Below are positions 1 through 62,521 of a stretch of 62,521 bases of DNA, piece after piece (the first letter of the stretch is position 1; every line of letters starts with the position of its first letter). The notes beneath the pieces are model-generated. The model ran no database searches, was not told the DNA's origin, and saw only the letters and a program-made list of their open reading frames with translations. This DNA comes from Butyrivibrio sp. (GTDB lineage Bacteria; Bacillota; Clostridia; Lachnospirales; Lachnospiraceae), in the NCBI GenBank assembly GCA_023664865.1, contig JAMPEU010000017.1:1-62521 (forward strand). Reading direction: 5' to 3'. Both the position numbers and the translations under genes were made by a program.

Positions 1-48
1 GACCCTCTGCTTGTAAGGCAGATGCTCTCCCAGCTGAGCTAAGATCCC
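1..48 (-). tRNA. tRNA-Val (UAC), partial
   Basis: The reverse strand starts GGGATCTTAGCTCAG and contains an anticodon stem-loop whose 7-base loop CTTACAA carries anticodon TAC, which reads Val GTA. The T arm and 3' acceptor strand lie outside the window. It is the last visible member of a tRNA cluster read leftward. Confidence 0.9.
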
Positions 49-63
49 AATAGTATTTTGTAA

Positions 64-137
64 CGACCCGGATGGGGTTCGAACCCACGACCTCCGCCGT
101 GACAGGGCGGCGCTCTAACCAGCTGAGCCACCAGGCC
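64..137 (-). tRNA. tRNA-Asp (GUC)
   Basis: The reverse strand folds as a full cloverleaf: acceptor GGCCTGG pairs with CCGGGTC, the anticodon loop is CTGTCAC (GTC, Asp), and the T loop carries GGTTCGAACCC. Discriminator G; CCA is not encoded. 74 nt. Confidence 0.95.
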
Positions 138-170
138 AATATTGCATATTTAAATCGTATAATTAAAAAG

Positions 171-244
171 TGGACCTTCGGGGACTCGAACCCAGGACCG
201 ACCGGTTATGAGCCGGTTGCTCTAACCAACTGAGCTAAAGGTCC
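171..244 (-). tRNA. tRNA with CAU anticodon (Met elongator or Ile2)
   Basis: Acceptor GGACCTT pairs with AAGGTCC. The anticodon stem ACCGG/CCGGT encloses CTCATAA, giving anticodon CAT. CAT can be elongator Met or, after lysidine modification, Ile2; I cannot separate these by eye. It lacks the CCC-rich anticodon stem side typical of initiator tRNA. CCA is not encoded. Confidence 0.9.
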
Positions 245-262
245 ATATGCTTTCTAACTAAA

Positions 263-334
263 TGACTCCGACGGGAATTGAACCCGTGTTACCGCCGTGA
301 AAGGGCGATGTCTTAACCTCTTGACCACGGAGCC
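263..334 (-). tRNA. tRNA-Glu (UUC)
   Basis: Acceptor GGCTCCG pairs with CGGAGTC. The anticodon loop CTTTCAC gives TTC (Glu). 72 nt, discriminator A, no encoded CCA. It is the promoter-proximal member of the cluster. Confidence 0.95.
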
Positions 335-392
335 GCATTTTTATTACGGGCAGCCGCTGCCCTGCCGCCTAGGTGGTAACCTAACGTACAAC

Positions 393-421
393 ATATTACC
401 ATAACCAGGCGGATTTGGCAA
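393..421 (-). promoter_or_regulatory. Sigma-A promoter of the tRNA cluster
   Basis: On the minus strand TTGCCA (416-421) and TAATAT (393-398) are separated by 17 bp. The expected start near 386 lies about 50 nt upstream of tRNA-Glu. It sits just beyond the 3' end of iorB. Confidence 0.75.
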
Positions 422-452
422 GGGGTAAAATTTCAATTACTTTAATTACTTT

Positions 453-1025
453 TTAAGCCTTTCTTCCCAATTCAAACGCTTTGCGGTTCATATCCACAAA
501 CTTAGGCGGCACGCTCTGCCCGATGGTTTCCAGCCATTCTTCTTTCGAGAAATCAAAATATTTGGAAAGTCTTCCCATAAGAACCAGATTCACAGCCTTA
601 GTCGAACCCGCTTCTTCAGCAAGCGATACGGCATCTATAGCGTCTAAATCCACTCCGGCGTCTTTGAGTTTTACGGCAAGATTTTCCGGATATACCGCCG
701 TACCCGCGATAACGGGCATCGGATTTACCTGCTGTATATTAGTTATCAGTTTTCCGTCCGCTTTCAGATAATCCGTATAACGCGCCGCTTCTAACATCTC
801 AAATGATACGATATAGTCCGCCTGCCCTTTACCTACGATAGGAGAATAAACCTTATCGCCCCAGCGCACATATGTAACGACGCTGCCGCCACGCTGGCTC
901 ATTCCATGAACCTCGCTCACTTTCACATCGAAACCGTTTTTTAACAGCATACGTCCAAGGAGCTTGCTGGCAAGAAGCGTTCCCTGTCCGCCAACGCCTA
1001 CAATCATCATACTCTTTGTTTCCAT
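453..1025 (-). CDS. iorB: Indolepyruvate:ferredoxin oxidoreductase, beta subunit
   Basis: This is the small (gamma-domain) subunit of the cytosolic enzyme that converts aryl-pyruvates plus CoA to aryl-acetyl-CoA, CO2 and reduced ferredoxin. The protein (190 aa) has the family's N-terminal GVGGQGTLLASKLLG motif at about residues 10-25 and the EVHGMSQRGGSV segment after it. The start chosen is the ATG at 1025, with AGGAGG 7 nt upstream inside the end of iorA; a GTG at 1031 is possible but has no spacing for a ribosome site. The gene follows iorA with only 2 nt between them, so the subunits are translationally coupled. Confidence 0.93.
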   Translation of the reverse strand: METKSMMIVGVGGQGTLLASKLLGRMLLKNGFDVKVSEVHGMSQRGGSVVTYVRWGDKVYSPIVGKGQADYIVSFEMLEAARYTDYLKADGKLITNIQQVNPMPVIAGTAVYPENLAVKLKDAGVDLDAIDAVSLAEEAGSTKAVNLVLMGRLSKYFDFSKEEWLETIGQSVPPKFVDMNRKAFELGRKA

Positions 1026-1027
1026 GC

Positions 1028-2767
1028 TCACTCCTCCTTCGCATCTAACGCGCCAAATTTACACAACTGCTTACATACGCTGCAGCCTACGCACAGTGTA
1101 GTGTCTATCTTTACCTTATCGTCCTGAACGCTTATTGCCGGACAGCCTATTTTCATACACGCCTTACAGCCTGCGCATTTATCGGTATCGACCGTAATAG
1201 GTCCGGGGTGTTTCACATATTTAAGCAGTGCGCACGGTCTGCGGGCTATGATTACGGACGGCTCGGCAGCCGCAAGCTCCTCTTTCACAGCCGTTTCACA
1301 TTCCTCTAAATTATAGGGATCTACTACTCTTACCCTTCTTATCCCCACAGCGTGGCACAGAGTTTCTAAATCTATCTTAGTACACGGATCGCCCTTAAGG
1401 TTATACCCCGTAGTCGGATTCTGCTGATGTCCTGTCATTCCCGTGATAGAATTATCCAATATAATTACAGTAGAATCAGACTCATTATATGCGATATTGA
1501 CAAGCCCCGTAATGCCGGAATGGATAAAAGTGGAATCACCGATTACCGCCACGGTCTTCCCTTCTCCCTCTCCGCCTCCTGCCTTGTTAAAACCATGCAG
1601 CCCGGACACGGAAGCGCCCATACATATAGTAGTGTCAATTGCGCCAAGCGGCGGAACCGCTCCCAATGTATAGCAGCCGATATCGCCAAGTACAGTAAGA
1701 TTCAATTTCTTAAGGACAAAGAACAGCCCCCTGTGCGGACAGCCTGCACACATTACGGGCGGTCTTGCCGGAATCGCCTCGTCAAGCTTTATGCCTTCTT
1801 TAATCGGAGCTGCCAGCTTTTCCGCTATGATATTCTGATTAATTTCACCCAATGGTGAAAACAACTCCTTACCCTTAACTTTAAGCCCTAAGTCCCTGCA
1901 CTGACTTTCCAGAAAACCGTCAAGTTCCTCTACTACCACCAGTTCTTCTACAGTATCGGCGAAACTGCGGATTTTTTTCTCCGGAACGGGCCAAATCATA
2001 CCAAGCTTAAGCACGGGATATGTATTTCCAAGCGCCTCTTTTACATACTGATAACATGTGGAAGAAGTAATGATGCCGATTTTATTGTTTTCTCCCGGCT
2101 CTATGCGATTGACTTCCGCCGTTTCCGCCCACTCGCTAAGTTTGTGTATACGCTCTTCTACAACCGGGTGGCGTTTTATGGCGTTGCCCGGCATCATGAT
2201 ATATTTCACAGTATCCTTTGTATATTCCTTCTGTTCCGGTACAATACGTTCGCCTGTCTCCACTATGCTCTGCGAGTGGCTGATGCGCGTACACATTTTC
2301 ATTAACATGGGTGTGTCAAATTTTTCTGACAGTTCATAGGCAATTTTTGTAAACTCAAGCGCTTCTGCAGAATCACTGGGTTCCATCATGGGAACCTTCG
2401 CCGCCACCGCGTAATGTCTTGAGTCCTGCTCGTTCTGTGAACTGTGCATTCCCGCATCGTCCGCTACCGCTATTATTAATCCCGCGTTTACGCCCGTATA
2501 TGAAATGGTAAAAAGCGGATCTGCGCAGACGTTCAGTCCCACGTGCTTCATTCCACAGAAACTCCTCTTTCCTGCTAATGATGCGCCGAAAGCCGCCTCT
2601 AGTGCCACTTTTTCATTAGGCGCCCATTCTGCGTAAACCTCTTCATATTTTGCGATACTCTCCGTAATTTCCGTGCTGGGCGTTCCGGGATAACTCGATA
2701 CGAATGAACACCCGCCCTCATATAATCCTCTTGCAACCGCTTCGTTGCCGAGCATTAAAGTCCTCAT
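1028..2767 (-). CDS. iorA: Indolepyruvate:ferredoxin oxidoreductase, alpha subunit
   Basis: Large TPP- and Fe-S-containing subunit of indolepyruvate ferredoxin oxidoreductase (579 aa, normal family length). The N-terminal pyrimidine-binding domain begins LGNEAVARGLYEGG with the SSYPGTPSTEI motif. The TPP domain has GDIGCYTLGAVPP and the GDSTFIHSG...LDNSITGMTGHQ metal/TPP site. The C-terminus carries two 4Fe-4S clusters (CAGCKACMKIGCP and CVGCSVCKQLC). The ATG at 2767 is chosen since AGGAGG lies 8 nt before it; an upstream in-frame start adds only nine residues. It follows the symporter gene by 55 bp and overlaps the ribosome site of iorB, consistent with one operon for aromatic 2-oxoacid oxidation. 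Confidence 0.95.
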   Translation of the reverse strand: MRTLMLGNEAVARGLYEGGCSFVSSYPGTPSTEITESIAKYEEVYAEWAPNEKVALEAAFGASLAGKRSFCGMKHVGLNVCADPLFTISYTGVNAGLIIAVADDAGMHSSQNEQDSRHYAVAAKVPMMEPSDSAEALEFTKIAYELSEKFDTPMLMKMCTRISHSQSIVETGERIVPEQKEYTKDTVKYIMMPGNAIKRHPVVEERIHKLSEWAETAEVNRIEPGENNKIGIITSSTCYQYVKEALGNTYPVLKLGMIWPVPEKKIRSFADTVEELVVVEELDGFLESQCRDLGLKVKGKELFSPLGEINQNIIAEKLAAPIKEGIKLDEAIPARPPVMCAGCPHRGLFFVLKKLNLTVLGDIGCYTLGAVPPLGAIDTTICMGASVSGLHGFNKAGGGEGEGKTVAVIGDSTFIHSGITGLVNIAYNESDSTVIILDNSITGMTGHQQNPTTGYNLKGDPCTKIDLETLCHAVGIRRVRVVDPYNLEECETAVKEELAAAEPSVIIARRPCALLKYVKHPGPITVDTDKCAGCKACMKIGCPAISVQDDKVKIDTTLCVGCSVCKQLCKFGALDAKEE

Positions 2768-2822
2768 AGTAATTCCTCCTAAATATTTCAGCATTACTGT
2801 TACATGTCTTCACTTCAATCTG

Positions 2823-4385
2823 TCACATATCCCCAATCGAATCCTTCACAGGCACGGTAACTTTCTTCTCATAACATGCAAATGTCTCTTCCAGATACTT
2901 TTTATCCGGAGCTTTGGTAAACATACTGACTACAGGCACAATCACAAGCCCCGCCAGCATACAGAACGCACCGGCGTTAATGGGTGACTGTAAAAGCGTA
3001 GGGAATGAGCTTCGCGCCACGATGTTTAAAAGCATCAGCACTGTAGAGAAAACAAAGCTTACCCAGCACGCAACTTTAGTAGTCCTTTTCCAATAAAGCC
3101 CATAAAGGAAGGGGGCAAGAAACGCGCCTGCAAGCGCACCCCAACTCACGCCCATAAGCTGTGCAATAAACGTAACGCTGGAACGATATTGAATAAGCGC
3201 CAGCACAACGCTGATGCCGATAAATACTACGACTAAAGCACGCATAAAGCGAACCTGACGCTTCTCGTCCATATCTTTTATAAAAATATCTTTAATAAAA
3301 TCCAAAGTCAGCGTAGAGCTTGATGCAAGCACTAAAGATGAAAGGGTTGACATGGACGCGGACAGTACCAAAATCACCACCAACGCAATCAGAATAACCG
3401 GAAGCCCCGAAAGCATCGTGGGAATTACCGCGTCATACCCGCCAGCCGGCACTCCGTTTACCACATCCATCTTATCCGAAAACAATCTGCCGAAACCGCC
3501 AAGGAAATAACAGCCGCCGGAAACGATTACTGCAAAAACCGTAGAAATAACCGTACCCTTGCTGATTGCAGATTCGCTTTTTATCGCATAAAACTTCTGA
3601 ACCATCTGCGGCAGCCCCCATGTCCCAAGACTGGTAAGCAGTACCACACCCAAAAGTCCCACAGGATCAGGTCCTAAAAACGAATTGAACACGCCCGGCG
3701 AATCGGACACCAGAGGATCGCTTACGCGTGAAAGCCCGTCAAGCGCCGCTAAAAGTCCGCCCTGGCTTTTTAATACTGCCGCGATAACCGCAATGATGCC
3801 GACAATCATAATAATGCCCTGTATAAAATCGTTAATCGCCGTAGCCATATAACCCCCGGCAATAACATAGATTCCCGTAAGCACTGCCATAACTATAACG
3901 CACAATGAATAATCGATATCAAACGCCATGCCGAACAGTCTGCTCAGTCCGTTATAGAGGCTCGCGGTATAAGGGATAAGAAATATGAAAATAATCACGG
4001 ACGCCGATAATTTCAGACTGCGGCTTCCGAAACGCTTGCCGAAAAATTCCGGCATGGTTGCGCTGTCTAAATGCTGTGTCATGATACGCGTCCGCCTGCC
4101 AAGCACTACCCACGCAAGGAGCGAGCCCAAGAAGGCGTTGCCGAGTCCCGCCCAAGTCGCCGCAATACCATATTTCCAACCAAACTGTCCCGCGTATCCC
4201 ACAAATACAACCGCGGAAAAATAACTCGTGCCATAAGCAAATGCCGTAAGCCACGGACCTACGGAACGTCCGCCTAATACGAATCCGTTCACATCTGTGG
4301 TGTGGCGGCGGCAGTATAATCCTATGCCAACCATCACGCCGAAAAATACCACAAGCATTACAATTTTTATAATAAGGTCACCCAT
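2823..4385 (-). CDS. Sodium:solute symporter (SSS family)
   Basis: A 520-residue integral membrane protein with about 13 hydrophobic segments and the SSS-family signatures: GGRSVGPWLTAFAYGTSYFS near the N-terminus and the AGGYMATAINDFIQGIIM core segment. The family (PutP/PanF-like) couples solute uptake to sodium. The substrate is not given by the sequence; the position between an acyl-CoA ligase (19 bp upstream) and iorA suggests an organic or aromatic acid. AAGGAG precedes the ATG. Inference: it moves aryl-acids into or out of the cell for this pathway. Confidence 0.88.
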   Translation of the reverse strand: MGDLIIKIVMLVVFFGVMVGIGLYCRRHTTDVNGFVLGGRSVGPWLTAFAYGTSYFSAVVFVGYAGQFGWKYGIAATWAGLGNAFLGSLLAWVVLGRRTRIMTQHLDSATMPEFFGKRFGSRSLKLSASVIIFIFLIPYTASLYNGLSRLFGMAFDIDYSLCVIVMAVLTGIYVIAGGYMATAINDFIQGIIMIVGIIAVIAAVLKSQGGLLAALDGLSRVSDPLVSDSPGVFNSFLGPDPVGLLGVVLLTSLGTWGLPQMVQKFYAIKSESAISKGTVISTVFAVIVSGGCYFLGGFGRLFSDKMDVVNGVPAGGYDAVIPTMLSGLPVILIALVVILVLSASMSTLSSLVLASSSTLTLDFIKDIFIKDMDEKRQVRFMRALVVVFIGISVVLALIQYRSSVTFIAQLMGVSWGALAGAFLAPFLYGLYWKRTTKVACWVSFVFSTVLMLLNIVARSSFPTLLQSPINAGAFCMLAGLVIVPVVSMFTKAPDKKYLEETFACYEKKVTVPVKDSIGDM

Positions 4386-4404
4386 ATCTATTTTCTCCTT
4401 TTAT

Positions 4405-6042
4405 CTAATGAGTCGTCTGACTTTCCACAAGACGCCCGTGACAATATTTTTCACGCAATACCGGCTTTTCGATTTTGCCGGTAGGGTTGCGCGGGATAGT
4501 GTCAAAGATAATCTTTCTCGGACGCTTATAGCGCGGAAGTTCACTGCAAAACTGCTCTATTTCTTCCTGCGTGCATGACATGCCGTCTTTAATCTCAATT
4601 ATCGCCGCGGCGATTTCACCCAGCCTGTTGTCCGGCAGCCCGATAACCGCTACATCTTTAATCTTATCAAATCCTCGGATAAAGTCTTCAATCTGCACAG
4701 GATAAAGGTTTTCTCCGCCGGAAATGATTACATCTTTTTTCCTGTCTACCAGATAGATAAAGCCGTCTTCGTCCATCCGCGCCATATCTCCGGTAAAAAG
4801 CCAGCCGTCCTTTATCGTCTCTGCCGTAGCTTCCGGATTCTTGTAATAACACAGCATAACGCCGGGACCTTGAACAAGCAGCTCACCTACTTCGCCCTGT
4901 TTAACGTCCACGCCCTGCTCGTCCACTATGCGCGTTTTCCAATGATAGCCCGGCACGCCGATAGCGCCCACTTTATGTATATTGTCTACGCCCAAATGAA
5001 CGCATCCCGGTCCCGTGGATTCCGAGAGTCCATAATTTGTATCATATTTATGATGCGGGAAATATTTTTTCCACCGGCGAATCAGACTCGGCGGAACCGG
5101 CTGCGCCCCGATGTGCATTAACCGCCATTGCTCTAACAGATAGTCATCCAGATTAATCCTTCCGTTGTCGATAGCGTCCAGCATATCCTGCGCCCACGGA
5201 ACCAGCAGCCAGACTATGGTACACTTTTCTTCCGTAACCGCCCGCAGTATCCACTCCGGTTTAACGCCTCTTAACAATACAGCCTTGCTGCCGGAAATAA
5301 GGCTGCCAAACCAGTGCATTTTAGCCCCTGTATGGTAAAGCGGCGGAATACATAAGAATACGTCTTCCCTTGTCTGCCCGTGGTGAGTCTGTTCTGTTTC
5401 GCAGGAAGAAACGAGCGCACGGTGATTATGTAAGATTGCTTTAGGAAAGCCCGTAGTTCCCGAAGAAAAATAAATCGCGGCGTAATCTTCTTCCGTTAAG
5501 GCTACCGGCGGTGCGCTTGATGAGCAGAAATTTACCAGCTTAAGCAAATCTTCCGTGTATTTCGGCTTATCCGCTCCGACGAAAAACTTAAACCGCACGC
5601 CGGATATACTGTCGGCAATCGCGTCTATACGCTCTACAAATTCAACGCCGAATACCAGCACCTCTACATCTGCAAGTTCAAGACAATATTTAATCTCATC
5701 GGCAGAATAACGGAAGTTCATCGGCACGGCGATACAGCCTGCTTTCAATACCCCGAAATAAATCGGCAGCCACTCAAGACAATTCATAAGCAGAATACCG
5801 ACCTTCGTACCTTTCTCCAATTCCCTGCTAAGGAGGAGATTGGCAAAACGGTTAGCACGCCTGTCAAAGTCCGCCCAGCTAAGCTCCCTTCTGTACGGTG
5901 CGCTGGCGTTAGGTCCTTCAATCAGACTGAAATCCCGCCATGTTACCGCCCTGTCTCTTTCTTCGGAAGGGTTGATTTCTACCAGCGCAGTCTCCGAACC
6001 GTACAGTCTGGCATTTCTCTCCAAAAAATCCGTAATAACCAT
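4405..6042 (-). CDS. AMP-forming acyl-CoA synthetase (fatty/aryl acid type)
   Basis: ANL-superfamily ligase that activates a carboxylic acid to its acyl-CoA through an acyl-adenylate. The 545-residue protein shows motif A3 (IYFSSGTTGFPKAILHNH, about residue 190), the A5 region NYGLSESTGPG, the hinge FTGDMARMDEDGFIYLVDRKKDVI and the C-terminal PRNPTGKIEKPVL with the catalytic Lys. The GAGAGG ribosome site supports the ATG at 6042. Its place between a hotdog thioesterase and a symporter/IOR unit favours an aryl-acetate or medium-chain substrate, but that is inference. Confidence 0.9.
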   Translation of the reverse strand: MVITDFLERNARLYGSETALVEINPSEERDRAVTWRDFSLIEGPNASAPYRRELSWADFDRRANRFANLLLSRELEKGTKVGILLMNCLEWLPIYFGVLKAGCIAVPMNFRYSADEIKYCLELADVEVLVFGVEFVERIDAIADSISGVRFKFFVGADKPKYTEDLLKLVNFCSSSAPPVALTEEDYAAIYFSSGTTGFPKAILHNHRALVSSCETEQTHHGQTREDVFLCIPPLYHTGAKMHWFGSLISGSKAVLLRGVKPEWILRAVTEEKCTIVWLLVPWAQDMLDAIDNGRINLDDYLLEQWRLMHIGAQPVPPSLIRRWKKYFPHHKYDTNYGLSESTGPGCVHLGVDNIHKVGAIGVPGYHWKTRIVDEQGVDVKQGEVGELLVQGPGVMLCYYKNPEATAETIKDGWLFTGDMARMDEDGFIYLVDRKKDVIISGGENLYPVQIEDFIRGFDKIKDVAVIGLPDNRLGEIAAAIIEIKDGMSCTQEEIEQFCSELPRYKRPRKIIFDTIPRNPTGKIEKPVLREKYCHGRLVESQTTH

Positions 6043-6058
6043 ATTTTCCTCTCATTCC

Positions 6059-6109
6059 GCCGCTTTAAGCGGCTATTTTAAAGTATGAAAATCAAGGATT
6101 TTCATACTT
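6059..6109. terminator. Pair of hairpins between the thioesterase and ligase genes
   Basis: Two perfect inverted repeats are seen: GCCGCTT/AAGCGGC (6059-6073) and a 13-bp stem with 3-nt loop, AAGTATGAAAATC/GATTTTCATACTT (6081-6109). In the minus direction the second is followed by TTTAAAATAG. They could attenuate read-through from the thioesterase gene into the ligase gene or stabilise mRNA ends; no long U tract is present. Confidence 0.5.
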
Positions 6110-6116
6110 GAGTTTA

Positions 6117-6154
6117 TGTGTCAAATGTGCGTGCAAGCGCGCCCGCTTGACACA
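6117..6154. repeat. Inverted repeat TGTGTCAA...TTGACACA
   Basis: TGTGTCAA (6117-6124) and TTGACACA (6147-6154) form 8-bp arms around a GC-rich centre with further pairing (GCG/CGC). It adjoins the two hairpins at 6059-6109, so the 138-bp gap is mostly palindromic DNA. Confidence 0.6.
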
Positions 6155-6179
6155 GTATTCCAAAAACGGAGCAGGGAGA

Positions 6180-6626
6180 TTAATTTTCCACTGCTCCGGA
6201 ATTGTTTTCTTTATCAGTTTCTTTAGGTGAAGTTGTCTTATATCCGTTGATTGTCACATACGCTACCAAAACCCCGGTATCGTCTGTAATCCTGACCTCA
6301 TACAGACAGATGCGCCGTCCTTCCTTGATGCACGAAGCCTCCGCTGTAAGAACCTTGCCCTTGGCGGGCGCTAAAAATGCTATGTCTGCCTGCTGGGATA
6401 CAATGACCGACTCGCTATAAGCATTAGACGCCACAGCATAAGCAAAATCCGCCAGCGTAAATAAGGCTCCGCCCATAGGAACGCCGTTTTTATTCAAATG
6501 TCCCGGACACAGCTTAAGCGTGCATACGGCGCGCCCCGGCTCTGCTTCTGCAATCTCTACTCCCGTAGTTTCCACGGCAAAGCGGTCATGCGCAAAACTT
6601 GTTTTGATTTCTTCAAGCGTCGGCAT
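6180..6626 (-). CDS. PaaI-family hotdog thioesterase
   Basis: A 148-residue single hotdog-fold protein of the PaaI/YbgC type, which hydrolyses (aryl)acyl-CoA thioesters in the cytosol. The family motif HLNKNGVPMGGALFTLADFAYA is seen in the centre (the N..HGG-like helix with Asp), followed by the SQQADIAFLAPAKG strand. The ATG at 6626 is chosen because GGAG/AAAGGAG lies just upstream; an earlier in-frame ATG at 6677 would sit at the probable transcription start. It heads the ligase-symporter-IOR gene set behind its own promoter and could release aryl-acetate from aryl-acetyl-CoA made by IorAB. Confidence 0.85.
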   Translation of the reverse strand: MPTLEEIKTSFAHDRFAVETTGVEIAEAEPGRAVCTLKLCPGHLNKNGVPMGGALFTLADFAYAVASNAYSESVIVSQQADIAFLAPAKGKVLTAEASCIKEGRRICLYEVRITDDTGVLVAYVTINGYKTTSPKETDKENNSGAVEN

Positions 6627-6703
6627 GTTATCTCCATGCTCCTTTCCAACTTGCAGGTTCGGTATTTGATTATTCATACCGACATTATACAAAATACCAG
6701 TAT

Positions 6704-6733
6704 ATTATACCTTTTAAATGTATGCGCTGTCAA
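6704..6733 (-). promoter_or_regulatory. Promoter of the thioesterase/ligase/IOR unit
   Basis: Minus-strand TTGACA (6728-6733) and TATAAT (6704-6709) match the consensus perfectly with an 18-bp spacer. The -35 overlaps the stop codon of the upstream oxidoreductase gene. A second TATAAT-like box lies about 20 bp downstream. Confidence 0.8.
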
Positions 6734-7890
6734 TATGGGGATGTCTTCCTTCTTTTTTGTTCCAGCCATTTTTCAAATAACCGCTCAAATTCAAGTTCTT
6801 CGTCAGTCCCTATATGCGGGATATCCACCATCCTTTTCTCCCATGACGACAGATATGCCGCATTGGAAAGCAACAGGCTTTTTCTTCCTTCTTCACCCCT
6901 GGCAATACATTTTCCAACGCCCATACATTCATCGGCAAAACCCTGTAAAACTTTTTCGTATGGTTTCTCTTCCTTTTCCGGGATTATTTCCGTCCATGTC
7001 CCCTTTATTTTCCTGAAATAATCGGTAGCACTTTTGCGATAATCCGCCTCTTTGCTGCCCATCTCCTGAACAAGTTCCCCAATCCGCAGTTTTCCGTTCT
7101 CACAGACAATCAACGCTTCCTCCAACGATATTTCCAAACGGTTTATGCCCGGCGCATCTCCGGTTGAAGAGATAAATGTCCCTGTCGCTCCGTTTTCCCA
7201 TTCAAAATACGCGGTCACATCATCTTCTACCTCGATATCATGAAAACGCCCCTCTTTACAAAAGCATTGGACTCTGGCAGGCATGCCGCATATCCACTGC
7301 AAAAGATCGAGATTGTGCGGACATTGGTTCAACAAAATACCGCCTCCGTCCTTATCCCATGTCGCATGCCATGAACTTGAGGTATAATATTGTTCCGGTC
7401 TGTACCAGTCCGTGACAATCCAGTTTACCCTTTTCAGAGCGCCATATTTTCCACTGTGTACCAACTCATGCAGCTGTATATGAATTGGAAGCGTCCTCTG
7501 GTTAAACACCATACTGAATACCCTGCCTGACCGAGCAGCTTCGGTTTCCATGTTCCTCGCCTGCCTGCTATATACGCCTGAAGGCTTATCGCACAGCACA
7601 TGCAGCCCATTCTTAAACGCCCTCACCGCCAATTCCTCATGCGAATAGTGCGGCGTTGCAATCACAACGGCATCTATCGATAACTCTTTGTTTTCCACTG
7701 CCGTAAAAAGCACATCCGCCGTTTCATATACGGGAACTCCCGCCTCAATAGATGGCAGAAGCATCTCTCTATATGTACCGCGAACCCTTGTGATAGCTTT
7801 AAGTTCCATGCCCTGAATCGCGTCGCTTTGCATGATAGAGGCATATTTGCTCCCCATATTTCCCACTCCGATTACCGCTGTCCTTATCAT
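6730..7890 (-). CDS. Gfo/Idh/MocA family oxidoreductase
   Basis: NAD(P)-dependent sugar/inositol-type dehydrogenase family. The N-terminal Rossmann fold starts TAVIGVGNMGSKYA, with the family's CDKPSG (EKP-like) motif near residue 97 and the GGGILLNQCPHNLDLLQW helix in the C-terminal domain. About 386 aa, normal length. Two starts are possible: ATG 7890 (GGAAGG, 8 nt away, chosen) and ATG 7911 (GGAG, 5 nt away). It lies 23 bp after the ABC permease gene and probably belongs to that transcript. The substrate cannot be told from sequence. Confidence 0.88.
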   Translation of the reverse strand: MIRTAVIGVGNMGSKYASIMQSDAIQGMELKAITRVRGTYREMLLPSIEAGVPVYETADVLFTAVENKELSIDAVVIATPHYSHEELAVRAFKNGLHVLCDKPSGVYSRQARNMETEAARSGRVFSMVFNQRTLPIHIQLHELVHSGKYGALKRVNWIVTDWYRPEQYYTSSSWHATWDKDGGGILLNQCPHNLDLLQWICGMPARVQCFCKEGRFHDIEVEDDVTAYFEWENGATGTFISSTGDAPGINRLEISLEEALIVCENGKLRIGELVQEMGSKEADYRKSATDYFRKIKGTWTEIIPEKEEKPYEKVLQGFADECMGVGKCIARGEEGRKSLLLSNAAYLSSWEKRMVDIPHIGTDEELEFERLFEKWLEQKRRKTSPY

Positions 7891-7913
7891 ATATTTATCC
7901 TTCCTTTCCATTG

Positions 7914-8774
7914 TTACTCCTTTGCTTTTGTAATATAATCTACCGCTGCGGTAATCACCAGAGCGGCTGTAATTACCAGACTCCATGCCGATATTCTGGG
8001 TATATTTTCACATAAATCATAGAATATATAACTCGTTCCTACGAAAATAATTCCCATTACAAGTAAGTGCACAACAGGAAACGCATAAAATCCGCCCATT
8101 GCATAATCTTTTTTCTCTTCTGCAATATAAGACAGTATAATAAAAACTGCCGCCAGCACCGCCCAGAACATCCAGTTCTGTATTCTGTCATCAGCCATGT
8201 TATCCCAATACATGCCAAGATAACGCTCTGCGGATATCTCCATTACCAACTTAAATAGAATAAATGTAAAAACCGTTCCTGCCACATGGTTTGTCAGTCT
8301 CCTGCATAATATCAACAGCGAATAAAACATCATAAATACTATTATTGCCTTTGTAACATAAGCCCATAATATATCCGTGCTTTCAAAAGTGATGCCTGTC
8401 TTTTTTTCCATAGATATACAATGCATCCGTATAATGACAGGCGGCGTCAACATAGATACCCCTGCTATAAGCAAACCACTTATATAATGATAAGTCAATA
8501 TATTCCTTGATTTTATTGGAAAAAGATTCATCACTTCCGCACGGTTTTTCGTCTCCTGCGTCAATAACTTGAGCGCCTGTATGATAAACGCCGTCCACAA
8601 TATCCATGTTGTCTGCCACTCCATAATATCATAGAATTTTCCGTTCATTTCATTCAAATGTACTCCGATAGTCTTTAATGCCAGATGTGTTATCACTCCC
8701 AGTATAAATATAAGCACCGCCGCCATTAGCCAATAAAAATAATCTCTTTTGAATAATTTTTTCATATCGCTCAT
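7914..8774 (-). CDS. ABC transporter permease (ABC-2 type)
   Basis: A 286-residue membrane protein with about six hydrophobic helices and a short basic N-terminus. No catalytic motif is present and none is expected. It follows the ATPase gene by 27 bp and a YtrA-type GntR regulator gene, the arrangement of ytr-like exporters in Firmicutes. It is assigned as the membrane partner of that ATPase; the cargo is unknown. Confidence 0.75.
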   Translation of the reverse strand: MSDMKKLFKRDYFYWLMAAVLIFILGVITHLALKTIGVHLNEMNGKFYDIMEWQTTWILWTAFIIQALKLLTQETKNRAEVMNLFPIKSRNILTYHYISGLLIAGVSMLTPPVIIRMHCISMEKKTGITFESTDILWAYVTKAIIVFMMFYSLLILCRRLTNHVAGTVFTFILFKLVMEISAERYLGMYWDNMADDRIQNWMFWAVLAAVFIILSYIAEEKKDYAMGGFYAFPVVHLLVMGIIFVGTSYIFYDLCENIPRISAWSLVITAALVITAAVDYITKAKE

Positions 8775-8801
8775 AATTTTCCATCTCCCATATTCTGTCT
8801 T

Positions 8802-9704
8802 TTACTTTTCACATGCCCTGCCCTTGCCTTGTATATGGATTTTCTTCAAAAGCGTGTAAATCTCCTCAAGCGTAATCTGTTGCGCTGAATACTCCGTGAT
8901 ATCCAGTTTTTTCAATGTGCGCTCGTTATCATTCCTATTTCCGACAGTGTAGAACTCTGACAAATCCCCGATTTTATAATTTTCATGGATAATCACAACT
9001 GATGGTTTCTCATATACTGCCGTTTGCGGTATGATGCCCCGCCATTTCTGTATGCCCTGCATAAGTTCGTCCACAGATTTTTCGGCAAAAACCTCCCCCG
9101 ACTCAATCATAGCCACGCTATCGCATATTTTCTCTATATCTGTTAAATCATGGCTAGAAAAGAGTACGCCAATCTTCCCCTGCTCCACTTCTTCAATCAG
9201 AATATCCCGAAACAGACTTTTTCCTTCGGCGTCCATACCGCTTTCGGGTTCGTCCATTATTATATATTCCGGCTGCTGCGCAACCGCCAAGATGAAGTTA
9301 AGTTTTGCCCGCTGTCCTTTGGAAAGACTGCCTATGCTCTTTTTGGGGTTAAGTCCGAACCGCTTCACTAAATCTTCAAATTTTTCCATAGAAAATGTAT
9401 CATAAAAGTTTCGATAGTATCCTGCCAATCCCGATACTGAATAAAGGTTGATAAAATCAAGCTGCTCTGACACATATGCTACCTTTTTCTTCACTTCCGG
9501 ATTATCATAAATATCCTCTTCATCATACTGCACCGTCCCTTTGGCAGCTTCATAAATCCCTGCCGCGCATTTTAACAAGGTAGTTTTACCTGCGCCATTT
9601 GCACCAATCAAACCATGTATTTCACCACGTTTGACGGATATGTTGATATCATGGATGACAGGCTTATTATTATAGCCTTTTTGCAGATTTTTTATTTCTA
9701 ACAT
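8802..9704 (-). CDS. ABC transporter ATP-binding protein (YtrB-like)
   Basis: A 300-residue ATPase with Walker A GANGAGKTTLL, signature LSKGQRAKLNF, Walker B EYIIMDEPESGMD and the H-loop LFSSHDLTD. The domain fills residues 1-215; a C-terminal extension of about 85 residues is typical of this exporter class. The ATG at 9704 has GGAAGG 7 nt upstream; a longer reading from 9734 would add ten residues without support. It is encoded between the GntR regulator and the permease. Confidence 0.92.
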   Translation of the reverse strand: MLEIKNLQKGYNNKPVIHDINISVKRGEIHGLIGANGAGKTTLLKCAAGIYEAAKGTVQYDEEDIYDNPEVKKKVAYVSEQLDFINLYSVSGLAGYYRNFYDTFSMEKFEDLVKRFGLNPKKSIGSLSKGQRAKLNFILAVAQQPEYIIMDEPESGMDAEGKSLFRDILIEEVEQGKIGVLFSSHDLTDIEKICDSVAMIESGEVFAEKSVDELMQGIQKWRGIIPQTAVYEKPSVVIIHENYKIGDLSEFYTVGNRNDNERTLKKLDITEYSAQQITLEEIYTLLKKIHIQGKGRACEK

Positions 9705-9760
9705 TTGTTTTCCTTCCCTTCTGTTACATTTCAAACTGTCCTCGCTACATTTTAAGCAAC

Positions 9761-10132
9761 CTATATGGAATGATAAATTTCGTTTACCAACGCCGCCACG
9801 TCCGCCTCAGAATAATTCATGCGCTTAAGCTCAATGATTTCGCTCTGGATTTTTCTGCGGATTTTTTCTAATGATTCCTCATCAGGTTCTATTTTAGGCG
9901 TAGCACTTATAAAGGTTCCCTTCGCCCGAATAGTCTCAATCACTTTCTGGCGTTCTAACTCCTGATACGCCTTTGCCACAGTGCTTGGAGTAATGTTCAA
10001 AGTCTGTGCCATCTTGCGCACAGACGGAATGGAATCTCCGGGACTTAAATGCCCTTTGATAACAAGCAGTTTAATCTCTTCAATTATTTGCTCGTAGATT
10101 GGTTTTTTACTGTGATAATCAAGATTTATCAA
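9761..10132 (-). CDS. GntR-family regulator, YtrA subfamily
   Basis: A 123-residue DNA-binding protein with a winged helix (SIPSVRKMAQTLNITPSTVA, about residues 38-57) and the short YtrA-type C-terminal helices in place of a large effector domain. It starts at TTG 10132: AAGGAGG lies 7 nt before it and no ATG is better placed. It is the first gene of the GntR-ATPase-permease unit and, as in the ytr family, probably represses its own operon through the inverted repeat over the promoter. Confidence 0.9.
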   Translation of the reverse strand: MINLDYHSKKPIYEQIIEEIKLLVIKGHLSPGDSIPSVRKMAQTLNITPSTVAKAYQELERQKVIETIRAKGTFISATPKIEPDEESLEKIRRKIQSEIIELKRMNYSEADVAALVNEIYHSI

Positions 10133-10174
10133 ATGGCTGCCTCCTTTCTATATTATCTACATTTTCTGTATTAT

Positions 10175-10228
10175 CTGTATTGCTTTATATAATACAGTTA
10201 GTATATAATAAGATTAGGGTGGTGTCAA
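10175..10228 (-). promoter_or_regulatory. Promoter and likely GntR operator
   Basis: Minus-strand TTGACA (10223-10228) and TATACT (10200-10205) are 17 bp apart. An inverted repeat CTGTATT/AATACAG (10175-10197) covers the expected transcription start, and a further CTGTATT lies at 10166. This is the placement of an autorepression operator for the GntR gene that follows. Confidence 0.75.
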
Positions 10229-10285
10229 GAAGAAAGTTATCTTTAAATGATGATGCCGAACCTTACAATACTATATTAAATGTAT

Positions 10286-11386
10286 TTATGGTTCATGCCA
10301 AACCCGCTTTGAACTCCTGATTTTCTTTTGGGATGCGTCCGCTTCCCGTAATAATATTGCCATATAAGCATCCTGCAGCGCGTCTTTTAGCGGATACGGT
10401 TCTGTTGCATCTCCTCTGGAATACGCAGCAGTACGCCTCATCAATGATGCAATCGACGTTTCATCCTGCGCAAGTCCGCACAATCCAAATTCAGGAGTAT
10501 ACACGCTGTCGTCCTCAAAAGTTACGCCAGTGACTTCCTCTATATAGTGCAGATTGGGATTCTCATACTCCGTTTCAAGCCCTCTTTTTTCCACCCGAAT
10601 TTCCGATGCTACAGGCTCATTTTTATCATCCAGATAATACACTGCATGGTCAATGATTTCCCCACGGCTACCCTGCAATTTCAGCGTATTTTTGCGAATA
10701 GGGGAACGGTATTGTTCCGAATCAAAATCATAGAGTGCGACTTTTCCGTCTGCAAACTCAAATGTTGCAACGCATCTCTTCTTATCCGCAATCCTGCCGT
10801 CATGGTATGAATCGTACCTTGTCAGTGTCTCGGTTGTGGGAAATTGATAGGTTTTTGCCGACACCGTAAAGTCCATATCTGATGATACCTGTAACAAAGC
10901 CCGCATAAGGCTTGCACCATGATATTCATGAGCAAGAGAAATATTCAGACAATCGGGTTCTCCGATTATATTTCGATCCACTACCTTCAATAAAGCGCTG
11001 TATTCCGGATAGCCTGTATACTGCTCCGCAACGATGAGCTTATAACCCTGCTCATGCATATCCCACAGTTTATTCAAAGTTTCTATATCCAACGCTGCCG
11101 GTGTTTCACAAAGCACGGTGAGCCCACGCCGCATCCATTTCATACTGGCTTCTGCAATGGATTCCTTATTCACGACAACCACTGCAAAATCAGGTTTATA
11201 ATTCACACATTCCTCTATGGAAGTAGTTGTGTGAATATGATGCTCTTGTGCCATTTTTTGTGCTTTTTCCCCAGTCCGACAGTACATTGCGCACAACTCA
11301 AAGATATCCGGCAGAGCTTTCGCTACCCTGACATAATATAATGACCGCCAGCCAGATCCTACAATGATAAACTTGATTTTATCCAT
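10286..11386 (-). CDS. Gfo/Idh/MocA family oxidoreductase
   Basis: Second member of the Gfo/Idh/MocA family in this region (366 aa), with N-terminal FIIVGSGWRSLYYVRVA Rossmann motif and CETPAALD in place of the usual EKP motif. The start at 11386 puts the methionine directly before the Rossmann strand; a GGGG stretch lies upstream. It follows the MATE gene by 31 bp. The divergence from the 6730-7890 gene product suggests a different substrate. Confidence 0.85.
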   Translation of the reverse strand: MDKIKFIIVGSGWRSLYYVRVAKALPDIFELCAMYCRTGEKAQKMAQEHHIHTTTSIEECVNYKPDFAVVVVNKESIAEASMKWMRRGLTVLCETPAALDIETLNKLWDMHEQGYKLIVAEQYTGYPEYSALLKVVDRNIIGEPDCLNISLAHEYHGASLMRALLQVSSDMDFTVSAKTYQFPTTETLTRYDSYHDGRIADKKRCVATFEFADGKVALYDFDSEQYRSPIRKNTLKLQGSRGEIIDHAVYYLDDKNEPVASEIRVEKRGLETEYENPNLHYIEEVTGVTFEDDSVYTPEFGLCGLAQDETSIASLMRRTAAYSRGDATEPYPLKDALQDAYMAILLREADASQKKIRSSKRVWHEP

Positions 11387-11417
11387 TTTAATAACCCCAT
11401 TCTTGAATAAGCTGAAC

Positions 11418-12767
11418 TCACAAACCGCTTCTGATAATCTCCTTCCACTTCTTTGAGAACACATAATAGCCAATCATCATAATCATGCCAAAACTAAAAC
11501 TAATCGGGAAACACAACATAATATAAGTTCCATCATAATAACGATCAATCAAATACGCGCTCGGAATACGCACCGCCCAGAGCATCAGTATATTCACAAT
11601 CGTTGAATAACGGATTAAACCCACACCGTTTACTATACAAATAATACCATTAAATATCGCATAAAACCATTGTGATAACAGTATGACCACCACATATCTG
11701 CTGGCATACATAAGCACTGTTTCATCCCGCGTAAAAATCTGTAATATTGGCATACGAAAAGAAATCATACATAATCCGAAAGTCAGTGTAACAACGCCGG
11801 AAATCACAGGAATCCGAATGTAGCCTTTCCTAAGCCTGTCAAAATTCCCAGCGCCATAATTTTGCCCCGAAAAAGTGGTTGCCGCAGAAGACAACGCGGT
11901 AATCGCTATATTGGTCATTCCCGTCACCCTGCCTGCAACTGAATTGCCTGCCATGAAAACGGAACCCTGTGCATTTACCAAAGTCTGTATCGCTACATGT
12001 CCAAGAGAGTATAGGGAATTATTCAGTCCGATGGGCAGACCGATTTTAACAATCTGCTTCAATTCTTCCCAATCAACTTTTTTAGGGAAATAGGGCAATT
12101 CCAACTCAGGGAATTTTTTTCTGATATAGACGATGCTTATAATCCATGACAAATACATGGCAATGGTGGTGGAAAGCGCCGCGCCTCCCGCATCCATTCC
12201 CAATCCGGCAACGAACAAAATATCCAGCACGATATTGGCGATACAGGATACTACCAAAAACCACAGTGAAGCATTACTATCCCCCATGCCCCGAAGGATT
12301 CCTGCATTCATGTTATAGCCTATATTTCCGAGGGCTCCGAAGAATACAATCCTCGTATACGCCACCGCAGCATCCCATGTATCCGCAGGTGCGCCCATCC
12401 ACTTTAAGATTAACGGCGCGACAAAATATCCGATTACACAAAGAGGGATGCCGCATACAAATACAAAGAATGTAGCCGTATCCACCGCATTCCGCATTTT
12501 TTTCATATCCTGAGCTCCCACATACTGGGAGATCAATATGGATACTCCTGTGCCAATTCCAAGAAACACGCACATAAGCACTTCCACCGGCTGAGAGCTG
12601 GTTCCTACAGCCGCTAAAGAAGTCTCACCACAGTAATTTCCGATAACCAGCGTATCCACCGTGGTATACAGGTATTGTAATATATTTCCAAGCACAATGG
12701 GGATGGCAAAGAGAAACACATTCTTCATAATTGGACCTGTTGTCATATCTATTTTCTTCTGTTTCAT
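11418..12767 (-). CDS. MATE family efflux transporter
   Basis: A 449-residue multidrug/toxin extrusion-type protein with about 12 transmembrane helices. It has the family's N-terminal pattern (TTGPIMKNVFLFAIPIVLGN, then YTTVDTLVIGNYCGETSLAA) and the repeated half in which MAGNSVAGRV and GQNYGAGNFDR occur. The ATG at 12767 has no good ribosome site, which is odd among its neighbours. It is divergent from an AraC regulator that may control it, and is followed by a Gfo/Idh gene. Confidence 0.9.
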   Translation of the reverse strand: MKQKKIDMTTGPIMKNVFLFAIPIVLGNILQYLYTTVDTLVIGNYCGETSLAAVGTSSQPVEVLMCVFLGIGTGVSILISQYVGAQDMKKMRNAVDTATFFVFVCGIPLCVIGYFVAPLILKWMGAPADTWDAAVAYTRIVFFGALGNIGYNMNAGILRGMGDSNASLWFLVVSCIANIVLDILFVAGLGMDAGGAALSTTIAMYLSWIISIVYIRKKFPELELPYFPKKVDWEELKQIVKIGLPIGLNNSLYSLGHVAIQTLVNAQGSVFMAGNSVAGRVTGMTNIAITALSSAATTFSGQNYGAGNFDRLRKGYIRIPVISGVVTLTFGLCMISFRMPILQIFTRDETVLMYASRYVVVILLSQWFYAIFNGIICIVNGVGLIRYSTIVNILMLWAVRIPSAYLIDRYYDGTYIMLCFPISFSFGMIMMIGYYVFSKKWKEIIRSGL

Positions 12768-12943
12768 TTTTAAAGCACGCTTTCTTTTTTAAATTTATAT
12801 CTTTGGTGTCACTATTGTAAAACAAATAAAAAGTGTTTTCCATCTAATTCTTGACATATTTCAATGAAAACCTTGATTTTTTGCCTCTTTATATTATACT
12901 ATCTTTAGGTATGCCATAGAAAAATTTGAGAGGAGCCGAACTC

Positions 12944-13768
12944 TTGTCCAAAACATTTAAAATCTCCAAAATACGCCGTGATCCATATTTTAATATGCCT
13001 TCTGCACATTTACACCCTATGTATGAAATATATTACCTGCAAAACGGCGCAAGGAAGATTTTTCTTGACGATTCTATCTATCTTCTGGATAAGGGGGATA
13101 TGGTTTTCATACCTATGAATACCATACATAAAACCTCATATGTAAATGATAAAGCCCACGAAAGAACTACTATAATTTTTAATGATGAAGCCGTACCTGA
13201 CATAAAATTCTCTACTTCTCAGGTATCCTTCAAAAAAATATTCTACTCCGAACCCGTTATACACATTGCAAATATACACAGGGATTACATAGAAGGGCTT
13301 TTGAACAGAATGTTGTCTGAATATGAGCAGGGCGACGATTATTCTGATATAAATATTAAAAATTGCCTTCAGGAGCTTATAATATTTTTGATACGCTATA
13401 AACAGCACAAAAACAGCGAGCATATCCAAAACATAGATATGGCGGACACCCTTATGCAAAAAGCTGCCAGATATATAAGAAACAACTATATGGAAGAACT
13501 TAGCCTTGAGGCAGTGGCAGCCCATTTCAACATAAGCCCCACCTATTTTTCACGCAAATTCAAATCTTCTACGGGCTTCGGCTATAAAGAATACCTTATA
13601 AATGTAAGGATTCAGGAAGCATCAAATATGCTCCTTGAAACAAATGAATCCATTAACGAGATTGCCTTAAAATGCGGCTTTAACGACAGCGATTATTTTG
13701 GAAATGCTTTTAAACGGACAAAAGGCATCTCCCCTTTAAAATATAGGAAAAGCAATAGATATATATAA
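12944..13768 (+). CDS. AraC family transcriptional regulator
   Basis: A 274-residue regulator: an N-terminal cupin sensor (HLHPMYEIYYLQNG and the GDMVFIPMNTIHKT strand) and a C-terminal double HTH of the AraC/XylS type (LEAVAAHFNISPTYFSRKFK, then INEIALKCGFNDSDYFGNAF). TTG 12944 is chosen as start because GAGGAG lies 8 nt upstream; the longer reading from 12926 would begin inside that ribosome site. It is transcribed away from the MATE gene and likely acts in the shared 176-bp region. Confidence 0.92.
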   Translation: MSKTFKISKIRRDPYFNMPSAHLHPMYEIYYLQNGARKIFLDDSIYLLDKGDMVFIPMNTIHKTSYVNDKAHERTTIIFNDEAVPDIKFSTSQVSFKKIFYSEPVIHIANIHRDYIEGLLNRMLSEYEQGDDYSDINIKNCLQELIIFLIRYKQHKNSEHIQNIDMADTLMQKAARYIRNNYMEELSLEAVAAHFNISPTYFSRKFKSSTGFGYKEYLINVRIQEASNMLLETNESINEIALKCGFNDSDYFGNAFKRTKGISPLKYRKSNRYI

Positions 13769-13811
13769 CATTAAATTTCAAGCAAATTATTTATTGGCAG
13801 CTTCTTTTTTA

Positions 13812-15023
13812 CTAATCATCATATTCACAAATATATCCAATTTTACCTGAATAAGACGGCGCAGCGGACAAAATATCATTCGGAACATCGTCTATGTAAC
13901 AGCGCTTATCTGAATTGCTATAAATCAAAACCACACTGTCTTCTCTAACTTCCACGCCGGTTTCCGTCAGTCCTCTATAACTCGGCTCTCCGCCCTGCCA
14001 AAATGCAAACGCATTATATAAATCAATCATGTCATAATAAGTCCCGCTTTCTGCTTCAATCCAGCAAAAACCATGTTGTCTCCCATTTTCCTTTGAATTG
14101 TTTGCGCCTACAAAAAATGTAATATCGGTCTTATTTTCCGCAATTATCTGCTCCTGAATCCATTCAAACTCTTCCCATGAAGTAATAGACGCCAGATATC
14201 CACCCTTTTCCCGACATGCGCTTTCCGCCTCCGTCCATGTTAAATCTTCTACGACTAACTCATATCTATGTCCTGCGGAAGAAACATTGTCTGTTTCCAA
14301 AATTGAATAAATTTCTTTAAAAATATAATATCTTTCAGGATATATTGCCTGCTGCATCGGATACACATTGTTTAAACGCGCATCATATTCTTCTTTACTT
14401 ACCTTATCCCCACTCCACCATTCTGCATCTTCATTTTCTCCATTCCAGTAATGTACAACAATCCAATTCTCGTTTTCGTCAAATTGCATACCGCCTGGAC
14501 CATCACCCCATTGCCCGCCTTCAACAAAGCGCCATTTTCCATCTTGGATTGTATAGACATTATGGTAGTAATATCCCATGTTTCCATCCCAATTACAGAT
14601 AAGATTCCCCTTTTCAATATAAGTTACATTAAGTCTGTCGGACTGCCATTCGTCTAAAATACTGTCATGGAATGTCACAATCCGACAGCCGCCTGCCTCA
14701 TATCCTGTGTCTACCACCAATTCAGGTATCTCGTCTTCGTCCACATAAATCAGGCTGTATGTATAGCCATCCGCATGCTCTAAACCATCTAAATAAGAAA
14801 GATAAGAAAGATATGCGGCTTTCCAATCTTCAAGTTCCAAATCGACAGGCTGACAATCATCAATAGAGCTTTGCCTTTTACTAACATTAAACTCATTTAT
14901 CTTATCTGACAAATCCGCCATACTGCGAATTTCAATTTTCCCCTGCATGAACTGTTCTTTTCCGCAGGCGCATAATAATATCAGAATAGCACTTGCAAAT
15001 ATGATTGCTATTGTCTTTTTCAT
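13812..15023 (-). CDS. Lipoprotein with C-type-lectin-like C-terminal domain
   Basis: A 403-residue exported lipoprotein: signal peptide ending in lipobox LLCAC (Cys about 20). Residues 50-235 form an acidic and aromatic domain with DEDEIPELVVD, often seen in Clostridia surface lipoproteins. Residues 250-400 have the pattern of a C-type-lectin fold: WTEAESACREKGGYLASIT, the FVGANN strand, FWQGGEPS and a final GYICEY. The GGAAG site supports the ATG at 15023. The function is not known; a ligand-binding surface role is inference. It converges with the AraC gene and diverges from the frameshifted lipoprotein. Confidence 0.7.
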   Translation of the reverse strand: MKKTIAIIFASAILILLCACGKEQFMQGKIEIRSMADLSDKINEFNVSKRQSSIDDCQPVDLELEDWKAAYLSYLSYLDGLEHADGYTYSLIYVDEDEIPELVVDTGYEAGGCRIVTFHDSILDEWQSDRLNVTYIEKGNLICNWDGNMGYYYHNVYTIQDGKWRFVEGGQWGDGPGGMQFDENENWIVVHYWNGENEDAEWWSGDKVSKEEYDARLNNVYPMQQAIYPERYYIFKEIYSILETDNVSSAGHRYELVVEDLTWTEAESACREKGGYLASITSWEEFEWIQEQIIAENKTDITFFVGANNSKENGRQHGFCWIEAESGTYYDMIDLYNAFAFWQGGEPSYRGLTETGVEVREDSVVLIYSNSDKRCYIDDVPNDILSAAPSYSGKIGYICEYDD

Positions 15024-15165
15024 ATTATTTCTTCCGTTTTCTTCAATTATTAATAGGTAGGTTTTATTACTAATTATTGTATCACAGATTGAGATTCTAA
15101 TGAAGGACTTGCAATCAAATTATTTGCATGGAGAATGTTTTTGTATGCATTCTTGTTTGCAACGA

Positions 15166-15217
15166 TTGACAAGTGTGTCTAACAGTGTTAGACTACTATT
15201 GACTAATGTCATTAGAC
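15166..15217 (+). promoter_or_regulatory. Promoter with two tandem 17-bp palindromic operators
   Basis: TTGACA (15166-15171) and TAGACT (15189-15194) are 17 bp apart. The perfect palindrome GTCTAACA-G-TGTTAGAC (15177-15193) fills the spacer and -10, and a second one, GACTAATG-T-CATTAGAC (15201-15217, one mismatched pair), follows with a centre-to-centre distance of 24 bp. This layout fits cooperative repression by a dimeric TetR-, BlaI- or MarR-like protein. No such regulator gene is in the window. Confidence 0.75.
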
Positions 15218-15241
15218 TAACATCAGGAGGATTTTAAAAAA

Positions 15242-16023
15242 ATGAAAAAAATAAACTTTTATCCGTAATATTGCTTGCTTTAGTGGCAATATGTGGATGT
15301 GCTGCAAAAGAAGAAGTGCCGAATACGTCAGGCGAGACATTTATTAATGAGACTCTTTCATCGGTAGAAGAACAAACGACAGCCGTGAACGAAACTCAAG
15401 CTGCAATCTCTGATGAGATCCAGCTTGAAACAAATATTCCGAGTGAAGAATCAACAAAGACGGAAAGTATATCCGCTCCAGAGCCTGACAACAAGCAGGA
15501 AATGAAAACAACGCAAACGATACCCGCTAAAGAATCAAGCAGCGAACAGAAAACGGAAACAACAACAACGACTCCCACTGAAGAAGTAAAATGCATAGAT
15601 ATAGCCCATATATTTAATCCACACGAACAGGCGGTAGAAATTTCATTGCAGATACCGGAGAATTGGGAATATACAATATGGGATGCGAATGAGGAATCAT
15701 CTGATTGGGGATATTCCCTTAAAGTTCTAGGGCGGAATGATGCAGATATTAATATTTTGGGACAGTCGGGAACGCTGACTGCCGACGGTTATTCAAATGG
15801 ACCAACATCTTTTCAGACTTCAAATGAGCTGGCAGGACAGTATTATTGGGATGAATATATGCTTGATGATAAAAGTCCTGCAATACAGGGAATTATTGTT
15901 TTGGATACGGAGCTTGCAGGCTTCTATGGTATCAGTTTTAATATGCCGAAAAGCGTTTACAGTGAAAACAAAAATATAATAGATAAAGTGTTCCAAAGTA
16001 TTGTTATCAAGGAATCGCAATAA
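15242..16023 (+). CDS. Lipoprotein, frameshifted at an A7 tract behind the start codon
   Basis: The ATG at 15242 (AGGAGG 11 nt upstream) is followed by seven A and then reads into a stop after eight codons. With one more A the same start would give a perfect lipoprotein signal (MKKNKLLSV, then LLALVAICGC lipobox) fused to the long frame that runs to 16023. The mature protein has a Thr/Glu/Ser-rich linker (about residues 25-110) and a PsbP-like beta domain to the end. A TTG at 15271 could start the long frame but has no ribosome site and would spoil the signal peptide. Either a disrupted gene, a slippage switch or a sequencing error. Confidence 0.7.
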
Positions 16024-16055
16024 ATAACGCTATGTTACAGCCATTTTTTCAAAGG

Positions 16056-16074
16056 GGCTGTCCTGTTGGCAGCC
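16056..16074 (+). terminator. Weak hairpin after the lipoprotein gene
   Basis: GGCTG (16056-16060) pairs with CAGCC (16070-16074); ACAGCC upstream can also pair with GGCTGT. There is no clear U tract, so termination is only a suggestion. Confidence 0.35.
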
Positions 16075-16096
16075 TCTTATGAGTGTCTTAAAGATA

Positions 16097-16777
16097 CTAT
16101 GTAATTACTAACACTAATAATGCCCCAAGAACTGCCCCAACCATTCCTGTAATGATAGGCAAGATAATATTGTCTTTAATTGTTTTCCTTTTTTCCTCTT
16201 TCCTATCTCGATTCGCAATCTCAAGCAATGTTCCCTGCCGTTCGTGCAGCATCTCTAGATATTGTCTAAGTTTATGAATCAAATTCTCTGATAAATATTG
16301 ATTTGATGCTTCCGCTAACTCTACTGCTTCTTCCTCTGTAATTGCATCACTGACTTTTTCAATGCTCTTGTTAATCTTATATTTATCAATTTGATTCTTT
16401 ATCTTGTCTAATTCAGGGCGGATTTCTGAATAATAATTCGGAAAACCTTTTGCAATCTGTTCTGTATTAAAATTTTTCAAAAAAGAAGTATACTCATCTA
16501 AAACAGATACATATATCCACTCAACCGAATCGCTATATCCTCTATGCAAATGACTTATTGCTGCGGATATAGCTTTTCTTACCTTTTCTTCTGATGAACC
16601 ATCCTTATCATATACCACAGAACGAATAAAATGGTCAAAGCTATATCGCTGCTCATGCAAAGTTTGTATGAATGAACCATTAACTGTATCCAAAGACTCT
16701 GCTATAATCGTTGCTTCCTTTGCTCTTTCATACCATGCCAATAGCACTTCAATATCCTTTTCATATTTATCTAGCAT
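16097..16777 (-). CDS. Hypothetical protein with C-terminal membrane anchor
   Basis: A 226-residue protein that I do not recognise. Residues 1-190 are predicted mostly helical and charged, with a possible coiled coil at 165-195; a basic RKEEKRK stretch is followed by one hydrophobic helix at the very C-terminus (PIITGMVGAVLGALLVLVIT). That suggests a cytosolic helical domain tethered to the membrane. AAGG precedes the ATG. It follows a 63-codon gene by 8 bp and is the last gene of a four-gene run led by the promoter at 18080-18108. Confidence 0.65.
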   Translation of the reverse strand: MLDKYEKDIEVLLAWYERAKEATIIAESLDTVNGSFIQTLHEQRYSFDHFIRSVVYDKDGSSEEKVRKAISAAISHLHRGYSDSVEWIYVSVLDEYTSFLKNFNTEQIAKGFPNYYSEIRPELDKIKNQIDKYKINKSIEKVSDAITEEEAVELAEASNQYLSENLIHKLRQYLEMLHERQGTLLEIANRDRKEEKRKTIKDNIILPIITGMVGAVLGALLVLVIT

Positions 16778-16785
16778 TGCCTTTT

Positions 16786-16977
16786 CTATGGAAGTTCTCT
16801 AGCGAACACCTCAGTCCTTCGCTTTTCAAACTCGCCTTTCTTATAGATTTTACCAATAGCAGTGCGCAAATGCCCCCTATAAAATTGAGGATAAGCCAAA
16901 ATTCCCTCAATTGTTTTTTCATCTATATCAGGCTGCTTATAATCTTGCTCCAATATAGAATAATTAATTTTTTTCAT
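16786..16977 (-). CDS. Small hypothetical protein (63 aa)
   Basis: A short basic protein without cysteines or membrane segments. I accept it as real because GAAGGGAG is placed correctly before its ATG and because it abuts the next gene (8 bp gap). No family recognised. It may be functionally tied to the 226-residue membrane-anchored protein that follows. Confidence 0.55.
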   Translation of the reverse strand: MKKINYSILEQDYKQPDIDEKTIEGILAYPQFYRGHLRTAIGKIYKKGEFEKRRTEVFARELP

Positions 16978-17020
16978 ATATTCTCCCTTCCAAATTTTAT
17001 GCTTTTATAGATATGATTTT

Positions 17021-17290
17021 TTAATCCTCCAACGAAACCTTAACCCTTTTCCCCATAGCTGCCGCTGTTTTCACCAGAAATTCCAGAGTCGGATTATAGT
17101 TGCCGCTTTCAAACCGCGTAACATTAGACTGCGGGATTCCGATTCGTCTGCCAAGTTCTGTCTGAGTCATACCTAGTTCTTTTCGATAATTTTTAAACAG
17201 CTCAATAACTTCTTTACGTGCTTCATGTTGCTGTGTTTCTATCAAAACTTTCTCTCCTTCAACATTGACAATATAATCCATTCTACTCAT
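17021..17290 (-). CDS. XRE-family HTH protein (antitoxin-like)
   Basis: An 89-residue protein with a Cro/cI helix-turn-helix (MTQTELGRRIGIPQSNVTRF, about residues 41-60) and an N-terminal strand (YIVNVEGEKVLIE) common in HigA-like antitoxins. ATAGGAG precedes the ATG. It follows the 244-residue gene by 18 bp, the toxin-first order of higBA-type pairs, and may bind the palindrome TGATATATCA at the -10 region of the shared promoter. Confidence 0.8.
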   Translation of the reverse strand: MSRMDYIVNVEGEKVLIETQQHEARKEVIELFKNYRKELGMTQTELGRRIGIPQSNVTRFESGNYNPTLEFLVKTAAAMGKRVKVSLED

Positions 17291-17308
17291 AATTGACTCC
17301 TATCTGCT

Positions 17309-18043
17309 TTACAGCGTTTTCATCTTTTTTCCTGTATGCTTTAATACTTTTTTATATTGGTTTAAATATTTCCTGCCAGCGTCATAAGAAATCTTATCCA
17401 CAACCATAAAATCTTTACCTTTCTTTGTTTTTACAAGCAATATATCCCCCGGAACAACAGGCGACTTTATATCATAAATCCACTTGTAATACTTTTCACT
17501 TTTTATGGTAATGTTATCTTTCTCAAACGCAACATGTCTTCCTATGACAACTTTCTTATATGGAACATCACTTTCCACCTGATAAATTGAAAAACCTTTA
17601 TACATATTATGCTTTATATTATACTTTTTGGCAAGCAGAAATGAAACATATCCGTCTGCAAGACAATCATTCTCATCCACCAAGATATCATGCGGAAACT
17701 CATGTGTCATCAAATAATACTCTTCATAATATGCCATCTTGGACTTTTTCGGCAACGTCATATGAGAACAGTCAATAACGTCCAACCCCTTATTGAAGCA
17801 CTTATTCCCCGTCGCAGTAAAATCATAAATGCCTTTCAGCCAATCACATGTTTTCAACTTATGAACTGCGTCAAATACAATGTCGTCACGCTTTTTACTA
17901 TCCTGTGGAATATACATATTCTGGAATCCGCTATACTTAAGTCCTAACGGCAAAAGCATATCGTCCATTTTGCTAATCAGTTCTTCTTGCTCTTCTTCTC
18001 CCATATTCTCTAATTTTAAATAAATATAAGCTGTTTCGTTCAT
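17309..18043 (-). CDS. Hypothetical protein paired with an XRE regulator
   Basis: A 244-residue soluble protein. The N-terminal part (residues 5-75) contains LGLKYSGFQNMYIP and a charged helix, a pattern that recurs in uncharacterised Firmicutes proteins, and the C-terminal 40 residues are strongly basic (about ten Lys), fitting nucleic-acid binding. No RelE/HigB active-site pattern is visible, so calling it a toxin would be speculation. AGGAGG lies 5 nt before the ATG and a consensus promoter precedes it. It is the first gene of the run ending at 16097. Confidence 0.6.
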   Translation of the reverse strand: MNETAYIYLKLENMGEEEQEELISKMDDMLLPLGLKYSGFQNMYIPQDSKKRDDIVFDAVHKLKTCDWLKGIYDFTATGNKCFNKGLDVIDCSHMTLPKKSKMAYYEEYYLMTHEFPHDILVDENDCLADGYVSFLLAKKYNIKHNMYKGFSIYQVESDVPYKKVVIGRHVAFEKDNITIKSEKYYKWIYDIKSPVVPGDILLVKTKKGKDFMVVDKISYDAGRKYLNQYKKVLKHTGKKMKTL

Positions 18044-18079
18044 TCAATCCTCCTGTATCATATTAGATATATTTCTTTT

Positions 18080-18108
18080 ATGATATATCAGAGGTTAATA
18101 TTTGTCAA
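18080..18108 (-). promoter_or_regulatory. Promoter of the XRE-linked cluster
   Basis: Minus-strand TTGACA (18103-18108) and TATCAT (18080-18085) have a 17-bp spacer. A perfect palindrome TGATATATCA (18081-18090) overlaps the -10 and is a candidate operator for the XRE protein. Confidence 0.75.
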
Positions 18109-18131
18109 CCCTATAAATTAATATTTTAAAT

Positions 18132-18380
18132 TCATTTTTCTTCCGGTTCTTTTAAAATCTGCATCACCACATCATAATTTTCAGGCTGGTGCGGAAAAGT
18201 ACAGTTGGTGCAGTCTTTTATCCTTCGTCCGTTCTTCTCTATATATGCAGGATTGCCCGGACAGTTCTGCCTTAAATACATCGGACAGTAGCAAAATAAA
18301 CAGTTGAAATCCTTAAGCCCCTTATGGCATGGAAAATATTTACAATCCCTGTTTTCAAAAAAACGATATGAATTTTCCAT
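18132..18380 (-). CDS. Cysteine-rich small protein of cobalamin clusters
   Basis: An 82-residue protein with Cys in a zinc/metal-binding pattern: CKYFPCHKGL, then FNCLFCYCPMY and DCTNCTFPH. This matches the Cys-rich small domain family that co-occurs with cobalamin genes; its role is not established, with metal handling or chaperoning as the usual guess. GGAGG lies 12 nt before the ATG, inside the end of cbiA. It is the last gene of the cobalamin operon. Confidence 0.8.
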   Translation of the reverse strand: MENSYRFFENRDCKYFPCHKGLKDFNCLFCYCPMYLRQNCPGNPAYIEKNGRRIKDCTNCTFPHQPENYDVVMQILKEPEEK

Positions 18381-18386
18381 ATTATT

Positions 18387-19898
18387 TTATATCCTCCATG
18401 ACCGCGCCTTATCCACAAACGCTTTCGCAAACGCAGGATTTGACGGATAATATAAATGCGGGAACCCCAGCCATTGCGTCTCATTCTCTATGACGCAGGA
18501 ATATTCTTTCCCCGTCACGGGTTTTCGCGCCGTCGTGTCCTCTCCGTTACATGTGCTGTCATAATAATGAAATTCATGACCTTTTACCCTATCGCCCTCC
18601 GGCAGAAAATAACTCCGCTTTTCTTTTAGTTCTATATAACCGAAACGAACTGATTTTCCGGTATAAAAACATGTCGCCGGAACAACTCCTGCCATATTAT
18701 AACATATGCCGGCTTGGTCTTTCAAACACGAATGTAGATACATAAAGCCGCCACACTCCGCCACTATCGGCATTTTATTTTCCGCCGCGCATTTTACTGC
18801 ATCGAGCATTTTTGTATTGGCGCTAAGTTTTCCTGCATACAGTTCCGGGTATCCGCCGCCAATTAACAGGGCATGGCAGCCCTGCGGAAGTTCCTCGTCC
18901 CTTAATGGAGAAAAATAACTTATCTTTGCTCCGTATTTTTCAAGCAGGCGGATATTGTCTTTATAATAGAAACAAAAGGCTTCATCTTTTGCAACTGCAA
19001 TGATGGGAGTGTCAGAGGCAGTATACGGCTTTTTCCCTTGCTCCGTTCCATAAATTTCCGACACATTTGTCTTTTTTTCACACAGCATGTTATTCTGTTG
19101 TTCCGACTCCTCTGCCTCTTCGCAATATTGTGCATTTTCGCAATATTCTGTATTCTCACAATATCCTGCTTCTTCTATACTTTCTATATCTTCCGCAATT
19201 TTTTCTATACCTTCTATTGAGACATTCAATGCAAAAAGTTTCGACGCCGCTTGTAATTTTTCACTTATTAAATCTTTCGCATTGACAGAGTCCGCTGCGC
19301 TTGTTTCATTTGGCAAAACAAGTCCTAAGTGTCTGCTCTCAATATGCAGCTTATCATTTTCCGGCAGAAAACCGATTACCTTAATTCGCAGTTCTTTCTC
19401 TATCAACGGTTTCAGAATTTCATAATATCCTTTGGATATTCTGTTCAGTATAACGCCTTTTATCAGATGTTTATCGTCATAGTCAAGAAATCCCGCTATC
19501 ACAGATATTACAGAGCGTCCCATTCCTTTGCTGTCTACGACCAGCACAATCGGCGTTTTTGTCACCTTGGCAAGATGATAGGAAGAACCTTCTTCCCTGA
19601 TTCCGCCCAGCCCGTCATACAACCCCATAACGCCTTCAATCACGGCAAAATCCGCTCCTTTTGCGCTATTTTGAAAAAGTTCCATCGTCGTTTCTTCATC
19701 TGTAAAAAAAGTATCCAGATTTTCGGCGGGAACACCTATTATCTTCTCATGGAACATCGGATCAATATAGTCGGGACCGCATTTATAGGAAACCACGTTC
19801 CTCCCCATATCCTTAAGCGCCTTAAGCAGAGCGCAGGTAACTACCGTTTTCCCGCTGCCGCTTTTAGGAGCGGCAATCATAATTCTTTTTATTTTCAT
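18387..19898 (-). CDS. cbiA: Cobyrinate a,c-diamide synthase
   Basis: ATP- and glutamine-dependent enzyme that amidates the a and c side chains of cobyrinate. The N-terminal P-loop domain has APKSGSGKTVVTCALLKAL and the YIDPMFHEKI motif; the C-terminal glutamine amidotransferase half has VAECGGFMYL with the catalytic Cys and GHEFHYY with the His. The start at 19898 puts Met just before the P-loop; the longer frame to 19934 overlaps the previous gene. About 503 aa, longer than usual because the linker holds an acidic insert with an 18-bp repeat (residues 242-259). Seven bp separate it from the cbiJ-E-T fusion. Confidence 0.93.
   Translation of the reverse strand: MKIKRIMIAAPKSGSGKTVVTCALLKALKDMGRNVVSYKCGPDYIDPMFHEKIIGVPAENLDTFFTDEETTMELFQNSAKGADFAVIEGVMGLYDGLGGIREEGSSYHLAKVTKTPIVLVVDSKGMGRSVISVIAGFLDYDDKHLIKGVILNRISKGYYEILKPLIEKELRIKVIGFLPENDKLHIESRHLGLVLPNETSAADSVNAKDLISEKLQAASKLFALNVSIEGIEKIAEDIESIEEAGYCENTEYCENAQYCEEAEESEQQNNMLCEKKTNVSEIYGTEQGKKPYTASDTPIIAVAKDEAFCFYYKDNIRLLEKYGAKISYFSPLRDEELPQGCHALLIGGGYPELYAGKLSANTKMLDAVKCAAENKMPIVAECGGFMYLHSCLKDQAGICYNMAGVVPATCFYTGKSVRFGYIELKEKRSYFLPEGDRVKGHEFHYYDSTCNGEDTTARKPVTGKEYSCVIENETQWLGFPHLYYPSNPAFAKAFVDKARSWRI
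19120..19173 (-). repeat. Three 18-bp repeats inside cbiA
   Basis: Units at 19120-19137, 19138-19155 and 19156-19173 share the core CAATAT plus TCTG/TGC positions. Translated they give three six-residue units of the type EYCENA. They lie in the linker between the two catalytic domains and keep the frame. Confidence 0.85.
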
Positions 19899-19905
19899 GC
19901 AAATA

Positions 19906-22092
19906 TCATGCCTTTCCACAGAAATTAAACGCACATATCCAGACCGGATTCTCGGACTGCATCAAGTGATGCCCCTTCATTTCTTTTATCCTGCCTACTT
20001 GGAGCTGTACGACCTCTTCTTCGTCTACCATGCCGCTTGAAAGAATTTCCTTTATTTCACAGATAGTTTCCATGCTTACGGCATTGATTACAACCCGCAT
20101 TTCAGGATTAATCCGTCTAAGAGCCGCCAGTATTTCTTTAAGCCTGCCTCCGCTCCCGCCTATGAATGTGTGTGTGGCAGGCGGCAGAGCGTCTAACCCC
20201 TGCGGAGCTTCCATCTCTACTACCGTTATATTCTGCAAGTCAAACTTCTTTTTATTTTTTTCAATTAAACGGGTCGCCTCTTTATTCCGTTCCATCGCAT
20301 ACACTTGCAAATCATCGGAAATTCCTGCTATTTCTATGGCTATTGAGCCTGTTCCGCTGCCTATGTCGTAAACCACGGCATTTTCACATAAGCGCAGCTT
20401 ACAGATGCTGACTTCTCTGACTTCTTCTTTTGTCATGGGTACTTTTTCTCTGATAAATGTTTCGTCCTTTATGCCATGCGTCAATCTCCGTAGTATGGCA
20501 TACGGATTTTTAATAAGACAGGTATATAAGCCCTCTTCCTTAAGCGCAACGCACTCCTTAGGCGTATGTTTCTCTATCCGCTGTTCCTTATAGGATAACT
20601 GATATCCGATTATAATTTCACACCCTGCCATTCCTGCATCTGTAAGCTGTTCTCCGAGGCGGTTTATATCTTTTACGCCGGAAGTAAGCAGAAATGTTTT
20701 CGAGCTGCTTTTAATCCTATGCACAAGGTTATGCAGTTCTTTTCCATGCGTACTGTAAATTGCCGCGTCCGAATAGCTTTCACCCACGCATGAAGCAAGG
20801 TACGCCACTGAGGAAATTCCCGGCAGGACGCGCACACAAGCCTTAAGAGAGCCTTTTTCGATTTCTATTTTAAGCGCCTCATATAAAGCCCTGCACCCAC
20901 TGTAAAATCCGCTGTCCCCTGAAAAAAGTACGACTGCTTTTTTCTTCTCCGTAAACGGATTTTTATCCTGCATATCATATAGATATGGTATAATCTGCTC
21001 CGCCTGATAAAAAGAATGTTTCTCCGCTTTGACAGTTACCGCCTTAAGCACCCTCTCCGCCCCAAATATAATGTCCGCCGTATTAATTGCTTTCTCAACT
21101 TCTTTTGTCATAGAGTTAATATCCCCCATGCCGATTCCGGCAAGAACAATTTCCAGACTTTCTTCTGTATAATTTTTGTCTGCATGGTTCTCTTCTGCAT
21201 GATTGTCATCTATGTAATTTTTCTCTGCGCTGTTTTCCTCTACATAATTTCCATCTATACGATTTTCCTTAAAAAAATCTTCACCTATAATCTCCTCGCA
21301 TTTCCTGCAAATTTCATCAAATGAATAACCTTCGTCTTTTTCAGGGCAGCCGATTACAAACACAGGTATCCCCGCGCTTTTTGCCGCGTCTATTTTTTCC
21401 TGATATCCACCGGAAACGCCGCTTTCCTTTGTTACCAGACATGATATCCCATATTGTCGGATAACCGCCTCATTCATCTGCATGGTAAACGGTCCCTGCA
21501 TCGCAATAATCTGCCTGCCGCATATGCCCTGCTCCATACATAATGAAAGGCTCTCGATGCTCGGAAGCACCCTTACATAGAGTCTGCGTTTCACTTCTTC
21601 CGATACGCAATACTTAGGCAATTCTTTGCTGCCCGTAGTAAGAAGTACATTCCCTGCTATGTCTTCTAACGCTTTTGCACACGCTTCATTCGAGTCAAAA
21701 TATGTGATGCCGTCTTCGCTTGCCGCCATGCCGTTTCCTTCCGTTATATCGTTTCTCTCCGCTATGCCCTCTCTTTTCAAACGCAAATACGCAATTGTTG
21801 TTCCCGACTGACTTAGGCTCTCCAATGCCGTCTTTATGTTATGAGTAACCTCTTTGGCAAAAGGATGCGTGGCATCTATCACAACATCATATTTGCCATT
21901 GCGCAAAAATTCTTCTATCTTCCCTTTATCCATTCTTCCCTGATGAACTTTTGCATACGGATTTTTATTTAAAACAATTTCACCATACTCTGTCGCCACG
22001 CAGACTGTATGCTCTGTTTTTGCTTTGGCGAGATATTCCGATAATTTTCTTCCTTCAGTTGTTCCAGCAAATATCAGTATTTTTTTCATCAT
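19906..22092 (-). CDS. Triple fusion: precorrin-6A reductase / CbiE / CbiT
   Basis: A 728-residue protein joining three corrin-ring enzymes. Residues 1-255 are CbiJ/CobK (cobalt-precorrin-6A reductase; ILIFAGTTEGRKLSEYLAK and VIDATHPFAKEV). Residues about 312-520 are CbiE (C5-methyltransferase; VLAGIGMGDINSMT and LFSGDSGFYSG). Residues about 525-728 are CbiT (C15-methyltransferase and decarboxylase; YDIGSGTGSIAIEIA, the SAM site). A repeat-rich linker (275-310) separates the first two. CbiE-CbiT fusion is the known CobL; addition of CbiJ is less usual. The start is ATG 22092 or the next codon. It lies 39 bp after cbiH. Confidence 0.9.
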   Translation of the reverse strand: MMKKILIFAGTTEGRKLSEYLAKAKTEHTVCVATEYGEIVLNKNPYAKVHQGRMDKGKIEEFLRNGKYDVVIDATHPFAKEVTHNIKTALESLSQSGTTIAYLRLKREGIAERNDITEGNGMAASEDGITYFDSNEACAKALEDIAGNVLLTTGSKELPKYCVSEEVKRRLYVRVLPSIESLSLCMEQGICGRQIIAMQGPFTMQMNEAVIRQYGISCLVTKESGVSGGYQEKIDAAKSAGIPVFVIGCPEKDEGYSFDEICRKCEEIIGEDFFKENRIDGNYVEENSAEKNYIDDNHAEENHADKNYTEESLEIVLAGIGMGDINSMTKEVEKAINTADIIFGAERVLKAVTVKAEKHSFYQAEQIIPYLYDMQDKNPFTEKKKAVVLFSGDSGFYSGCRALYEALKIEIEKGSLKACVRVLPGISSVAYLASCVGESYSDAAIYSTHGKELHNLVHRIKSSSKTFLLTSGVKDINRLGEQLTDAGMAGCEIIIGYQLSYKEQRIEKHTPKECVALKEEGLYTCLIKNPYAILRRLTHGIKDETFIREKVPMTKEEVREVSICKLRLCENAVVYDIGSGTGSIAIEIAGISDDLQVYAMERNKEATRLIEKNKKKFDLQNITVVEMEAPQGLDALPPATHTFIGGSGGRLKEILAALRRINPEMRVVINAVSMETICEIKEILSSGMVDEEEVVQLQVGRIKEMKGHHLMQSENPVWICAFNFCGKA
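21164..21268 (-). repeat. Seven 15-bp repeats inside the cbiJ-E-T fusion
   Basis: Seven contiguous 15-bp units, each starting TCT on the plus strand and with an ATT/ATTT core, encode seven five-residue units such as GNYVE, KNYID and ENHAD. The array keeps the reading frame and forms the linker between the CbiJ and CbiE domains. Confidence 0.9.
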
Positions 22093-22131
22093 ACTCTCTC
22101 TTTCTTACTCTCTTTCACCCTAATCAACATT

Positions 22132-22860
22132 TTACCTGTAGCCTCGTTTCGTAATTAATTTTCCGTTTACTGTTTCCGTTCCTGAACTTCCGATAAACAC
22201 AGTTGTAAACATATTTACCTCTCTATTCCTTAACTCTTCCAAAGTGCAGATATCCGCTTTGGTTTCATCCCTTCCTATGTTCTCCACATATCCGCATACC
22301 CGCGTTCCTTCAATGTTTCTAAGCAGAATGTCACATGCTTTTTGCAGATAATCTTTCCGCTTATGGCTGGACGGATTATAAAGCACGATTACAAAATCGC
22401 CGATAGCCGCCGCAATAAGCCTTTTTTCAATTATCTCCCACGGCGTCAGTAAATCGCTCAGGCTTACAAGGCAGAAATCATGGTTTAGCGGCGCGCCGAG
22501 AACTGCCGCCCCGCTGCTTGCCGCCGTGATTCCTGCTGCGACATAAAGCTCAATTTTAGGGTACTCCTTCCCGATTTCATACATCAAAGAGGCAAGCCCA
22601 TAGATTCCGGCATCCCCGCTGCAGACCAGCGCCACTTTTCTGCCTTTCTGCGCTTGCATAAAACACAGCCTGCATCTTTCCTTCTCTTGACGCATCGGCG
22701 TGGAAAGCAGTTCTTTTCCCGCAAACCGCCCGCCAAGCAGCTTAAGATATAATGTATATCCGACAATCACTTCCACTTCATCTAATATGCGAATCGCTTC
22801 CTGCGTCATCATCTCTTCCCTGCCCGGTCCTATGCCGACGATATAGATTCTATTCTTCAT
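22132..22860 (-). CDS. cbiH: Cobalt-precorrin-3B C17-methyltransferase
   Basis: SAM-dependent corrin ring-contracting methyltransferase. The tetrapyrrole methylase fold is shown by IYIVGIGPGREEMMTQEA at the N-terminus, ALVCSGDAGIYGLA (SAM loop) and AAGITAASSGAAVLGAPL. 242 aa, normal. The ATG at 22860 has GGAAGG 9 nt upstream and overlaps the end of cbiG by 11 bp. It catalyses the step before CbiF. Confidence 0.94.
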   Translation of the reverse strand: MKNRIYIVGIGPGREEMMTQEAIRILDEVEVIVGYTLYLKLLGGRFAGKELLSTPMRQEKERCRLCFMQAQKGRKVALVCSGDAGIYGLASLMYEIGKEYPKIELYVAAGITAASSGAAVLGAPLNHDFCLVSLSDLLTPWEIIEKRLIAAAIGDFVIVLYNPSSHKRKDYLQKACDILLRNIEGTRVCGYVENIGRDETKADICTLEELRNREVNMFTTVFIGSSGTETVNGKLITKRGYR

Positions 22861-23929
22861 CAAAACATACCTTCCATTCCCTTTTCGCAACGGCGATTGT
22901 CATACCGTTTCCCGCCGTCTTTGGCGCAATCAGTTTTCCATATTCTCCACAGCCTTTTACAGCCGCCCTCTCGCATACGTTGCCTACGCCCACTTGTGCC
23001 TTGACAAAAGGCGAAGACGTAAAGTTTCCGTCCACCTTCTCTAATTCTTCCGCCGTATATGTTATAAACGCAAGCCCTTCTTTTCTACACCAGTCAATTA
23101 TCCCCTGTTCGCCCTGCTTATTAGACACAGACGCAAGTGCCGCGGTCTGCGTTATTGCAATGCCGAGTTCATTTAATTTATCAAAAATAAAGCCGTCAAT
23201 TTCCTTTATGTCTTTTCCCTTTTTACAGCCAAATCCTATCACATATTCACGTGGTTTCAACATGACACAGGCATCAAACTTTTTGTCTTCAGAAGTGACA
23301 ACCATGTCAGTAAATTGCTCTGGCGGATAAGGAACAATCCGCACGCCATCCCTTGCGCCAATGATTTCATGCCCCGGCTCTATGGATATCGTAACCTCTT
23401 CCCCTGCAAGCGCTTTTGACGACACTTTCACAATCCCGTCCTTATTGACGATATGGAAGTTATTTCTTTTGGCAAATAAATCGACTGCAAATTTTCCGTT
23501 AATATCGGTTGCCGTGGTAATCACGGCTTTCGTCCCCATCTTCCCCGCGATATGCCTTGCGAGTTCGTTCGCCCCACCCATGTGTCCGGACAAAATCGGA
23601 ATGATATATTTCCCTTTTTCGTCCATCACAAGCACAGGCACATCATGCAGCTTATCCGTAAGAAACGGAGCTATCGCCCTTACCGCAATTCCACATGCGC
23701 CGATAAAAAGCAGCGCGTCCTTTTCCTGCATACGCGCTTTTGCCCAATCCGCAAGGGAACTTTCCACATACTCTACGCGCAATGCTATTGAAGGCACATC
23801 TTTATCTACACAGTTATGGCATTTTGTAAAAAGACGGACTTCTATTTCCAAATTATTCCCCATATTTTCCGCAATGCTTTCCGAAAGCGCTTTTCCGTTT
23901 CTCGTAAAACTTATAATGCTTAATCTCAT
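22850..23929 (-). CDS. cbiG: Cobalt-precorrin-5A hydrolase
   Basis: CbiG opens the delta-lactone of cobalt-precorrin-5A and releases acetaldehyde. The 359-residue protein has the N-terminal domain with LFIGACGIAVRAIAP, the central VLVMDEKGKYIIPILSGHMG motif and the C-terminal domain VIGFGCKKGKDIKEID, in the family order. GGGGGAG precedes the ATG. It sits between cbiF (69 bp) and cbiH (overlap). Confidence 0.94.
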   Translation of the reverse strand: MRLSIISFTRNGKALSESIAENMGNNLEIEVRLFTKCHNCVDKDVPSIALRVEYVESSLADWAKARMQEKDALLFIGACGIAVRAIAPFLTDKLHDVPVLVMDEKGKYIIPILSGHMGGANELARHIAGKMGTKAVITTATDINGKFAVDLFAKRNNFHIVNKDGIVKVSSKALAGEEVTISIEPGHEIIGARDGVRIVPYPPEQFTDMVVTSEDKKFDACVMLKPREYVIGFGCKKGKDIKEIDGFIFDKLNELGIAITQTAALASVSNKQGEQGIIDWCRKEGLAFITYTAEELEKVDGNFTSSPFVKAQVGVGNVCERAAVKGCGEYGKLIAPKTAGNGMTIAVAKREWKVCFDEE

Positions 23930-23998
23930 ATCTCCCCCTTACTCTATTCATTGCCACTCTTCACAGCATTGGGCGGCATGGACTCATATGCTTCCGAC

Positions 23999-24754
23999 CT
24001 ATTCCGCTTTCCTATATTCCGTTGAAAAATCCGCCGCATATAACCTTGATTTTCTGTAATTCCGATGTGCTATCGCATCCCCTACCAGTATCAATGCCGT
24101 TTTCGTAATTCCATACTCTATAGACGCATCGTACAACGTCTCGATAGTGCAGACATATGCCTGTTCCTCTTCCCACGTCGCCTTATATATAAGCGCCGCC
24201 GGAGTGGTTTTTGCATATCCGCCTTCTATGAGCCGCCTGCTTAATTCCTCAATCATTCCCGCGCTTAAGTAAATCGCCATAGACGCATTGTGCGCCGCAA
24301 AACTCTCAATGCTTTCTTTCTCAGGCACCTCAGTCTTTCCTTCCATCCTTGTAATAATAAGCGACTGCGAAATCCCCGGCAGGGTGTATTCAAGATTTAA
24401 AGACGCCGCCGCGCCAAAACATGCGCTCACTCCCGGACAGCTCTCGTAAGCAATGCCAAGTTTATCAAGCTCGTCCATCTGTTCCCTGACCGCACCATAG
24501 ATGCTCGGCTCTCCTGTATGAAGACGCACGGTAGTTTTTTCTTCGGTTTCCGCTTCCTTAATAATATTGATTACTTCCGCCAATGTTAATTTTGCGCTGT
24601 TATGTACGAGACAGTCTTTTCTCGCATACGCAAGCAGCTCCGGATTCACTAAAGAACCGGCATAAATAATCACATCTGCACTTTCTAACAAGCGCATTCC
24701 CCTGACCGTTATCAAATCTACTGCGCCTGTTCCCGCTCCAACAAAGTAAACCAA
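23999..24754 (-). CDS. cbiF: Cobalt-precorrin-4 C11-methyltransferase
   Basis: SAM-dependent methyltransferase of the corrin pathway, 251 aa. It starts VYFVGAGTGAVDLITVRG, with IIYAGSLVNPELL and TVRLHTGEPSIYGA (SAM-binding) following, all standard for CbiF/CobM. The start codon is TTG at 24754, supported by AGGGGG 7 nt upstream and by alignment with the fold's first strand. It overlaps the end of cbiD by 37 bp, so the two are translationally coupled. Confidence 0.94.
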   Translation of the reverse strand: MVYFVGAGTGAVDLITVRGMRLLESADVIIYAGSLVNPELLAYARKDCLVHNSAKLTLAEVINIIKEAETEEKTTVRLHTGEPSIYGAVREQMDELDKLGIAYESCPGVSACFGAAASLNLEYTLPGISQSLIITRMEGKTEVPEKESIESFAAHNASMAIYLSAGMIEELSRRLIEGGYAKTTPAALIYKATWEEEQAYVCTIETLYDASIEYGITKTALILVGDAIAHRNYRKSRLYAADFSTEYRKAE

Positions 24755-25833
24755 TCCCTCGCCCCCTGACTTTTTGCCAACTCACCATATTCATTTGCAT
24801 ATAAAATACAATCAATTTTCAGCTTTCCGCCTGCGCGGTTCTCCATATAATAACAGATGCGCTCTGTTATTTTTTCCATTACCTGATTCATTTTCCCGCT
24901 TTCTGCCAAAATAGATATTGCTTCTTCCGTAGTAACGCATTCCAATATTTTCCGAACTCGTTCTAATTCCACGCCTTCTGCTATGGAAAACGCCGCAAGA
25001 AGTTCCATACGGCAGTCCGCCTCTTTGGAATGTGTATTCATAATTCCGCCAGCGACCTTAATCAGTTTACCGATATGACCTGTTATCAGCATTTTCTGAA
25101 ATCCAGATTCTACCGCCATATCAATTACCGCCCCGATAAAATTGCTGCATTTTACGCTTTTATCCAAATCATAATTGTATGTCTTTTTCATAAAATCCAA
25201 GCCGTAATTGCCCGGTGAGACTGCAACATAGTCAAACCCTAATTCCCTTCTTTGGCGCAGTTCCAGCCGTATAGTCTCTAAAAGTGCCTGATTGCTCATC
25301 GGTTCCACGATACCGCTTGTTCCCAAGATGGAAATGCCGCCCACTATGCCGAGTCTTGGATTAAAAGTACGTTCACTCAGTGCTTCGCCCACAGGCACAG
25401 AGATTTCAACTCTTAAACTTCCCTTATAATCCGCTATTCTACAGGCTTCTGACACTTCTGTCATTATCATTTCTCTTGGCACATGGTTGATTGCGGCGTT
25501 GCCTACGGGCTGATCAAGCCCCGGTTTTGTCACCCTACCTACACCCACTCCGCCGTCAATAATTATTTTTTCGTCTCCGTTTCCTTCTGCATATGAGACT
25601 TTGGCGTAAATCCATGCGCCCGTCGTAATATCAGGATCGTCTCCGCCGTCTTTTTCCACAGCGCAGCTTACCTCATTTTCGCTTTGCATGATATCCAGAA
25701 TTTCCGCCTTATATTCAATTCCTTTCGGAGTTTCTATCGTGATTTCCGTCTTCTTTAATCCGGTCAGCAGCATATACGCGGCGGCTTTTGCCGCGGCTGC
25801 CGCACAACTTCCGGTTGTAAAACCATACCGCAT
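24718..25833 (-). CDS. cbiD: Cobalt-precorrin-5B C1-methyltransferase
   Basis: SAM-dependent C1-methyltransferase of the anaerobic pathway. The first residues RYGFTTGSCAAAAAKAA and later GVGVGRVTKPGLDQPVG and VSPGNYGLDF are CbiD hallmarks; 371 aa is normal. The ATG at 25833 has AAGGAG 9 nt upstream; the longer frame from 25875 would overlap cbiC without support. CbiD marks this as the early-cobalt (anaerobic) route. Confidence 0.94.
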   Translation of the reverse strand: MRYGFTTGSCAAAAAKAAAYMLLTGLKKTEITIETPKGIEYKAEILDIMQSENEVSCAVEKDGGDDPDITTGAWIYAKVSYAEGNGDEKIIIDGGVGVGRVTKPGLDQPVGNAAINHVPREMIMTEVSEACRIADYKGSLRVEISVPVGEALSERTFNPRLGIVGGISILGTSGIVEPMSNQALLETIRLELRQRRELGFDYVAVSPGNYGLDFMKKTYNYDLDKSVKCSNFIGAVIDMAVESGFQKMLITGHIGKLIKVAGGIMNTHSKEADCRMELLAAFSIAEGVELERVRKILECVTTEEAISILAESGKMNQVMEKITERICYYMENRAGGKLKIDCILYANEYGELAKSQGARDWFTLLEREQAQ

Positions 25834-25849
25834 CTTAACTTTCTCCTTT

Positions 25850-26494
25850 TTATGCAAGCTGATATAATACTGCATTACAGATTGCCGCGGCGATATTGCT
25901 CCCGCCTTTGCGCCCCTTGTTAATTATATAAGGAATATCCGTTTTCAGTATAAGCTCCTTTGCCGCCTCCACATTGACGAATCCTACCGGCACGCCGATG
26001 ATAAAGGCAGGCTTCCAAGCACTTGCAGCGTCTCCCCTTGACATTTCATACAGCTTAAGCAGAGCGGTAGGCGCGTTGCCGATTGCAAGAACCACAGGCT
26101 TATTAATTCCTGCCGCCTTTTCCATGCTTACTGACGCTCGTGTCGTATTTCTTTGCTTTGCTGAAACCGCCACATCCTCATCCGCCATAAAACAATGAGC
26201 CTGTCCGCCGAATTTGGCAAGCGTCTTTTTGTTAATTCCCGCTAACGCCATATTGGTATCCGTCACTATATCCGCGCCGTTTTTTATAAGCCCTTTCAAT
26301 ATTTCCACGGCATTATCGGAATAGCACAATGTCTCGGCATAATCAAAGTCCGCGCTCGTATGTATCACCCGCTTTGTAATCGGCTCTTCCTCTTTCGGTA
26401 GGCTTATGCCCCTTTTTTCCAGTTCCTCGCTAATGATTTCAAAGCTTTTCTTTTCAATTTCATCCGGCGGAAGATATGCTATCGTATGTTCCAT
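25850..26494 (-). CDS. cbiC: Cobalt-precorrin-8 methylmutase
   Basis: Moves the methyl group from C11 to C12 to give cobyrinate. 214 aa with the family patterns VIHTSADFDYAETL (catalytic His), GADIVTDTNMALAGINK and VGFVNVEAAKE. AAAGGA lies upstream of the ATG. A 319-bp palindrome-rich gap separates it from cobD upstream; cbiD follows in 16 bp. Confidence 0.94.
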   Translation of the reverse strand: MEHTIAYLPPDEIEKKSFEIISEELEKRGISLPKEEEPITKRVIHTSADFDYAETLCYSDNAVEILKGLIKNGADIVTDTNMALAGINKKTLAKFGGQAHCFMADEDVAVSAKQRNTTRASVSMEKAAGINKPVVLAIGNAPTALLKLYEMSRGDAASAWKPAFIIGVPVGFVNVEAAKELILKTDIPYIINKGRKGGSNIAAAICNAVLYQLA

Positions 26495-26542
26495 TTTTAC
26501 TATGTCCTTTCAGTATAACTATTATTAGTTTAATAGGTCACG

Positions 26543-26681
26543 TTGTACAATATATACAAAACAACGTAGGGCACGCTTCCGCTGCATTGCCGCCAGTAAC
26601 GGTACATAAGGTGCTATAATACAGCACCTAAGTACCGACGGCGGCAGAGCGCCCTGCTTATGTTTTGTATATATTGTACAA
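26543..26681. repeat. 139-bp palindromic element between cobD and cbiC
   Basis: Perfect 20-bp arms, TTGTACAATATATACAAAAC at 26543-26562 and its complement at 26662-26681, enclose further matched blocks: GGGC/GCCC, GCCGCC/GGCGGC, GGTAC/GTACC and AGGTGCT/AGCACCT around an ATAATAC loop. The whole sequence can fold into one long hairpin. A 61-codon open frame across it (26525-26710) is best seen as chance. Confidence 0.85.
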
Positions 26682-26735
26682 CTCACGCCATGAAATAATG
26701 AATTTCGCAATTATCTATATCCATTTTTGTAACCA

Positions 26736-26821
26736 GAGTTTAGGATGAATGAACAAAATAAGGAGCGACTTACCGCTTTTCAGGCATTGGAGCTCCGTTT
26801 TTGTTCATTCATCCTAAACTC
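26736..26821. repeat. 86-bp palindromic element overlapping the end of cobD
   Basis: Perfect 23-bp arms (26736-26758 and 26799-26821; arm begins GAGTTTAGGATGAATGAAC) with an inner GGAGC/GCTCC pair. The arm supplies the cobD stop codon (GTTTAG). Part of it (TAAACTCGTGAAAG) recurs at 34350-34366 between the ATPase and cobQ genes. Confidence 0.85.
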
Positions 26822-27827
26822 GTGAAAGTAACATCTCATTTTCTTTCCTCCCCTTTACCGCAATCCTATAATAGCCTTTTTTAAGTCCTCTGAAATTGCT
26901 GCAGTCCCTTATTAAAATTCCCTCTTTAAGCAGCTTTTCATATAACGGAATATCACTGTAAACCATAATAAAATTTGCTGCAGACGGAAAGACTTTTAAT
27001 CCTTTGTCATTAAATCCGCTTTCCAGAAACCTTCGTTCTTCTTCAATGTATTGTCTTGTCTCCTCAATAAATGCGCCCTCTTCCGCGCATGCACGCCCTG
27101 CCTCCTGCGCAAAGCATGAAAGATTCCATTCGGGAAGTTTGTCTGCTATTTGAACGCGGAGCGATTTATTTTTGCATGCCAGATATCCCAGCCGCACCCC
27201 CGGAATGGAAAAAATCTTCGTAAACGCCCTCACAAGTATGAGGTTTTCAAATTCTTCAATCTCCGAAATCAGTGAAAATCGGCTCTCACAAAACCCTATA
27301 AAACACTCGTCCATCAGCACATAAATTCCCCGGTCGCGGCAATGCGCAAGCAGCCCCTTTAACATCTCTTTATCCGCAAGGTTTCCCACAGGGTTATTTG
27401 GATTGGCAAGGAAAAGCAGGTCTATATCCTGCGTAAGAATTTGCTTAATATCTTCTGTAAGGCAAAAACCGTTTTCCTTTTTCATCGCATAATAGATAAT
27501 CTCTCCGCCTACTGACCTTGCCGCGTATTCATAGCCATAAAAAGAAGGCACGGGTATCACCGTCTTTCGTGGATTTATCCCATGAACCACAGCCATCAAA
27601 AGTTCTGACGCTCCGTTTCCAAACAGTAAATATTCCTTTGGCGTCCCCAGAAATCCACTAACCGCCGTCTTTAACTTTTCCGCCTCTATATCCGGATACC
27701 TTCCGCACATCTCCACAGCACGATGAAGAGCCTCTTTTACAGACTCCGGCGTTCCTAACGGATTTACATTAGTTGAAAAGTCAATATCTACATGATTTCT
27801 ATAGATATCGCCCCCATGAATACTCAT
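26814..27827 (-). CDS. cobD: Threonine-phosphate decarboxylase
   Basis: PLP enzyme of the class I/II aminotransferase fold that makes (R)-1-aminopropan-2-ol phosphate, the linker of the nucleotide loop. 337 aa. Seen: FSTNVNPLG at the N-terminus, LFLANPNNPVGNL, VLMDECFIGF and RAFTKIFSIPGVRLGYL, which contains the PLP lysine. GGAGG lies 7 nt before the ATG. Its last codons lie inside a palindromic element. The product is attached to the corrinoid by CbiB, encoded just upstream. Confidence 0.92.
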   Translation of the reverse strand: MSIHGGDIYRNHVDIDFSTNVNPLGTPESVKEALHRAVEMCGRYPDIEAEKLKTAVSGFLGTPKEYLLFGNGASELLMAVVHGINPRKTVIPVPSFYGYEYAARSVGGEIIYYAMKKENGFCLTEDIKQILTQDIDLLFLANPNNPVGNLADKEMLKGLLAHCRDRGIYVLMDECFIGFCESRFSLISEIEEFENLILVRAFTKIFSIPGVRLGYLACKNKSLRVQIADKLPEWNLSCFAQEAGRACAEEGAFIEETRQYIEEERRFLESGFNDKGLKVFPSAANFIMVYSDIPLYEKLLKEGILIRDCSNFRGLKKGYYRIAVKGRKENEMLLSRV

Positions 27828-27855
27828 TTATTTTCCTCCATATATGTCACAATTT

Positions 27856-28025
27856 ACCTCTCAGGCGGCAGGGACGCATATGCTTTCCCTTGCGGCACAC
27901 TCTCGTTCCGTGAAAAAACGCAGCGGTACTAAGTTCAAAAGCTAAAAAACAGCTTTTTCACTAAGTGCCGGCGTTTTTCAAGGACCGCGTCGGGAAAGCA
28001 TATGCGTCCCTGCCGCCTGAGAGGT
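27856..28025. repeat. 170-bp palindromic element between cbiB and cobD
   Basis: Perfect 34-bp arms (27856-27889 and 27992-28025; arm begins ACCTCTCAGGCGGCAGGGAC) flank weaker nested stems, including TCCGTGAAAAAACGC against GCGTTTTTCAAGGA and AAGCT/AGCTT at the tip. It lies 6 bp after the cbiB stop codon and 29 bp before the cobD start. Confidence 0.9.
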
Positions 28026-28031
28026 GAACTG

Positions 28032-29048
28032 CTACCACAGTATTAACATCACCAACACACATATCCCCTCGCACAGCCATGCAGTAATATACATGAGCCT
28101 GTTTACGCGCCTGATATCTTCATATTCCGCCTTGCGAACCATATCGCCTATGTATGGCTTTTTTACCATTTTTCCAAAATAACTCGCATCGCCCGCAAGC
28201 CTGATGGAAAGCGCTCCGGCACACACTGCCTCTGTCTGCCCGGAATTGGGGCTTGCATGTTTTCTCCTGTCCCTTTTATAGATTTCATACGCGCCTTTTG
28301 CGGAAAAGTCCCTGCCCGCAAGGAAAGCTGCCGCAATCATAAGATACGCGCTTATTCTTGAGGGAATGAAGTTTGCCAAATCGTCCAGTTTCGCCGCTGC
28401 CTTTCCAAAATACAGGTATCTGTCATTTTTATATCCAATCATGGAATCCATTGTATTTATCGCTTTATATAAGAAGCCAAGTACCGGCCCGCCAACCGCC
28501 AGATACAGCATCGGCGCAATTACGCCGTCGGAAGTATTCTCCGCCACAGTTTCTACCGCCGCCTTTGTGACTCCCTCATCATCAAGACATTCCGTATCCC
28601 TTCCCACAATCATTGAAACTGCTTTCCTTGCCTGTTCGATATCATTATCTTTCAGGCATTTATATACCTTCATGCTTTCCACTTTTAAACACTTTACCGC
28701 AAGTATCTGATAGGTCATAACGCACTCTGCCGCCAGCCCCAGATATGGGTGTATTATATATGCCATGAATAGGATAAATGACACTACTGTCACTACGCAT
28801 ACAATGATAATAAGAGTCAATGCCACTCCCTGCCGAAATTCCTTTTTATTTATATCTGCACTATTTTTATCTGCCTTGTTGCTATTTGTTTCCCCTTCAT
28901 CTGTCTGCGCATCCGCTCCCCTTAACATTCTTTCGGTTTCCGTTATCAACTTCCCAATCAGCCTAATCGGGTGCGGAAGAAAATGCGGATCCCCAAATAC
29001 CAAATCCAACAGAAATCCTGCAAAAAAAGCAATTATGTGATACTTCAT
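28032..29048 (-). CDS. cbiB: Adenosylcobinamide-phosphate synthase
   Basis: Membrane enzyme that joins the aminopropanol(-phosphate) arm to cobyric acid. 338 aa with the signature LDLVFGDPHFLPHPIRLIG at the N-terminus, ENTSDGVIAPMLYLAVGGP and KHASPNSGQTEA, and several membrane helices. An Asn/Lys/Asp-rich, family-untypical insert lies at about residues 43-75. The ATG at 29048 is preceded by AAAGGTGG. It is upstream of cobD, with the long palindrome between. Confidence 0.93.
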   Translation of the reverse strand: MKYHIIAFFAGFLLDLVFGDPHFLPHPIRLIGKLITETERMLRGADAQTDEGETNSNKADKNSADINKKEFRQGVALTLIIIVCVVTVVSFILFMAYIIHPYLGLAAECVMTYQILAVKCLKVESMKVYKCLKDNDIEQARKAVSMIVGRDTECLDDEGVTKAAVETVAENTSDGVIAPMLYLAVGGPVLGFLYKAINTMDSMIGYKNDRYLYFGKAAAKLDDLANFIPSRISAYLMIAAAFLAGRDFSAKGAYEIYKRDRRKHASPNSGQTEAVCAGALSIRLAGDASYFGKMVKKPYIGDMVRKAEYEDIRRVNRLMYITAWLCEGICVLVMLILW

Positions 29049-29184
29049 CCCAACAGCCGCCCACCTTTCCAGCCTATGAATTTATATGATAAATAAAACT
29101 GCAATAATCAGTACAAATTGCTTAACATATGCAAACATTTATGATTTCGCTTTTCACAGTAATCCACATTCACATTAGCCACAT

Positions 29185-29808
29185 CTAAATTTTTCTCAGC
29201 ACCTTTAACCATGCATTTCCCACATCGAGCATTTCACCACCATTGATATTTCCCATCCTACATACATAACCCCTGCCGTTTAAGACCTGATAATCAAAAT
29301 AATTACCACCCGCATACAGACTCATTACCGACATAATAGTCCCGCCGTGGACTACCATGCCCGCCGTGATGTCTTTTTTCCCATCTTTGGCTGCCGCCCT
29401 GCCCAATTCATTGCACATCTTTATAAATCCGCTTTTACATCTGCGTATAAAATCAACCCTGTTCTCGCCCTGCGGAAAATCCAGCGTTCCCAGACTGTCA
29501 ATCCATTTCTGATACTGCACATCGTTTTTTAATTCTTCATAATTCTTATATTCAAACTGTCCAAAATCCATTTCCTCCCATTCCGAAATAACAATCGGTG
29601 TAAGCGACGGATAAATAATTTGCGCCGTATCGATACACCTTCTCATCGGGCTGCTAAACAGATACTCCACATCGGGGTAAAGTTTCTTAGCTTTATATGC
29701 TTTCAAAATCTCTATTCCTTTTTCCGAAAGTGGTTCATCGGTTTTCCCCAGATATCTATGCTCTTCGTTTGCTTTCGTTGCACCATGCCGAATCAATGCA
29801 AGCGTCAC
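29185..29808 (-). CDS. cobC: Histidine phosphatase, probable alpha-ribazole phosphatase
   Basis: Phosphoglycerate-mutase fold with the catalytic LIRHGATKANEE motif, YLFSSPMRRCIDTA and GMVVHGGTIMSV (second His). In a cobalamin operon this family removes the phosphate from alpha-ribazole-5'-phosphate (or its cobalamin form). The start is taken as GTG 29808, overlapping the previous stop (GTGA) and placing Met directly before the first strand; ATG 29832 would add eight residues. About 207 aa. Confidence 0.85.
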   Translation of the reverse strand: MTLALIRHGATKANEEHRYLGKTDEPLSEKGIEILKAYKAKKLYPDVEYLFSSPMRRCIDTAQIIYPSLTPIVISEWEEMDFGQFEYKNYEELKNDVQYQKWIDSLGTLDFPQGENRVDFIRRCKSGFIKMCNELGRAAAKDGKKDITAGMVVHGGTIMSVMSLYAGGNYFDYQVLNGRGYVCRMGNINGGEMLDVGNAWLKVLRKI

Positions 29809-30191
29809 TTTATTCTCTGTCCAATCCCACATATAACGCGTTCTACCCCTTCCGCCCTTTTGGCAAGCTGTACAAGAATCCGTCCCACACGCTCCCTGTA
29901 TTCTCTTTCAAAAGGCTCTATTGGCACGATTCCATTGCCAATCTCGTCACATATAATGATACAGTCCTCATTATCATCCAGATATGATTCAATCTCGTCC
30001 TCGGGAACGCCGCCGTCTAACATGCGGCTCCTTACCCATTTATGAAAGTGATTAATCACCACTGCCTTATTATCTGCGCCGCCTAAATCATTTGGAAACA
30101 CACCGTCGTACACAGCGCTTTCCCATACATCATATTTTTCAAGCGCATATTCTAATTTTCCCTGCGCCCTTCCGCCTATTATCAATCTCAT
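29805..30191 (-). CDS. Short CobU-like protein
   Basis: A 128-residue relative of the adenosylcobinamide kinase/guanylyltransferase CobU. It starts RLIIGGRAQGKLEYAL, where the Walker A Ser/Thr is replaced by Leu, and has the Walker-B-like CIIICDEIGNGIVP and the end VERVICGIGQRIK. It is about 50 residues shorter than the full CobU encoded 1 kb upstream. It could be a partial-function paralogue (for example a regulator or one of the two activities). It overlaps cobC by 4 bp. Confidence 0.75.
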   Translation of the reverse strand: MRLIIGGRAQGKLEYALEKYDVWESAVYDGVFPNDLGGADNKAVVINHFHKWVRSRMLDGGVPEDEIESYLDDNEDCIIICDEIGNGIVPIEPFEREYRERVGRILVQLAKRAEGVERVICGIGQRIK

Positions 30192-30223
30192 TTTCTTCAC
30201 GCTTTCCATATGAAAATTATTCC

Positions 30224-30414
30224 ACCTGTGCGGTTGGACGCTCTAAAGAGCATCCAACCTGACTCCCACATTCACAAAACTCGCGCTTACGCGCTTTTGC
30301 GTCTGCTTACGCATCCGCGTTTTGCTCATTTGGGAGTGGGTTGCTAATCCAACAGCCCGCCTGCATCGCAATAAATTGCATGCAGTCAGACTATTGGATT
30401 GCAACCGCACAGGT
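30224..30414. repeat. 191-bp nested palindrome overlapping the end of cobS
   Basis: Outer 13-bp arms ACCTGTGCGGTTG (30224-30236) and CAACCGCACAGGT (30402-30414) enclose several smaller stems: TTGGACGCTCT/AGAGCATCCAA-type, ACTCCCA/TGGGAGT and CTGCAT/ATGCAG. The distal arm encodes the last residues of CobS. Confidence 0.8.
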
Positions 30415-31174
30415 AGAAAATATTTATAACCGCCGCAGCCGCCATCATACAGCCTTCGCTAAGAAGTATATAATATCCCGCCGTATCGCCGGAGACTCCG
30501 CCGAATTCTTTCCTGCTCTTATAGAAATAATAAGCCAACACCAAAACAGCCGCTGCTGCCACAATCAAACCTGACGGAAAAGACCAACAGCACATCAGCC
30601 CTATACATAGCGCGATTTGTATATATAACGAACACTTGACGATTTTTTTATGCGAACTGTCGGTAAAAGCATACAGCATACCATCCTGTTTTGCCAGCGG
30701 AAAAGAAACTGCGCTGATGCCGCATAAACAGCGCGAGAGGAAAAATCCTCCGCATACGATTTTCAACAACGCCTTACTGCTTATTTCCGAAAATGCCCCA
30801 AGAACAATCAATCCATATGCAATAAGCATAATCACGGCAAAAGCCCCGATATGGGAGTCCTTTAATATTTCCAGTTTCCTTTCCTTCGGGCTGTATGAAT
30901 GTATGGCATCCATCGTGTCCATAAACCCGTCCACATGCAGCCCGCCTGTAAGCATAAGCGGAATGGCGAGCGATATCACGCTGCGGCATAATTCTCCTAT
31001 ACAGTAGACGTCGCATACCCAATTCCAGAAATAAATGCAAATGCCAATTAAAGCGCCAATCCATGGAAAGAAACAGAAAATATATTTCATGTCCTCTTCC
31101 TTCCATTCAAATTGCGGAACCGGAATTATTGAATATGTAGATACCGCTATAAAAAAAGATTTTATTACTCCCAT
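30386..31174 (-). CDS. cobS: Adenosylcobinamide-GDP ribazoletransferase
   Basis: Membrane cobalamin synthase that joins alpha-ribazole to adenosylcobinamide-GDP. 262 aa, hydrophobic, with the signature LTGGLHVDGFMDTMDAIHSY followed by ILKDSHIGAFAVI. The ATG at 31174 has AAAGGG 6 nt upstream; an ATG at 31189 overlapping the cobU stop is possible. The C-terminal codons run into a palindromic element. Confidence 0.92.
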   Translation of the reverse strand: MGVIKSFFIAVSTYSIIPVPQFEWKEEDMKYIFCFFPWIGALIGICIYFWNWVCDVYCIGELCRSVISLAIPLMLTGGLHVDGFMDTMDAIHSYSPKERKLEILKDSHIGAFAVIMLIAYGLIVLGAFSEISSKALLKIVCGGFFLSRCLCGISAVSFPLAKQDGMLYAFTDSSHKKIVKCSLYIQIALCIGLMCCWSFPSGLIVAAAAVLVLAYYFYKSRKEFGGVSGDTAGYYILLSEGCMMAAAAVINIFYLCGCNPIV

Positions 31175-31185
31175 GACATTCCCTT

Positions 31186-31719
31186 TCATTTTATCCTCAC
31201 CGCAATCCCCGCCACAACTTCCACAACTTTATCAGCTAATTTTGCAAGTTCCATATTAATCCTTCCCATTGCCTGAATATATTCCATCGTGGTTTCATCA
31301 TAGGCCTCTCCGTCTTCAAAGACATTATTGCTTACCACGACAAGGTTACTTGCCTTTTCTTTTATCAGCTTTATGCCATTTATAATGTTCTCCGCAGTCT
31401 GCACTTCCGTTTTAGGTTCTTCTTCCGCAAACATTTCATTTGCAGCCAGATTGGATATACATTCCAGCAGCACGGTCTTTTCCCCTTCTTCCATCTTCTC
31501 AACCGCTCCTGCAATTTCCGTCGGCTGCTCGATTGTAGTAAAGCCTTTGCCGTCTCGCAGCTTTCTATGTTTCTTAACTTTCCGCCTTCCTTCTTCATCA
31601 TAAATCTGCATCGTTGCAAGATAATATTTTTTCATACCGGCTTTTGCCAAAGAAAGAGCCATGTCCTCAGCATAAAAAGACTTGCCGCTCCCACTCCCTC
31701 CAATAACCAACACCATCAT
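31186..31719 (-). CDS. cobU: Adenosylcobinamide kinase / guanylyltransferase
   Basis: Bifunctional enzyme that phosphorylates and then GMP-loads adenosylcobinamide. About 177 aa with Walker A VIGGSGSGKSFYAE, the KHRKLRDGKGFTTIEQP segment and LLECISNLAANEMF. Two adjacent ATG codons (31716, 31719) and one at 31725 are possible starts. It follows cobT by 63 bp and is followed directly by cobS. Confidence 0.92.
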   Translation of the reverse strand: MMVLVIGGSGSGKSFYAEDMALSLAKAGMKKYYLATMQIYDEEGRRKVKKHRKLRDGKGFTTIEQPTEIAGAVEKMEEGEKTVLLECISNLAANEMFAEEEPKTEVQTAENIINGIKLIKEKASNLVVVSNNVFEDGEAYDETTMEYIQAMGRINMELAKLADKVVEVVAGIAVRIK

Positions 31720-31759
31720 AACCATTCCCCGCCTAATATCTTTTGCGCGACTTCACTCC

Positions 31760-31809
31760 CATACCTTTAATACGGCTCTGCTTTAGTACCTTTTATATGG
31801 CTCTGCTTT
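31760..31809 (-). repeat. 25-bp tandem duplication at the end of cobT
   Basis: Units 31785-31809 and 31760-31784 differ at few positions (minus-strand core AAAGCAGAGCC). The first encodes the CobT C-terminus; the second lies across and beyond the stop codon, out of frame since 25 is not a multiple of three. Confidence 0.85.
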
Positions 31810-32874
31810 GATATCCTCAAACAAAGTCCTGCCGCCATAAACGCATAACGCCGTATCTAACAGCGACAACATCATAACCGCCCCTGTTCCTTCGCCTAAC
31901 GCCATTTCGCCGTCAATCACAGGTTCAAGTTTAAGTTCTTTAACCAGTTTATCCACCGCCGGTTCTTTTCCCTTATGCGATGGGATTAAATATTGTATAG
32001 TGCCTCTTACGATTCTTTCCGCCGCCAAAGCCGCCGTCATGCTTATAACTCCGTCAAGCACTATCGGCATGTGAAAAATCCCCCCGCCGATGCAGACTCC
32101 CGCAAGCCCGGCGATGTCCAGTCCGCCAACCACCGCCAATACGGTAAGGGTATCCGCCTCATACAGTTTATATTTCTCAACAGCCTCCGCTATAATCCGT
32201 TTCTTGCAAAGCAGCTTTTCATCGTTAAGCCCCGCGCCCCTGCCGGTCACTTCCTCTGCGCTGCACCTTAACAACGCTGCTGCCACCGCGCTGCTCGTCG
32301 TCGTATTGCCGATGCCCATTTCACCCGTAGCAAGAATATGGTATCCTTTTTTCTTACATTCAGCTACGGTTTCGATTCCGATAAATATTGCCTTAAGAGC
32401 CTCTTCCCTTGTCATTGCCGGTTCTTTGCGGAAATTTCCGGTTCCACGGCGCACTTTCCTGTCAAGCACCCCTTCTATCCGCTTATCAGTATTAATTCCT
32501 ATATCTATCGGAATAGTATCGACACCGACTGCTGCCGCCATTTTCCCTACGCAAGACTTTCCCTTGCCCATCTGCGCTGCCACAGCCGCAGTAATCTCCT
32601 GCCCCGACTGGCTGACGCCTTCCGCTACTATTCCGTTATCCGCGCACATGATGATTACCGCTTTTTTGGCAATATTGATTTTATCCGTGCCGCAAATCCC
32701 GCCAATCCGGGCGGTAATAGTTTCAAACCTTCCCAATCCGTCAAGCGGTTTGGCTATAGAATCCCAATTATCAAGCACCCTCCTGTAGGCGCAGTCATCC
32801 TGCTTATCCAAAACCAGCCCGCGCAGCGCCTCTTCCGTGCGTTCAGCTAATATGCGACTCCCTAAGCATTCCAT
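31783..32874 (-). CDS. cobT: Nicotinate-nucleotide:dimethylbenzimidazole phosphoribosyltransferase
   Basis: Activates the lower-ligand base to its alpha-ribotide. 363 aa with [56 protein letters not shown] and the catalytic Glu near [19 protein letters not shown] lies 6 nt before the ATG. It overlaps cobQ by 32 bp. Its C-terminus carries a short tandem duplication. Confidence 0.94.
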
Positions 32875-34324
32875 ATATTGCCTCCATATTCAGATATTTT
32901 TCCAAAGTATCCGCCAGCTTATCGTACTGCTTTTCTTTAAACTCCCTATAATCCATGTAAGTTTCATATTCAAGCGTTACTCCCTTATTCTTTGCAAGCG
33001 ACTCCACCACGGCTTTCATAATATCCGCCTTATCAAATATTCCATGAATATACGTTCCATAGACGTTTCTGTTTTTTCCCATAATAAACGCCTCATCCGC
33101 AGGCGGCTCCTGCTCCTGATTTACACTGCTGCCCATATGTATTTCATATCCTTCAAATTCAAGCCCCGAAAGCGCGGAAAAAATTCCTTCAATTTTATTA
33201 ATCGTTCCATGCACCTGTCTGCGCACTTTTTCAGGCTTTAGGCTTGTTACGATAGGCAAAAGCCCCATTCCCTGCATGGTTCCGCCCTTTTCAATTCCTT
33301 CCCAATCACAAATCTGCTCTCCCAGCATCTGATATCCGCCGCATATACCGCAGATTGGTATTGTCTCCGACATTTTTTTCACCACTTCTTCAAGCCCATT
33401 TTGCCGCAGCCACTCAAGGTCGCCCATAGTGTTCTTACTGCCCGGTAAGAATATCATATCAGGAGTCCCCAAGCTCGAGGGCGAGTCAACATAGCGCACG
33501 GATACCTGCGGCATCTGCTCAAACACATTAAAATCCGTAAAGTTAGAAATTCTCGGATATCTGATTACGGCTATATCTATCTTTTTCTTTTTCCTTTTGT
33601 CAAAACGTTCCGTCAGACTGTCCTCGTCTTCTAACCGTATATCCATATAAGGAACTATCCCTGTCACGGGAATACCGCCCTTTTGCTCCAATATCCCAAT
33701 GCCGGAATCCAATAAAGATATGTCCCCCCTGAATTTATTAATTATCAAGCCTTTGACTCTCTTCCTTTCTTCTTCCGCCAAAAGCATCAGCGTCCCCAAA
33801 AGCTGCGCGAATACTCCGCCCCTGTCAATGTCGCCTGCCAGCAGCACGGGAGCGTCTACGATTTCGGCTAAACCCATGTTGACGATGTCATTTTCACGCA
33901 GATTAATTTCCGCCGGGCTGCCCGCACCCTCTATCACAATGATATCCGCCACCTCTTCCAATTTTCTAAAAGCCCTCTTGATATCAGGAATCAGTTCCCT
34001 TTTATATGAAAAATATTCCCTCGCGCTCATATTGCCGATAACCTGTCCGTTTACAATCACTTGCGAACCCGTATGACTTGTCGGCTTAAGCAATATCGGA
34101 TTCATACATACAAGCGGGCTTATCCCCGCTGCCTCCGCCTGCATCACCTGCGCCCTTCCCATTTCAAGCCCCTCTTTAGTGACAAAAGAATTAAGCGCCA
34201 TGTTCTGAGACTTAAACGGAGCCACCCTGTATCCGTCCCTCTTCATAATCCTGCATATTCCCGCCGCCAGAAGACTCTTTCCCGCGCCGGACATAGTGCC
34301 TTGAATCATAATAACTTTAGCCAT
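32843..34324 (-). CDS. cobQ: Cobyric acid synthase
   Basis: Glutamine-dependent enzyme that amidates side chains b, d, e and g of adenosylcobyrinate a,c-diamide. 493 aa: P-loop domain [18 protein letters not shown] with [10 protein letters not shown], then the GATase domain with [14 protein letters not shown] (catalytic Cys) and [11 protein letters not shown] (His). AGAGG precedes the ATG. It follows the corrinoid-type ATPase gene by 59 bp. Confidence 0.95.
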
Positions 34325-34383
34325 AGTTACCTCTCATATCTTTCATTCGGCTAAACTCGTGAAAGCAAATGACTGTTCCGCAA

Positions 34384-35172
34384 TTACTTACTTCCAATCT
34401 GCTTGATATAGTCACGGAGTTTTTCATTTCCCACAAACTTCTTCTCATCAATATCAAATAACCGTTCTATAAAATCCTCTGCAAAAACCTCCTCCGGCGT
34501 TCCGTATCTTTGCACATACTCGCCTTTGAGACAGAGTATTTTATCTGCGACAATCTTTGCAAGTTCCAGTTCGTGTAAAGACATAATAACCGTCAAATTC
34601 TTTTTTTCCCGCATTTCCTCTAATAAAAGCAAAAACTCAAGCTTATATTTAACGTCCAGATAAGACGTAGGCTCGTCCAATATCACAATTTCCGGCTCCT
34701 GACAAAGCGAACGCGCCAACATCACCCTCTGCTTTTGCCCATCGCTTATTTTATCAAAATCTTTATCACCAATATCCGCTATATGGGTAAGCTCCATTAT
34801 CTCATTTACGACTTTCCAATCATCGCTCGACAATACGCCAAACCATCCTGTATAAGGATAACGCCCTGTCGCGACCACGTCCCTGCAGCTTTTAAGTTCC
34901 GCCCTTATCCTGTCCGTAAATACCACAGACATTCTTTTTGCCAGTTCTTCCGCCTTTATCCCAGAAAGAACATCTTCGCCCAAATATACCGTGCCGCCAA
35001 TCAGGTCAAGCTGTCTGGCAATGCTTTTTAACACAGTAGATTTTCCTGCTCCGTTTGGACCTATCAGACACAAAATCTCCCCCTTAGGCAGCATGATTTC
35101 TATATCCTTTATTAGGGGGATGTTATCATACCCTACACACAACTTTTTTGTGGAAAAATAATAATCCATCAT
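34384..35172 (-). CDS. ABC transporter ATPase, BtuD/FepC type
   Basis: ATP-binding subunit for a metal-chelate/corrinoid importer, about 262 aa. Walker A LIGPNGAGKSTVLK, signature ISDGQKQRVMLARSL and Walker B EIVILDEPTSYLD are all present. AAAGGG supports ATG 35172 (the next codon is also ATG). It overlaps no gene and follows the permease by 8 bp. Confidence 0.92.
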   Translation of the reverse strand: MMDYYFSTKKLCVGYDNIPLIKDIEIMLPKGEILCLIGPNGAGKSTVLKSIARQLDLIGGTVYLGEDVLSGIKAEELAKRMSVVFTDRIRAELKSCRDVVATGRYPYTGWFGVLSSDDWKVVNEIMELTHIADIGDKDFDKISDGQKQRVMLARSLCQEPEIVILDEPTSYLDVKYKLEFLLLLEEMREKKNLTVIMSLHELELAKIVADKILCLKGEYVQRYGTPEEVFAEDFIERLFDIDEKKFVGNEKLRDYIKQIGSK

Positions 35173-35180
35173 TTTACCCT

Positions 35181-36209
35181 TTATCTTTTCTTTCCTTTTA
35201 TAATCCAAAGCACCACAGGCACGCCGAAAATCGCCGTTACCGTGCTTATGCTCAGTTCTGTCGGCGCAAGCAGCGATTTTGCAAGCAAATCACAGAAAAG
35301 GCAGAACGCGCTCCCGCCTATAAAGCAAGCCGGTATCATTAAAATAGGCTCCGTTGTGTTAAAAAGTCTCTTAATAAGATGCGGAACTGCGATTCCGACA
35401 AAAGAAATCGGTCCTGCAAACGCCACTATGCACGCGGATAAAATACTGGAAAAAACCACTATGCACACCTTAAGAAACGGCAGATTAACCCCTACGTTCT
35501 TCGCATAAACTTCTCCTAACTGATAAGCGGCAAGCGGCTTAGACATGAGAAAGACTGCGATAAACACCACTAAAACCACTACCGCCATAACCCTTGCGTT
35601 TTCCCATGTCATACCTGAAAAGCTGCCCCGCGACCAGTTATGCAGATTGACAATATCCGCGTCATCGGCAAAGGTAACTATTAATTCCGTCACAGCCGAA
35701 CATATATAGCCAATCATAACGCCGCTTACTACTAACATCGAGGCACTGTTTATCCTGCGCGACATCAACAATACAAACCCCATTGACAGCATAGCGCCGA
35801 TAAACGCCGACACAATCATTGCCGACGACGTCACCCTTATTCCGTTTCCCATGAGGAAAACCATCATAACCGCAACCATCATTTTTGCGCCCGATGAAAT
35901 CCCCAGAACAAATGGTCCCGCAATCGGATTATTGAAAAATGTCTGTAAAAGATATCCCGCAAGTGCAAGCGCACCGCCTAAAATCAGCACCGCCGCCGCC
36001 CTCGGGAGTCTGATATCCCATAAAATCCGCATTACTGTTTCATTTCCACTGTTTCCACGCATGCGAAATGCTTTTGCCGCCTCTGCAATGATATCCACAA
36101 TGCCAATCTTTACGCTGCCGATACAGATATTGAGTATAAATAAGAGAAACACGCAGACTCCAAGTAAGATAAATGCGGAGATAGTTTTAGTTTTTCTAGT
36201 CTTAAACAT
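35181..36209 (-). CDS. FecCD/BtuC-family permease
   Basis: A 342-residue importer permease with about ten helices. Family motifs: RLPRAAAVLILGGALALAGY near residue 70, GPFVLGISSGA and AFAGPISFVGIAVPHLIKRL near the C-terminus. Partner of the ATPase that follows and of the lipoprotein that precedes. Under a cobalamin riboswitch the likely cargo is a corrinoid or another cobalt tetrapyrrole. Confidence 0.92.
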   Translation of the reverse strand: MFKTRKTKTISAFILLGVCVFLLFILNICIGSVKIGIVDIIAEAAKAFRMRGNSGNETVMRILWDIRLPRAAAVLILGGALALAGYLLQTFFNNPIAGPFVLGISSGAKMMVAVMMVFLMGNGIRVTSSAMIVSAFIGAMLSMGFVLLMSRRINSASMLVVSGVMIGYICSAVTELIVTFADDADIVNLHNWSRGSFSGMTWENARVMAVVVLVVFIAVFLMSKPLAAYQLGEVYAKNVGVNLPFLKVCIVVFSSILSACIVAFAGPISFVGIAVPHLIKRLFNTTEPILMIPACFIGGSAFCLFCDLLAKSLLAPTELSISTVTAIFGVPVVLWIIKGKKR

Positions 36210-36308
36210 AGGCTCATAACCTCTTTAATCCCATTTATAACATAATTCTCAATCCCTTTTACCGTCGCGCTTCATACCATAGCCTCTTATAACTCTTCTG
36301 CCGTCATT

Positions 36309-38201
36309 TCACTCCAGACGGTATATATAGTGCATACCGTCACTTTCTCCTTGAATCATTTTATGGATATCCTCAATCATGTATCCTATCGCAAGCGACT
36401 GTTGGTACATATCATTGGAAGTACACCACACATTCCCATTCTTTACAGCCTTAAAATCAGCCAGCAGCCCACATTTATCAAGAAGTTCTTCCATATTGGC
36501 AACGCCTCCGTCAATAGAACTGTTATATATTAAAAAATCCGCGTCTTTTGCTCCGGCATAAAATTCTTCCACCTGTATATTCATGGTAGAACGCTTTGTT
36601 TCCATATCTCCCAGATTAGAAAAAATATATTTGCCGCCCGCCAGCTCTATCATTTTCGGAACATAATCGGAAGACTGCCGCACCTGCACCATGCCGTTTG
36701 AAGTGATAAAAAAGAAAGCCACGGTTTTATCCGTCCTTTCTGACGCACTCACCATCTCAAGAATCTCTGTCTGCTCCGTAAATATTTTTTCCGCCTCTTC
36801 TTCCTTTCCAAGCAGCGCCCCATAGAATTTAACCCACTCCACCCTGCCAAGCGGGTGCGACTCATAACTGGAATATTCTATCATCGTAGGAATACCGAAA
36901 CCTTCAAGATTCTCCACCACTTCGGGAGAGTGGGAAATCATCATGTTTTCTATCGCAAGCGCACAATGGTTTGATACCAACAGTTCATAGTCCGGCTTAT
37001 TATACTTGCCCGCATAGAGAATATTGCCTTTACTCATTTCTTCTTTGGCATCTTCAATATACCAGCCGTCTTCCTTCTGCCCTGAAAAAGCAATGGAGTC
37101 CAGCGCGCCTAACTCACTAAAGATATCCATCGCCGCAGACGCTACCAGATAAATATCCTTGACAGGGCTTTTAAGCATCACAATTTCTTCGTCTAAATCC
37201 TGCGGCGCTTCTTTGTCTTCGGGAATAATCAAAAACCGTCTCCCATCCGGCACTGTTGCCAGCATGACATATCCGCCCTTGTAATAATCAACTTGGAAAT
37301 TCTCGGCATATTGTAATTCCATGCTTTCTTCATATACAAGAACATCTTCCAAATCAGAGCTATTGTTCAACACAGAGCCCGAATCGAAATTCGAGTCCGG
37401 CTCCGTTTTGGAAGTATTCAAATGAAAAGTAATTGTATATTCTATTTCGTGCGGCTTGCTCATCGCCACAGTATCACCGATAATATCCATCGGCTCATCA
37501 AACTTAAGTACAGGAATTTCAAATACGGAATCGCCCTCCGCATTTATCGGCAAATATTTCTCACCATCCACTATCATATAATCATAATTCGGACTATTCC
37601 ATTGTACAAGCGCAGTCGCTTTTCCGCCTGCTGCCGTTACGGATACCGGGGAGAGGATTTCCGCCTTCCCGCTACCGCCTGTAAAAGTAATATCCATGCT
37701 GTATGTACCGTCTGCAAGAGATAGCGCAGCGTCTGTTTCTTCCAGTGGAACCGGATTAGATACGCTGACCTTATGGTCGTACCACTTTCCCTTAGTGCCG
37801 ACTAACGCCAGATCAAACTCCGTTTCCAGCACTGGCACAGGCACGTCAAAACCATAGACTTCTTCCGTCATGCCGTCGCTGTATGTCACGGTATCCGTGG
37901 TTGGCATAAGCAGCTCGGCTCCGTCTTTTGCCGCATTTTCCGCCAATCCGGGATAAAGATTTACAATATTCTTAGAGCCAAGCGTAATGTGGATTGTCAT
38001 TTCTCCATTTTCCACCGTCAGCGTCCCCTTGCCTTCGCAAGTCTCATTGACCTTGAACATACTGCTGTCTGTCGTAAATTCCGCCGTATAAATGCCGTCC
38101 GGAAGTTTATCCGCATCTTGCGTATTATTGCCTTCACTTCCACAGCCGCCAAACAAGGCGGCTGAAAGGATTGCGATAAAAATTACTATAGCCTTCTTCA
38201 T
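36309..38201 (-). CDS. Substrate-binding lipoprotein with duplicated N-terminal domain
   Basis: A 630-residue surface lipoprotein (signal peptide, lipobox LFGGC). The C-terminal half (about 315-630) is a class III periplasmic-binding fold of the BtuF/FepB type, with the paired ALDSIAFSG and PTMIEYSSYESHPLG segments. The N-terminal half has two beta-rich domains that start LPDGIYTAEFT (about 30-150) and LADGTYSMDITF (about 160-270), an extension absent from ordinary BtuF. TGAGG before ATG 38201 supports the start. It feeds the FecCD permease; the extra domains may bind a tetrapyrrole or contact the surface CbiK (inference). Confidence 0.85.
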   Translation of the reverse strand: MKKAIVIFIAILSAALFGGCGSEGNNTQDADKLPDGIYTAEFTTDSSMFKVNETCEGKGTLTVENGEMTIHITLGSKNIVNLYPGLAENAAKDGAELLMPTTDTVTYSDGMTEEVYGFDVPVPVLETEFDLALVGTKGKWYDHKVSVSNPVPLEETDAALSLADGTYSMDITFTGGSGKAEILSPVSVTAAGGKATALVQWNSPNYDYMIVDGEKYLPINAEGDSVFEIPVLKFDEPMDIIGDTVAMSKPHEIEYTITFHLNTSKTEPDSNFDSGSVLNNSSDLEDVLVYEESMELQYAENFQVDYYKGGYVMLATVPDGRRFLIIPEDKEAPQDLDEEIVMLKSPVKDIYLVASAAMDIFSELGALDSIAFSGQKEDGWYIEDAKEEMSKGNILYAGKYNKPDYELLVSNHCALAIENMMISHSPEVVENLEGFGIPTMIEYSSYESHPLGRVEWVKFYGALLGKEEEAEKIFTEQTEILEMVSASERTDKTVAFFFITSNGMVQVRQSSDYVPKMIELAGGKYIFSNLGDMETKRSTMNIQVEEFYAGAKDADFLIYNSSIDGGVANMEELLDKCGLLADFKAVKNGNVWCTSNDMYQQSLAIGYMIEDIHKMIQGESDGMHYIYRLE

Positions 38202-38221
38202 AACTGATAACCTCAAATCTG

Positions 38222-39433
38222 TTAATTATTCAGTGCAGCCGCCGTATGCTCTACATAGAGCTTTTGAATTGCTGCAATAGAACCAAGGCCTTTAATCTGC
38301 ACATCCACGCTTTCAAAGTTTTCGGAGGCATTGAACATGCTAAGCCACGAATCCTCGTCTTCTCCTGCCATATCGTTATTCGCATGGTCTCCCGCTACAA
38401 CCATCAGCGGGCGTAAGATTACTTTTTTATAGCCTGCCTGTTTTACCGCCTCGATAACCGCCTCGCAGGAAGTCTCCTCAGGTTCTCCTTCTACAGTCCC
38501 GATAAATGCGTTAGTGCAGCCGAGGTCTGTCAACTGCGTCTGCATCTGACTGTAGCTTACCTTTGCCGTATGGGAAGTGCCATGTCCCATAAAGACAAAC
38601 GCCGTGCTATCTTCCTGCGCCTCCGCCAGACTTCCGTAACCTGCGTCGGCTACGGCTGCATCAAGAATCGCATTTGCAACCGCCTCTTTGTCAGCGTTGA
38701 TAACCGAGGCATCTGCACCAACTTCACCAAGCAGTGGTTCAGCAACCTTAACGGTTTCAAATTTATCCCTGTATGACTCAACGGATTCCATCAACTCATC
38801 ATACTCTGCCCCATGCATCAAATGCGTAGGCTGAACTACCAGATTTTTTACCCCGTTTGCCGCCGCGCGCTCCAATGCCTGCTGTACATTATCAATTTTT
38901 TCTCCGTCCCTTGCCTGAACATGATTAATAATAATCTGCGCCGTAAAAGCCCTTCTTACCGACCAGTCAGGATTTGCCGCCTGTATAGCGTCCTCTATTC
39001 CTTTAATGTCGTCAACACGGCTGCCGTTAAAAGATGTGCCGAAACTTACTACCAAAATTTCATTTTCTCCTATATCATCCTGATTTCTCGCATCATCTTT
39101 CGAGGCGTCGCCCGTATCCCTGCCAAAATAATCGGGATCTGCATTTTCGCCTTCGACCAGTTCCTTCTGAGCGTCCGTCAAAGCATCCCACCCTGCTTTT
39201 GCCTGCTCGCACTGCTTGTCCGTATCTTCCGTCCTCTCTTGAACATAGATAGCGTCAATCATCTCTGCGACCGCATCCGCCGCATCCTTGTCAGAATTGA
39301 CAGCCGTACCACTTTCACCACCTGCCTGTTCGACATTTTCCGATGCCTGCTCCGCATCTTTTGCACAACCTGTCAGTGCAATCGCACAGATAAGCGTACC
39401 CATTAATAAAGCAACTACTAATTTCTTTTTCAT
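38222..39433 (-). CDS. cbiK: Surface lipoprotein cobaltochelatase, CbiK type
   Basis: Inserts cobalt into sirohydrochlorin in the anaerobic pathway. Residues 1-23 are a lipoprotein signal (lipobox ALTGC), so the enzyme should sit outside the membrane. Residues 50-105 hold a helical module (AGWDALTDAQKELVEG) of the kind repeated in surface proteins. Residues 125-400 are the chelatase, with the two metal-binding His expected in CbiK at 284 (VFMGHGTSH) and 350 (VVAGDHANND). Extracytoplasmic CbiK is known from Desulfovibrio, but a lipid anchor plus helical module is unusual. It is first in the operon, behind riboswitch and terminator. Confidence 0.9.
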   Translation of the reverse strand: MKKKLVVALLMGTLICAIALTGCAKDAEQASENVEQAGGESGTAVNSDKDAADAVAEMIDAIYVQERTEDTDKQCEQAKAGWDALTDAQKELVEGENADPDYFGRDTGDASKDDARNQDDIGENEILVVSFGTSFNGSRVDDIKGIEDAIQAANPDWSVRRAFTAQIIINHVQARDGEKIDNVQQALERAAANGVKNLVVQPTHLMHGAEYDELMESVESYRDKFETVKVAEPLLGEVGADASVINADKEAVANAILDAAVADAGYGSLAEAQEDSTAFVFMGHGTSHTAKVSYSQMQTQLTDLGCTNAFIGTVEGEPEETSCEAVIEAVKQAGYKKVILRPLMVVAGDHANNDMAGEDEDSWLSMFNASENFESVDVQIKGLGSIAAIQKLYVEHTAAALNN

Positions 39434-39480
39434 TTTTCTCCTCTTTCTTCCCTGTTATTTATGGGGGATAATATTTTTGT

Positions 39481-39524
39481 AAAATAAAAATCCTCTACCA
39501 TAATTCACCTACGGTAAAGGATTT
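39481..39524 (-). terminator. Intrinsic terminator of the cobalamin riboswitch
   Basis: In the RNA, AAATCCTTTACC pairs with GGTAGAGGATTT (one G-U pair) and is followed directly by a U-rich tract (39490-39481). It lies between the aptamer and the cbiK start, so it serves as expression platform for transcription attenuation. Confidence 0.85.
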
Positions 39525-39649
39525 GTACACAAAATAAGCCTATAGAATACACTAAGGACGCGCCAGTACAGACAAAAGTCCTTCGTGCTTTCTACAAGTT
39601 CTTAACGTACAACCAGTTACTCGTGGTCTGAAACAAATGTTTCCGTACA

Positions 39650-39815
39650 GCATTCAGGCAGGTCTCCCGGCTTATAGATCATCACATCCGCCGTCTTCCC
39701 GGTTTCCCAGTGACATAATGGCTTCTACTCCCTAATTACGGTGACGAGTTCGTACAGGACTTTCACCTGTTTCCCTTTTCACCAAAACCAACGCACATTT
39801 TCACGCATTGTTTTG
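39650..39815 (-). promoter_or_regulatory. Cobalamin riboswitch aptamer
   Basis: The RNA strand holds the canonical B12 box, seen as AGCCGGGAGACCTGCCTG (about 39655-39672), and the upstream elements GGGAAACAGGTGAAAGTCCTG and CACTGGGAAACCGGGAAGAC in the right order. It binds adenosylcobalamin-type corrinoids and shuts down the 21-kb cbi/cob operon. Boundaries are approximate. Confidence 0.93.
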
Positions 39816-39845
39816 ACACCTGTATGCTATTATTCAGTTGTTCAA

Positions 39846-39873
39846 AGTATATCATATTTTTATTTAATGTCAA
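39846..39873 (-). promoter_or_regulatory. Promoter of the cobalamin operon
   Basis: Minus-strand TTGACA (39868-39873) and TATACT (39846-39851) with a 16-bp spacer. Transcription would begin near 39838, just before the aptamer. Confidence 0.85.
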
Positions 39874-39950
39874 GAAGCGCAAAGGCAGTGCAATAGCGTT
39901 TTACTTTTTGCATTTTTACTGTTGCCTGATTAGAGATTATATAATAAAAA

Positions 39951-40010
39951 AAGTTATATAAAGTTATATAAAAAACAAAAAGTTATATAAACTTATATAA
40001 ACTTATATAA
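39951..40010. repeat. AT-rich decamer repeats
   Basis: Three copies of AGTTATATAA and then two of ACTTATATAA occur in 60 bp. Since the two forms are near inverse complements, they can also pair. They lie between the cobalamin promoter and a gene remnant; role unknown. Confidence 0.7.
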
Positions 40011-40200
40011 TTTCAAAGAAATATGTGCAAATCCTGCAATCTATCCTAAGTATTTATGGATGCTTGATTACTGGAATGATGTACTCAATTCATCAACCCT
40101 CACAATTCCCATGGAAAATGGGAGCAACAGCGATAGGAATACACAGATATTCAACAGTTATCTTAGTCTCGCAATTAAGGCTAATTACCCATACCAATAG
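39991..40200 (+). pseudogene. C-terminal gene remnant
   Basis: A plus-strand frame without a plausible start reads about 65 codons with protein-like composition (for example YPKYLWMLDYWNDVLNSS and ending IKANYPYQ) and stops at 40200. The competing frame at 40025-40240 looks less protein-like. I take it as the 3' end of a decayed gene of unknown family. The following 280 bp up to 40478 hold nothing else that I can support. Confidence 0.4.
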
Positions 40201-40478
40201 GCAAGAGATTGAAAGCGACGGTCAGTCAATGGCATGTTAAATTTGCACAATACTATATCTTGTATTATCTCAATATCTAAACTCATTTTCTATACTATAT
40301 TATGATTTCTATTTTCAATTATCGCAATTCCGTCATATTTTTTTCTACATAAATCACAGAATTTCATGCTTGTTTTTCAAAATCTTACATGTTACCATAA
40401 GCAAGATAACATATCATTTCATCTACACAGTCTATCGCTCCATTAAGAGAGCGTCTGGAAATCAGAAAGGAATTTTCT

Positions 40479-41465
40479 ATGAGCAAATCAAAAAACAAAA
40501 GCAGCTTAACGGCAAAAACTTTTCAAAACGCCACAGGCAAAATTGACTACACGCTGACAGACAGCGGCATGTTCCAGATTGTCATGTGTTCCAACAACAA
40601 GACGCTGACAGGCCTGCTATGCGCACTGCTGCACTTAAAACCTGAAGAAGTCAAAAGCGTCACCATCCTTAACCCATTTGAATACGGCAAGGTCGCCCTT
40701 GACAAAACTTTCATTCTGGATGTCAAGATTGAGCTTAACAATGCGGCATTTATCGATATCGAACTGCAGGTCAGAAACCAGGATTACTGGTCCGACCGCT
40801 CGCTCTCATACCTATGCCGCCTGTTCGACCAGCTTGATGCAGGCGAACCCTATTCCAACGTCAAGCCTGCATACCACATAGGCATACTGGATTTTACATT
40901 GTTTCCGAAGTATCCTGAGTTCTACGCGACCAACAAGATGATGAATGTCAAAAAACATTATATTTATAATGACAAATTCACACTCAATGTGCTAGACTTA
41001 AATCAGATTGAACTGGCAACAGACGAAGACAAACAGTGGAAACTCGACTACTGGGCTCGTCTTTTCAAGGCAACAACATGGGAGGAGTTAAAAATGTTAG
41101 CACAAAAAGACCCTATTTTCCAAGAAACCGGACAGATTATCTTCCAGAAAAACCAGGACAAAAAAGCCCGTGAATGGTGCGAGTTTTTAAGGCAAGATGC
41201 TGAACGCGTCAGGCTGACGGATGAGTATCTTCTCCAAAAGAAACTTGAAGAACTTACGAAGGCAATTGAGGAAGCGAAAGCCGAACTCGCTGAAAAAGAA
41301 TCTACCATTACTGAAAAAGAATCTGTCATTGCTGAAAGAGAATCTGTCATTGCTGAAAAAGAATCTGATTTAACTGAGAAGGAATCTACTATAGAACAAC
41401 AGCAGGCTCAGATTGAACAGCTGCGTGCTGAAATCCAAAAGTTAAAGGAAGCGCAAAAACAGTAA
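40479..41465 (+). CDS. Rpn-family PD-(D/E)XK nuclease / putative transposase
   Basis: A 328-residue protein of the Rpn/YhgA-like family (recombination-promoting nuclease). The nuclease core shows FILDVKIEL and then FIDIELQVRNQDYW, giving the D...ExQ catalytic pattern, preceded by the family's NPFEYGKVALDK segment. Residues about 265-328 form a coiled coil built from seven-residue repeats. AAAGGA upstream supports the ATG at 40479. Such genes are mobile, often multi-copy; no terminal inverted repeats are visible here. It is likely horizontally acquired. Confidence 0.85.
   Translation: MSKSKNKSSLTAKTFQNATGKIDYTLTDSGMFQIVMCSNNKTLTGLLCALLHLKPEEVKSVTILNPFEYGKVALDKTFILDVKIELNNAAFIDIELQVRNQDYWSDRSLSYLCRLFDQLDAGEPYSNVKPAYHIGILDFTLFPKYPEFYATNKMMNVKKHYIYNDKFTLNVLDLNQIELATDEDKQWKLDYWARLFKATTWEELKMLAQKDPIFQETGQIIFQKNQDKKAREWCEFLRQDAERVRLTDEYLLQKKLEELTKAIEEAKAELAEKESTITEKESVIAERESVIAEKESDLTEKESTIEQQQAQIEQLRAEIQKLKEAQKQ
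41289..41393 (+). repeat. Five 21-bp repeats in the Rpn coiled coil
   Basis: Five contiguous 21-bp units with core GAAAAAGAATCT encode heptads of the type AEKESVI. The copy number can vary without frameshift, changing coiled-coil length. Confidence 0.9.
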
Positions 41466-41477
41466 ACTTTATCCTTG

Positions 41478-41521
41478 CCCCACAAAATCGGAGAATTATT
41501 TTGTCAGCCTATTTTGTGGGG
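41478..41521. terminator. Hairpin after the Rpn gene
   Basis: CCCCACAAAAT (41478-41488) pairs with ATTTTGTGGGG (41511-41521), 11 bp perfect, 13 bp after the stop codon. There is no U tract; it may still end or stabilise the transcript. Confidence 0.55.
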
Positions 41522-41566
41522 GAGAGGTAAATACACTATTAAGTTATAACTGCCATTACCACTCTA

Positions 41567-41930
41567 TCAGCTCAGTTTCATAACCACAGATTCATATTTT
41601 TTATAAATTTTGCATATTATCTCTTTCATTTTGGGTACAAGATATGTAATAAACCTCTGTATCGTGGCTTTATATAAAATGCCTAGTATAAGTGAAACGA
41701 TAAATATTGCAGCAACAGACAACAGCACCCAACTAATATATAACCATAACTGAATCTATTATAAATAAGCTCCCATAAATATAGTCTGACATAAGTTCTT
41801 ATAGGTATATTCTCATGTATAATATATATCAACAATGATAATCCTGATATGTAATTTACATAGCTGTTCTTAAAGTTTAGGTTTCTCCATAAATTCAACA
41901 TACCAAATGCTATCAGAAGTAAAATGGACT
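41567..41930 (-). pseudogene. Truncated duplicate of the acyltransferase gene at 47452
   Basis: The sequence repeats 47452 to about 47825 in the same orientation. Over the first 150 bp I count about five mismatches; identity then falls. The encoded segment VNYISGLSLLIYIIH is shared by both. This copy lacks the 5' two thirds of the gene and has at least one single-base deletion (near 41735), so it cannot make a working acyltransferase. The AT-rich 41931-42297 stretch beyond it shows no gene that I can support. Confidence 0.85.
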
Positions 41931-42297
41931 GTTATTACGAAACGAATGTTAAAGCGCTGACTATATTAATAAAATTGCTTTGCTTAATTCTTAGATCCCT
42001 AAAATATAAAACGCATAATTCAGTAACGACTGCAAGTATCTTATTTGAATCTAACAGAAAAAATTATTCCATTCATTCTGAAAAATAATTTCCTTAATGC
42101 ATTATGTCAATAAAACATATGGCAAATTACTACAACTAAGCAAAATTTGTAGAATATTAAGAAAAAATAGCATAAATAATTACTATACAAAATGTTATAC
42201 TTAAAGGGTAAATATTGAAACATAAATATTATGAAAAGGAATATTATGTATGCTTTATTTTATACCATAATTCATACATCAATTGTACGGAGTTAAA

Positions 42298-43881
42298 ATG
42301 AGAATCGTTCAACTATTATCTAAAATGAAAACAAACTTGGCAAAAGCAATTGATAAAAACCCTGTATGCACATTAATTGTACCAGTCATGGCAGCTATTT
42401 TAATATTATTAAACCGCCAGGGTGGTTCTTTCATGTCTAAAATTGAAGTGAACCTAATTTTCTTTATTTTGTTTCTATTTGAACTTATAATTGCAATTGC
42501 ATCACAAAAAAATAGCGCAAAACTCTTTTGGGTGATTGGTACAATTGCTTCATCTTTAGAGGCAATTATTTATAATTTTTGTGAAGAAGGAAGACATTTT
42601 CCCTTAACTTCCATACATGAAATTTTAAATGGGTTTTGTGGTATTTATTTGATAATATCCCTTCCAGTTTTTATTTACTTTATAGTTGTTTGTATCAGAG
42701 TAGTTAGATGGGATCAGGCCGATTGGGAAAAAGTAAAAGCGATACAAAGAGAATACCAAAAAAATCGGATAAAAGAACATATTCAACTACGTTATATAAT
42801 TAATCAATACAAATCAGATCAGAAAAAACAATTACTTCAAAGGCATTACGATATGAAGACTCTTGAATTAAACAATAAATTAAACCACAGAAATGAAATT
42901 AAAACTTTACGTCAAAGCCAAAAGTTAAAAGAGGTCCAAAATAATCAGCAGCCTTTTGAAAAAATTCTTCATAAAATTTTTAAATTTTTAATATCTTTTT
43001 TAATTACATCTATAATTATATTTTTATACATAAAGATACCTATTAAAGAAACAAATGATGGTGATTATGGAATTAATAAATGGCTCCAACAGACCGAACA
43101 GTTTATGGAAACATTTCAAGATGCAACACAAGAAAAGGATAATCCAGGAACCGTTCAAGACTCAACACTGGAAGAGGGTAGGCCAGAAACCATTCAAGAC
43201 GCAACGCGAGAAAATAATAATCCAGAAACCATTCAAAACACAACACAAGAAGGTAATAATCAAGGAACCATTGGTGCTCTAACAGAATATACCATCTTTT
43301 ATATTGCTTTAGCAGGAACTGCTCTTTCAGTGATACTGTTAATATGGAAAACTGTAGAAGGTATACTTGAATGGATATATAAAGGCGCACCCGCTTATAC
43401 AGGATTCTCAGGTTTTATTTCGGAATACAGTACGCCTTTTGTAATATTAATTATTGCAGTATCTGTTCTTCTTACGATGATTGGTTATGGTAATATTTTT
43501 GAAAATTTGCCTGACTTATTTACAACTTTAGTTGCTACCGTAATGTGTATTATTTTAACACTGATTGCTGCAGATGCAATACGTTTGATAATAAACCAAA
43601 GCATACATAGCGATTCTTTGCTACGAACAGCAATGCACCTTGCTTTTGTACTTATTATAGAAAATGTAATGGGAATTGTACTTGGAGTATTGACAGGAAT
43701 TAATTTAAAAGCGGTTATTACTTCTTTGATATCATTTTTTATACATCCAGAGAATGAATCTCTATATAATAATGTTGAAAAAACAATGGATGATGCTTTA
43801 AATGAAGAAATAGATAATATTAGAAGAAGGAAAAAACATTCTAACTCTTCCAGATTTCCTTCAAGACGTTTGCACAAATAA
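42298..43881 (+). CDS. Multi-pass membrane protein of unknown function
   Basis: A 527-residue protein that I do not recognise. Four hydrophobic segments fill residues 20-140, followed by a highly charged, Gln/Lys-rich helical stretch (about 145-225), a helix (about 228-250), a hydrophilic Asn/Gln/Glu segment with four 13-residue repeats (about 272-323) and then four or five more helices before a basic C-terminal tail. GGAG lies 5 nt before the ATG 42298. It lies 38 bp ahead of a second large membrane protein with the same AT-rich composition; the two look like one unit. Confidence 0.7.
   Translation: MRIVQLLSKMKTNLAKAIDKNPVCTLIVPVMAAILILLNRQGGSFMSKIEVNLIFFILFLFELIIAIASQKNSAKLFWVIGTIASSLEAIIYNFCEEGRHFPLTSIHEILNGFCGIYLIISLPVFIYFIVVCIRVVRWDQADWEKVKAIQREYQKNRIKEHIQLRYIINQYKSDQKKQLLQRHYDMKTLELNNKLNHRNEIKTLRQSQKLKEVQNNQQPFEKILHKIFKFLISFLITSIIIFLYIKIPIKETNDGDYGINKWLQQTEQFMETFQDATQEKDNPGTVQDSTLEEGRPETIQDATRENNNPETIQNTTQEGNNQGTIGALTEYTIFYIALAGTALSVILLIWKTVEGILEWIYKGAPAYTGFSGFISEYSTPFVILIIAVSVLLTMIGYGNIFENLPDLFTTLVATVMCIILTLIAADAIRLIINQSIHSDSLLRTAMHLAFVLIIENVMGIVLGVLTGINLKAVITSLISFFIHPENESLYNNVEKTMDDALNEEIDNIRRRKKHSNSSRFPSRRLHK
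43111..43266 (+). repeat. Four 39-bp repeats in the membrane protein gene
   Basis: Four contiguous 39-bp units (starts 43111, 43150, 43189, 43228) with core ATTCAAGA and CAACAC encode units of the type TIQDATRENNNPE. They keep frame and lie in a hydrophilic loop between membrane helices. Confidence 0.9.
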
Positions 43882-43919
43882 TAAGCTATAATAAAATTTA
43901 ATGCAAGAATGGAGTAATT

Positions 43920-46016
43920 ATGAAACAGCAAGAACATAAACAAAATGAAAATGTAATCAAGTTGAACACTTCTATGGTTGGAATGGTTAATTTATTACGG
44001 CTATGCACCGTTATGTTGGCTGTGGTGTCTTTTTGGTCAACAGCACAAGGCATGGTTAATTATGTATTCTCTGAAAAATGGCAAGCATATGCAGCCTCTT
44101 TAGCAATCCAAGGAATACTATTAGGATTAAATTTTTATTATCTTACTTTCAAACATTTTATGAAATCTTTTTTGCAAAAAGCAGGACTATTTGCCTTAAC
44201 AATTGTGGTACTTTTCTGCTCATCTTGGTTTAGTTTTATATTTATTGTAGAACATGTTTATGGTCAATCATGGGAAATAGAAAGCCAGTTATTAATTCAA
44301 TCCACTTATCGAAGAGAGCTTTATGCTGCAAGTGATTATGCCGATGAATATGCAACACTGCTTGAAAGTGAGTTAGAACAGCAAATCATGAATCTTTATT
44401 CACAAGCAAAGGAACTAGAAGATAGTGAATTTACAATTACAGACACAATAGATTGGGAAGAAGAAAAAAGCAATTATACCCTCGATGATTTTGCTGCAAG
44501 AAGCGAAATGACAACGATTATTAATGCAGTGGAATCTGCTTTAAATAACGGTTTTTCGCCTAATGAACAAGAGCGTGCTATAGAGATTATCATAGAAATG
44601 CGTAATAGTATTGAATACTCATGCGATAATCTATCAGACCGAGTGACTAGTACAAATGACAATCTTACAATAGCAAATGAAAACTATCAAGCAGCACAAA
44701 GAAGCTTGAATATGGCAACGGCAGAAACAGATAGAACTTCATTGATTACGGCCGTAGAAACAGCACAGGAATATTTGGAGTCACAACAAAACTTATTACA
44801 ACAATTGCAAGGTCAATTGACTGATTATCAGGACGCTCTTGGAAGAATTCAGTTTTATGAAATTAGCCTAGGTTTACGTTCAGAGGGAACGGCAAATTTG
44901 ATAAGCGCCTCATTAAGAAATATACAATTAGAACTATTCAAGGAACAACCTGATTTATTAACTTTAGAGACACAGGCAACATCCATTTTTCAACTACTAC
45001 AGTCCACAATTAATACTGCCGATGGTGAAGACAGATATCAGGAATTGTTAACTCAGATGAATGATTTTATAGATAATTTGCAGAATTATAATACGATTGT
45101 CACTTCGTCACAAAATTTTGAAGCTTTAATAAATGAGTTACGCAATAATTCGGAGGCATTAATAGATAATGATGAATGGAAAGGCAAATGGTCCCTTCAG
45201 TTAAATGAGCTAAAATCCCAGATTGCAACACTTCCGATTTATACTGGGTTGGAAAATGAGAAGTTGTTAAGTTATTACAGAGCATCTTCTTCAGATATAT
45301 TAGATGAAATGATTCGTTTATATATTGCAGACCATAACGCGGTACAACAAGGAATTATTTATCTTTTTAGTCCTTATCGGGAATTGGCCTTATTCTCATT
45401 AGTATTAGCCCTTTTTCTAGATATTGCAGCATTTATCACTGGAATGTTTGTTGAGGTAATTGAGCAGAAGCAACAAGAAAAAAATATAAATCACACAGAT
45501 ATTACAGAAAAAGAACCGGTAGAAGTTTTTGATAGCGAATATCTTTCGTTTTCTATTCTTGGACTTAATAAATACATTTATTTGAGCGGTGATTATGTGC
45601 ATGAAGAACATAAAAATATATATTGGGCAATTAAAGATGGTAAAGAAATTGAAATAGTTCTGCCAGATATAGATTTAAAAGCAGGTCTATATACTGAACA
45701 AAACGGCAATTGGAGTCCAATTGCAGAAAGTCAATCGCTCCAACTTATATCAGAACCCCAAGATGGAATATATATAGATTGCACAATAAAGTGTCGGGAA
45801 TACGCTTTAATCATCACTACAGAAGCCGATAAAAAAGAACATTATCTAACCACTATTACAGAGAATATACCCGCTTATATATTAAAAAATGATCATTTGG
45901 AGATTACTCCGGCATATTTATTAAATGAGGAAAAAGAAAAAGTTATTATTGTAGCTTTAAACCAAAAAGGAACTGCAGTTATAGCAGTTTATATATGCGA
46001 TAAAAAAGTAATATAA
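43920..46016 (+). CDS. Large membrane protein with long coiled-coil loop
   Basis: A 698-residue protein that I do not recognise. Three hydrophobic helices lie at about 22-112, then a long helical segment rich in Gln, Asn, Leu and Glu (about 115-475) that looks like coiled coil, then one helix (about 483-508, LALFSLVLALFLDIAAFITG), then a soluble C-terminal domain (about 510-698) predicted mostly beta. The even number of helices places both termini on one side and the coiled coil on the other, probably outside. GGAG precedes the ATG by 5 nt. It follows its partner gene by 38 bp. Confidence 0.7.
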   Translation: MKQQEHKQNENVIKLNTSMVGMVNLLRLCTVMLAVVSFWSTAQGMVNYVFSEKWQAYAASLAIQGILLGLNFYYLTFKHFMKSFLQKAGLFALTIVVLFCSSWFSFIFIVEHVYGQSWEIESQLLIQSTYRRELYAASDYADEYATLLESELEQQIMNLYSQAKELEDSEFTITDTIDWEEEKSNYTLDDFAARSEMTTIINAVESALNNGFSPNEQERAIEIIIEMRNSIEYSCDNLSDRVTSTNDNLTIANENYQAAQRSLNMATAETDRTSLITAVETAQEYLESQQNLLQQLQGQLTDYQDALGRIQFYEISLGLRSEGTANLISASLRNIQLELFKEQPDLLTLETQATSIFQLLQSTINTADGEDRYQELLTQMNDFIDNLQNYNTIVTSSQNFEALINELRNNSEALIDNDEWKGKWSLQLNELKSQIATLPIYTGLENEKLLSYYRASSSDILDEMIRLYIADHNAVQQGIIYLFSPYRELALFSLVLALFLDIAAFITGMFVEVIEQKQQEKNINHTDITEKEPVEVFDSEYLSFSILGLNKYIYLSGDYVHEEHKNIYWAIKDGKEIEIVLPDIDLKAGLYTEQNGNWSPIAESQSLQLISEPQDGIYIDCTIKCREYALIITTEADKKEHYLTTITENIPAYILKNDHLEITPAYLLNEEKEKVIIVALNQKGTAVIAVYICDKKVI

Positions 46017-46054
46017 TGACCTCATATTTTGGTTCATATATAATACTTGTGTTT

Positions 46055-46090
46055 ACACTATAAGTCTCCTATTATGAAGGCTTATAGTGT
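46055..46090. terminator. Hairpin between convergent genes
   Basis: ACACTATAAG (46055-46064) pairs with CTTATAGTGT (46081-46090), 10 bp perfect. It lies 39 bp after the plus-strand membrane gene and could end transcription from both sides. The rest of 46017-46292 holds nothing that I can support. Confidence 0.5.
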
Positions 46091-46292
46091 ATTCTGCGCA
46101 TAATTCATCTCTTCTAAGTCAATATTTCTAAACTTATTTTACTTATGTATATCAAAATACATCATCAGCTACCAATTTCCAGCCAAAAGCCCCTCGCTAC
46201 TATCTATTGAAACATGTGATTAATCCGCCTGCCAGCAGTCGTAATCAGGAAATTTCTCTTCCTTAAACTACACACACCTTCTTTTAGCAAGA

Positions 46293-47316
46293 CTATCTTC
46301 CACCTGTAAAAAAACGATATAGTTTCGGCATTTTCTTGTCACAGCATGACGATATTATTAGAACAACTGCTATTGTAATTATTGGTAAAACTATATACTC
46401 GGCATACAGTATCACATCACTTTGCTTAATAATTCTGACACATACATTTTGAAGAATTGTCAACAATTTACCATGTAAAACAAATATCATAAAGCTATGC
46501 TTAGATACCAACAGAAACATTTCTGATAATTCTTTCGTTCTCTCCGCATATTTTGCAAAACTAAAAATTGCCGGAAAGAAAAATAATATTGCTGCATAGC
46601 TAAGGGCAGATGAAAAAATGCTACTACCGTCATTGATATATACTAATGCTATGGCTGCCAATGCTGCAATAATTACGCCTTTGATTTTAATATGTACTGG
46701 TTTTGGATTAAAGCCCGTCCAAAGACCTAATGAGAAAAATGGAATAGAGCTTTTTAAAAAATAACCATTATCATATAAGAATGGTATTTTTCCTGCGATA
46801 ATACATATAAATCCTATAATCAAAATGGCAGAAGGCAAACGTTTAACACATAATACTATTAGTGGATATAGCAAAAATGAAACAAATAATTCCCTTACAA
46901 ACCATAGCGGATCATAAAGAGTCTTTTTGATAAACGGAATTCCAAATAAGTTTAATAAAAGTTCTTTTAATGTCCATTTTGTTACATCATCAAACACAAA
47001 AGGCAGAATATAATGCCCCCCATTCAAATACAAAATAGAATAAATTCCAAATCACAAAAGGGAGCAATAAAGATTTCATTTTCTTTTTTATCATTTCAAG
47101 ATAAGGACGTTCTTCCAACGAAACTGCCAAATATCCACTTACAATAAAAAATATGGGTACTCCGCATTGTGCAAGCTTGGATAAAACCGGAATTAGAACA
47201 GGCGGTTGTGCCTGCGCATATCTGAATAAATTACCTGAATGAACATATACCACCATAATACACGCACAGACTTTTAGTATGTCCAGATATTGGCTTCTTG
47301 TTTTTTGATTTATCAT
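46293..47316 (-). pseudogene. Acyltransferase-3 family protein, out of frame at a G6 tract
   Basis: Two overlapping frames make one protein. The first (to 47316) has the family start SQYLDILKVCACIMVVYVHSGN and FFIVSGYLAV; the second (from 46293) has the remaining helices and FMIFVLHG. The switch falls at six G (47016-47021). With five or eight G the frame would be continuous, giving about 341 residues. As it stands the product ends after 108 residues. The family O-acetylates surface glycans. Given four G8 runs in neighbouring genes, this may be a phase-off state and not decay. Confidence 0.8.
47016..47021 (-). repeat. G6 tract at the acyltransferase frameshift
   Basis: Six C on the plus strand, preceded on the coding strand by GAAT as is the G8 run of the MBOAT gene. 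Eight G would restore the frame. Runs of six also occur elsewhere in the window (in cobT and cobQ), so length alone is not remarkable. Confidence 0.7.
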
Positions 47317-47451
47317 ACAAATCCTCTCCTAATTTATAAATTAGTAATATTCACAATCCCTATCCAAAAACTTTTTAATTAATCAGTTAGATATCACATG
47401 ATAATTTGTTTATAACGATATTTTGTGATTTAAATTTCCTGTCACATACTA

Positions 47452-48582
47452 TCAACTCAATTTCATAACCACAGATTCATATTTTTTATAAATTTTGCAT
47501 ATTATCTCTTTCATTTTGGGTACAAGATATGTAATAAACCTTTGTATCGTGGCTTTATACAAAATGCCTAGTATAAGTGAAGCGATAAATATTGCAGCAA
47601 CAAGCAGCAGCACCCAGCATAATATATAATCATATCCGAATCTATTATAAATAAGTTCCCATAAATATGGTCTAAGATATGTTTTTATAAACAAATTGTC
47701 ATGTATAATATATATCAGCAAGGATAAACCTGATATATAATTTACACATTTATTCTTAAATGACAGATATCTTCCAATATTAAACATACCAAATGCCATA
47801 AAGAGTAAAAATGGGCTACAATTTTTATTCCAATGAAAAAGCTGTTCCTCAAACAATCCCATATGTAATCCAAGAATATTAGTGACAAAAACAATTAAAA
47901 TATTTCCACAAAATCCTACAATCATAAAAACAATATTCATCTTGACATTGTTACAAATCCCCCCCCGCACATATTTTTTTATGTATGCCATGATAAAATA
48001 TATTGCTATCCACACAATCAAATCGGAAGAATAAAAAGCTCCATGAATATAATTAAAGCCACAATATAAAATCCCTAATATTGTCGCCGCTTTCAGCAAA
48101 CTATCCTGTTTTAATGAATCTATACAATAATTCAGCATTGGATGAATGGCATAAAATATTATATAGCACACAACATACCAGTTCGTATTAAAATTAAACG
48201 GAAATAATGCTTTTATAATAAGTATAAAAGGAATATTTCCGCCTTTTATCAGCAATGCTGCTACAAGGCATATAAAAGAAATGCTCCACACCTGAAATAT
48301 CATTGTGAATAATTTCCCCATATTCACCTTTTTGCTTTCCAATAAGAACCAAGCTGAACACATAAAAAATATGCTATTGCCAAGTGCACCCGAATATCGA
48401 AATATAATTAATACAAACGTCTGAAAATCAGTGGTGGCATGCCTAAGATTCACAGCATAATTCGAGTATGGTATATATAAATTTTCATCTGCTAGTGTCT
48501 GTACAACATGACTCAAAACAATTAACAATATCGCAAACACCTTGATCAATTCAATTCCTGAATTTCTTTTAATACCTTCCAT
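47452..48582 (-). CDS. Acyltransferase-3 family membrane protein
   Basis: A 376-residue membrane acyltransferase (OafA/WecH-like) that would O-acetylate a surface glycan. The N-terminal helix starts GIELIKVFAILLIVLSHVVQ with the catalytic-type His, and the C-terminal helices carry YISGLSLLIYIIHDN. A G8 tract at 47959-47966 lies in a short loop (KKYVRGGICNN) and is in frame. GGGAG precedes the ATG. Its 3' third is duplicated as a pseudogene at 41567-41930. Confidence 0.88.
   Translation of the reverse strand: MEGIKRNSGIELIKVFAILLIVLSHVVQTLADENLYIPYSNYAVNLRHATTDFQTFVLIIFRYSGALGNSIFFMCSAWFLLESKKVNMGKLFTMIFQVWSISFICLVAALLIKGGNIPFILIIKALFPFNFNTNWYVVCYIIFYAIHPMLNYCIDSLKQDSLLKAATILGILYCGFNYIHGAFYSSDLIVWIAIYFIMAYIKKYVRGGICNNVKMNIVFMIVGFCGNILIVFVTNILGLHMGLFEEQLFHWNKNCSPFLLFMAFGMFNIGRYLSFKNKCVNYISGLSLLIYIIHDNLFIKTYLRPYLWELIYNRFGYDYILCWVLLLVAAIFIASLILGILYKATIQRFITYLVPKMKEIICKIYKKYESVVMKLS
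47959..47966 (-). repeat. G8 tract in the acyltransferase gene
   Basis: Exactly eight C on the plus strand, coding-strand context GTGC-G8-ATTT, encoding Arg-Gly-Gly. A change of one base would truncate the protein in its middle. Confidence 0.95.
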
Positions 48583-48645
48583 AATAGTAATTCTCCCTGT
48601 CTAAAAAGACTAAATATATCATAAGTATGTGTATATCCTTTATTT

Positions 48646-50154
48646 TCAGTTCTTTTCTCTCTTCATCCTTTTAATCAATAATCTTTTATAAAAAATAAAT
48701 TCCTCTGTTCTATAAAAAACACCAAGCCATACAATGAATGATAATCCCAAAGAAATGGCTACCTTACCCACAAATATATTAACCTTACTTACAATCCAAT
48801 AAGATAGTATTGCTACTATAACTGTAATTCCTAAATAACACATAAATCTCTTCCAATATTCATTAAATCTGAGCTGGAAAGAATAATGATACACAATGTA
48901 TGCGTCAAACCATATTGAAGTACTTATCTTGCTGATTGTCGTTCCTAAAAATACTCCTATTAACCCAAAATATTTGGTTAGTATAACAGATACTATCAAA
49001 TTAATTGCAGCCTCTATCCATGGTTTCCATTTATAGTGAACGAAGAGTCCATCTGCAAAAGTATAAATTTCTATTGGCTGCAACATACCACTCAGATAAC
49101 AGTTAAAAACCACAATACATACCACTATCTTATCTAAATGATATCCTACTCCAAGCCATAGTAAAATAAATGGTTCCAGCAAATTTAACAGGCAAACAGC
49201 AACAACCATATATATGCTTCCATATAAAAAGAAAATTTTTTTAAAAACCTCATACTTTTTATCTTTACTTTCTTTTGCACAAAGATTTCCTACACCTCCT
49301 GTAACTGCGTTTTTTATCATCACTGTAAAAAATAAAACCATCTGTATGACCATATCGTAATTAGAATAAATTCCAACTAAAACAGTACTAATTAACGCAG
49401 AAATAATTAAATTATCTGTAGCGCCCAAAACTGTTCCATTAAATTTTATAGAAAATGTTCCTAAAGCGTTTTTACATACTGCAAGGACTTCTTCCTTTTT
49501 CAACATTAGTACTTTTTTCCTAATAAACGGAAATAATACAATTGCTTTTTTATAAATACAGTAATTACTAATAATCATCAATACAATTTCTATAACAAGA
49601 TAAATAATATAATTACGCGTTATTAACAAGAATACGCTTTCCACAGCACTCTTTATCACTGCAAAAATAGAAAGATATCGTTTATTAATATATTCCATTT
49701 GATATATGCCTAGCAACGACGTATACTCTGCCCAAAAATAAGATATAGATGTTTTTAACAGAAAAAGAATATAGATAACTTTTATGTGTTCAACATTAGG
49801 AACATCTGTCAGTATTTTATCTAAAAACGGAATCAGGCATACTCCCGCAAGTAATATGAAGCATCCGATAAATGTATAAATAGCCTTGTACAACTTTAAG
49901 TATTGACAAATCTTTTCTTCATTTCCCTCTGCAACCGGTTTATACATATCATAAACGATTGCAGAACCAAGCCCCAGTTCTGCTAATGAAAGCATTGATA
50001 AAATATTAGAAAATACCCCATTGACTCCGAGATATTCTTTTCCTAGGCAATATACAAAAATCGTACGCATACCAAATTTCATAATAATATTAGTAATTTG
50101 ATATATGACAGTTGCAATTAAATTTTTTCCTGCATTTTCAGTTCTTGATTTCAC
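48646..50154 (-). CDS. Polysaccharide flippase, Wzx-like
   Basis: A 502-residue membrane protein of the MATE/MOP polysaccharide exporter class with about 14 helices; it starts GKNLIATVIYQITNIIMKFG and has the family's GVNGVFSNILSMLSLAELGLG segment. It should move lipid-linked repeat units across the membrane. GTG 50154 is the start, with GGGAG 7 nt before it; the gene lies 3 bp after the polymerase gene. Confidence 0.88.
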   Translation of the reverse strand: MKSRTENAGKNLIATVIYQITNIIMKFGMRTIFVYCLGKEYLGVNGVFSNILSMLSLAELGLGSAIVYDMYKPVAEGNEEKICQYLKLYKAIYTFIGCFILLAGVCLIPFLDKILTDVPNVEHIKVIYILFLLKTSISYFWAEYTSLLGIYQMEYINKRYLSIFAVIKSAVESVFLLITRNYIIYLVIEIVLMIISNYCIYKKAIVLFPFIRKKVLMLKKEEVLAVCKNALGTFSIKFNGTVLGATDNLIISALISTVLVGIYSNYDMVIQMVLFFTVMIKNAVTGGVGNLCAKESKDKKYEVFKKIFFLYGSIYMVVAVCLLNLLEPFILLWLGVGYHLDKIVVCIVVFNCYLSGMLQPIEIYTFADGLFVHYKWKPWIEAAINLIVSVILTKYFGLIGVFLGTTISKISTSIWFDAYIVYHYSFQLRFNEYWKRFMCYLGITVIVAILSYWIVSKVNIFVGKVAISLGLSFIVWLGVFYRTEEFIFYKRLLIKRMKREKN

Positions 50155-50157
50155 TTA

Positions 50158-51288
50158 TCAACTCCCACGCCCTAACAAATGATAAAAATCAATCCCATAA
50201 AATTTCATATGACTAATCATTGCATTAAAATAGAATAATGCCCTAATTCCGCATGTTACAACTAATATATTCATAAGTAAGCCTATCTTCTTTCTCGACT
50301 TATACAGTGCGTCTACGATAGGGCAAAACATCATACATATCAACATAGAATTCCTATCCAACAAAACAGGAAATGTAATTGAAACCGTTAGTGTTATGTA
50401 TGTATATAGACTTATCAAGCCCCAATCATCATTATCAATAAATTTACATTTTCTCACTTTTAAGAGGATTATAAATATCGCCAATGTCGATATTGGCAGA
50501 AATATATACCATATATTTACTTTATAATATGCTTCTTCGCCTGCATATCCATCCACTTTTCCTACCAATGTCTGAACATATAAATTTGAATACTTAGCTA
50601 ACACTTGACCAAGCCATATAATTACAGAAGGCGCTAATCCCATAATCAGCAATAGCACAATCTTTATACTCTTATTCTTTTTTTTAACCAGCTCATAAAC
50701 TCCCTGAACAGCTAATACAAATATAATAGAATAATGTATCAAGCACAAAGAAATACAAGCTAAATAATATAATGTTTTATGCCCTTCTTTATATAATTTG
50801 TAATAAGCTAAAATCCAGATGGAAAATACTAATACATTACGGATACCGGAAATTATGATAAAAATAGAGCATCCACCAAATAAAATTATAATATATATAG
50901 AAAAAGTCCTCATTGATAGCTTGTTACTTTTCATTCTATTTGATATCAAGCAATAAATAGAAGCGCCAAATATCAATACTGTCAACGCTGGCAAAAAACC
51001 TTTTTCCCCTGTTTTTCCAATGCCATACAATAATATTCTCCAAACAACCATCCCACTATGGTCTCGCCCAGCGCAAACATCATCAATTTGCTTATAGTGT
51101 TTATATAAATCATCACTCACAGACGGCTCTGCCCAAAATGCAATAATCGATAATGCCACAATAAATATTATCCATGTCACTTTAATTGTATTGTTTCTAC
51201 AACGAATAGGAAGAATTAAACCAATCGCAACTTGGCATAAAAAAATAATACATATGCCGATCGCACAATAAAACAACATCTTACTCAT
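50158..51288 (-). CDS. EpsG-type polysaccharide polymerase
   Basis: A 376-residue membrane protein with about ten helices and the EpsG-family loop SVSDDLYKHYKQID after the third helix, and ISGIRNVLVFSIWILAYY further on. Family members are Wzy-like polymerases of exopolysaccharide repeat units. AAGGTG precedes the ATG. It is next to the flippase gene, as usual. Confidence 0.82.
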   Translation of the reverse strand: MSKMLFYCAIGICIIFLCQVAIGLILPIRCRNNTIKVTWIIFIVALSIIAFWAEPSVSDDLYKHYKQIDDVCAGRDHSGMVVWRILLYGIGKTGEKGFLPALTVLIFGASIYCLISNRMKSNKLSMRTFSIYIIILFGGCSIFIIISGIRNVLVFSIWILAYYKLYKEGHKTLYYLACISLCLIHYSIIFVLAVQGVYELVKKKNKSIKIVLLLIMGLAPSVIIWLGQVLAKYSNLYVQTLVGKVDGYAGEEAYYKVNIWYIFLPISTLAIFIILLKVRKCKFIDNDDWGLISLYTYITLTVSITFPVLLDRNSMLICMMFCPIVDALYKSRKKIGLLMNILVVTCGIRALFYFNAMISHMKFYGIDFYHLLGRGS

Positions 51289-51308
51289 TTGTCACCTTAC
51301 CTTGCAAT

Positions 51309-52367
51309 TCACACCAAACTATAAATATATCTTTTCCACATATCCGCAATTTTCTGTTCACTATGAGTTTCTCTGATTTCCATTGCGTGTTTACCCATAC
51401 TTATTTTTAACTGCTCATCTTCAATCAATCTGATAATTCTATCTGCCATACTTTCTACATTTCCTCTCGGAGTAAGTAAGCCATTTACACCATCTTGAAT
51501 CAGCTCTCTAGGTCCTCCACCATAACAATCAGTTGCAACCACGGGAAATCCCATTGCCATAGTCTCCATAAGAGCATTTGGCATGCCTTCATAGTCTGAG
51601 GAAATCACATAGATATCTGAATCAGTAATTTTATTATGCACATCAAGCTGAAAGCCTTCAAACACTACGTTTTTTTCTATTTGTAGTTGACTGCATAATT
51701 TTTTCAACTTTTCTTCTTCTACGCCAACACCAAATATCCTTAATATATATTCTGAATGTTTTTGGCAGACGATGCTAAATGAATTTAATAAAAGCGAATA
51801 ATTTTTCTCTGGCATCAGCCTTCCAATTGCAACGATTTCTTTATTTCTTTTATCAGTTTTATAGGGCAGATTATTCATAACCGGATTATGAATCACTATG
51901 CCTTTTTTCTGTATTTTCCTTGAATAATATTTCCTTTCCTCATTTGTTTGAAAAACATAACCATCAGCTCTCCAATATAAGGCCTTTCTTAACAGTTTTG
52001 ATTTATATGATAAATTATCATATTTAGGTGCACTTCTCTCACTTACAACAACACGTGTCTTTCCACCAAGTAATCTCACAAAAGATACAAGTAAATTTGC
52101 ATATATACCCATTCCTATTATTACATCTATTTTATGTTTTTTTGATATCTTTAACAAAGTGACTGCATCGGTAACTATCGTTTTATTTCCCTTTAATACA
52201 CATAGTCTCTTTACTTTCTTAGGTACTGTATATTCTTTCTCCTTTTCATCACCTGTAATAAGATATACGCAATCTTTATCTTCAGTGCTAAATGCGCCAG
52301 CAATCACTACTGTTTGCCGCTCAGAACCCCCTCCTGCCAATCCTTCTGAAACAAATGCAATTCTCAT
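51309..52367 (-). CDS. Glycosyltransferase family 4
   Basis: A 352-residue GT-B fold enzyme. N-terminal FVSEGLAGGGSERQT is the acceptor-side glycine motif; the C-terminal half has IVAIGRLMPEKNYSLLLNSF and the E-x7-E donor site ISSDYEGMPNALMETMAMG. It transfers a sugar from a nucleotide donor onto a lipid-linked intermediate at the cytosolic face. GGAGAG precedes the ATG. Confidence 0.9.
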   Translation of the reverse strand: MRIAFVSEGLAGGGSERQTVVIAGAFSTEDKDCVYLITGDEKEKEYTVPKKVKRLCVLKGNKTIVTDAVTLLKISKKHKIDVIIGMGIYANLLVSFVRLLGGKTRVVVSERSAPKYDNLSYKSKLLRKALYWRADGYVFQTNEERKYYSRKIQKKGIVIHNPVMNNLPYKTDKRNKEIVAIGRLMPEKNYSLLLNSFSIVCQKHSEYILRIFGVGVEEEKLKKLCSQLQIEKNVVFEGFQLDVHNKITDSDIYVISSDYEGMPNALMETMAMGFPVVATDCYGGGPRELIQDGVNGLLTPRGNVESMADRIIRLIEDEQLKISMGKHAMEIRETHSEQKIADMWKRYIYSLV

Positions 52368-52425
52368 GTCTTATTTTCTCTCCAATATTTTTATTTATCC
52401 AAAAGTTTCTACTATCAAAACCAAC

Positions 52426-53817
52426 CTAAAATCCCCCATAAATAAACACTGTATCTCCTTGATAGAAAAAAGCTATCGTTATTAAAATCACTGTCCATAA
52501 TATAAACCACGATGAGAACTTATTATAATCAAGCATAACATATACAGCTTCACCTTGTTTTTTCCACAACATATAAATACATATAGCAGCAATCAATATA
52601 GCAAATATAATTGTATACACATAGATATAATGAACACCATCTGCCATAACAAACATTCTGTGTATTATTATCAATGCGTTTTCCATGCTATCCGCCCTAA
52701 ATAACACCCATCCCAGATTAACAAACATAAACGTCAATATAATTGAAATACCTCTGCTTAATCTCTTGCCAGCAGTTGTTTTTATATGCCATCCTTTCTG
52801 CTTCACCCAAACCGTAAATAATTTATGGCTCACAGAACCAATTCCATGATATAGTCCCCACAACACGAAAGTCCAACCGGTACCATGCCAGATACCACTC
52901 AATAGCATTACTATCAATATATTACAGCATGTCTTATGTACACCTTTCCTGTTACCTCCCAGCGGAATATACACGTACTCTTTAAACCAGCTTGACAAGC
53001 TAATGTGCCATCTTCTCCAAAACTCTGTTGGATTCTGTGCAATATATGGCAAATTAAAATTTCTTCCTAAGTCATACCCTAGTGCTCGCGCAATCCCTAC
53101 TGCCATATCCGAATAACCTGAAAAATCACAATATATCTGAATAGAATATGCCACTGTTGTTAAAAGTATCGATAAGCCACTATAGGCAACGGGAGCTGCA
53201 TACACTGCGTCTACTGCGCGCCCCAGGCGATCTGCTATAACACCCTTTTTAACAATACCCATTAAAAAAATCTGCACACCGGCTACAATATTCTGCATTT
53301 TAACGGGATGCTGCTGCTCCAGTTGTTTTAAAAAGTCATGTGCTTTTACAATTGGACCTGACGTAATTTGCGGAAAAAATCCTATGTATAAAGCGACTTT
53401 TTTAAACGATTTCTCTATCTGGATTTTTTCCTGATAGGCATCTATAATATAACTCACTGCCTGAAAGGTATAAAATGACAACCCCATTGGCAAAGCAAGC
53501 GAAAGAGTTCCCCCCCCATTCTCAATTAATAAAATACTATACTTATATATTGCCAATACACCAAATTCAAACAGTATACCAAAAAACAGAATCAATTTTT
53601 TAATATCTTGTTTATTATTTGAAAACAACCTTGCTGAACTGTATGCGGTAATTGTTTGAAACAACAATATCGGCAAAAAGCGAATATCGGCATATGCATA
53701 AAAAATATAGCTTGCAACAAGCAAAATATTCTGCCTCATGGTTTCTTTTTTGGACAACCTGAGTATAGTAAAAAGCATTATGGCAAAAACAACAAACGCC
53801 ACAGACAATATGTTCAT
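52426..53817 (-). CDS. MBOAT O-acyltransferase (AlgI/DltB type)
   Basis: A 463-residue polytopic membrane acyltransferase. The signature EFWRRWHISLSSWFKEYVYI and the catalytic His in LSGIWHGTGWTFVLWG are present. It would pass an acyl group across the membrane to a glycan, together with the SGNH protein encoded immediately upstream (stop and start codons are adjacent). A G8 tract at 53510-53517 lies in frame near residue 100 (IENGGGTLS). Confidence 0.93.
   Translation of the reverse strand: MNILSVAFVVFAIMLFTILRLSKKETMRQNILLVASYIFYAYADIRFLPILLFQTITAYSSARLFSNNKQDIKKLILFFGILFEFGVLAIYKYSILLIENGGGTLSLALPMGLSFYTFQAVSYIIDAYQEKIQIEKSFKKVALYIGFFPQITSGPIVKAHDFLKQLEQQHPVKMQNIVAGVQIFLMGIVKKGVIADRLGRAVDAVYAAPVAYSGLSILLTTVAYSIQIYCDFSGYSDMAVGIARALGYDLGRNFNLPYIAQNPTEFWRRWHISLSSWFKEYVYIPLGGNRKGVHKTCCNILIVMLLSGIWHGTGWTFVLWGLYHGIGSVSHKLFTVWVKQKGWHIKTTAGKRLSRGISIILTFMFVNLGWVLFRADSMENALIIIHRMFVMADGVHYIYVYTIIFAILIAAICIYMLWKKQGEAVYVMLDYNKFSSWFILWTVILITIAFFYQGDTVFIYGGF
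53510..53517 (-). repeat. G8 tract in the MBOAT gene
   Basis: Exactly eight C on the plus strand, coding context GAAT-G8-AACT, encoding Gly-Gly-Gly. A one-base change would stop the protein within its first quarter. Confidence 0.95.
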
Positions 53818-54861
53818 CTAAAACTGTACCTCCTGCATCTCCATCAAAATATGGTACAGCTCGTGCGCAATAATTGCATGTCCGTCTTCATTTAAATGTC
53901 CCTGTCCCATTTCTGTATTTGCAAAGCCATATGGAACTATATAGCTTGATTCATATGCTGCCTCAAAGGTTTCTCCCATATCAGCAAAAATAATACCGTT
54001 TTGCTCACAGGCATCTTTAAATATATCATACGTTTCTTCATCTCTTACAATCAGCATTTCACTACCATTTAATTCAACTTCGGGGTGATAGAATATAATA
54101 ATTGGATTTTCATATTCTTCACGGATTAAAGTAAATACTTGATTTAGCAATTCATTATAATAACTCGCATCAACAATGAGTTCTGTCTGCTCTTCATGTG
54201 ATATCTGTAATCCGAACGGCTCACCTTCTACCAGCTTTATATTTCTTAATTGATCGCTTACAATATGCCTTGCAAGTGGCAACATTTGTCTAAAACATAC
54301 TTTCATTTTTTGCTTTGCTGTAAGATAGTGAACTAAATTGTTTCCATTAGAAGATGGATCATATATGGTTTGATTCAAACCATCCTGTAAATCATCCATG
54401 GAAAAAGAAGTTGAATTAACCTCTATGATTACCGCATTTGCACCTTGAAACTCGCTAATTCCAGCTTGAAATCCTTTTACAACTTTTGGGAAATAATTCC
54501 CAGAACATCCGATACTATAAGCTCTCAATCTGTCATTTGTTCCTCCTAAGAGTTTATTTAAGATGTAAGTCATATTTTTTTCCTGTGCAAGATAAATTCC
54601 CTCCACATGCGATGAACCCATTAACAAAACATATGATTTCTCTAATTCCCCATTGATGTTGTTATAACCGTTTTTATCAAAACGGATAATGCTATAACCT
54701 TCTGTTCCATGTACATTATACGTATTTGGGATGTTTATCCCTTCTGTTGCCCCATGCTGTCTGCTCACGAAACCACATCCAGAGCCATATGCCATATATA
54801 ATAAATTACATATTAAAAAACTACATAAAAAAGCCAACAATGCTTTATGCCACTTTTTCAT
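53818..54861 (-). CDS. SGNH/AlgJ-like partner of the MBOAT acyltransferase
   Basis: A 347-residue protein with one N-terminal membrane helix (signal anchor) and an extracytoplasmic SGNH hydrolase-like domain: VLLMGSSHVEGIYLA holds the nucleophile Ser, YSIGCSGNYFP the Gly/Asn blocks, and GQGHLNEDGHAIIAHEL the Asp/His pair. With MBOAT proteins such enzymes complete O-acylation of the glycan. It overlaps the DUF1919 gene by 4 bp. Confidence 0.85.
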   Translation of the reverse strand: MKKWHKALLAFLCSFLICNLLYMAYGSGCGFVSRQHGATEGINIPNTYNVHGTEGYSIIRFDKNGYNNINGELEKSYVLLMGSSHVEGIYLAQEKNMTYILNKLLGGTNDRLRAYSIGCSGNYFPKVVKGFQAGISEFQGANAVIIEVNSTSFSMDDLQDGLNQTIYDPSSNGNNLVHYLTAKQKMKVCFRQMLPLARHIVSDQLRNIKLVEGEPFGLQISHEEQTELIVDASYYNELLNQVFTLIREEYENPIIIFYHPEVELNGSEMLIVRDEETYDIFKDACEQNGIIFADMGETFEAAYESSYIVPYGFANTEMGQGHLNEDGHAIIAHELYHILMEMQEVQF

Positions 54862-55502
54862 TTATATATCCTCTCTAGAAATTCTATCCAATCAAATTGA
54901 TCATATCTCCTATGCAGCAGAGAAACATATTGGGGAATTATATCAACAAAATCTTTGTCTTCAGAACCTTTAATATAAAATGCTGTTTTCAATTCTGGGT
55001 GATATTTATGTGTAAACAGTACGCCATTACGCCCCCCCCGCACAACAAAATCATCAAATTCTTTCATGTCATTTATTGTACAGTAGTTCCTATCATTCAT
55101 AATATAAAAGCAGTTATCCCAATTCATGCGCTGCTTTCTCTCATTCCATTTTTCCTGTGCATTTTCAACTGAGAGATAATGCACCAAATGCAGCTTAATA
55201 TCTTTTAACAATGCTACCGGATAACCTTCTTTTTGACTTTCTTCTTTTAATTCAGCCATTGGTTCATCCAAATAGTCGTGTATATTTTTAATAAATTTAA
55301 TATAATCTCGCGCATCAAAATACATATTAATAGTTGGCGAACAGAACTTTTGCTTTAAATCATGATAAATCATTCCGCCAGTGCAATCGCTCGAAATTAG
55401 TGTAAAATTTTGATTTGTAAGTTTACGGCGGTTACATCTGTTAATTGTGATATCTCTTACACTATCTCTTATTTGCTTTAATTTCTCTCTCATAAATTTC
55501 AT
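54858..55502 (-). CDS. DUF1919 family protein of polysaccharide loci
   Basis: A 214-residue protein with the DUF1919 pattern: LISSDCTGGMIYHDLKQKF, then SPTINMYFDARDYIKFIKN and the C-terminal FTHKYH. The family is found in exopolysaccharide clusters and its biochemical role is not known. ATG 55502 has GGAG 5 nt upstream and overlaps the preceding stop (ATGA). A G8 tract (55032-55039) codes Arg-Gly-Gly-Arg before FTHKYH. Confidence 0.85.
   Translation of the reverse strand: MKFMREKLKQIRDSVRDITINRCNRRKLTNQNFTLISSDCTGGMIYHDLKQKFCSPTINMYFDARDYIKFIKNIHDYLDEPMAELKEESQKEGYPVALLKDIKLHLVHYLSVENAQEKWNERKQRMNWDNCFYIMNDRNYCTINDMKEFDDFVVRGGRNGVLFTHKYHPELKTAFYIKGSEDKDFVDIIPQYVSLLHRRYDQFDWIEFLERIYK
55032..55039 (-). 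repeat. G8 tract in the DUF1919 gene
   Basis: Exactly eight C on the plus strand, coding context GTGC-G8-CGTA. The preceding bases match those of the G8 run in the acyltransferase gene at 47959. Confidence 0.95.
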
Positions 55503-56647
55503 TTTTTCTCCGTATTCAAACAATCATATAAAATACCTTCCAGTTTTTTCACTTGCTTTTCTTCTCTACAATTTTGAGTTGCAAAGTCTCTGCCCATTTC
55601 CGCATAAGATACACAGACATCTTCATTGTGCATCTTATTTAAAGCCACACACATTGCTTTTCTATTACGTCCAACGATACCACCCGGCAAATATCTATTT
55701 ATACCAACATCAGTAGATACAAAAGCACATCCTGCCGCCATTCCTTCTATAAGTGATACAGGAAACATCTCTGTAATACTGGTAAGCATATATATTTTTG
55801 ATCTTTTGATATATTCAATAGTATCTTCTCTGTTTTGTTCATATAAAATTTGCACTTTTCTCACACCATATTTTTTATCTAATTCATACTTTTTCTTAAT
55901 TATTTTTTCATAATATTTATTCTTTCGAGGTCCAATTAGCATCAATTCATAATCCTCTACATTTGACTGATAAAATAGTTCCATACAATATACTTGATTT
56001 TTTCTCTTACAAAATGTTCCAACATTGATTATTCTATTTTCTTTGGGTAAACTTCTCTGAAAAAATCTATCGTCAACTGCGTTATATAAAATATGGCAGT
56101 CTGTGATGCCATGCTTTTTAAAAAATCTGTTTGCATAATCTTCCTCATGAAGTTGTGCAATGGCATCATACTTTTTTATATTTTTCCATTGAAAAGGAAA
56201 AAAACACCGCCAACGTATATCGCCCCAAATTTTTCTAATCAAACCATATAGCGAGAAGTCATTATACTGATTCCATGACATATCTGATATTCCATGAATC
56301 ATCAAAAATTTTTTGCATGGAATCTTATCCAAAACAGGTAACAACCAGTCCACATTCCAGCTTTCCAGACAGACATTAATCATAATATCCATGTCTTTTG
56401 ATAGGTCGAATACCATATCCATGTACTGTTTTTTATTTCCAAAATGTAGCATAAACTCGTTATAGGCTTTCAGTCGGATAATTTTTATATTATTATGTAC
56501 TTCTGATTTTTTTACTTCTTTTCGTTCACCAGTCACCACTGTTACATTATGTCCCAATTTAACCAGTCCTTCTGCCTGATACTGTGTTACTATGGAAACG
56601 CCATCAGCATTTGGATAATAAGATAATGATGTAATTAATATATTCAT
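55499..56647 (-). CDS. Glycosyltransferase family 4
   Basis: A 382-residue GT-B enzyme: ITSLSYYPNADGVSIVTQ at the N-terminus, RIINVGTFCKRKNQVYCMEL in the donor domain and TSITEMFPVSLIEGMAAG as the nucleotide-sugar E-x7-E site. ATG 56647 has GGAGG 5 nt upstream; the longer frame adds eleven untypical residues. It precedes the DUF1919 gene with a 4-bp overlap. Confidence 0.88.
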   Translation of the reverse strand: MNILITSLSYYPNADGVSIVTQYQAEGLVKLGHNVTVVTGERKEVKKSEVHNNIKIIRLKAYNEFMLHFGNKKQYMDMVFDLSKDMDIMINVCLESWNVDWLLPVLDKIPCKKFLMIHGISDMSWNQYNDFSLYGLIRKIWGDIRWRCFFPFQWKNIKKYDAIAQLHEEDYANRFFKKHGITDCHILYNAVDDRFFQRSLPKENRIINVGTFCKRKNQVYCMELFYQSNVEDYELMLIGPRKNKYYEKIIKKKYELDKKYGVRKVQILYEQNREDTIEYIKRSKIYMLTSITEMFPVSLIEGMAAGCAFVSTDVGINRYLPGGIVGRNRKAMCVALNKMHNEDVCVSYAEMGRDFATQNCREEKQVKKLEGILYDCLNTEKK

Positions 56648-56717
56648 TTGCACCTCCTTACTTCTTCCATGTTTTATCAATATTCACAATTTCGAGTAAG
56701 AGCTAACTTTATTCGCC

Positions 56718-57647
56718 TTAAAATGTTCCTATTAATATCTTAAATTTAGTTTCCCAATCACAAACTTTAATTCCACAAGTCATTTCTGAATTTTTTAGTA
56801 AATTAACTCGATTTTTTATTGTCTTTTTATAATTAACAACACTTTCTAAATATGGAATCAGTTCTGAATGTAAATATGGTATATTGTACTCCATTAACAT
56901 TTGAGCCATATGCAAGCATATATTTTTATAAAAAAATATACCGTAAATTTCACCTTTTATTCTCTTTAATAAACCATTTTTTCCACATGTTACACTATCT
57001 TTATATCTTATATGTTTTATGTAACTGTTTTGATCCATATAAACGGTTCCACATGAAAACGCAAGTGCTGCAACCAAAAAATCATGAGAGGGCATTTGGT
57101 TATTTTCATAATTAACTCTAGCAAGCTCTATAGTTAAGCGTAATACTTCTAATGAAAAAACAAATGTACATCCTGCTAGTCTTCCTCTGGTGAATAAAGC
57201 TTCAAGTTTATTCGGCATATTACTAATATTATTAAATCCTATCGAATTTAAATCTTGATTTACAAGTTTTACACTAGATGTATACAGCTTAATTGGATCA
57301 TTGATATTTTCAAGTGCAGTAATTGCGTTATACAATTTTTCTTCTTCCCATATATCATCTTGGTCAGCAAAACAGTAATAATCGCATTTTCCAATCAACG
57401 ACGTTAATTTAAGGAAACTTTTTTTATATCCTATATTTTCTTCAATAATATAATTAATTTTTCCTTTGTATTCCTCGCATAATTTATTTATAACTGAACA
57501 TGTATTATCACAAGAACCATCATCCCTAATAAAAATTTGTATATTGACATCTTTTTGTTTAAAGATGGAGTCCACTTGCCTCTTTAATGTTGATTCACCA
57601 TTGTATGTAGATAATAAAACTCCAACTGTCTTTAACTGCTTTACCAT
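56718..57647 (-). CDS. Glycosyltransferase family 2
   Basis: A 309-residue GT-A enzyme with TVGVLLSTYNGESTLKRQVD, IFIRDDGSCDNT and CFADQDDIWEEEKL, which together give the nucleotide and metal (DxD) sites; DQDDIW is typical of rhamnosyl- and related transferases. GGGAG lies upstream of the ATG. Confidence 0.9.
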   Translation of the reverse strand: MVKQLKTVGVLLSTYNGESTLKRQVDSIFKQKDVNIQIFIRDDGSCDNTCSVINKLCEEYKGKINYIIEENIGYKKSFLKLTSLIGKCDYYCFADQDDIWEEEKLYNAITALENINDPIKLYTSSVKLVNQDLNSIGFNNISNMPNKLEALFTRGRLAGCTFVFSLEVLRLTIELARVNYENNQMPSHDFLVAALAFSCGTVYMDQNSYIKHIRYKDSVTCGKNGLLKRIKGEIYGIFFYKNICLHMAQMLMEYNIPYLHSELIPYLESVVNYKKTIKNRVNLLKNSEMTCGIKVCDWETKFKILIGTF

Positions 57648-57692
57648 TAATGCAATCTCCCTAGCAAAGTATTAGCAAAAAAGATTTTCATG

Positions 57693-59153
57693 TTATATAT
57701 CCTTCTCAATATGCCCTTTCCATCCCGTCGCAGGCACAAATTTTAACGACTCATCATATCGAAGCTGTAATGCGCATTTTGAGTCAAGTCTTTTATCATT
57801 TGAAACAAAATAAATGTCTGTATTCCCATCAAAAAATTTATATTTTGATTTTGTCTGACTGCACTGGCGCAAAGTAGGAATTTTAGAAACATCAAATCCC
57901 ATCAGGGAAGCAATTGCTTTGTCAAAATATACCGGGTTACTGCCCGCTGCTATCATCCCTACCTGTTTTGGACTCGGTGCAACCGGACCATCTTTCTCCC
58001 CCGAAATAATCATGTCTGCAATAATAAAATACCTTCTTTGTTTTGTCTCCTGTAATTTTCCATTTTTATCTGCATATAAAATAATCTTATTCAAATCAAC
58101 AATTGTTTTACTAATCGTTTCATTTCCATACCATGAGCCGTTTTCGTATTTAACACCGCCTATTTTAAGCAAAGTAGTACAAACCGCGATGCCGAACCAG
58201 ATTAGTCTTGCCTTGAATAAATATCCTTTATCCTCCAATATGTATTTTTTATCATACAGCCTACTTCTAATCGACTGTATTATATTCCTGTCTTTATATT
58301 CGTCTCCGCCTTCTTCTTTTGAACCATAACTGTGATGCGGCAAAAAATCTTTTTGTGCATTTATGCCAACAAGATTTTTTAAGGCTATTGTTACGCCCGC
58401 TTTTTTATGAGTTTTGGGTTTGGGCATATTAATAATTACATCAGCGTCCAGCACATATTGAGAAACACAATATTCATGTATATTATCATGATGATGTGTA
58501 ATTAAGTTATCTGATGGATACATAACAATCCTCAGCTTATTTGTCGCTGCCTGATCTATGCCATAAAATTCACTTTCTGTTCCTAAATTAATGACTTGTG
58601 ATGGAATATTATCTTTTAAACTGCGAGTAGATAATCTCCTTTTTACCACAGTTACCTGTTTTCTGAAATCCTGCAACTTAATTTTAAGTCCTTTTTCTTT
58701 ATAGTAGGTAATCAATCTATCATATCCGGATTCTTTTATCAGTCTTTCAAAATCACATTCCTGCATAGGTGCATCACCGATAATCACACTTCCGGTTCCA
58801 TTCAATGCCTTAAAAACATAATCTAGCACTGGTGCTACAACGGATGGGTGCGTGTATAAGCACTTTTCTCCACCCTTTATATTCGTATTTTGATCCAACA
58901 CTAAATTAGGTTTAATTAAAACATGATCGCCTTCATGAATAAGAGAAGCAAATGGATTCCATTCTTTTGTTCCAATATGCTCTTGATCCATTTTTAATAA
59001 AATCAAAGCATTTCTTACAGCATCATAAACATGATTTTCTACATCAGAAATTTCATTAAATATGTATTCAGGATAACGCTCACCTGGACGAAAAAACTTA
59101 TCATTAGGATATTCATAATTGTCTGTCTTTGATATACTAATATAATTATTCAT
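57693..59153 (-). CDS. DUF362 domain protein
   Basis: A 486-residue cytosolic protein. The DUF362 core is seen as GDHVLIKPNLVLDQN, VIIGDAPMQECDFERLI and ADVIINMPKPKTHKKAGVT, followed by ALKNLVGI. No 4Fe-4S CxxC clusters are visible, although family members sometimes have them. The role in a polysaccharide locus is unknown. The start is uncertain (ATG 59153 or 59165); both overlap the upstream gene. Confidence 0.8.
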   Translation of the reverse strand: MNNYISISKTDNYEYPNDKFFRPGERYPEYIFNEISDVENHVYDAVRNALILLKMDQEHIGTKEWNPFASLIHEGDHVLIKPNLVLDQNTNIKGGEKCLYTHPSVVAPVLDYVFKALNGTGSVIIGDAPMQECDFERLIKESGYDRLITYYKEKGLKIKLQDFRKQVTVVKRRLSTRSLKDNIPSQVINLGTESEFYGIDQAATNKLRIVMYPSDNLITHHHDNIHEYCVSQYVLDADVIINMPKPKTHKKAGVTIALKNLVGINAQKDFLPHHSYGSKEEGGDEYKDRNIIQSIRSRLYDKKYILEDKGYLFKARLIWFGIAVCTTLLKIGGVKYENGSWYGNETISKTIVDLNKIILYADKNGKLQETKQRRYFIIADMIISGEKDGPVAPSPKQVGMIAAGSNPVYFDKAIASLMGFDVSKIPTLRQCSQTKSKYKFFDGNTDIYFVSNDKRLDSKCALQLRYDESLKFVPATGWKGHIEKDI

Positions 59154-60303
59154 TTTTCTTACCATATCTCCCTATTCTATGAACCATATATTCTGTATCG
59201 TCCCCAAACACCCCACACCCATGAGTGTTTTCAAATAGCCAGATGCCCGGACATGACAGATTTCCTTCAATAATTACAACCTGATTTTTATCATTAATAC
59301 AAAAGTCCCAATTAGCAAAACCAATATCCGGTAAACAAGCATGGAGTTTCTTAGCATAATCCATTGCCTTATAAACCATTGGGACACGATATCCCTCGAA
59401 CTTAATATTTGTATCAGGATGAATTTCATATGTATTCATATCACAATCATGCGCATATTCTGATAAAATACCGCTTTCGTCCAGCGCAATATACATCCCG
59501 CCTGCATGTGCATTATCTAAGTGTGATTTTCCACGCCCTATCCGCATGATAGGCGGCGCTGCTTTAATAGTATCCTCTACTCTGTATGTCATAATCCTGA
59601 GTGTGTTGCATGATTCTGGATGCAATGCTGTATAGTGTGCTTCCTGCTTTACCTTTTCCTGTATGATGAAATCTGTTTTATACTGATTGAAGATATCATT
59701 GATATCCCTTCCCGTAATACAGTCTTGTCCATTCTGCAAAATAATCAAATCAACGCCATGTCCGGAGCTTTCGCCAACTGTCGGCTTTATAATACATTCT
59801 GTTTTTTGGTTTATGGCTGCTAATTGTCGGACTAATCTGTCTCTGCTAATAGGATTTCTGTCCCCATCATAGAAGCATCCCCCCCCGCAGCCTCCGTAAC
59901 ACTTTGGCACTGTCAAATCTTCGTACTGTGCTAATACTTTTGCATATAAAAATTCAATATAAGCCTTATTGCATAAAATCCTTGCTATCCTGTCAGGATT
60001 TGTCTGTGTTTCAAGTTTAGTGGTGTATAGATATTCAGGAAAATACCGCACATCCAGTTTTCCGCTGTATGCGTAATATTTTTTATGCCAGTAAAGCGGT
60101 ATCTTCTTTCCGTAATGCTCTTTCCAGTAATCCTGTATTTGTTCTATTTCGTCATGACTAAAATGAACGTTTCTTATTCTCTTGCCTTCTTTACCGAACA
60201 GAACACCTTTCCATTCCATTATCCATTGTTTTTTAATACGAATATTTTGACTTTTATTTTCTATTTTATATATGTAATCTCTGTATATTTGTTTGAGCGA
60301 CAT
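59146..60303 (-). CDS. ATP-grasp protein, sugar-transfer-associated type
   Basis: A 385-residue ATP-grasp enzyme of the kind linked with glycan synthesis. ATP-binding segments are CIIKPTVGESSGHGVDLI, DFIIQEKVKQ and the metal-ligand region NWDFCINDKNQVVIIEGNLS. It may attach an amino acid or other acid to a sugar; this is family-level inference. The G8 tract at 59879-59886 lies in the Gly-rich loop CGGGCFYDGD. GGAG precedes the ATG. Confidence 0.85.
   Translation of the reverse strand: MSLKQIYRDYIYKIENKSQNIRIKKQWIMEWKGVLFGKEGKRIRNVHFSHDEIEQIQDYWKEHYGKKIPLYWHKKYYAYSGKLDVRYFPEYLYTTKLETQTNPDRIARILCNKAYIEFLYAKVLAQYEDLTVPKCYGGCGGGCFYDGDRNPISRDRLVRQLAAINQKTECIIKPTVGESSGHGVDLIILQNGQDCITGRDINDIFNQYKTDFIIQEKVKQEAHYTALHPESCNTLRIMTYRVEDTIKAAPPIMRIGRGKSHLDNAHAGGMYIALDESGILSEYAHDCDMNTYEIHPDTNIKFEGYRVPMVYKAMDYAKKLHACLPDIGFANWDFCINDKNQVVIIEGNLSCPGIWLFENTHGCGVFGDDTEYMVHRIGRYGKKNE
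59879..59886 (-). repeat. G8 tract in the ATP-grasp gene
   Basis: Exactly eight C on the plus strand, coding context CTGC-G8-ATGC, encoding Gly-Gly-Gly. A one-base change would remove the ATP-binding domain. Confidence 0.95.
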
Positions 60304-60407
60304 TTATTTAATCTCCAGATGATAGATAATTAGTTTTTCTGTTCTTCACTAATATTAACTGACACAAGTTTATCTTCATTTTAATATTTTGCATATTGAT
60401 GAAACAC

Positions 60408-61322
60408 TCACTTATACAATCCTTGTATATCAAATTTCTCCCCAAAAATATAATCAAACTCGTCCGGTTCAAATGTCATATACCCGCTTCCGTCAAAAAA
60501 CGTTATTTCCCCAAAGCGAATCTGATTTCCTTCATTATAAAAATCAATCCTGACTTCCGGAAAAGGTTTCGCTAAGATTTCCGCTGCTTGTTTCAGTTCA
60601 TCATAATTTTTCGGTTTATTGATTTTCCTGGTCAGAGGTTTTTCATCTGCCCTAATAACATTCAATCTATTATAGTCTGCATCAAAGATTCCAAAACCAG
60701 CCTTATCCCCAACTTTCCTGTCTGCAATAACATATAAATATTCTGCTTTCCCATTAAAACAAAAAAATTTATAATCAATCAGTCCTCCTGTTTCCGGATT
60801 CGATGGAATTAACTCTTCTATGATAATTCTGTGCTTCTTTCCATCGTAAACCCATTCCCGCCCCGGATGTTTCTCATGTACCGGTTCATTAACCCACTCT
60901 GCCATCTGTCTGCGGACTGCCGCCTCATCAATCTTCGACTTATCTTCCACCAGTATCACGGCATTCCCACCGCCGCCTAATGTGTCCTTTATGACAAACG
61001 ATTTCGGAAGTTTATTAAAGTCTATTTTCTTCGGACTGTCATATACCCCGTACAGTTTATTTAAGATACTGCCTAATCCGCATTGTTCCACATATTTCCG
61101 CACTTCATATTTATCCGCACACTGCGCCATAAGTTCATTGCGGTAATAGAGCTTGTACCATTGCAGCTTTTCCGTGAAACGCTCCGGATTTTTCAGATTA
61201 AGCCTATGTCCGGTTTTTAATTTATATTGCATTTTCACCATAATAGAATCCGGTACAAAACTAAGCGCCTGCATAATCCGAACCCGCGTTTTCCGGCTCT
61301 TTATGAGCTTTTTGTAATCCAT
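60408..61322 (-). CDS. TupA-like ATP-grasp protein
   Basis: A 304-residue member of the TupA-like ATP-grasp family found in polysaccharide and teichuronopeptide clusters: LNLKNPERFTEKLQWYKLYY, CADKYEVRKYVEQCG, FVIKDTLGGGGNAVIL and the IDYKFFCFNGKAEYLYV segment. Expected to form an amide or ester bond using ATP; substrate unknown. GGAGGAG lies 7 nt before the ATG, inside the previous gene, which it overlaps by 62 bp. Confidence 0.87.
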   Translation of the reverse strand: MDYKKLIKSRKTRVRIMQALSFVPDSIMVKMQYKLKTGHRLNLKNPERFTEKLQWYKLYYRNELMAQCADKYEVRKYVEQCGLGSILNKLYGVYDSPKKIDFNKLPKSFVIKDTLGGGGNAVILVEDKSKIDEAAVRRQMAEWVNEPVHEKHPGREWVYDGKKHRIIIEELIPSNPETGGLIDYKFFCFNGKAEYLYVIADRKVGDKAGFGIFDADYNRLNVIRADEKPLTRKINKPKNYDELKQAAEILAKPFPEVRIDFYNEGNQIRFGEITFFDGSGYMTFEPDEFDYIFGEKFDIQGLYK

Positions 61323-62424
61323 TTACAATCTCCTCCATATACGCCTCAACCACAAGTTCTCTGTCAAACTCTCTCTCCATTTTCCTGCGTCCGGCTAATC
61401 CCATTTCTCGTCGTTCTTCGTTATTCATCTGTAGGAATTTCCTCACGCAGGCAACTAGCTGTTCCCTGTTTCTCTGCCCACACACAAAACCTGTCACGCC
61501 ATCTTCAACCGTGTCCTTGCACCCGCTCCTGTCCGTAGTAATAACCGGACGCCCGCATGCGGCGCTCTCCAAGCAGACATTGGATATCCCTTCCGGATAG
61601 TATGACGGGTGGATAGTGCAGTGTGCCCGCTTTATGTATGGTCTTGTATCCTCAACCATGCCGTGATATTTGATAATTCCGTCTTTTTCATATGACGCAA
61701 GCATTGATTCATACTCTCCGTCGCATGGTCCCAGCACATGAAAAACCGTATTGCTATATTCTGCCTTAATCTTCCTTGCCGTTTCGAGGTATTCTTCGAT
61801 TCCTTTTTCCTTTATCACCCTTGCGATAAATAAAAATTCCACACCATCTGAATCGTCCGGATAATCCATCAGATGCCAACGTATTAAATTTACGCCGGAG
61901 CCCGGAATTAGTCTGCTCTTACCCTGGTACATGTGGTATTTATTGAAAAAGTTTTGATTCTCTATATTCTGGAAGAATAAGCAGTCCGCATGTTTTGCCG
62001 CCATTTTATACAGCATAATCATGAACCGCTGCATAACGCCTTTATTTTCAACGGCGGTTCCCAAACCTGAAATATTCATCAAATAAGGCAGTTTCATTTT
62101 TCCCGCGAGAATCCCGGCATATATATCCACTTTTGTTGTATACATTAAAATCATGTCCGGATTGATTTTCTTGAATATTTTGTAATAGGAACGGATTAGC
62201 GGGATATCTTTGAACGGATTTTTACCCCTTTTGTCTATTTCCACAGGAATAAACTTACAGCCGATTGCTGTCATCTTGTCTACTTTCTCACCATACGGTA
62301 GGCAGATATACACCTCATACCCTTCGGAAACCAGCCGCTCCACCAGCTCAAAGCGGAAATTATACAAAACGAAGTCACGGTTGACCAGCACTAATATTTT
62401 TTTCATTCTTTCCCCGGCACTCAT
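61261..62424 (-). CDS. Glycosyltransferase family 4 (WbpY/Wbu-like)
   Basis: A 387-residue GT-B enzyme. The N-terminus VLVNRDFVLYNFRFELVE and GLGTAVENKG are typical of capsule N-acetyl-sugar transferases; the donor domain has FLFIARVIKEKGIEEYLETA and HPSYYPEGISNVCLESAACG. ATG 62424 overlaps the upstream stop (TGATG) and has GGAG 8 nt upstream; an ATG at 62406 is an alternative. Confidence 0.9.
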   Translation of the reverse strand: MSAGERMKKILVLVNRDFVLYNFRFELVERLVSEGYEVYICLPYGEKVDKMTAIGCKFIPVEIDKRGKNPFKDIPLIRSYYKIFKKINPDMILMYTTKVDIYAGILAGKMKLPYLMNISGLGTAVENKGVMQRFMIMLYKMAAKHADCLFFQNIENQNFFNKYHMYQGKSRLIPGSGVNLIRWHLMDYPDDSDGVEFLFIARVIKEKGIEEYLETARKIKAEYSNTVFHVLGPCDGEYESMLASYEKDGIIKYHGMVEDTRPYIKRAHCTIHPSYYPEGISNVCLESAACGRPVITTDRSGCKDTVEDGVTGFVCGQRNREQLVACVRKFLQMNNEERREMGLAGRRKMEREFDRELVVEAYMEEIVNGLQKAHKEPENAGSDYAGA

Positions 62425-62521
62425 CAGCTTTTCTCCGTAATCTCCAGCCCAGCCTCCATCTTCACTATGCGCCCAAACAAATCAAGCTCCAGCCACGCCT
62501 TCCTCTTATGCCTGTCTATCT
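62424..62521 (-). CDS. Polysaccharide-locus protein, C-terminal fragment
   Basis: An open frame enters from the right window edge and ends at TGA 62424-62426. It shows 31 residues ending MEAGLEITEKS. Too short to assign; its overlap with the glycosyltransferase start suggests that it belongs to the same operon. Confidence 0.55.
   Translation of the reverse strand, partial: IDRHKRKAWLELDLFGRIVKMEAGLEITEKS

Follow-up and report, generated by a model that had tools for sequence, protein, structure and literature searches.

Neisseria phasomes are large sets of repeat-driven switches of surface genes, with repeat tracts in promoters as well; they belong to another phylum and involve other gene sets than those described below, where the survey covers G tracts alone. 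Campylobacter jejuni is not known to possess classical mismatch repair. Phase variation by G tracts, which in Campylobacter affects capsule and LOS loci, is exemplified by cj1139 of C. jejuni, which is ON at G8 and OFF at G7 (PMC8437040), and the PhasomeIt survey (PMC6321876) reports that 52% of the Campylobacter tracts in the draft set are G9 and 30% are G10, with a median of 20 per C. jejuni genome. The genome considered here resembles Campylobacter in having G runs of 7-8 or more in surface-glycan genes, truncation by a one-base change, and many loci per genome (PMC6321876, PMC8437040), but differs in that 54 of its 60 tracts are G8, whereas those of Campylobacter are mostly G9 or G10, and in that the host is Clostridia-like and possesses MutS1. 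The sortase-dependent pili of Bifidobacterium breve provide a further parallel, i.e., a Gram-positive gut bacterium with an intragenic G tract that joins two frames at certain lengths only (PMC9187656); there, however, each genome has just one or two pilus clusters with G10 to G12, whereas here about 60 tracts, mostly G8, are spread over many gene types. Invertible promoters of gut bacteria likewise impose random switching on surface features, but by recombinase-driven inversion instead of tract slippage (cited in PMC11868660). Searches of the open-licence literature yielded no report of poly-G phase variation in Clostridia. The mechanism is already known, while host group and scale look new.

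Results

Four in-frame G8 tracts in a polysaccharide locus

The window, i.e., the whole stretch of 62,521 bases that was analyzed, contains four G/C runs of at least seven bases, all of them G8, in frame and on the coding strand. This bears out the first-pass annotation, which had assigned an in-frame G8 to four genes and had seen none of seven or more G or C bases elsewhere. The runs appear as C8 on the plus strand (G8 on the coding minus strand) at 47959-47966, 53510-53517, 55032-55039, and 59879-59886, each within one open frame; the next-longest G/C runs are three of six bases, at 32080, 33724, and 47016. The genes of the locus are as follows.

46293..47316, minus strand: second acyltransferase, split into frames 46990-47316 and 46293-47033, with a G6 at 47016-47021 in the frame overlap
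47452-48582, minus strand: acyltransferase (Acyl_transf_3) with G8 at 47959-47966; shifted frames end within 6 and 1 codons
48646..50154, minus strand: flippase-like membrane protein without tract (MatE, 22.9 bits, slightly below the cut-off of 24.9)
50158..51288, minus strand: EpsG-type polymerase-like protein without tract
51309..52367, minus strand: glycosyltransferase (group 1) without tract
52426-53817, minus strand: MBOAT O-acyltransferase with G8 at 53510-53517; shifted frames end within 17 and 35 codons
53818..54861, minus strand: protein without Pfam match, adjoining the MBOAT gene
54858-55523, minus strand: DUF1919 gene with G8 at 55032-55039; shifted frames end within 13 and 0 codons
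55499..56680, minus strand: glycosyltransferase (group 1) without tract
56718..57647, minus strand: glycosyltransferase family 2 without tract
57693..59165, minus strand: DUF362 protein without tract
59146-60303, minus strand: sugar-transfer ATP-grasp (ATPgrasp_ST) with G8 at 59879-59886; shifted frames end within 14 and 3 codons
60408..61322, minus strand: TupA-like ATP-grasp without tract
61261..62424, minus strand: glycosyltransferase (group 1) without tract

With shifted frames ending within 0 to 35 codons, the claim that one-base slippage would truncate all four products holds as well. The four tracts within 11.9 kb also form a cluster, compared to 0.19 expected from the tract density of the genome (Poisson P = 4e-5, calculated post hoc). 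The MBOAT gene has a second copy in the genome that is 81% identical and carries a G8 in the same loop; that the adjoining protein at 53818..54861 is a partner of MBOAT is a guess. The acyltransferase that is split at a G6 is a fifth gene to be added to the four of the first-pass annotation; its two pieces align with positions 2-99 and 93-324 of the Acyl_transf_3 profile. The sequence TGC does precede three of the four tracts, as had been noted, but as a shared motif it was ruled out, since it precedes just 10 of the 60 tracts of the genome (counted by eye).

Length alleles of the ATP-grasp gene were sought in 77 genomes of the genus, and none was found; the search returned only a 36% identical paralogue in the same genome and distant relatives in genomes G005 and G009 (28 and 30% identity). 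A scan of named genomes with MBOAT gave 80 loci of 35-43% identity and no alleles, records of the same or very near genomes possibly having been excluded, and neither tract-spanning patterns for two of the window tracts nor an ATP-grasp scan gave matches in viral contigs.

A second peak of G-run lengths at eight

The genome to which the window belongs (G000) has a size of 3.82 Mb and contains 167 exact G6, 15 G7, 54 G8, and 6 G9 runs, and none longer. Depending on the estimate, about 1.35 to 7.4 G8 runs would be expected, the lower value following from the decay from G6 to G7 (167 to 15); since such decay leaves about one to seven G8 runs and 54 exist, G8 forms a second peak. The tract set, which the first-pass annotation described for the locus, is not local but comprises 60 tracts of at least eight bases in the genome, and the proposed four switches with 16 surface variants understate a repertoire of this size. 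The longest frame lies on the G strand at 55 of these 60 tracts. By author-set length thresholds (classes THROUGH, SPLIT, NEARSTART, and OTHER), 35 tracts are read through and 13 lie at a frame break, natural gene borders being able to land in the SPLIT class. Both shifted frames end within 50 codons in 34 of the 35 read-through genes.

Short-read drafts can miscount homopolymers, and the present assembly is a draft of 180 contigs with 5.1% contamination; nevertheless, there is next to no chance that the tracts are an assembly or sequencing artefact, as tracts are found at the same sites when another species is assembled, other assemblies of the genus contain runs of 10 to 16, and 42 of the 60 tracts are located on contigs of at least 25 kb (authors' count).

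Gene classes carrying tracts

Across the genome, tracts occur in genes for glycan enzymes, for lipoproteins of the surface, and for transporters, as well as in a small number of other genes. Among the Pfam-matched tract genes, 25 of 36 were glycan modifying, compared to none of 15 G6 control genes, this sorting having been done by the analyst and not blind. A restriction of tracts to decoration genes is true in the window but fails genome-wide, where tracts are also present in a glycosyltransferase (group 1) and in a GtrII protein. Relatives of one family carry their tracts at differing sites. In three methyltransferases, the tract encodes the glycine-rich motif I.

Frame breaks, G9 tracts, and lipoprotein orthologues

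The break fraction (breaks divided by breaks plus read-throughs) was 13/48 at the tracts of G000, compared to 0.04-0.09 at G5, G6, A7+, T7+, and random positions. It was lower in two other genomes (4/29 in G020 and 3/25 in G006) and there not above all controls, G6 reaching 1/5 in G020 and T7+ 0.15 in G006. Five tract breaks were confirmed as interrupting a single protein, on the evidence of Pfam pieces, homologues, orthologues, or a motif: four of the 13 break sites of G000 (L037:4475, L048:5499, L054, and L065:17109) and L060:5372, which is classed as near start and thus stands outside the 13. The other sites of the 13 are candidate breaks, among which L051:3979 and L057:3532 may simply mark where one gene ends and a related neighbouring gene begins, and an NCBIfam check for further split pairs confirmed none, 9 of 10 pieces being without a match and one having a weak match. 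Read-through differed between tract lengths, with 0 of 6 G9 versus 35 of 54 G8 tracts being read through in G000, and 2 of 12 versus 80 of 118 across three genomes. A lipoprotein gene shows a corresponding difference between species: its orthologues in seven sister species have a G8 at the same position and are open, whereas the gene in G000 has a G9 and is split. No G run of five is present at that gene end in 19 of 27 close orthologues.

Comparison of tract lengths among relatives, which the first-pass annotation had named as a check, came out divided. Of 15 tract pairs of G000 and G020, six were G8 and read through in both genomes, one was G9 and split versus G8 and open, and one was G8 in both, open versus split. 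The six conserved pairs, together with the open G8 lipoprotein orthologues (7/7), the full-length MutS1, and the glycine-rich motif encoded in three methyltransferases, would fit a G8 that is fixed, i.e., stable under mismatch repair and kept for its glycine and arginine codons, with the broken genes resulting from ordinary decay. We regard this as unlikely: glycine has four codons, so that eight unbroken Gs are not required, and the 19 orthologues manage without a run of five at that end. Furthermore, G7 is rarer than G8, none of the six G9 tracts is read through, and the tract genes are sharply unlike the G6 genes.

Proposed switching mechanism

The G8 peak, the glycan and surface bias, the frame breaks elsewhere, and the lipoprotein tract, whose ON/OFF state varies with its length between sister species, support the interpretation of the tracts as phase-variable (contingency) tracts that had been put forward in the first-pass annotation. 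Very probably, the four G8 runs of the window are contingency tracts that act by replication slippage and are part of a genome-wide repertoire. Most likely, such poly-G runs let single cells of the spore-forming host switch individual surface features at random. In the mechanism we infer, replication slippage would be the source of the length changes, gaining or losing one G; at the other length, the ribosome would run out of frame and meet an early stop, and the enzyme would be lost. Reverse slippage would restore it, making the change reversible. For the four window genes, the enzymes concerned (acyltransferase, MBOAT, DUF1919, and ATP-grasp) probably decorate the polysaccharide, and since the four glycosyltransferases and the flippase-like and polymerase-like genes are without tracts, switching would alter the decoration at the surface, not abolish the polymer. 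The locus would form one node of the repertoire of about 60 tracts. A search of 15 genomes found MutS1 at full length and above the cut-off in 14, including G000, which rules out loss of MutS as the cause of the tracts; with MutS1 intact, the rate of slippage may be low.

Promoter-spacer candidates

A few tracts are positioned between promoter-like boxes, and two tracts in the repertoire resemble promoter-spacer tracts. Scores of at least 10/12 for -35/-10 boxes were reached at 8 of 78 non-read-through or unclassified tracts, compared to 34 of 3760 shifted positions, although a coding tract that is read through reaches 10 as well. At a score of at least 9, all tracts together show a weak excess (12/130 versus 638/10312). 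The few tracts between promoter-like boxes, where the frame is irrelevant, speak against slippage at the RNA level, in which RNA polymerase or the ribosome would slip on the G run and give in-frame and shifted products from one DNA length. While RNA-level slippage fits the narrow DNA length of eight and the G8 positions kept between species, the difference between G9/split and G8/open is located in the DNA, and three length classes exist within one genome, so that we consider it very improbable.

Tract repertoires in the genus and beyond

The 77 members of the genus contain between 0 and 95 tracts of at least eight bases per genome. In one genus count, the pattern multiplied single-strand matches, and the forward plus control-reverse counts were taken as tract numbers; the corrected counts match the 6 known for G000, and a separate clean count reproduced the totals of G005, G013, G019, and G022. 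Long G runs in themselves are not uncommon outside the genus, which weighs against the reading as switches: in 80 polysaccharide-type loci of other genomes, five runs of at least eight were present in 643 kb, and in G028, a 1.9-Mb genome of another family, 20 G8 and 16 runs of at least nine follow a smooth fall from 84 G7. This richness in G runs, the range of 0 to 95 tracts, which is compatible with a drifting bias, and the accessory nature of many tract genes would suit neutral mutation bias, i.e., functionless growth of G runs in weakly constrained accessory genes. A smooth bias, however, should fill G7, yet G7 is rarer than G8 in G000; in addition, 35 of 60 genes are still open and sites persist between species, leaving such a bias very little credence.

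On the reading of the tracts as slippage-driven switches, we think it reasonably probable that poly-G phasomes with as many as 95 tracts operate throughout the genus (77 species), in which frame switches are combined with promoter-spacer switches to control glycan decoration, nutrient-binding lipoproteins, and transporters, with MutS kept and with lineage set-points of eight (G000, G020) or at least nine (G005, G013, G019). A 2025 review, in its section 8, counts among the major open questions why large numbers of phase-variable loci seem to occur only in the genomes of pathogens, and whether this is mere database bias (PMC11868660). Should the genus consist of harmless gut bacteria, phase variation at many loci would extend beyond pathogens. 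With 0 to 95 tracts of at least eight bases per species, this Clostridia-like genus constitutes a natural comparison set, in which one could ask which genes acquire tracts, what fixes tract length under MutS, and whether the switches are under selection by phages, antibodies, or diet. OFF genes in such genomes can pass for pseudogenes, and if other gut Clostridia are alike, gene-content methods would miss some of the surface diversity that exists between strains in metagenomes.

The G8 tracts of the polysaccharide locus

A scan of the window for homopolymeric runs detected exactly four G or C runs of at least 7 bases, each a C8 on the plus strand and thus a G8 on the coding strand, in agreement with the first-pass annotation. 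The tract starts and the Pfam matches of the genes are as follows:

47959, minus strand: G8 tract in an Acyl_transf_3 gene
53510, minus strand: G8 tract in an MBOAT gene
55032, minus strand: G8 tract in a DUF1919 gene
59879, minus strand: G8 tract in an ATPgrasp_ST gene

All four tracts lie within single open frames, and stops occur 0 to 35 codons past each tract in both shifted frames; the annotation was therefore also right that they are in frame and that slippage by one base would truncate the products. The four tract-bearing genes are of the modification type, whereas four glycosyltransferase genes, a flippase-like gene, and a polymerase-like gene of the same locus are free of tracts; therefore, a switch would most likely change the decoration of the polymer. 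TupA-like ATP-grasp and DUF362 genes of the locus are also tract-free. A second acyltransferase gene (46293 to 47316) consists of two frames overlapping at a G6 (47016 to 47021), possibly representing either an OFF state or plain decay. A PDDEXK_2 gene (PD-(D/E)XK nuclease family transposase; 40479 to 41465) is located upstream of the locus.

Genome-wide excess of G8

The draft source genome G000 (3.82 Mb, 180 contigs, completeness of 96.6%, contamination of 5.1%) contains, on both strands, 167 exact G6, 15 G7, 54 G8, and 6 G9 runs; 66 overlapping matches yielded 60 runs of at least 8, here termed tracts. The expected number of exact G8 runs is 1.35 by the decay from G6 to G7, 7.4 from the G frequency of 0.21, and 3.6 from the G8/G7 ratio (20/84) of G028, a 1.9-Mb genome of another family of the same order. 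In G028, the run counts (84 exact G7, 20 exact G8, and 16 longer G runs) drop smoothly with length, unlike those of G000. In 80 polysaccharide-type loci of other genomes (643 kb), 24 G6, 2 G7, and 5 runs of 8 to 13 were present. Tract density by itself does not distinguish G000; its peculiarity is the trough at G7 combined with the peak at G8. The tracts are clustered (10 on contig C147, 7 on C169, 4 on the window contig C88, and 3 each on C112, C119, and C11), with 42 of the 60 on contigs of at least 25 kb by our own count. A cytosine precedes 36 of the 60 tracts and a thymine 21, with an adenine at this position in only 3. Among polysaccharide-type loci of Candidatus Gastranaerophilales, L076, L096, and L136 carry runs of G13, G10, and G8.

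Classes of tract-bearing genes

For 36 of the 60 tracts, the gene or a piece of it had a Pfam match above the cutoff, and by our own sorting 25 of these genes are glycan modifying (20 if five generic SAM methyltransferases are subtracted), i.e., acyltransferases, MBOAT, ATP-grasp TupA/ST, glycosyltransferases, FkbM and other methyltransferases, a pyruvyl transferase, an epimerase, a sulfatase, an Antibiotic_NAT-family acetyltransferase, and DUF1919. The remaining 11 comprise four solute-binding proteins, three ABC-type transport proteins, CstA, a BspA-type LRR protein, a CotH protein, and a kinase with LRR. Several tract genes without a Pfam match have lipobox signals (L041, L046, and L049) or many membrane helices. 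For comparison, every fifth of 100 listed G6 places was sampled (20 out of 167 in total), giving 18 scanned frames and 15 Pfam-matched genes, none of which was glycan modifying by the same sorting (25/36 versus 0/15; Fisher P = 3e-6). The controls include DNA polymerase I, RNase J, SpoIVA, asparagine synthase, a response regulator, a CotH protein, as also found among the tract genes, and a flavin oxidase on C112 near polysaccharide genes.

Within G000, relatives of the same family bear the tract at differing sites: codons 118, 184, and 288 in TupA genes, two unaligned sites in ATPgrasp_ST genes, and two sites in acyltransferases. For MBOAT, two copies that are 81% identical have the tract in one common loop, and a third copy has it at codon 368. 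These differing sites suggest that tracts arose independently. Three methyltransferases carry the tract within the same glycine-rich motif; in their case, common descent or a common constraint is possible.

Coding context and broken genes

The G strand carries the longest frame across the tract in 55 of 60 cases. By our own thresholds, 35 tracts are read through, 13 coincide with a frame break, 6 are near a gene start, and 6 belong to none of these classes. The break fraction (13/48) compares with 0.04 to 0.09 at G5, G6, A7+, T7+, and random positions of the same loci; in the congeneric genomes G020 and G006 it is 4/29 and 3/25, not above all controls (G6, 1/5 in G020; T7+, 0.15 in G006). Five broken G000 genes were confirmed as single proteins: an acyltransferase (L037:4475) broken at a G9 into pieces matching profile positions 3 to 105 and 120 to 324, which three homologues have in one frame; a pyruvyl transferase (L065:17109; profile positions 1 to 88 and 115 to 277); a sulfatase-like protein (L048:5499) broken at the tract, with single-frame homologues; a lipoprotein (L054) broken at a G9, with open orthologues; and an epimerase (L060:5372) whose N-terminal glycine motif shifts frame at a G9. 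At L051:3979 and L057:3532, the break may simply be a border between genes. None of the six G9 tracts of G000 is read through, whereas 35 of its 54 G8 tracts are; pooling three genomes gives 2 of 12 for G9 and 80 of 118 for G8. In L051 (3117 to 4423), a TupA-like gene has a G8 close to its end, and an N-terminally short second TupA follows directly in another frame; the pair may represent a fusion switch or result from partial duplication.

Mechanism and promoter-like tracts

The mechanism itself is already known, and replication slippage at G8 would be the simplest source of length change. For Campylobacter jejuni, PMC6321876 gives switching as shown for tracts of at least 8, and PMC8437040 gives G8 as ON and G7 as OFF for cj1139. 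PMC9187656 provides a Gram-positive precedent alike in mechanism, the pili of Bifidobacterium breve; a search of open-licence papers for a poly-G phasome (set of phase-variable loci) in Clostridia found none. The description of G000 as Clostridia-like is based on its gene content, e.g., SpoIVA, and on the impression given in the first-pass annotation. MutS1, above the cutoff in 14 of 15 genomes searched including G000, is full length in G000, so the slippage rate may be moderate, which perhaps keeps the tracts at 8 to 9.

Two G000 tracts (L040 and L047) lie in promoter-like surroundings, with TTGACT and a -10-like box spaced 18 bases apart and the G8 preceded by four and followed by six bases of this spacer (box scores of 10/12 and 9/12, respectively). 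Similar arrangements occur in L164 (G020) and L199 (G006), and three tracts from other species (L207, L224, and L226) reach 11. A score of at least 10 was obtained for 8 of 78 tracts not read through or unclassified versus 34 of 3760 shifted positions, but also for one read-through coding tract; at a score of at least 9, all tracts show a weak excess (12/130 versus 638/10312). These motif scores are only suggestive of tracts acting as promoter spacers.

Tracts in related species

Among 24 genomes of the genus, G020 and G006 contain 34 and 30 exact G8 and 11 and 12 exact G7 runs, respectively. G000 has 6 and G020 has 2 runs of at least 9, versus 87 in G005, 71 in G013, 33 in G019, and 38 in G022, the latter four having 10, 0, 1, and 20 exact G7 runs, respectively; from these differing counts, the set-point of tract length varies among lineages. 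Across 77 genomes of the genus, runs of at least 8 range from 0 to 95 (median, 20), with at least 20 in 39, at least 40 in 15, and at most 5 in 11 genomes; being uncorrected for base composition, these totals do not by themselves prove function.

Fifteen tract pairs link G000 and G020 (77 to 96% identity), with the tracts aligned in 14 (12 distinct G020 tracts) and six pairs being G8 and read through in both species; one further pair (L035) is truncated where a contig ends. L043 and its G020 counterpart L152 both have G8, the former open and the latter split. The SBP_bac_8 lipoprotein gene is G9 and split in G000, whereas its G020 and G006 counterparts have G8 and an open frame. Among its 27 closest copies in the genus (at least 62% identity), seven have exactly G8 at the same site after the lipobox, the G000 copy has G9, and in 19 the first 330 bases contain no G run of five. 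On contig C1 of G005 (L209, L213, L217, and L221), several G9 tracts with near-identical flanks recur at a spacing of 526 bases in an array with one tract per repeat unit.
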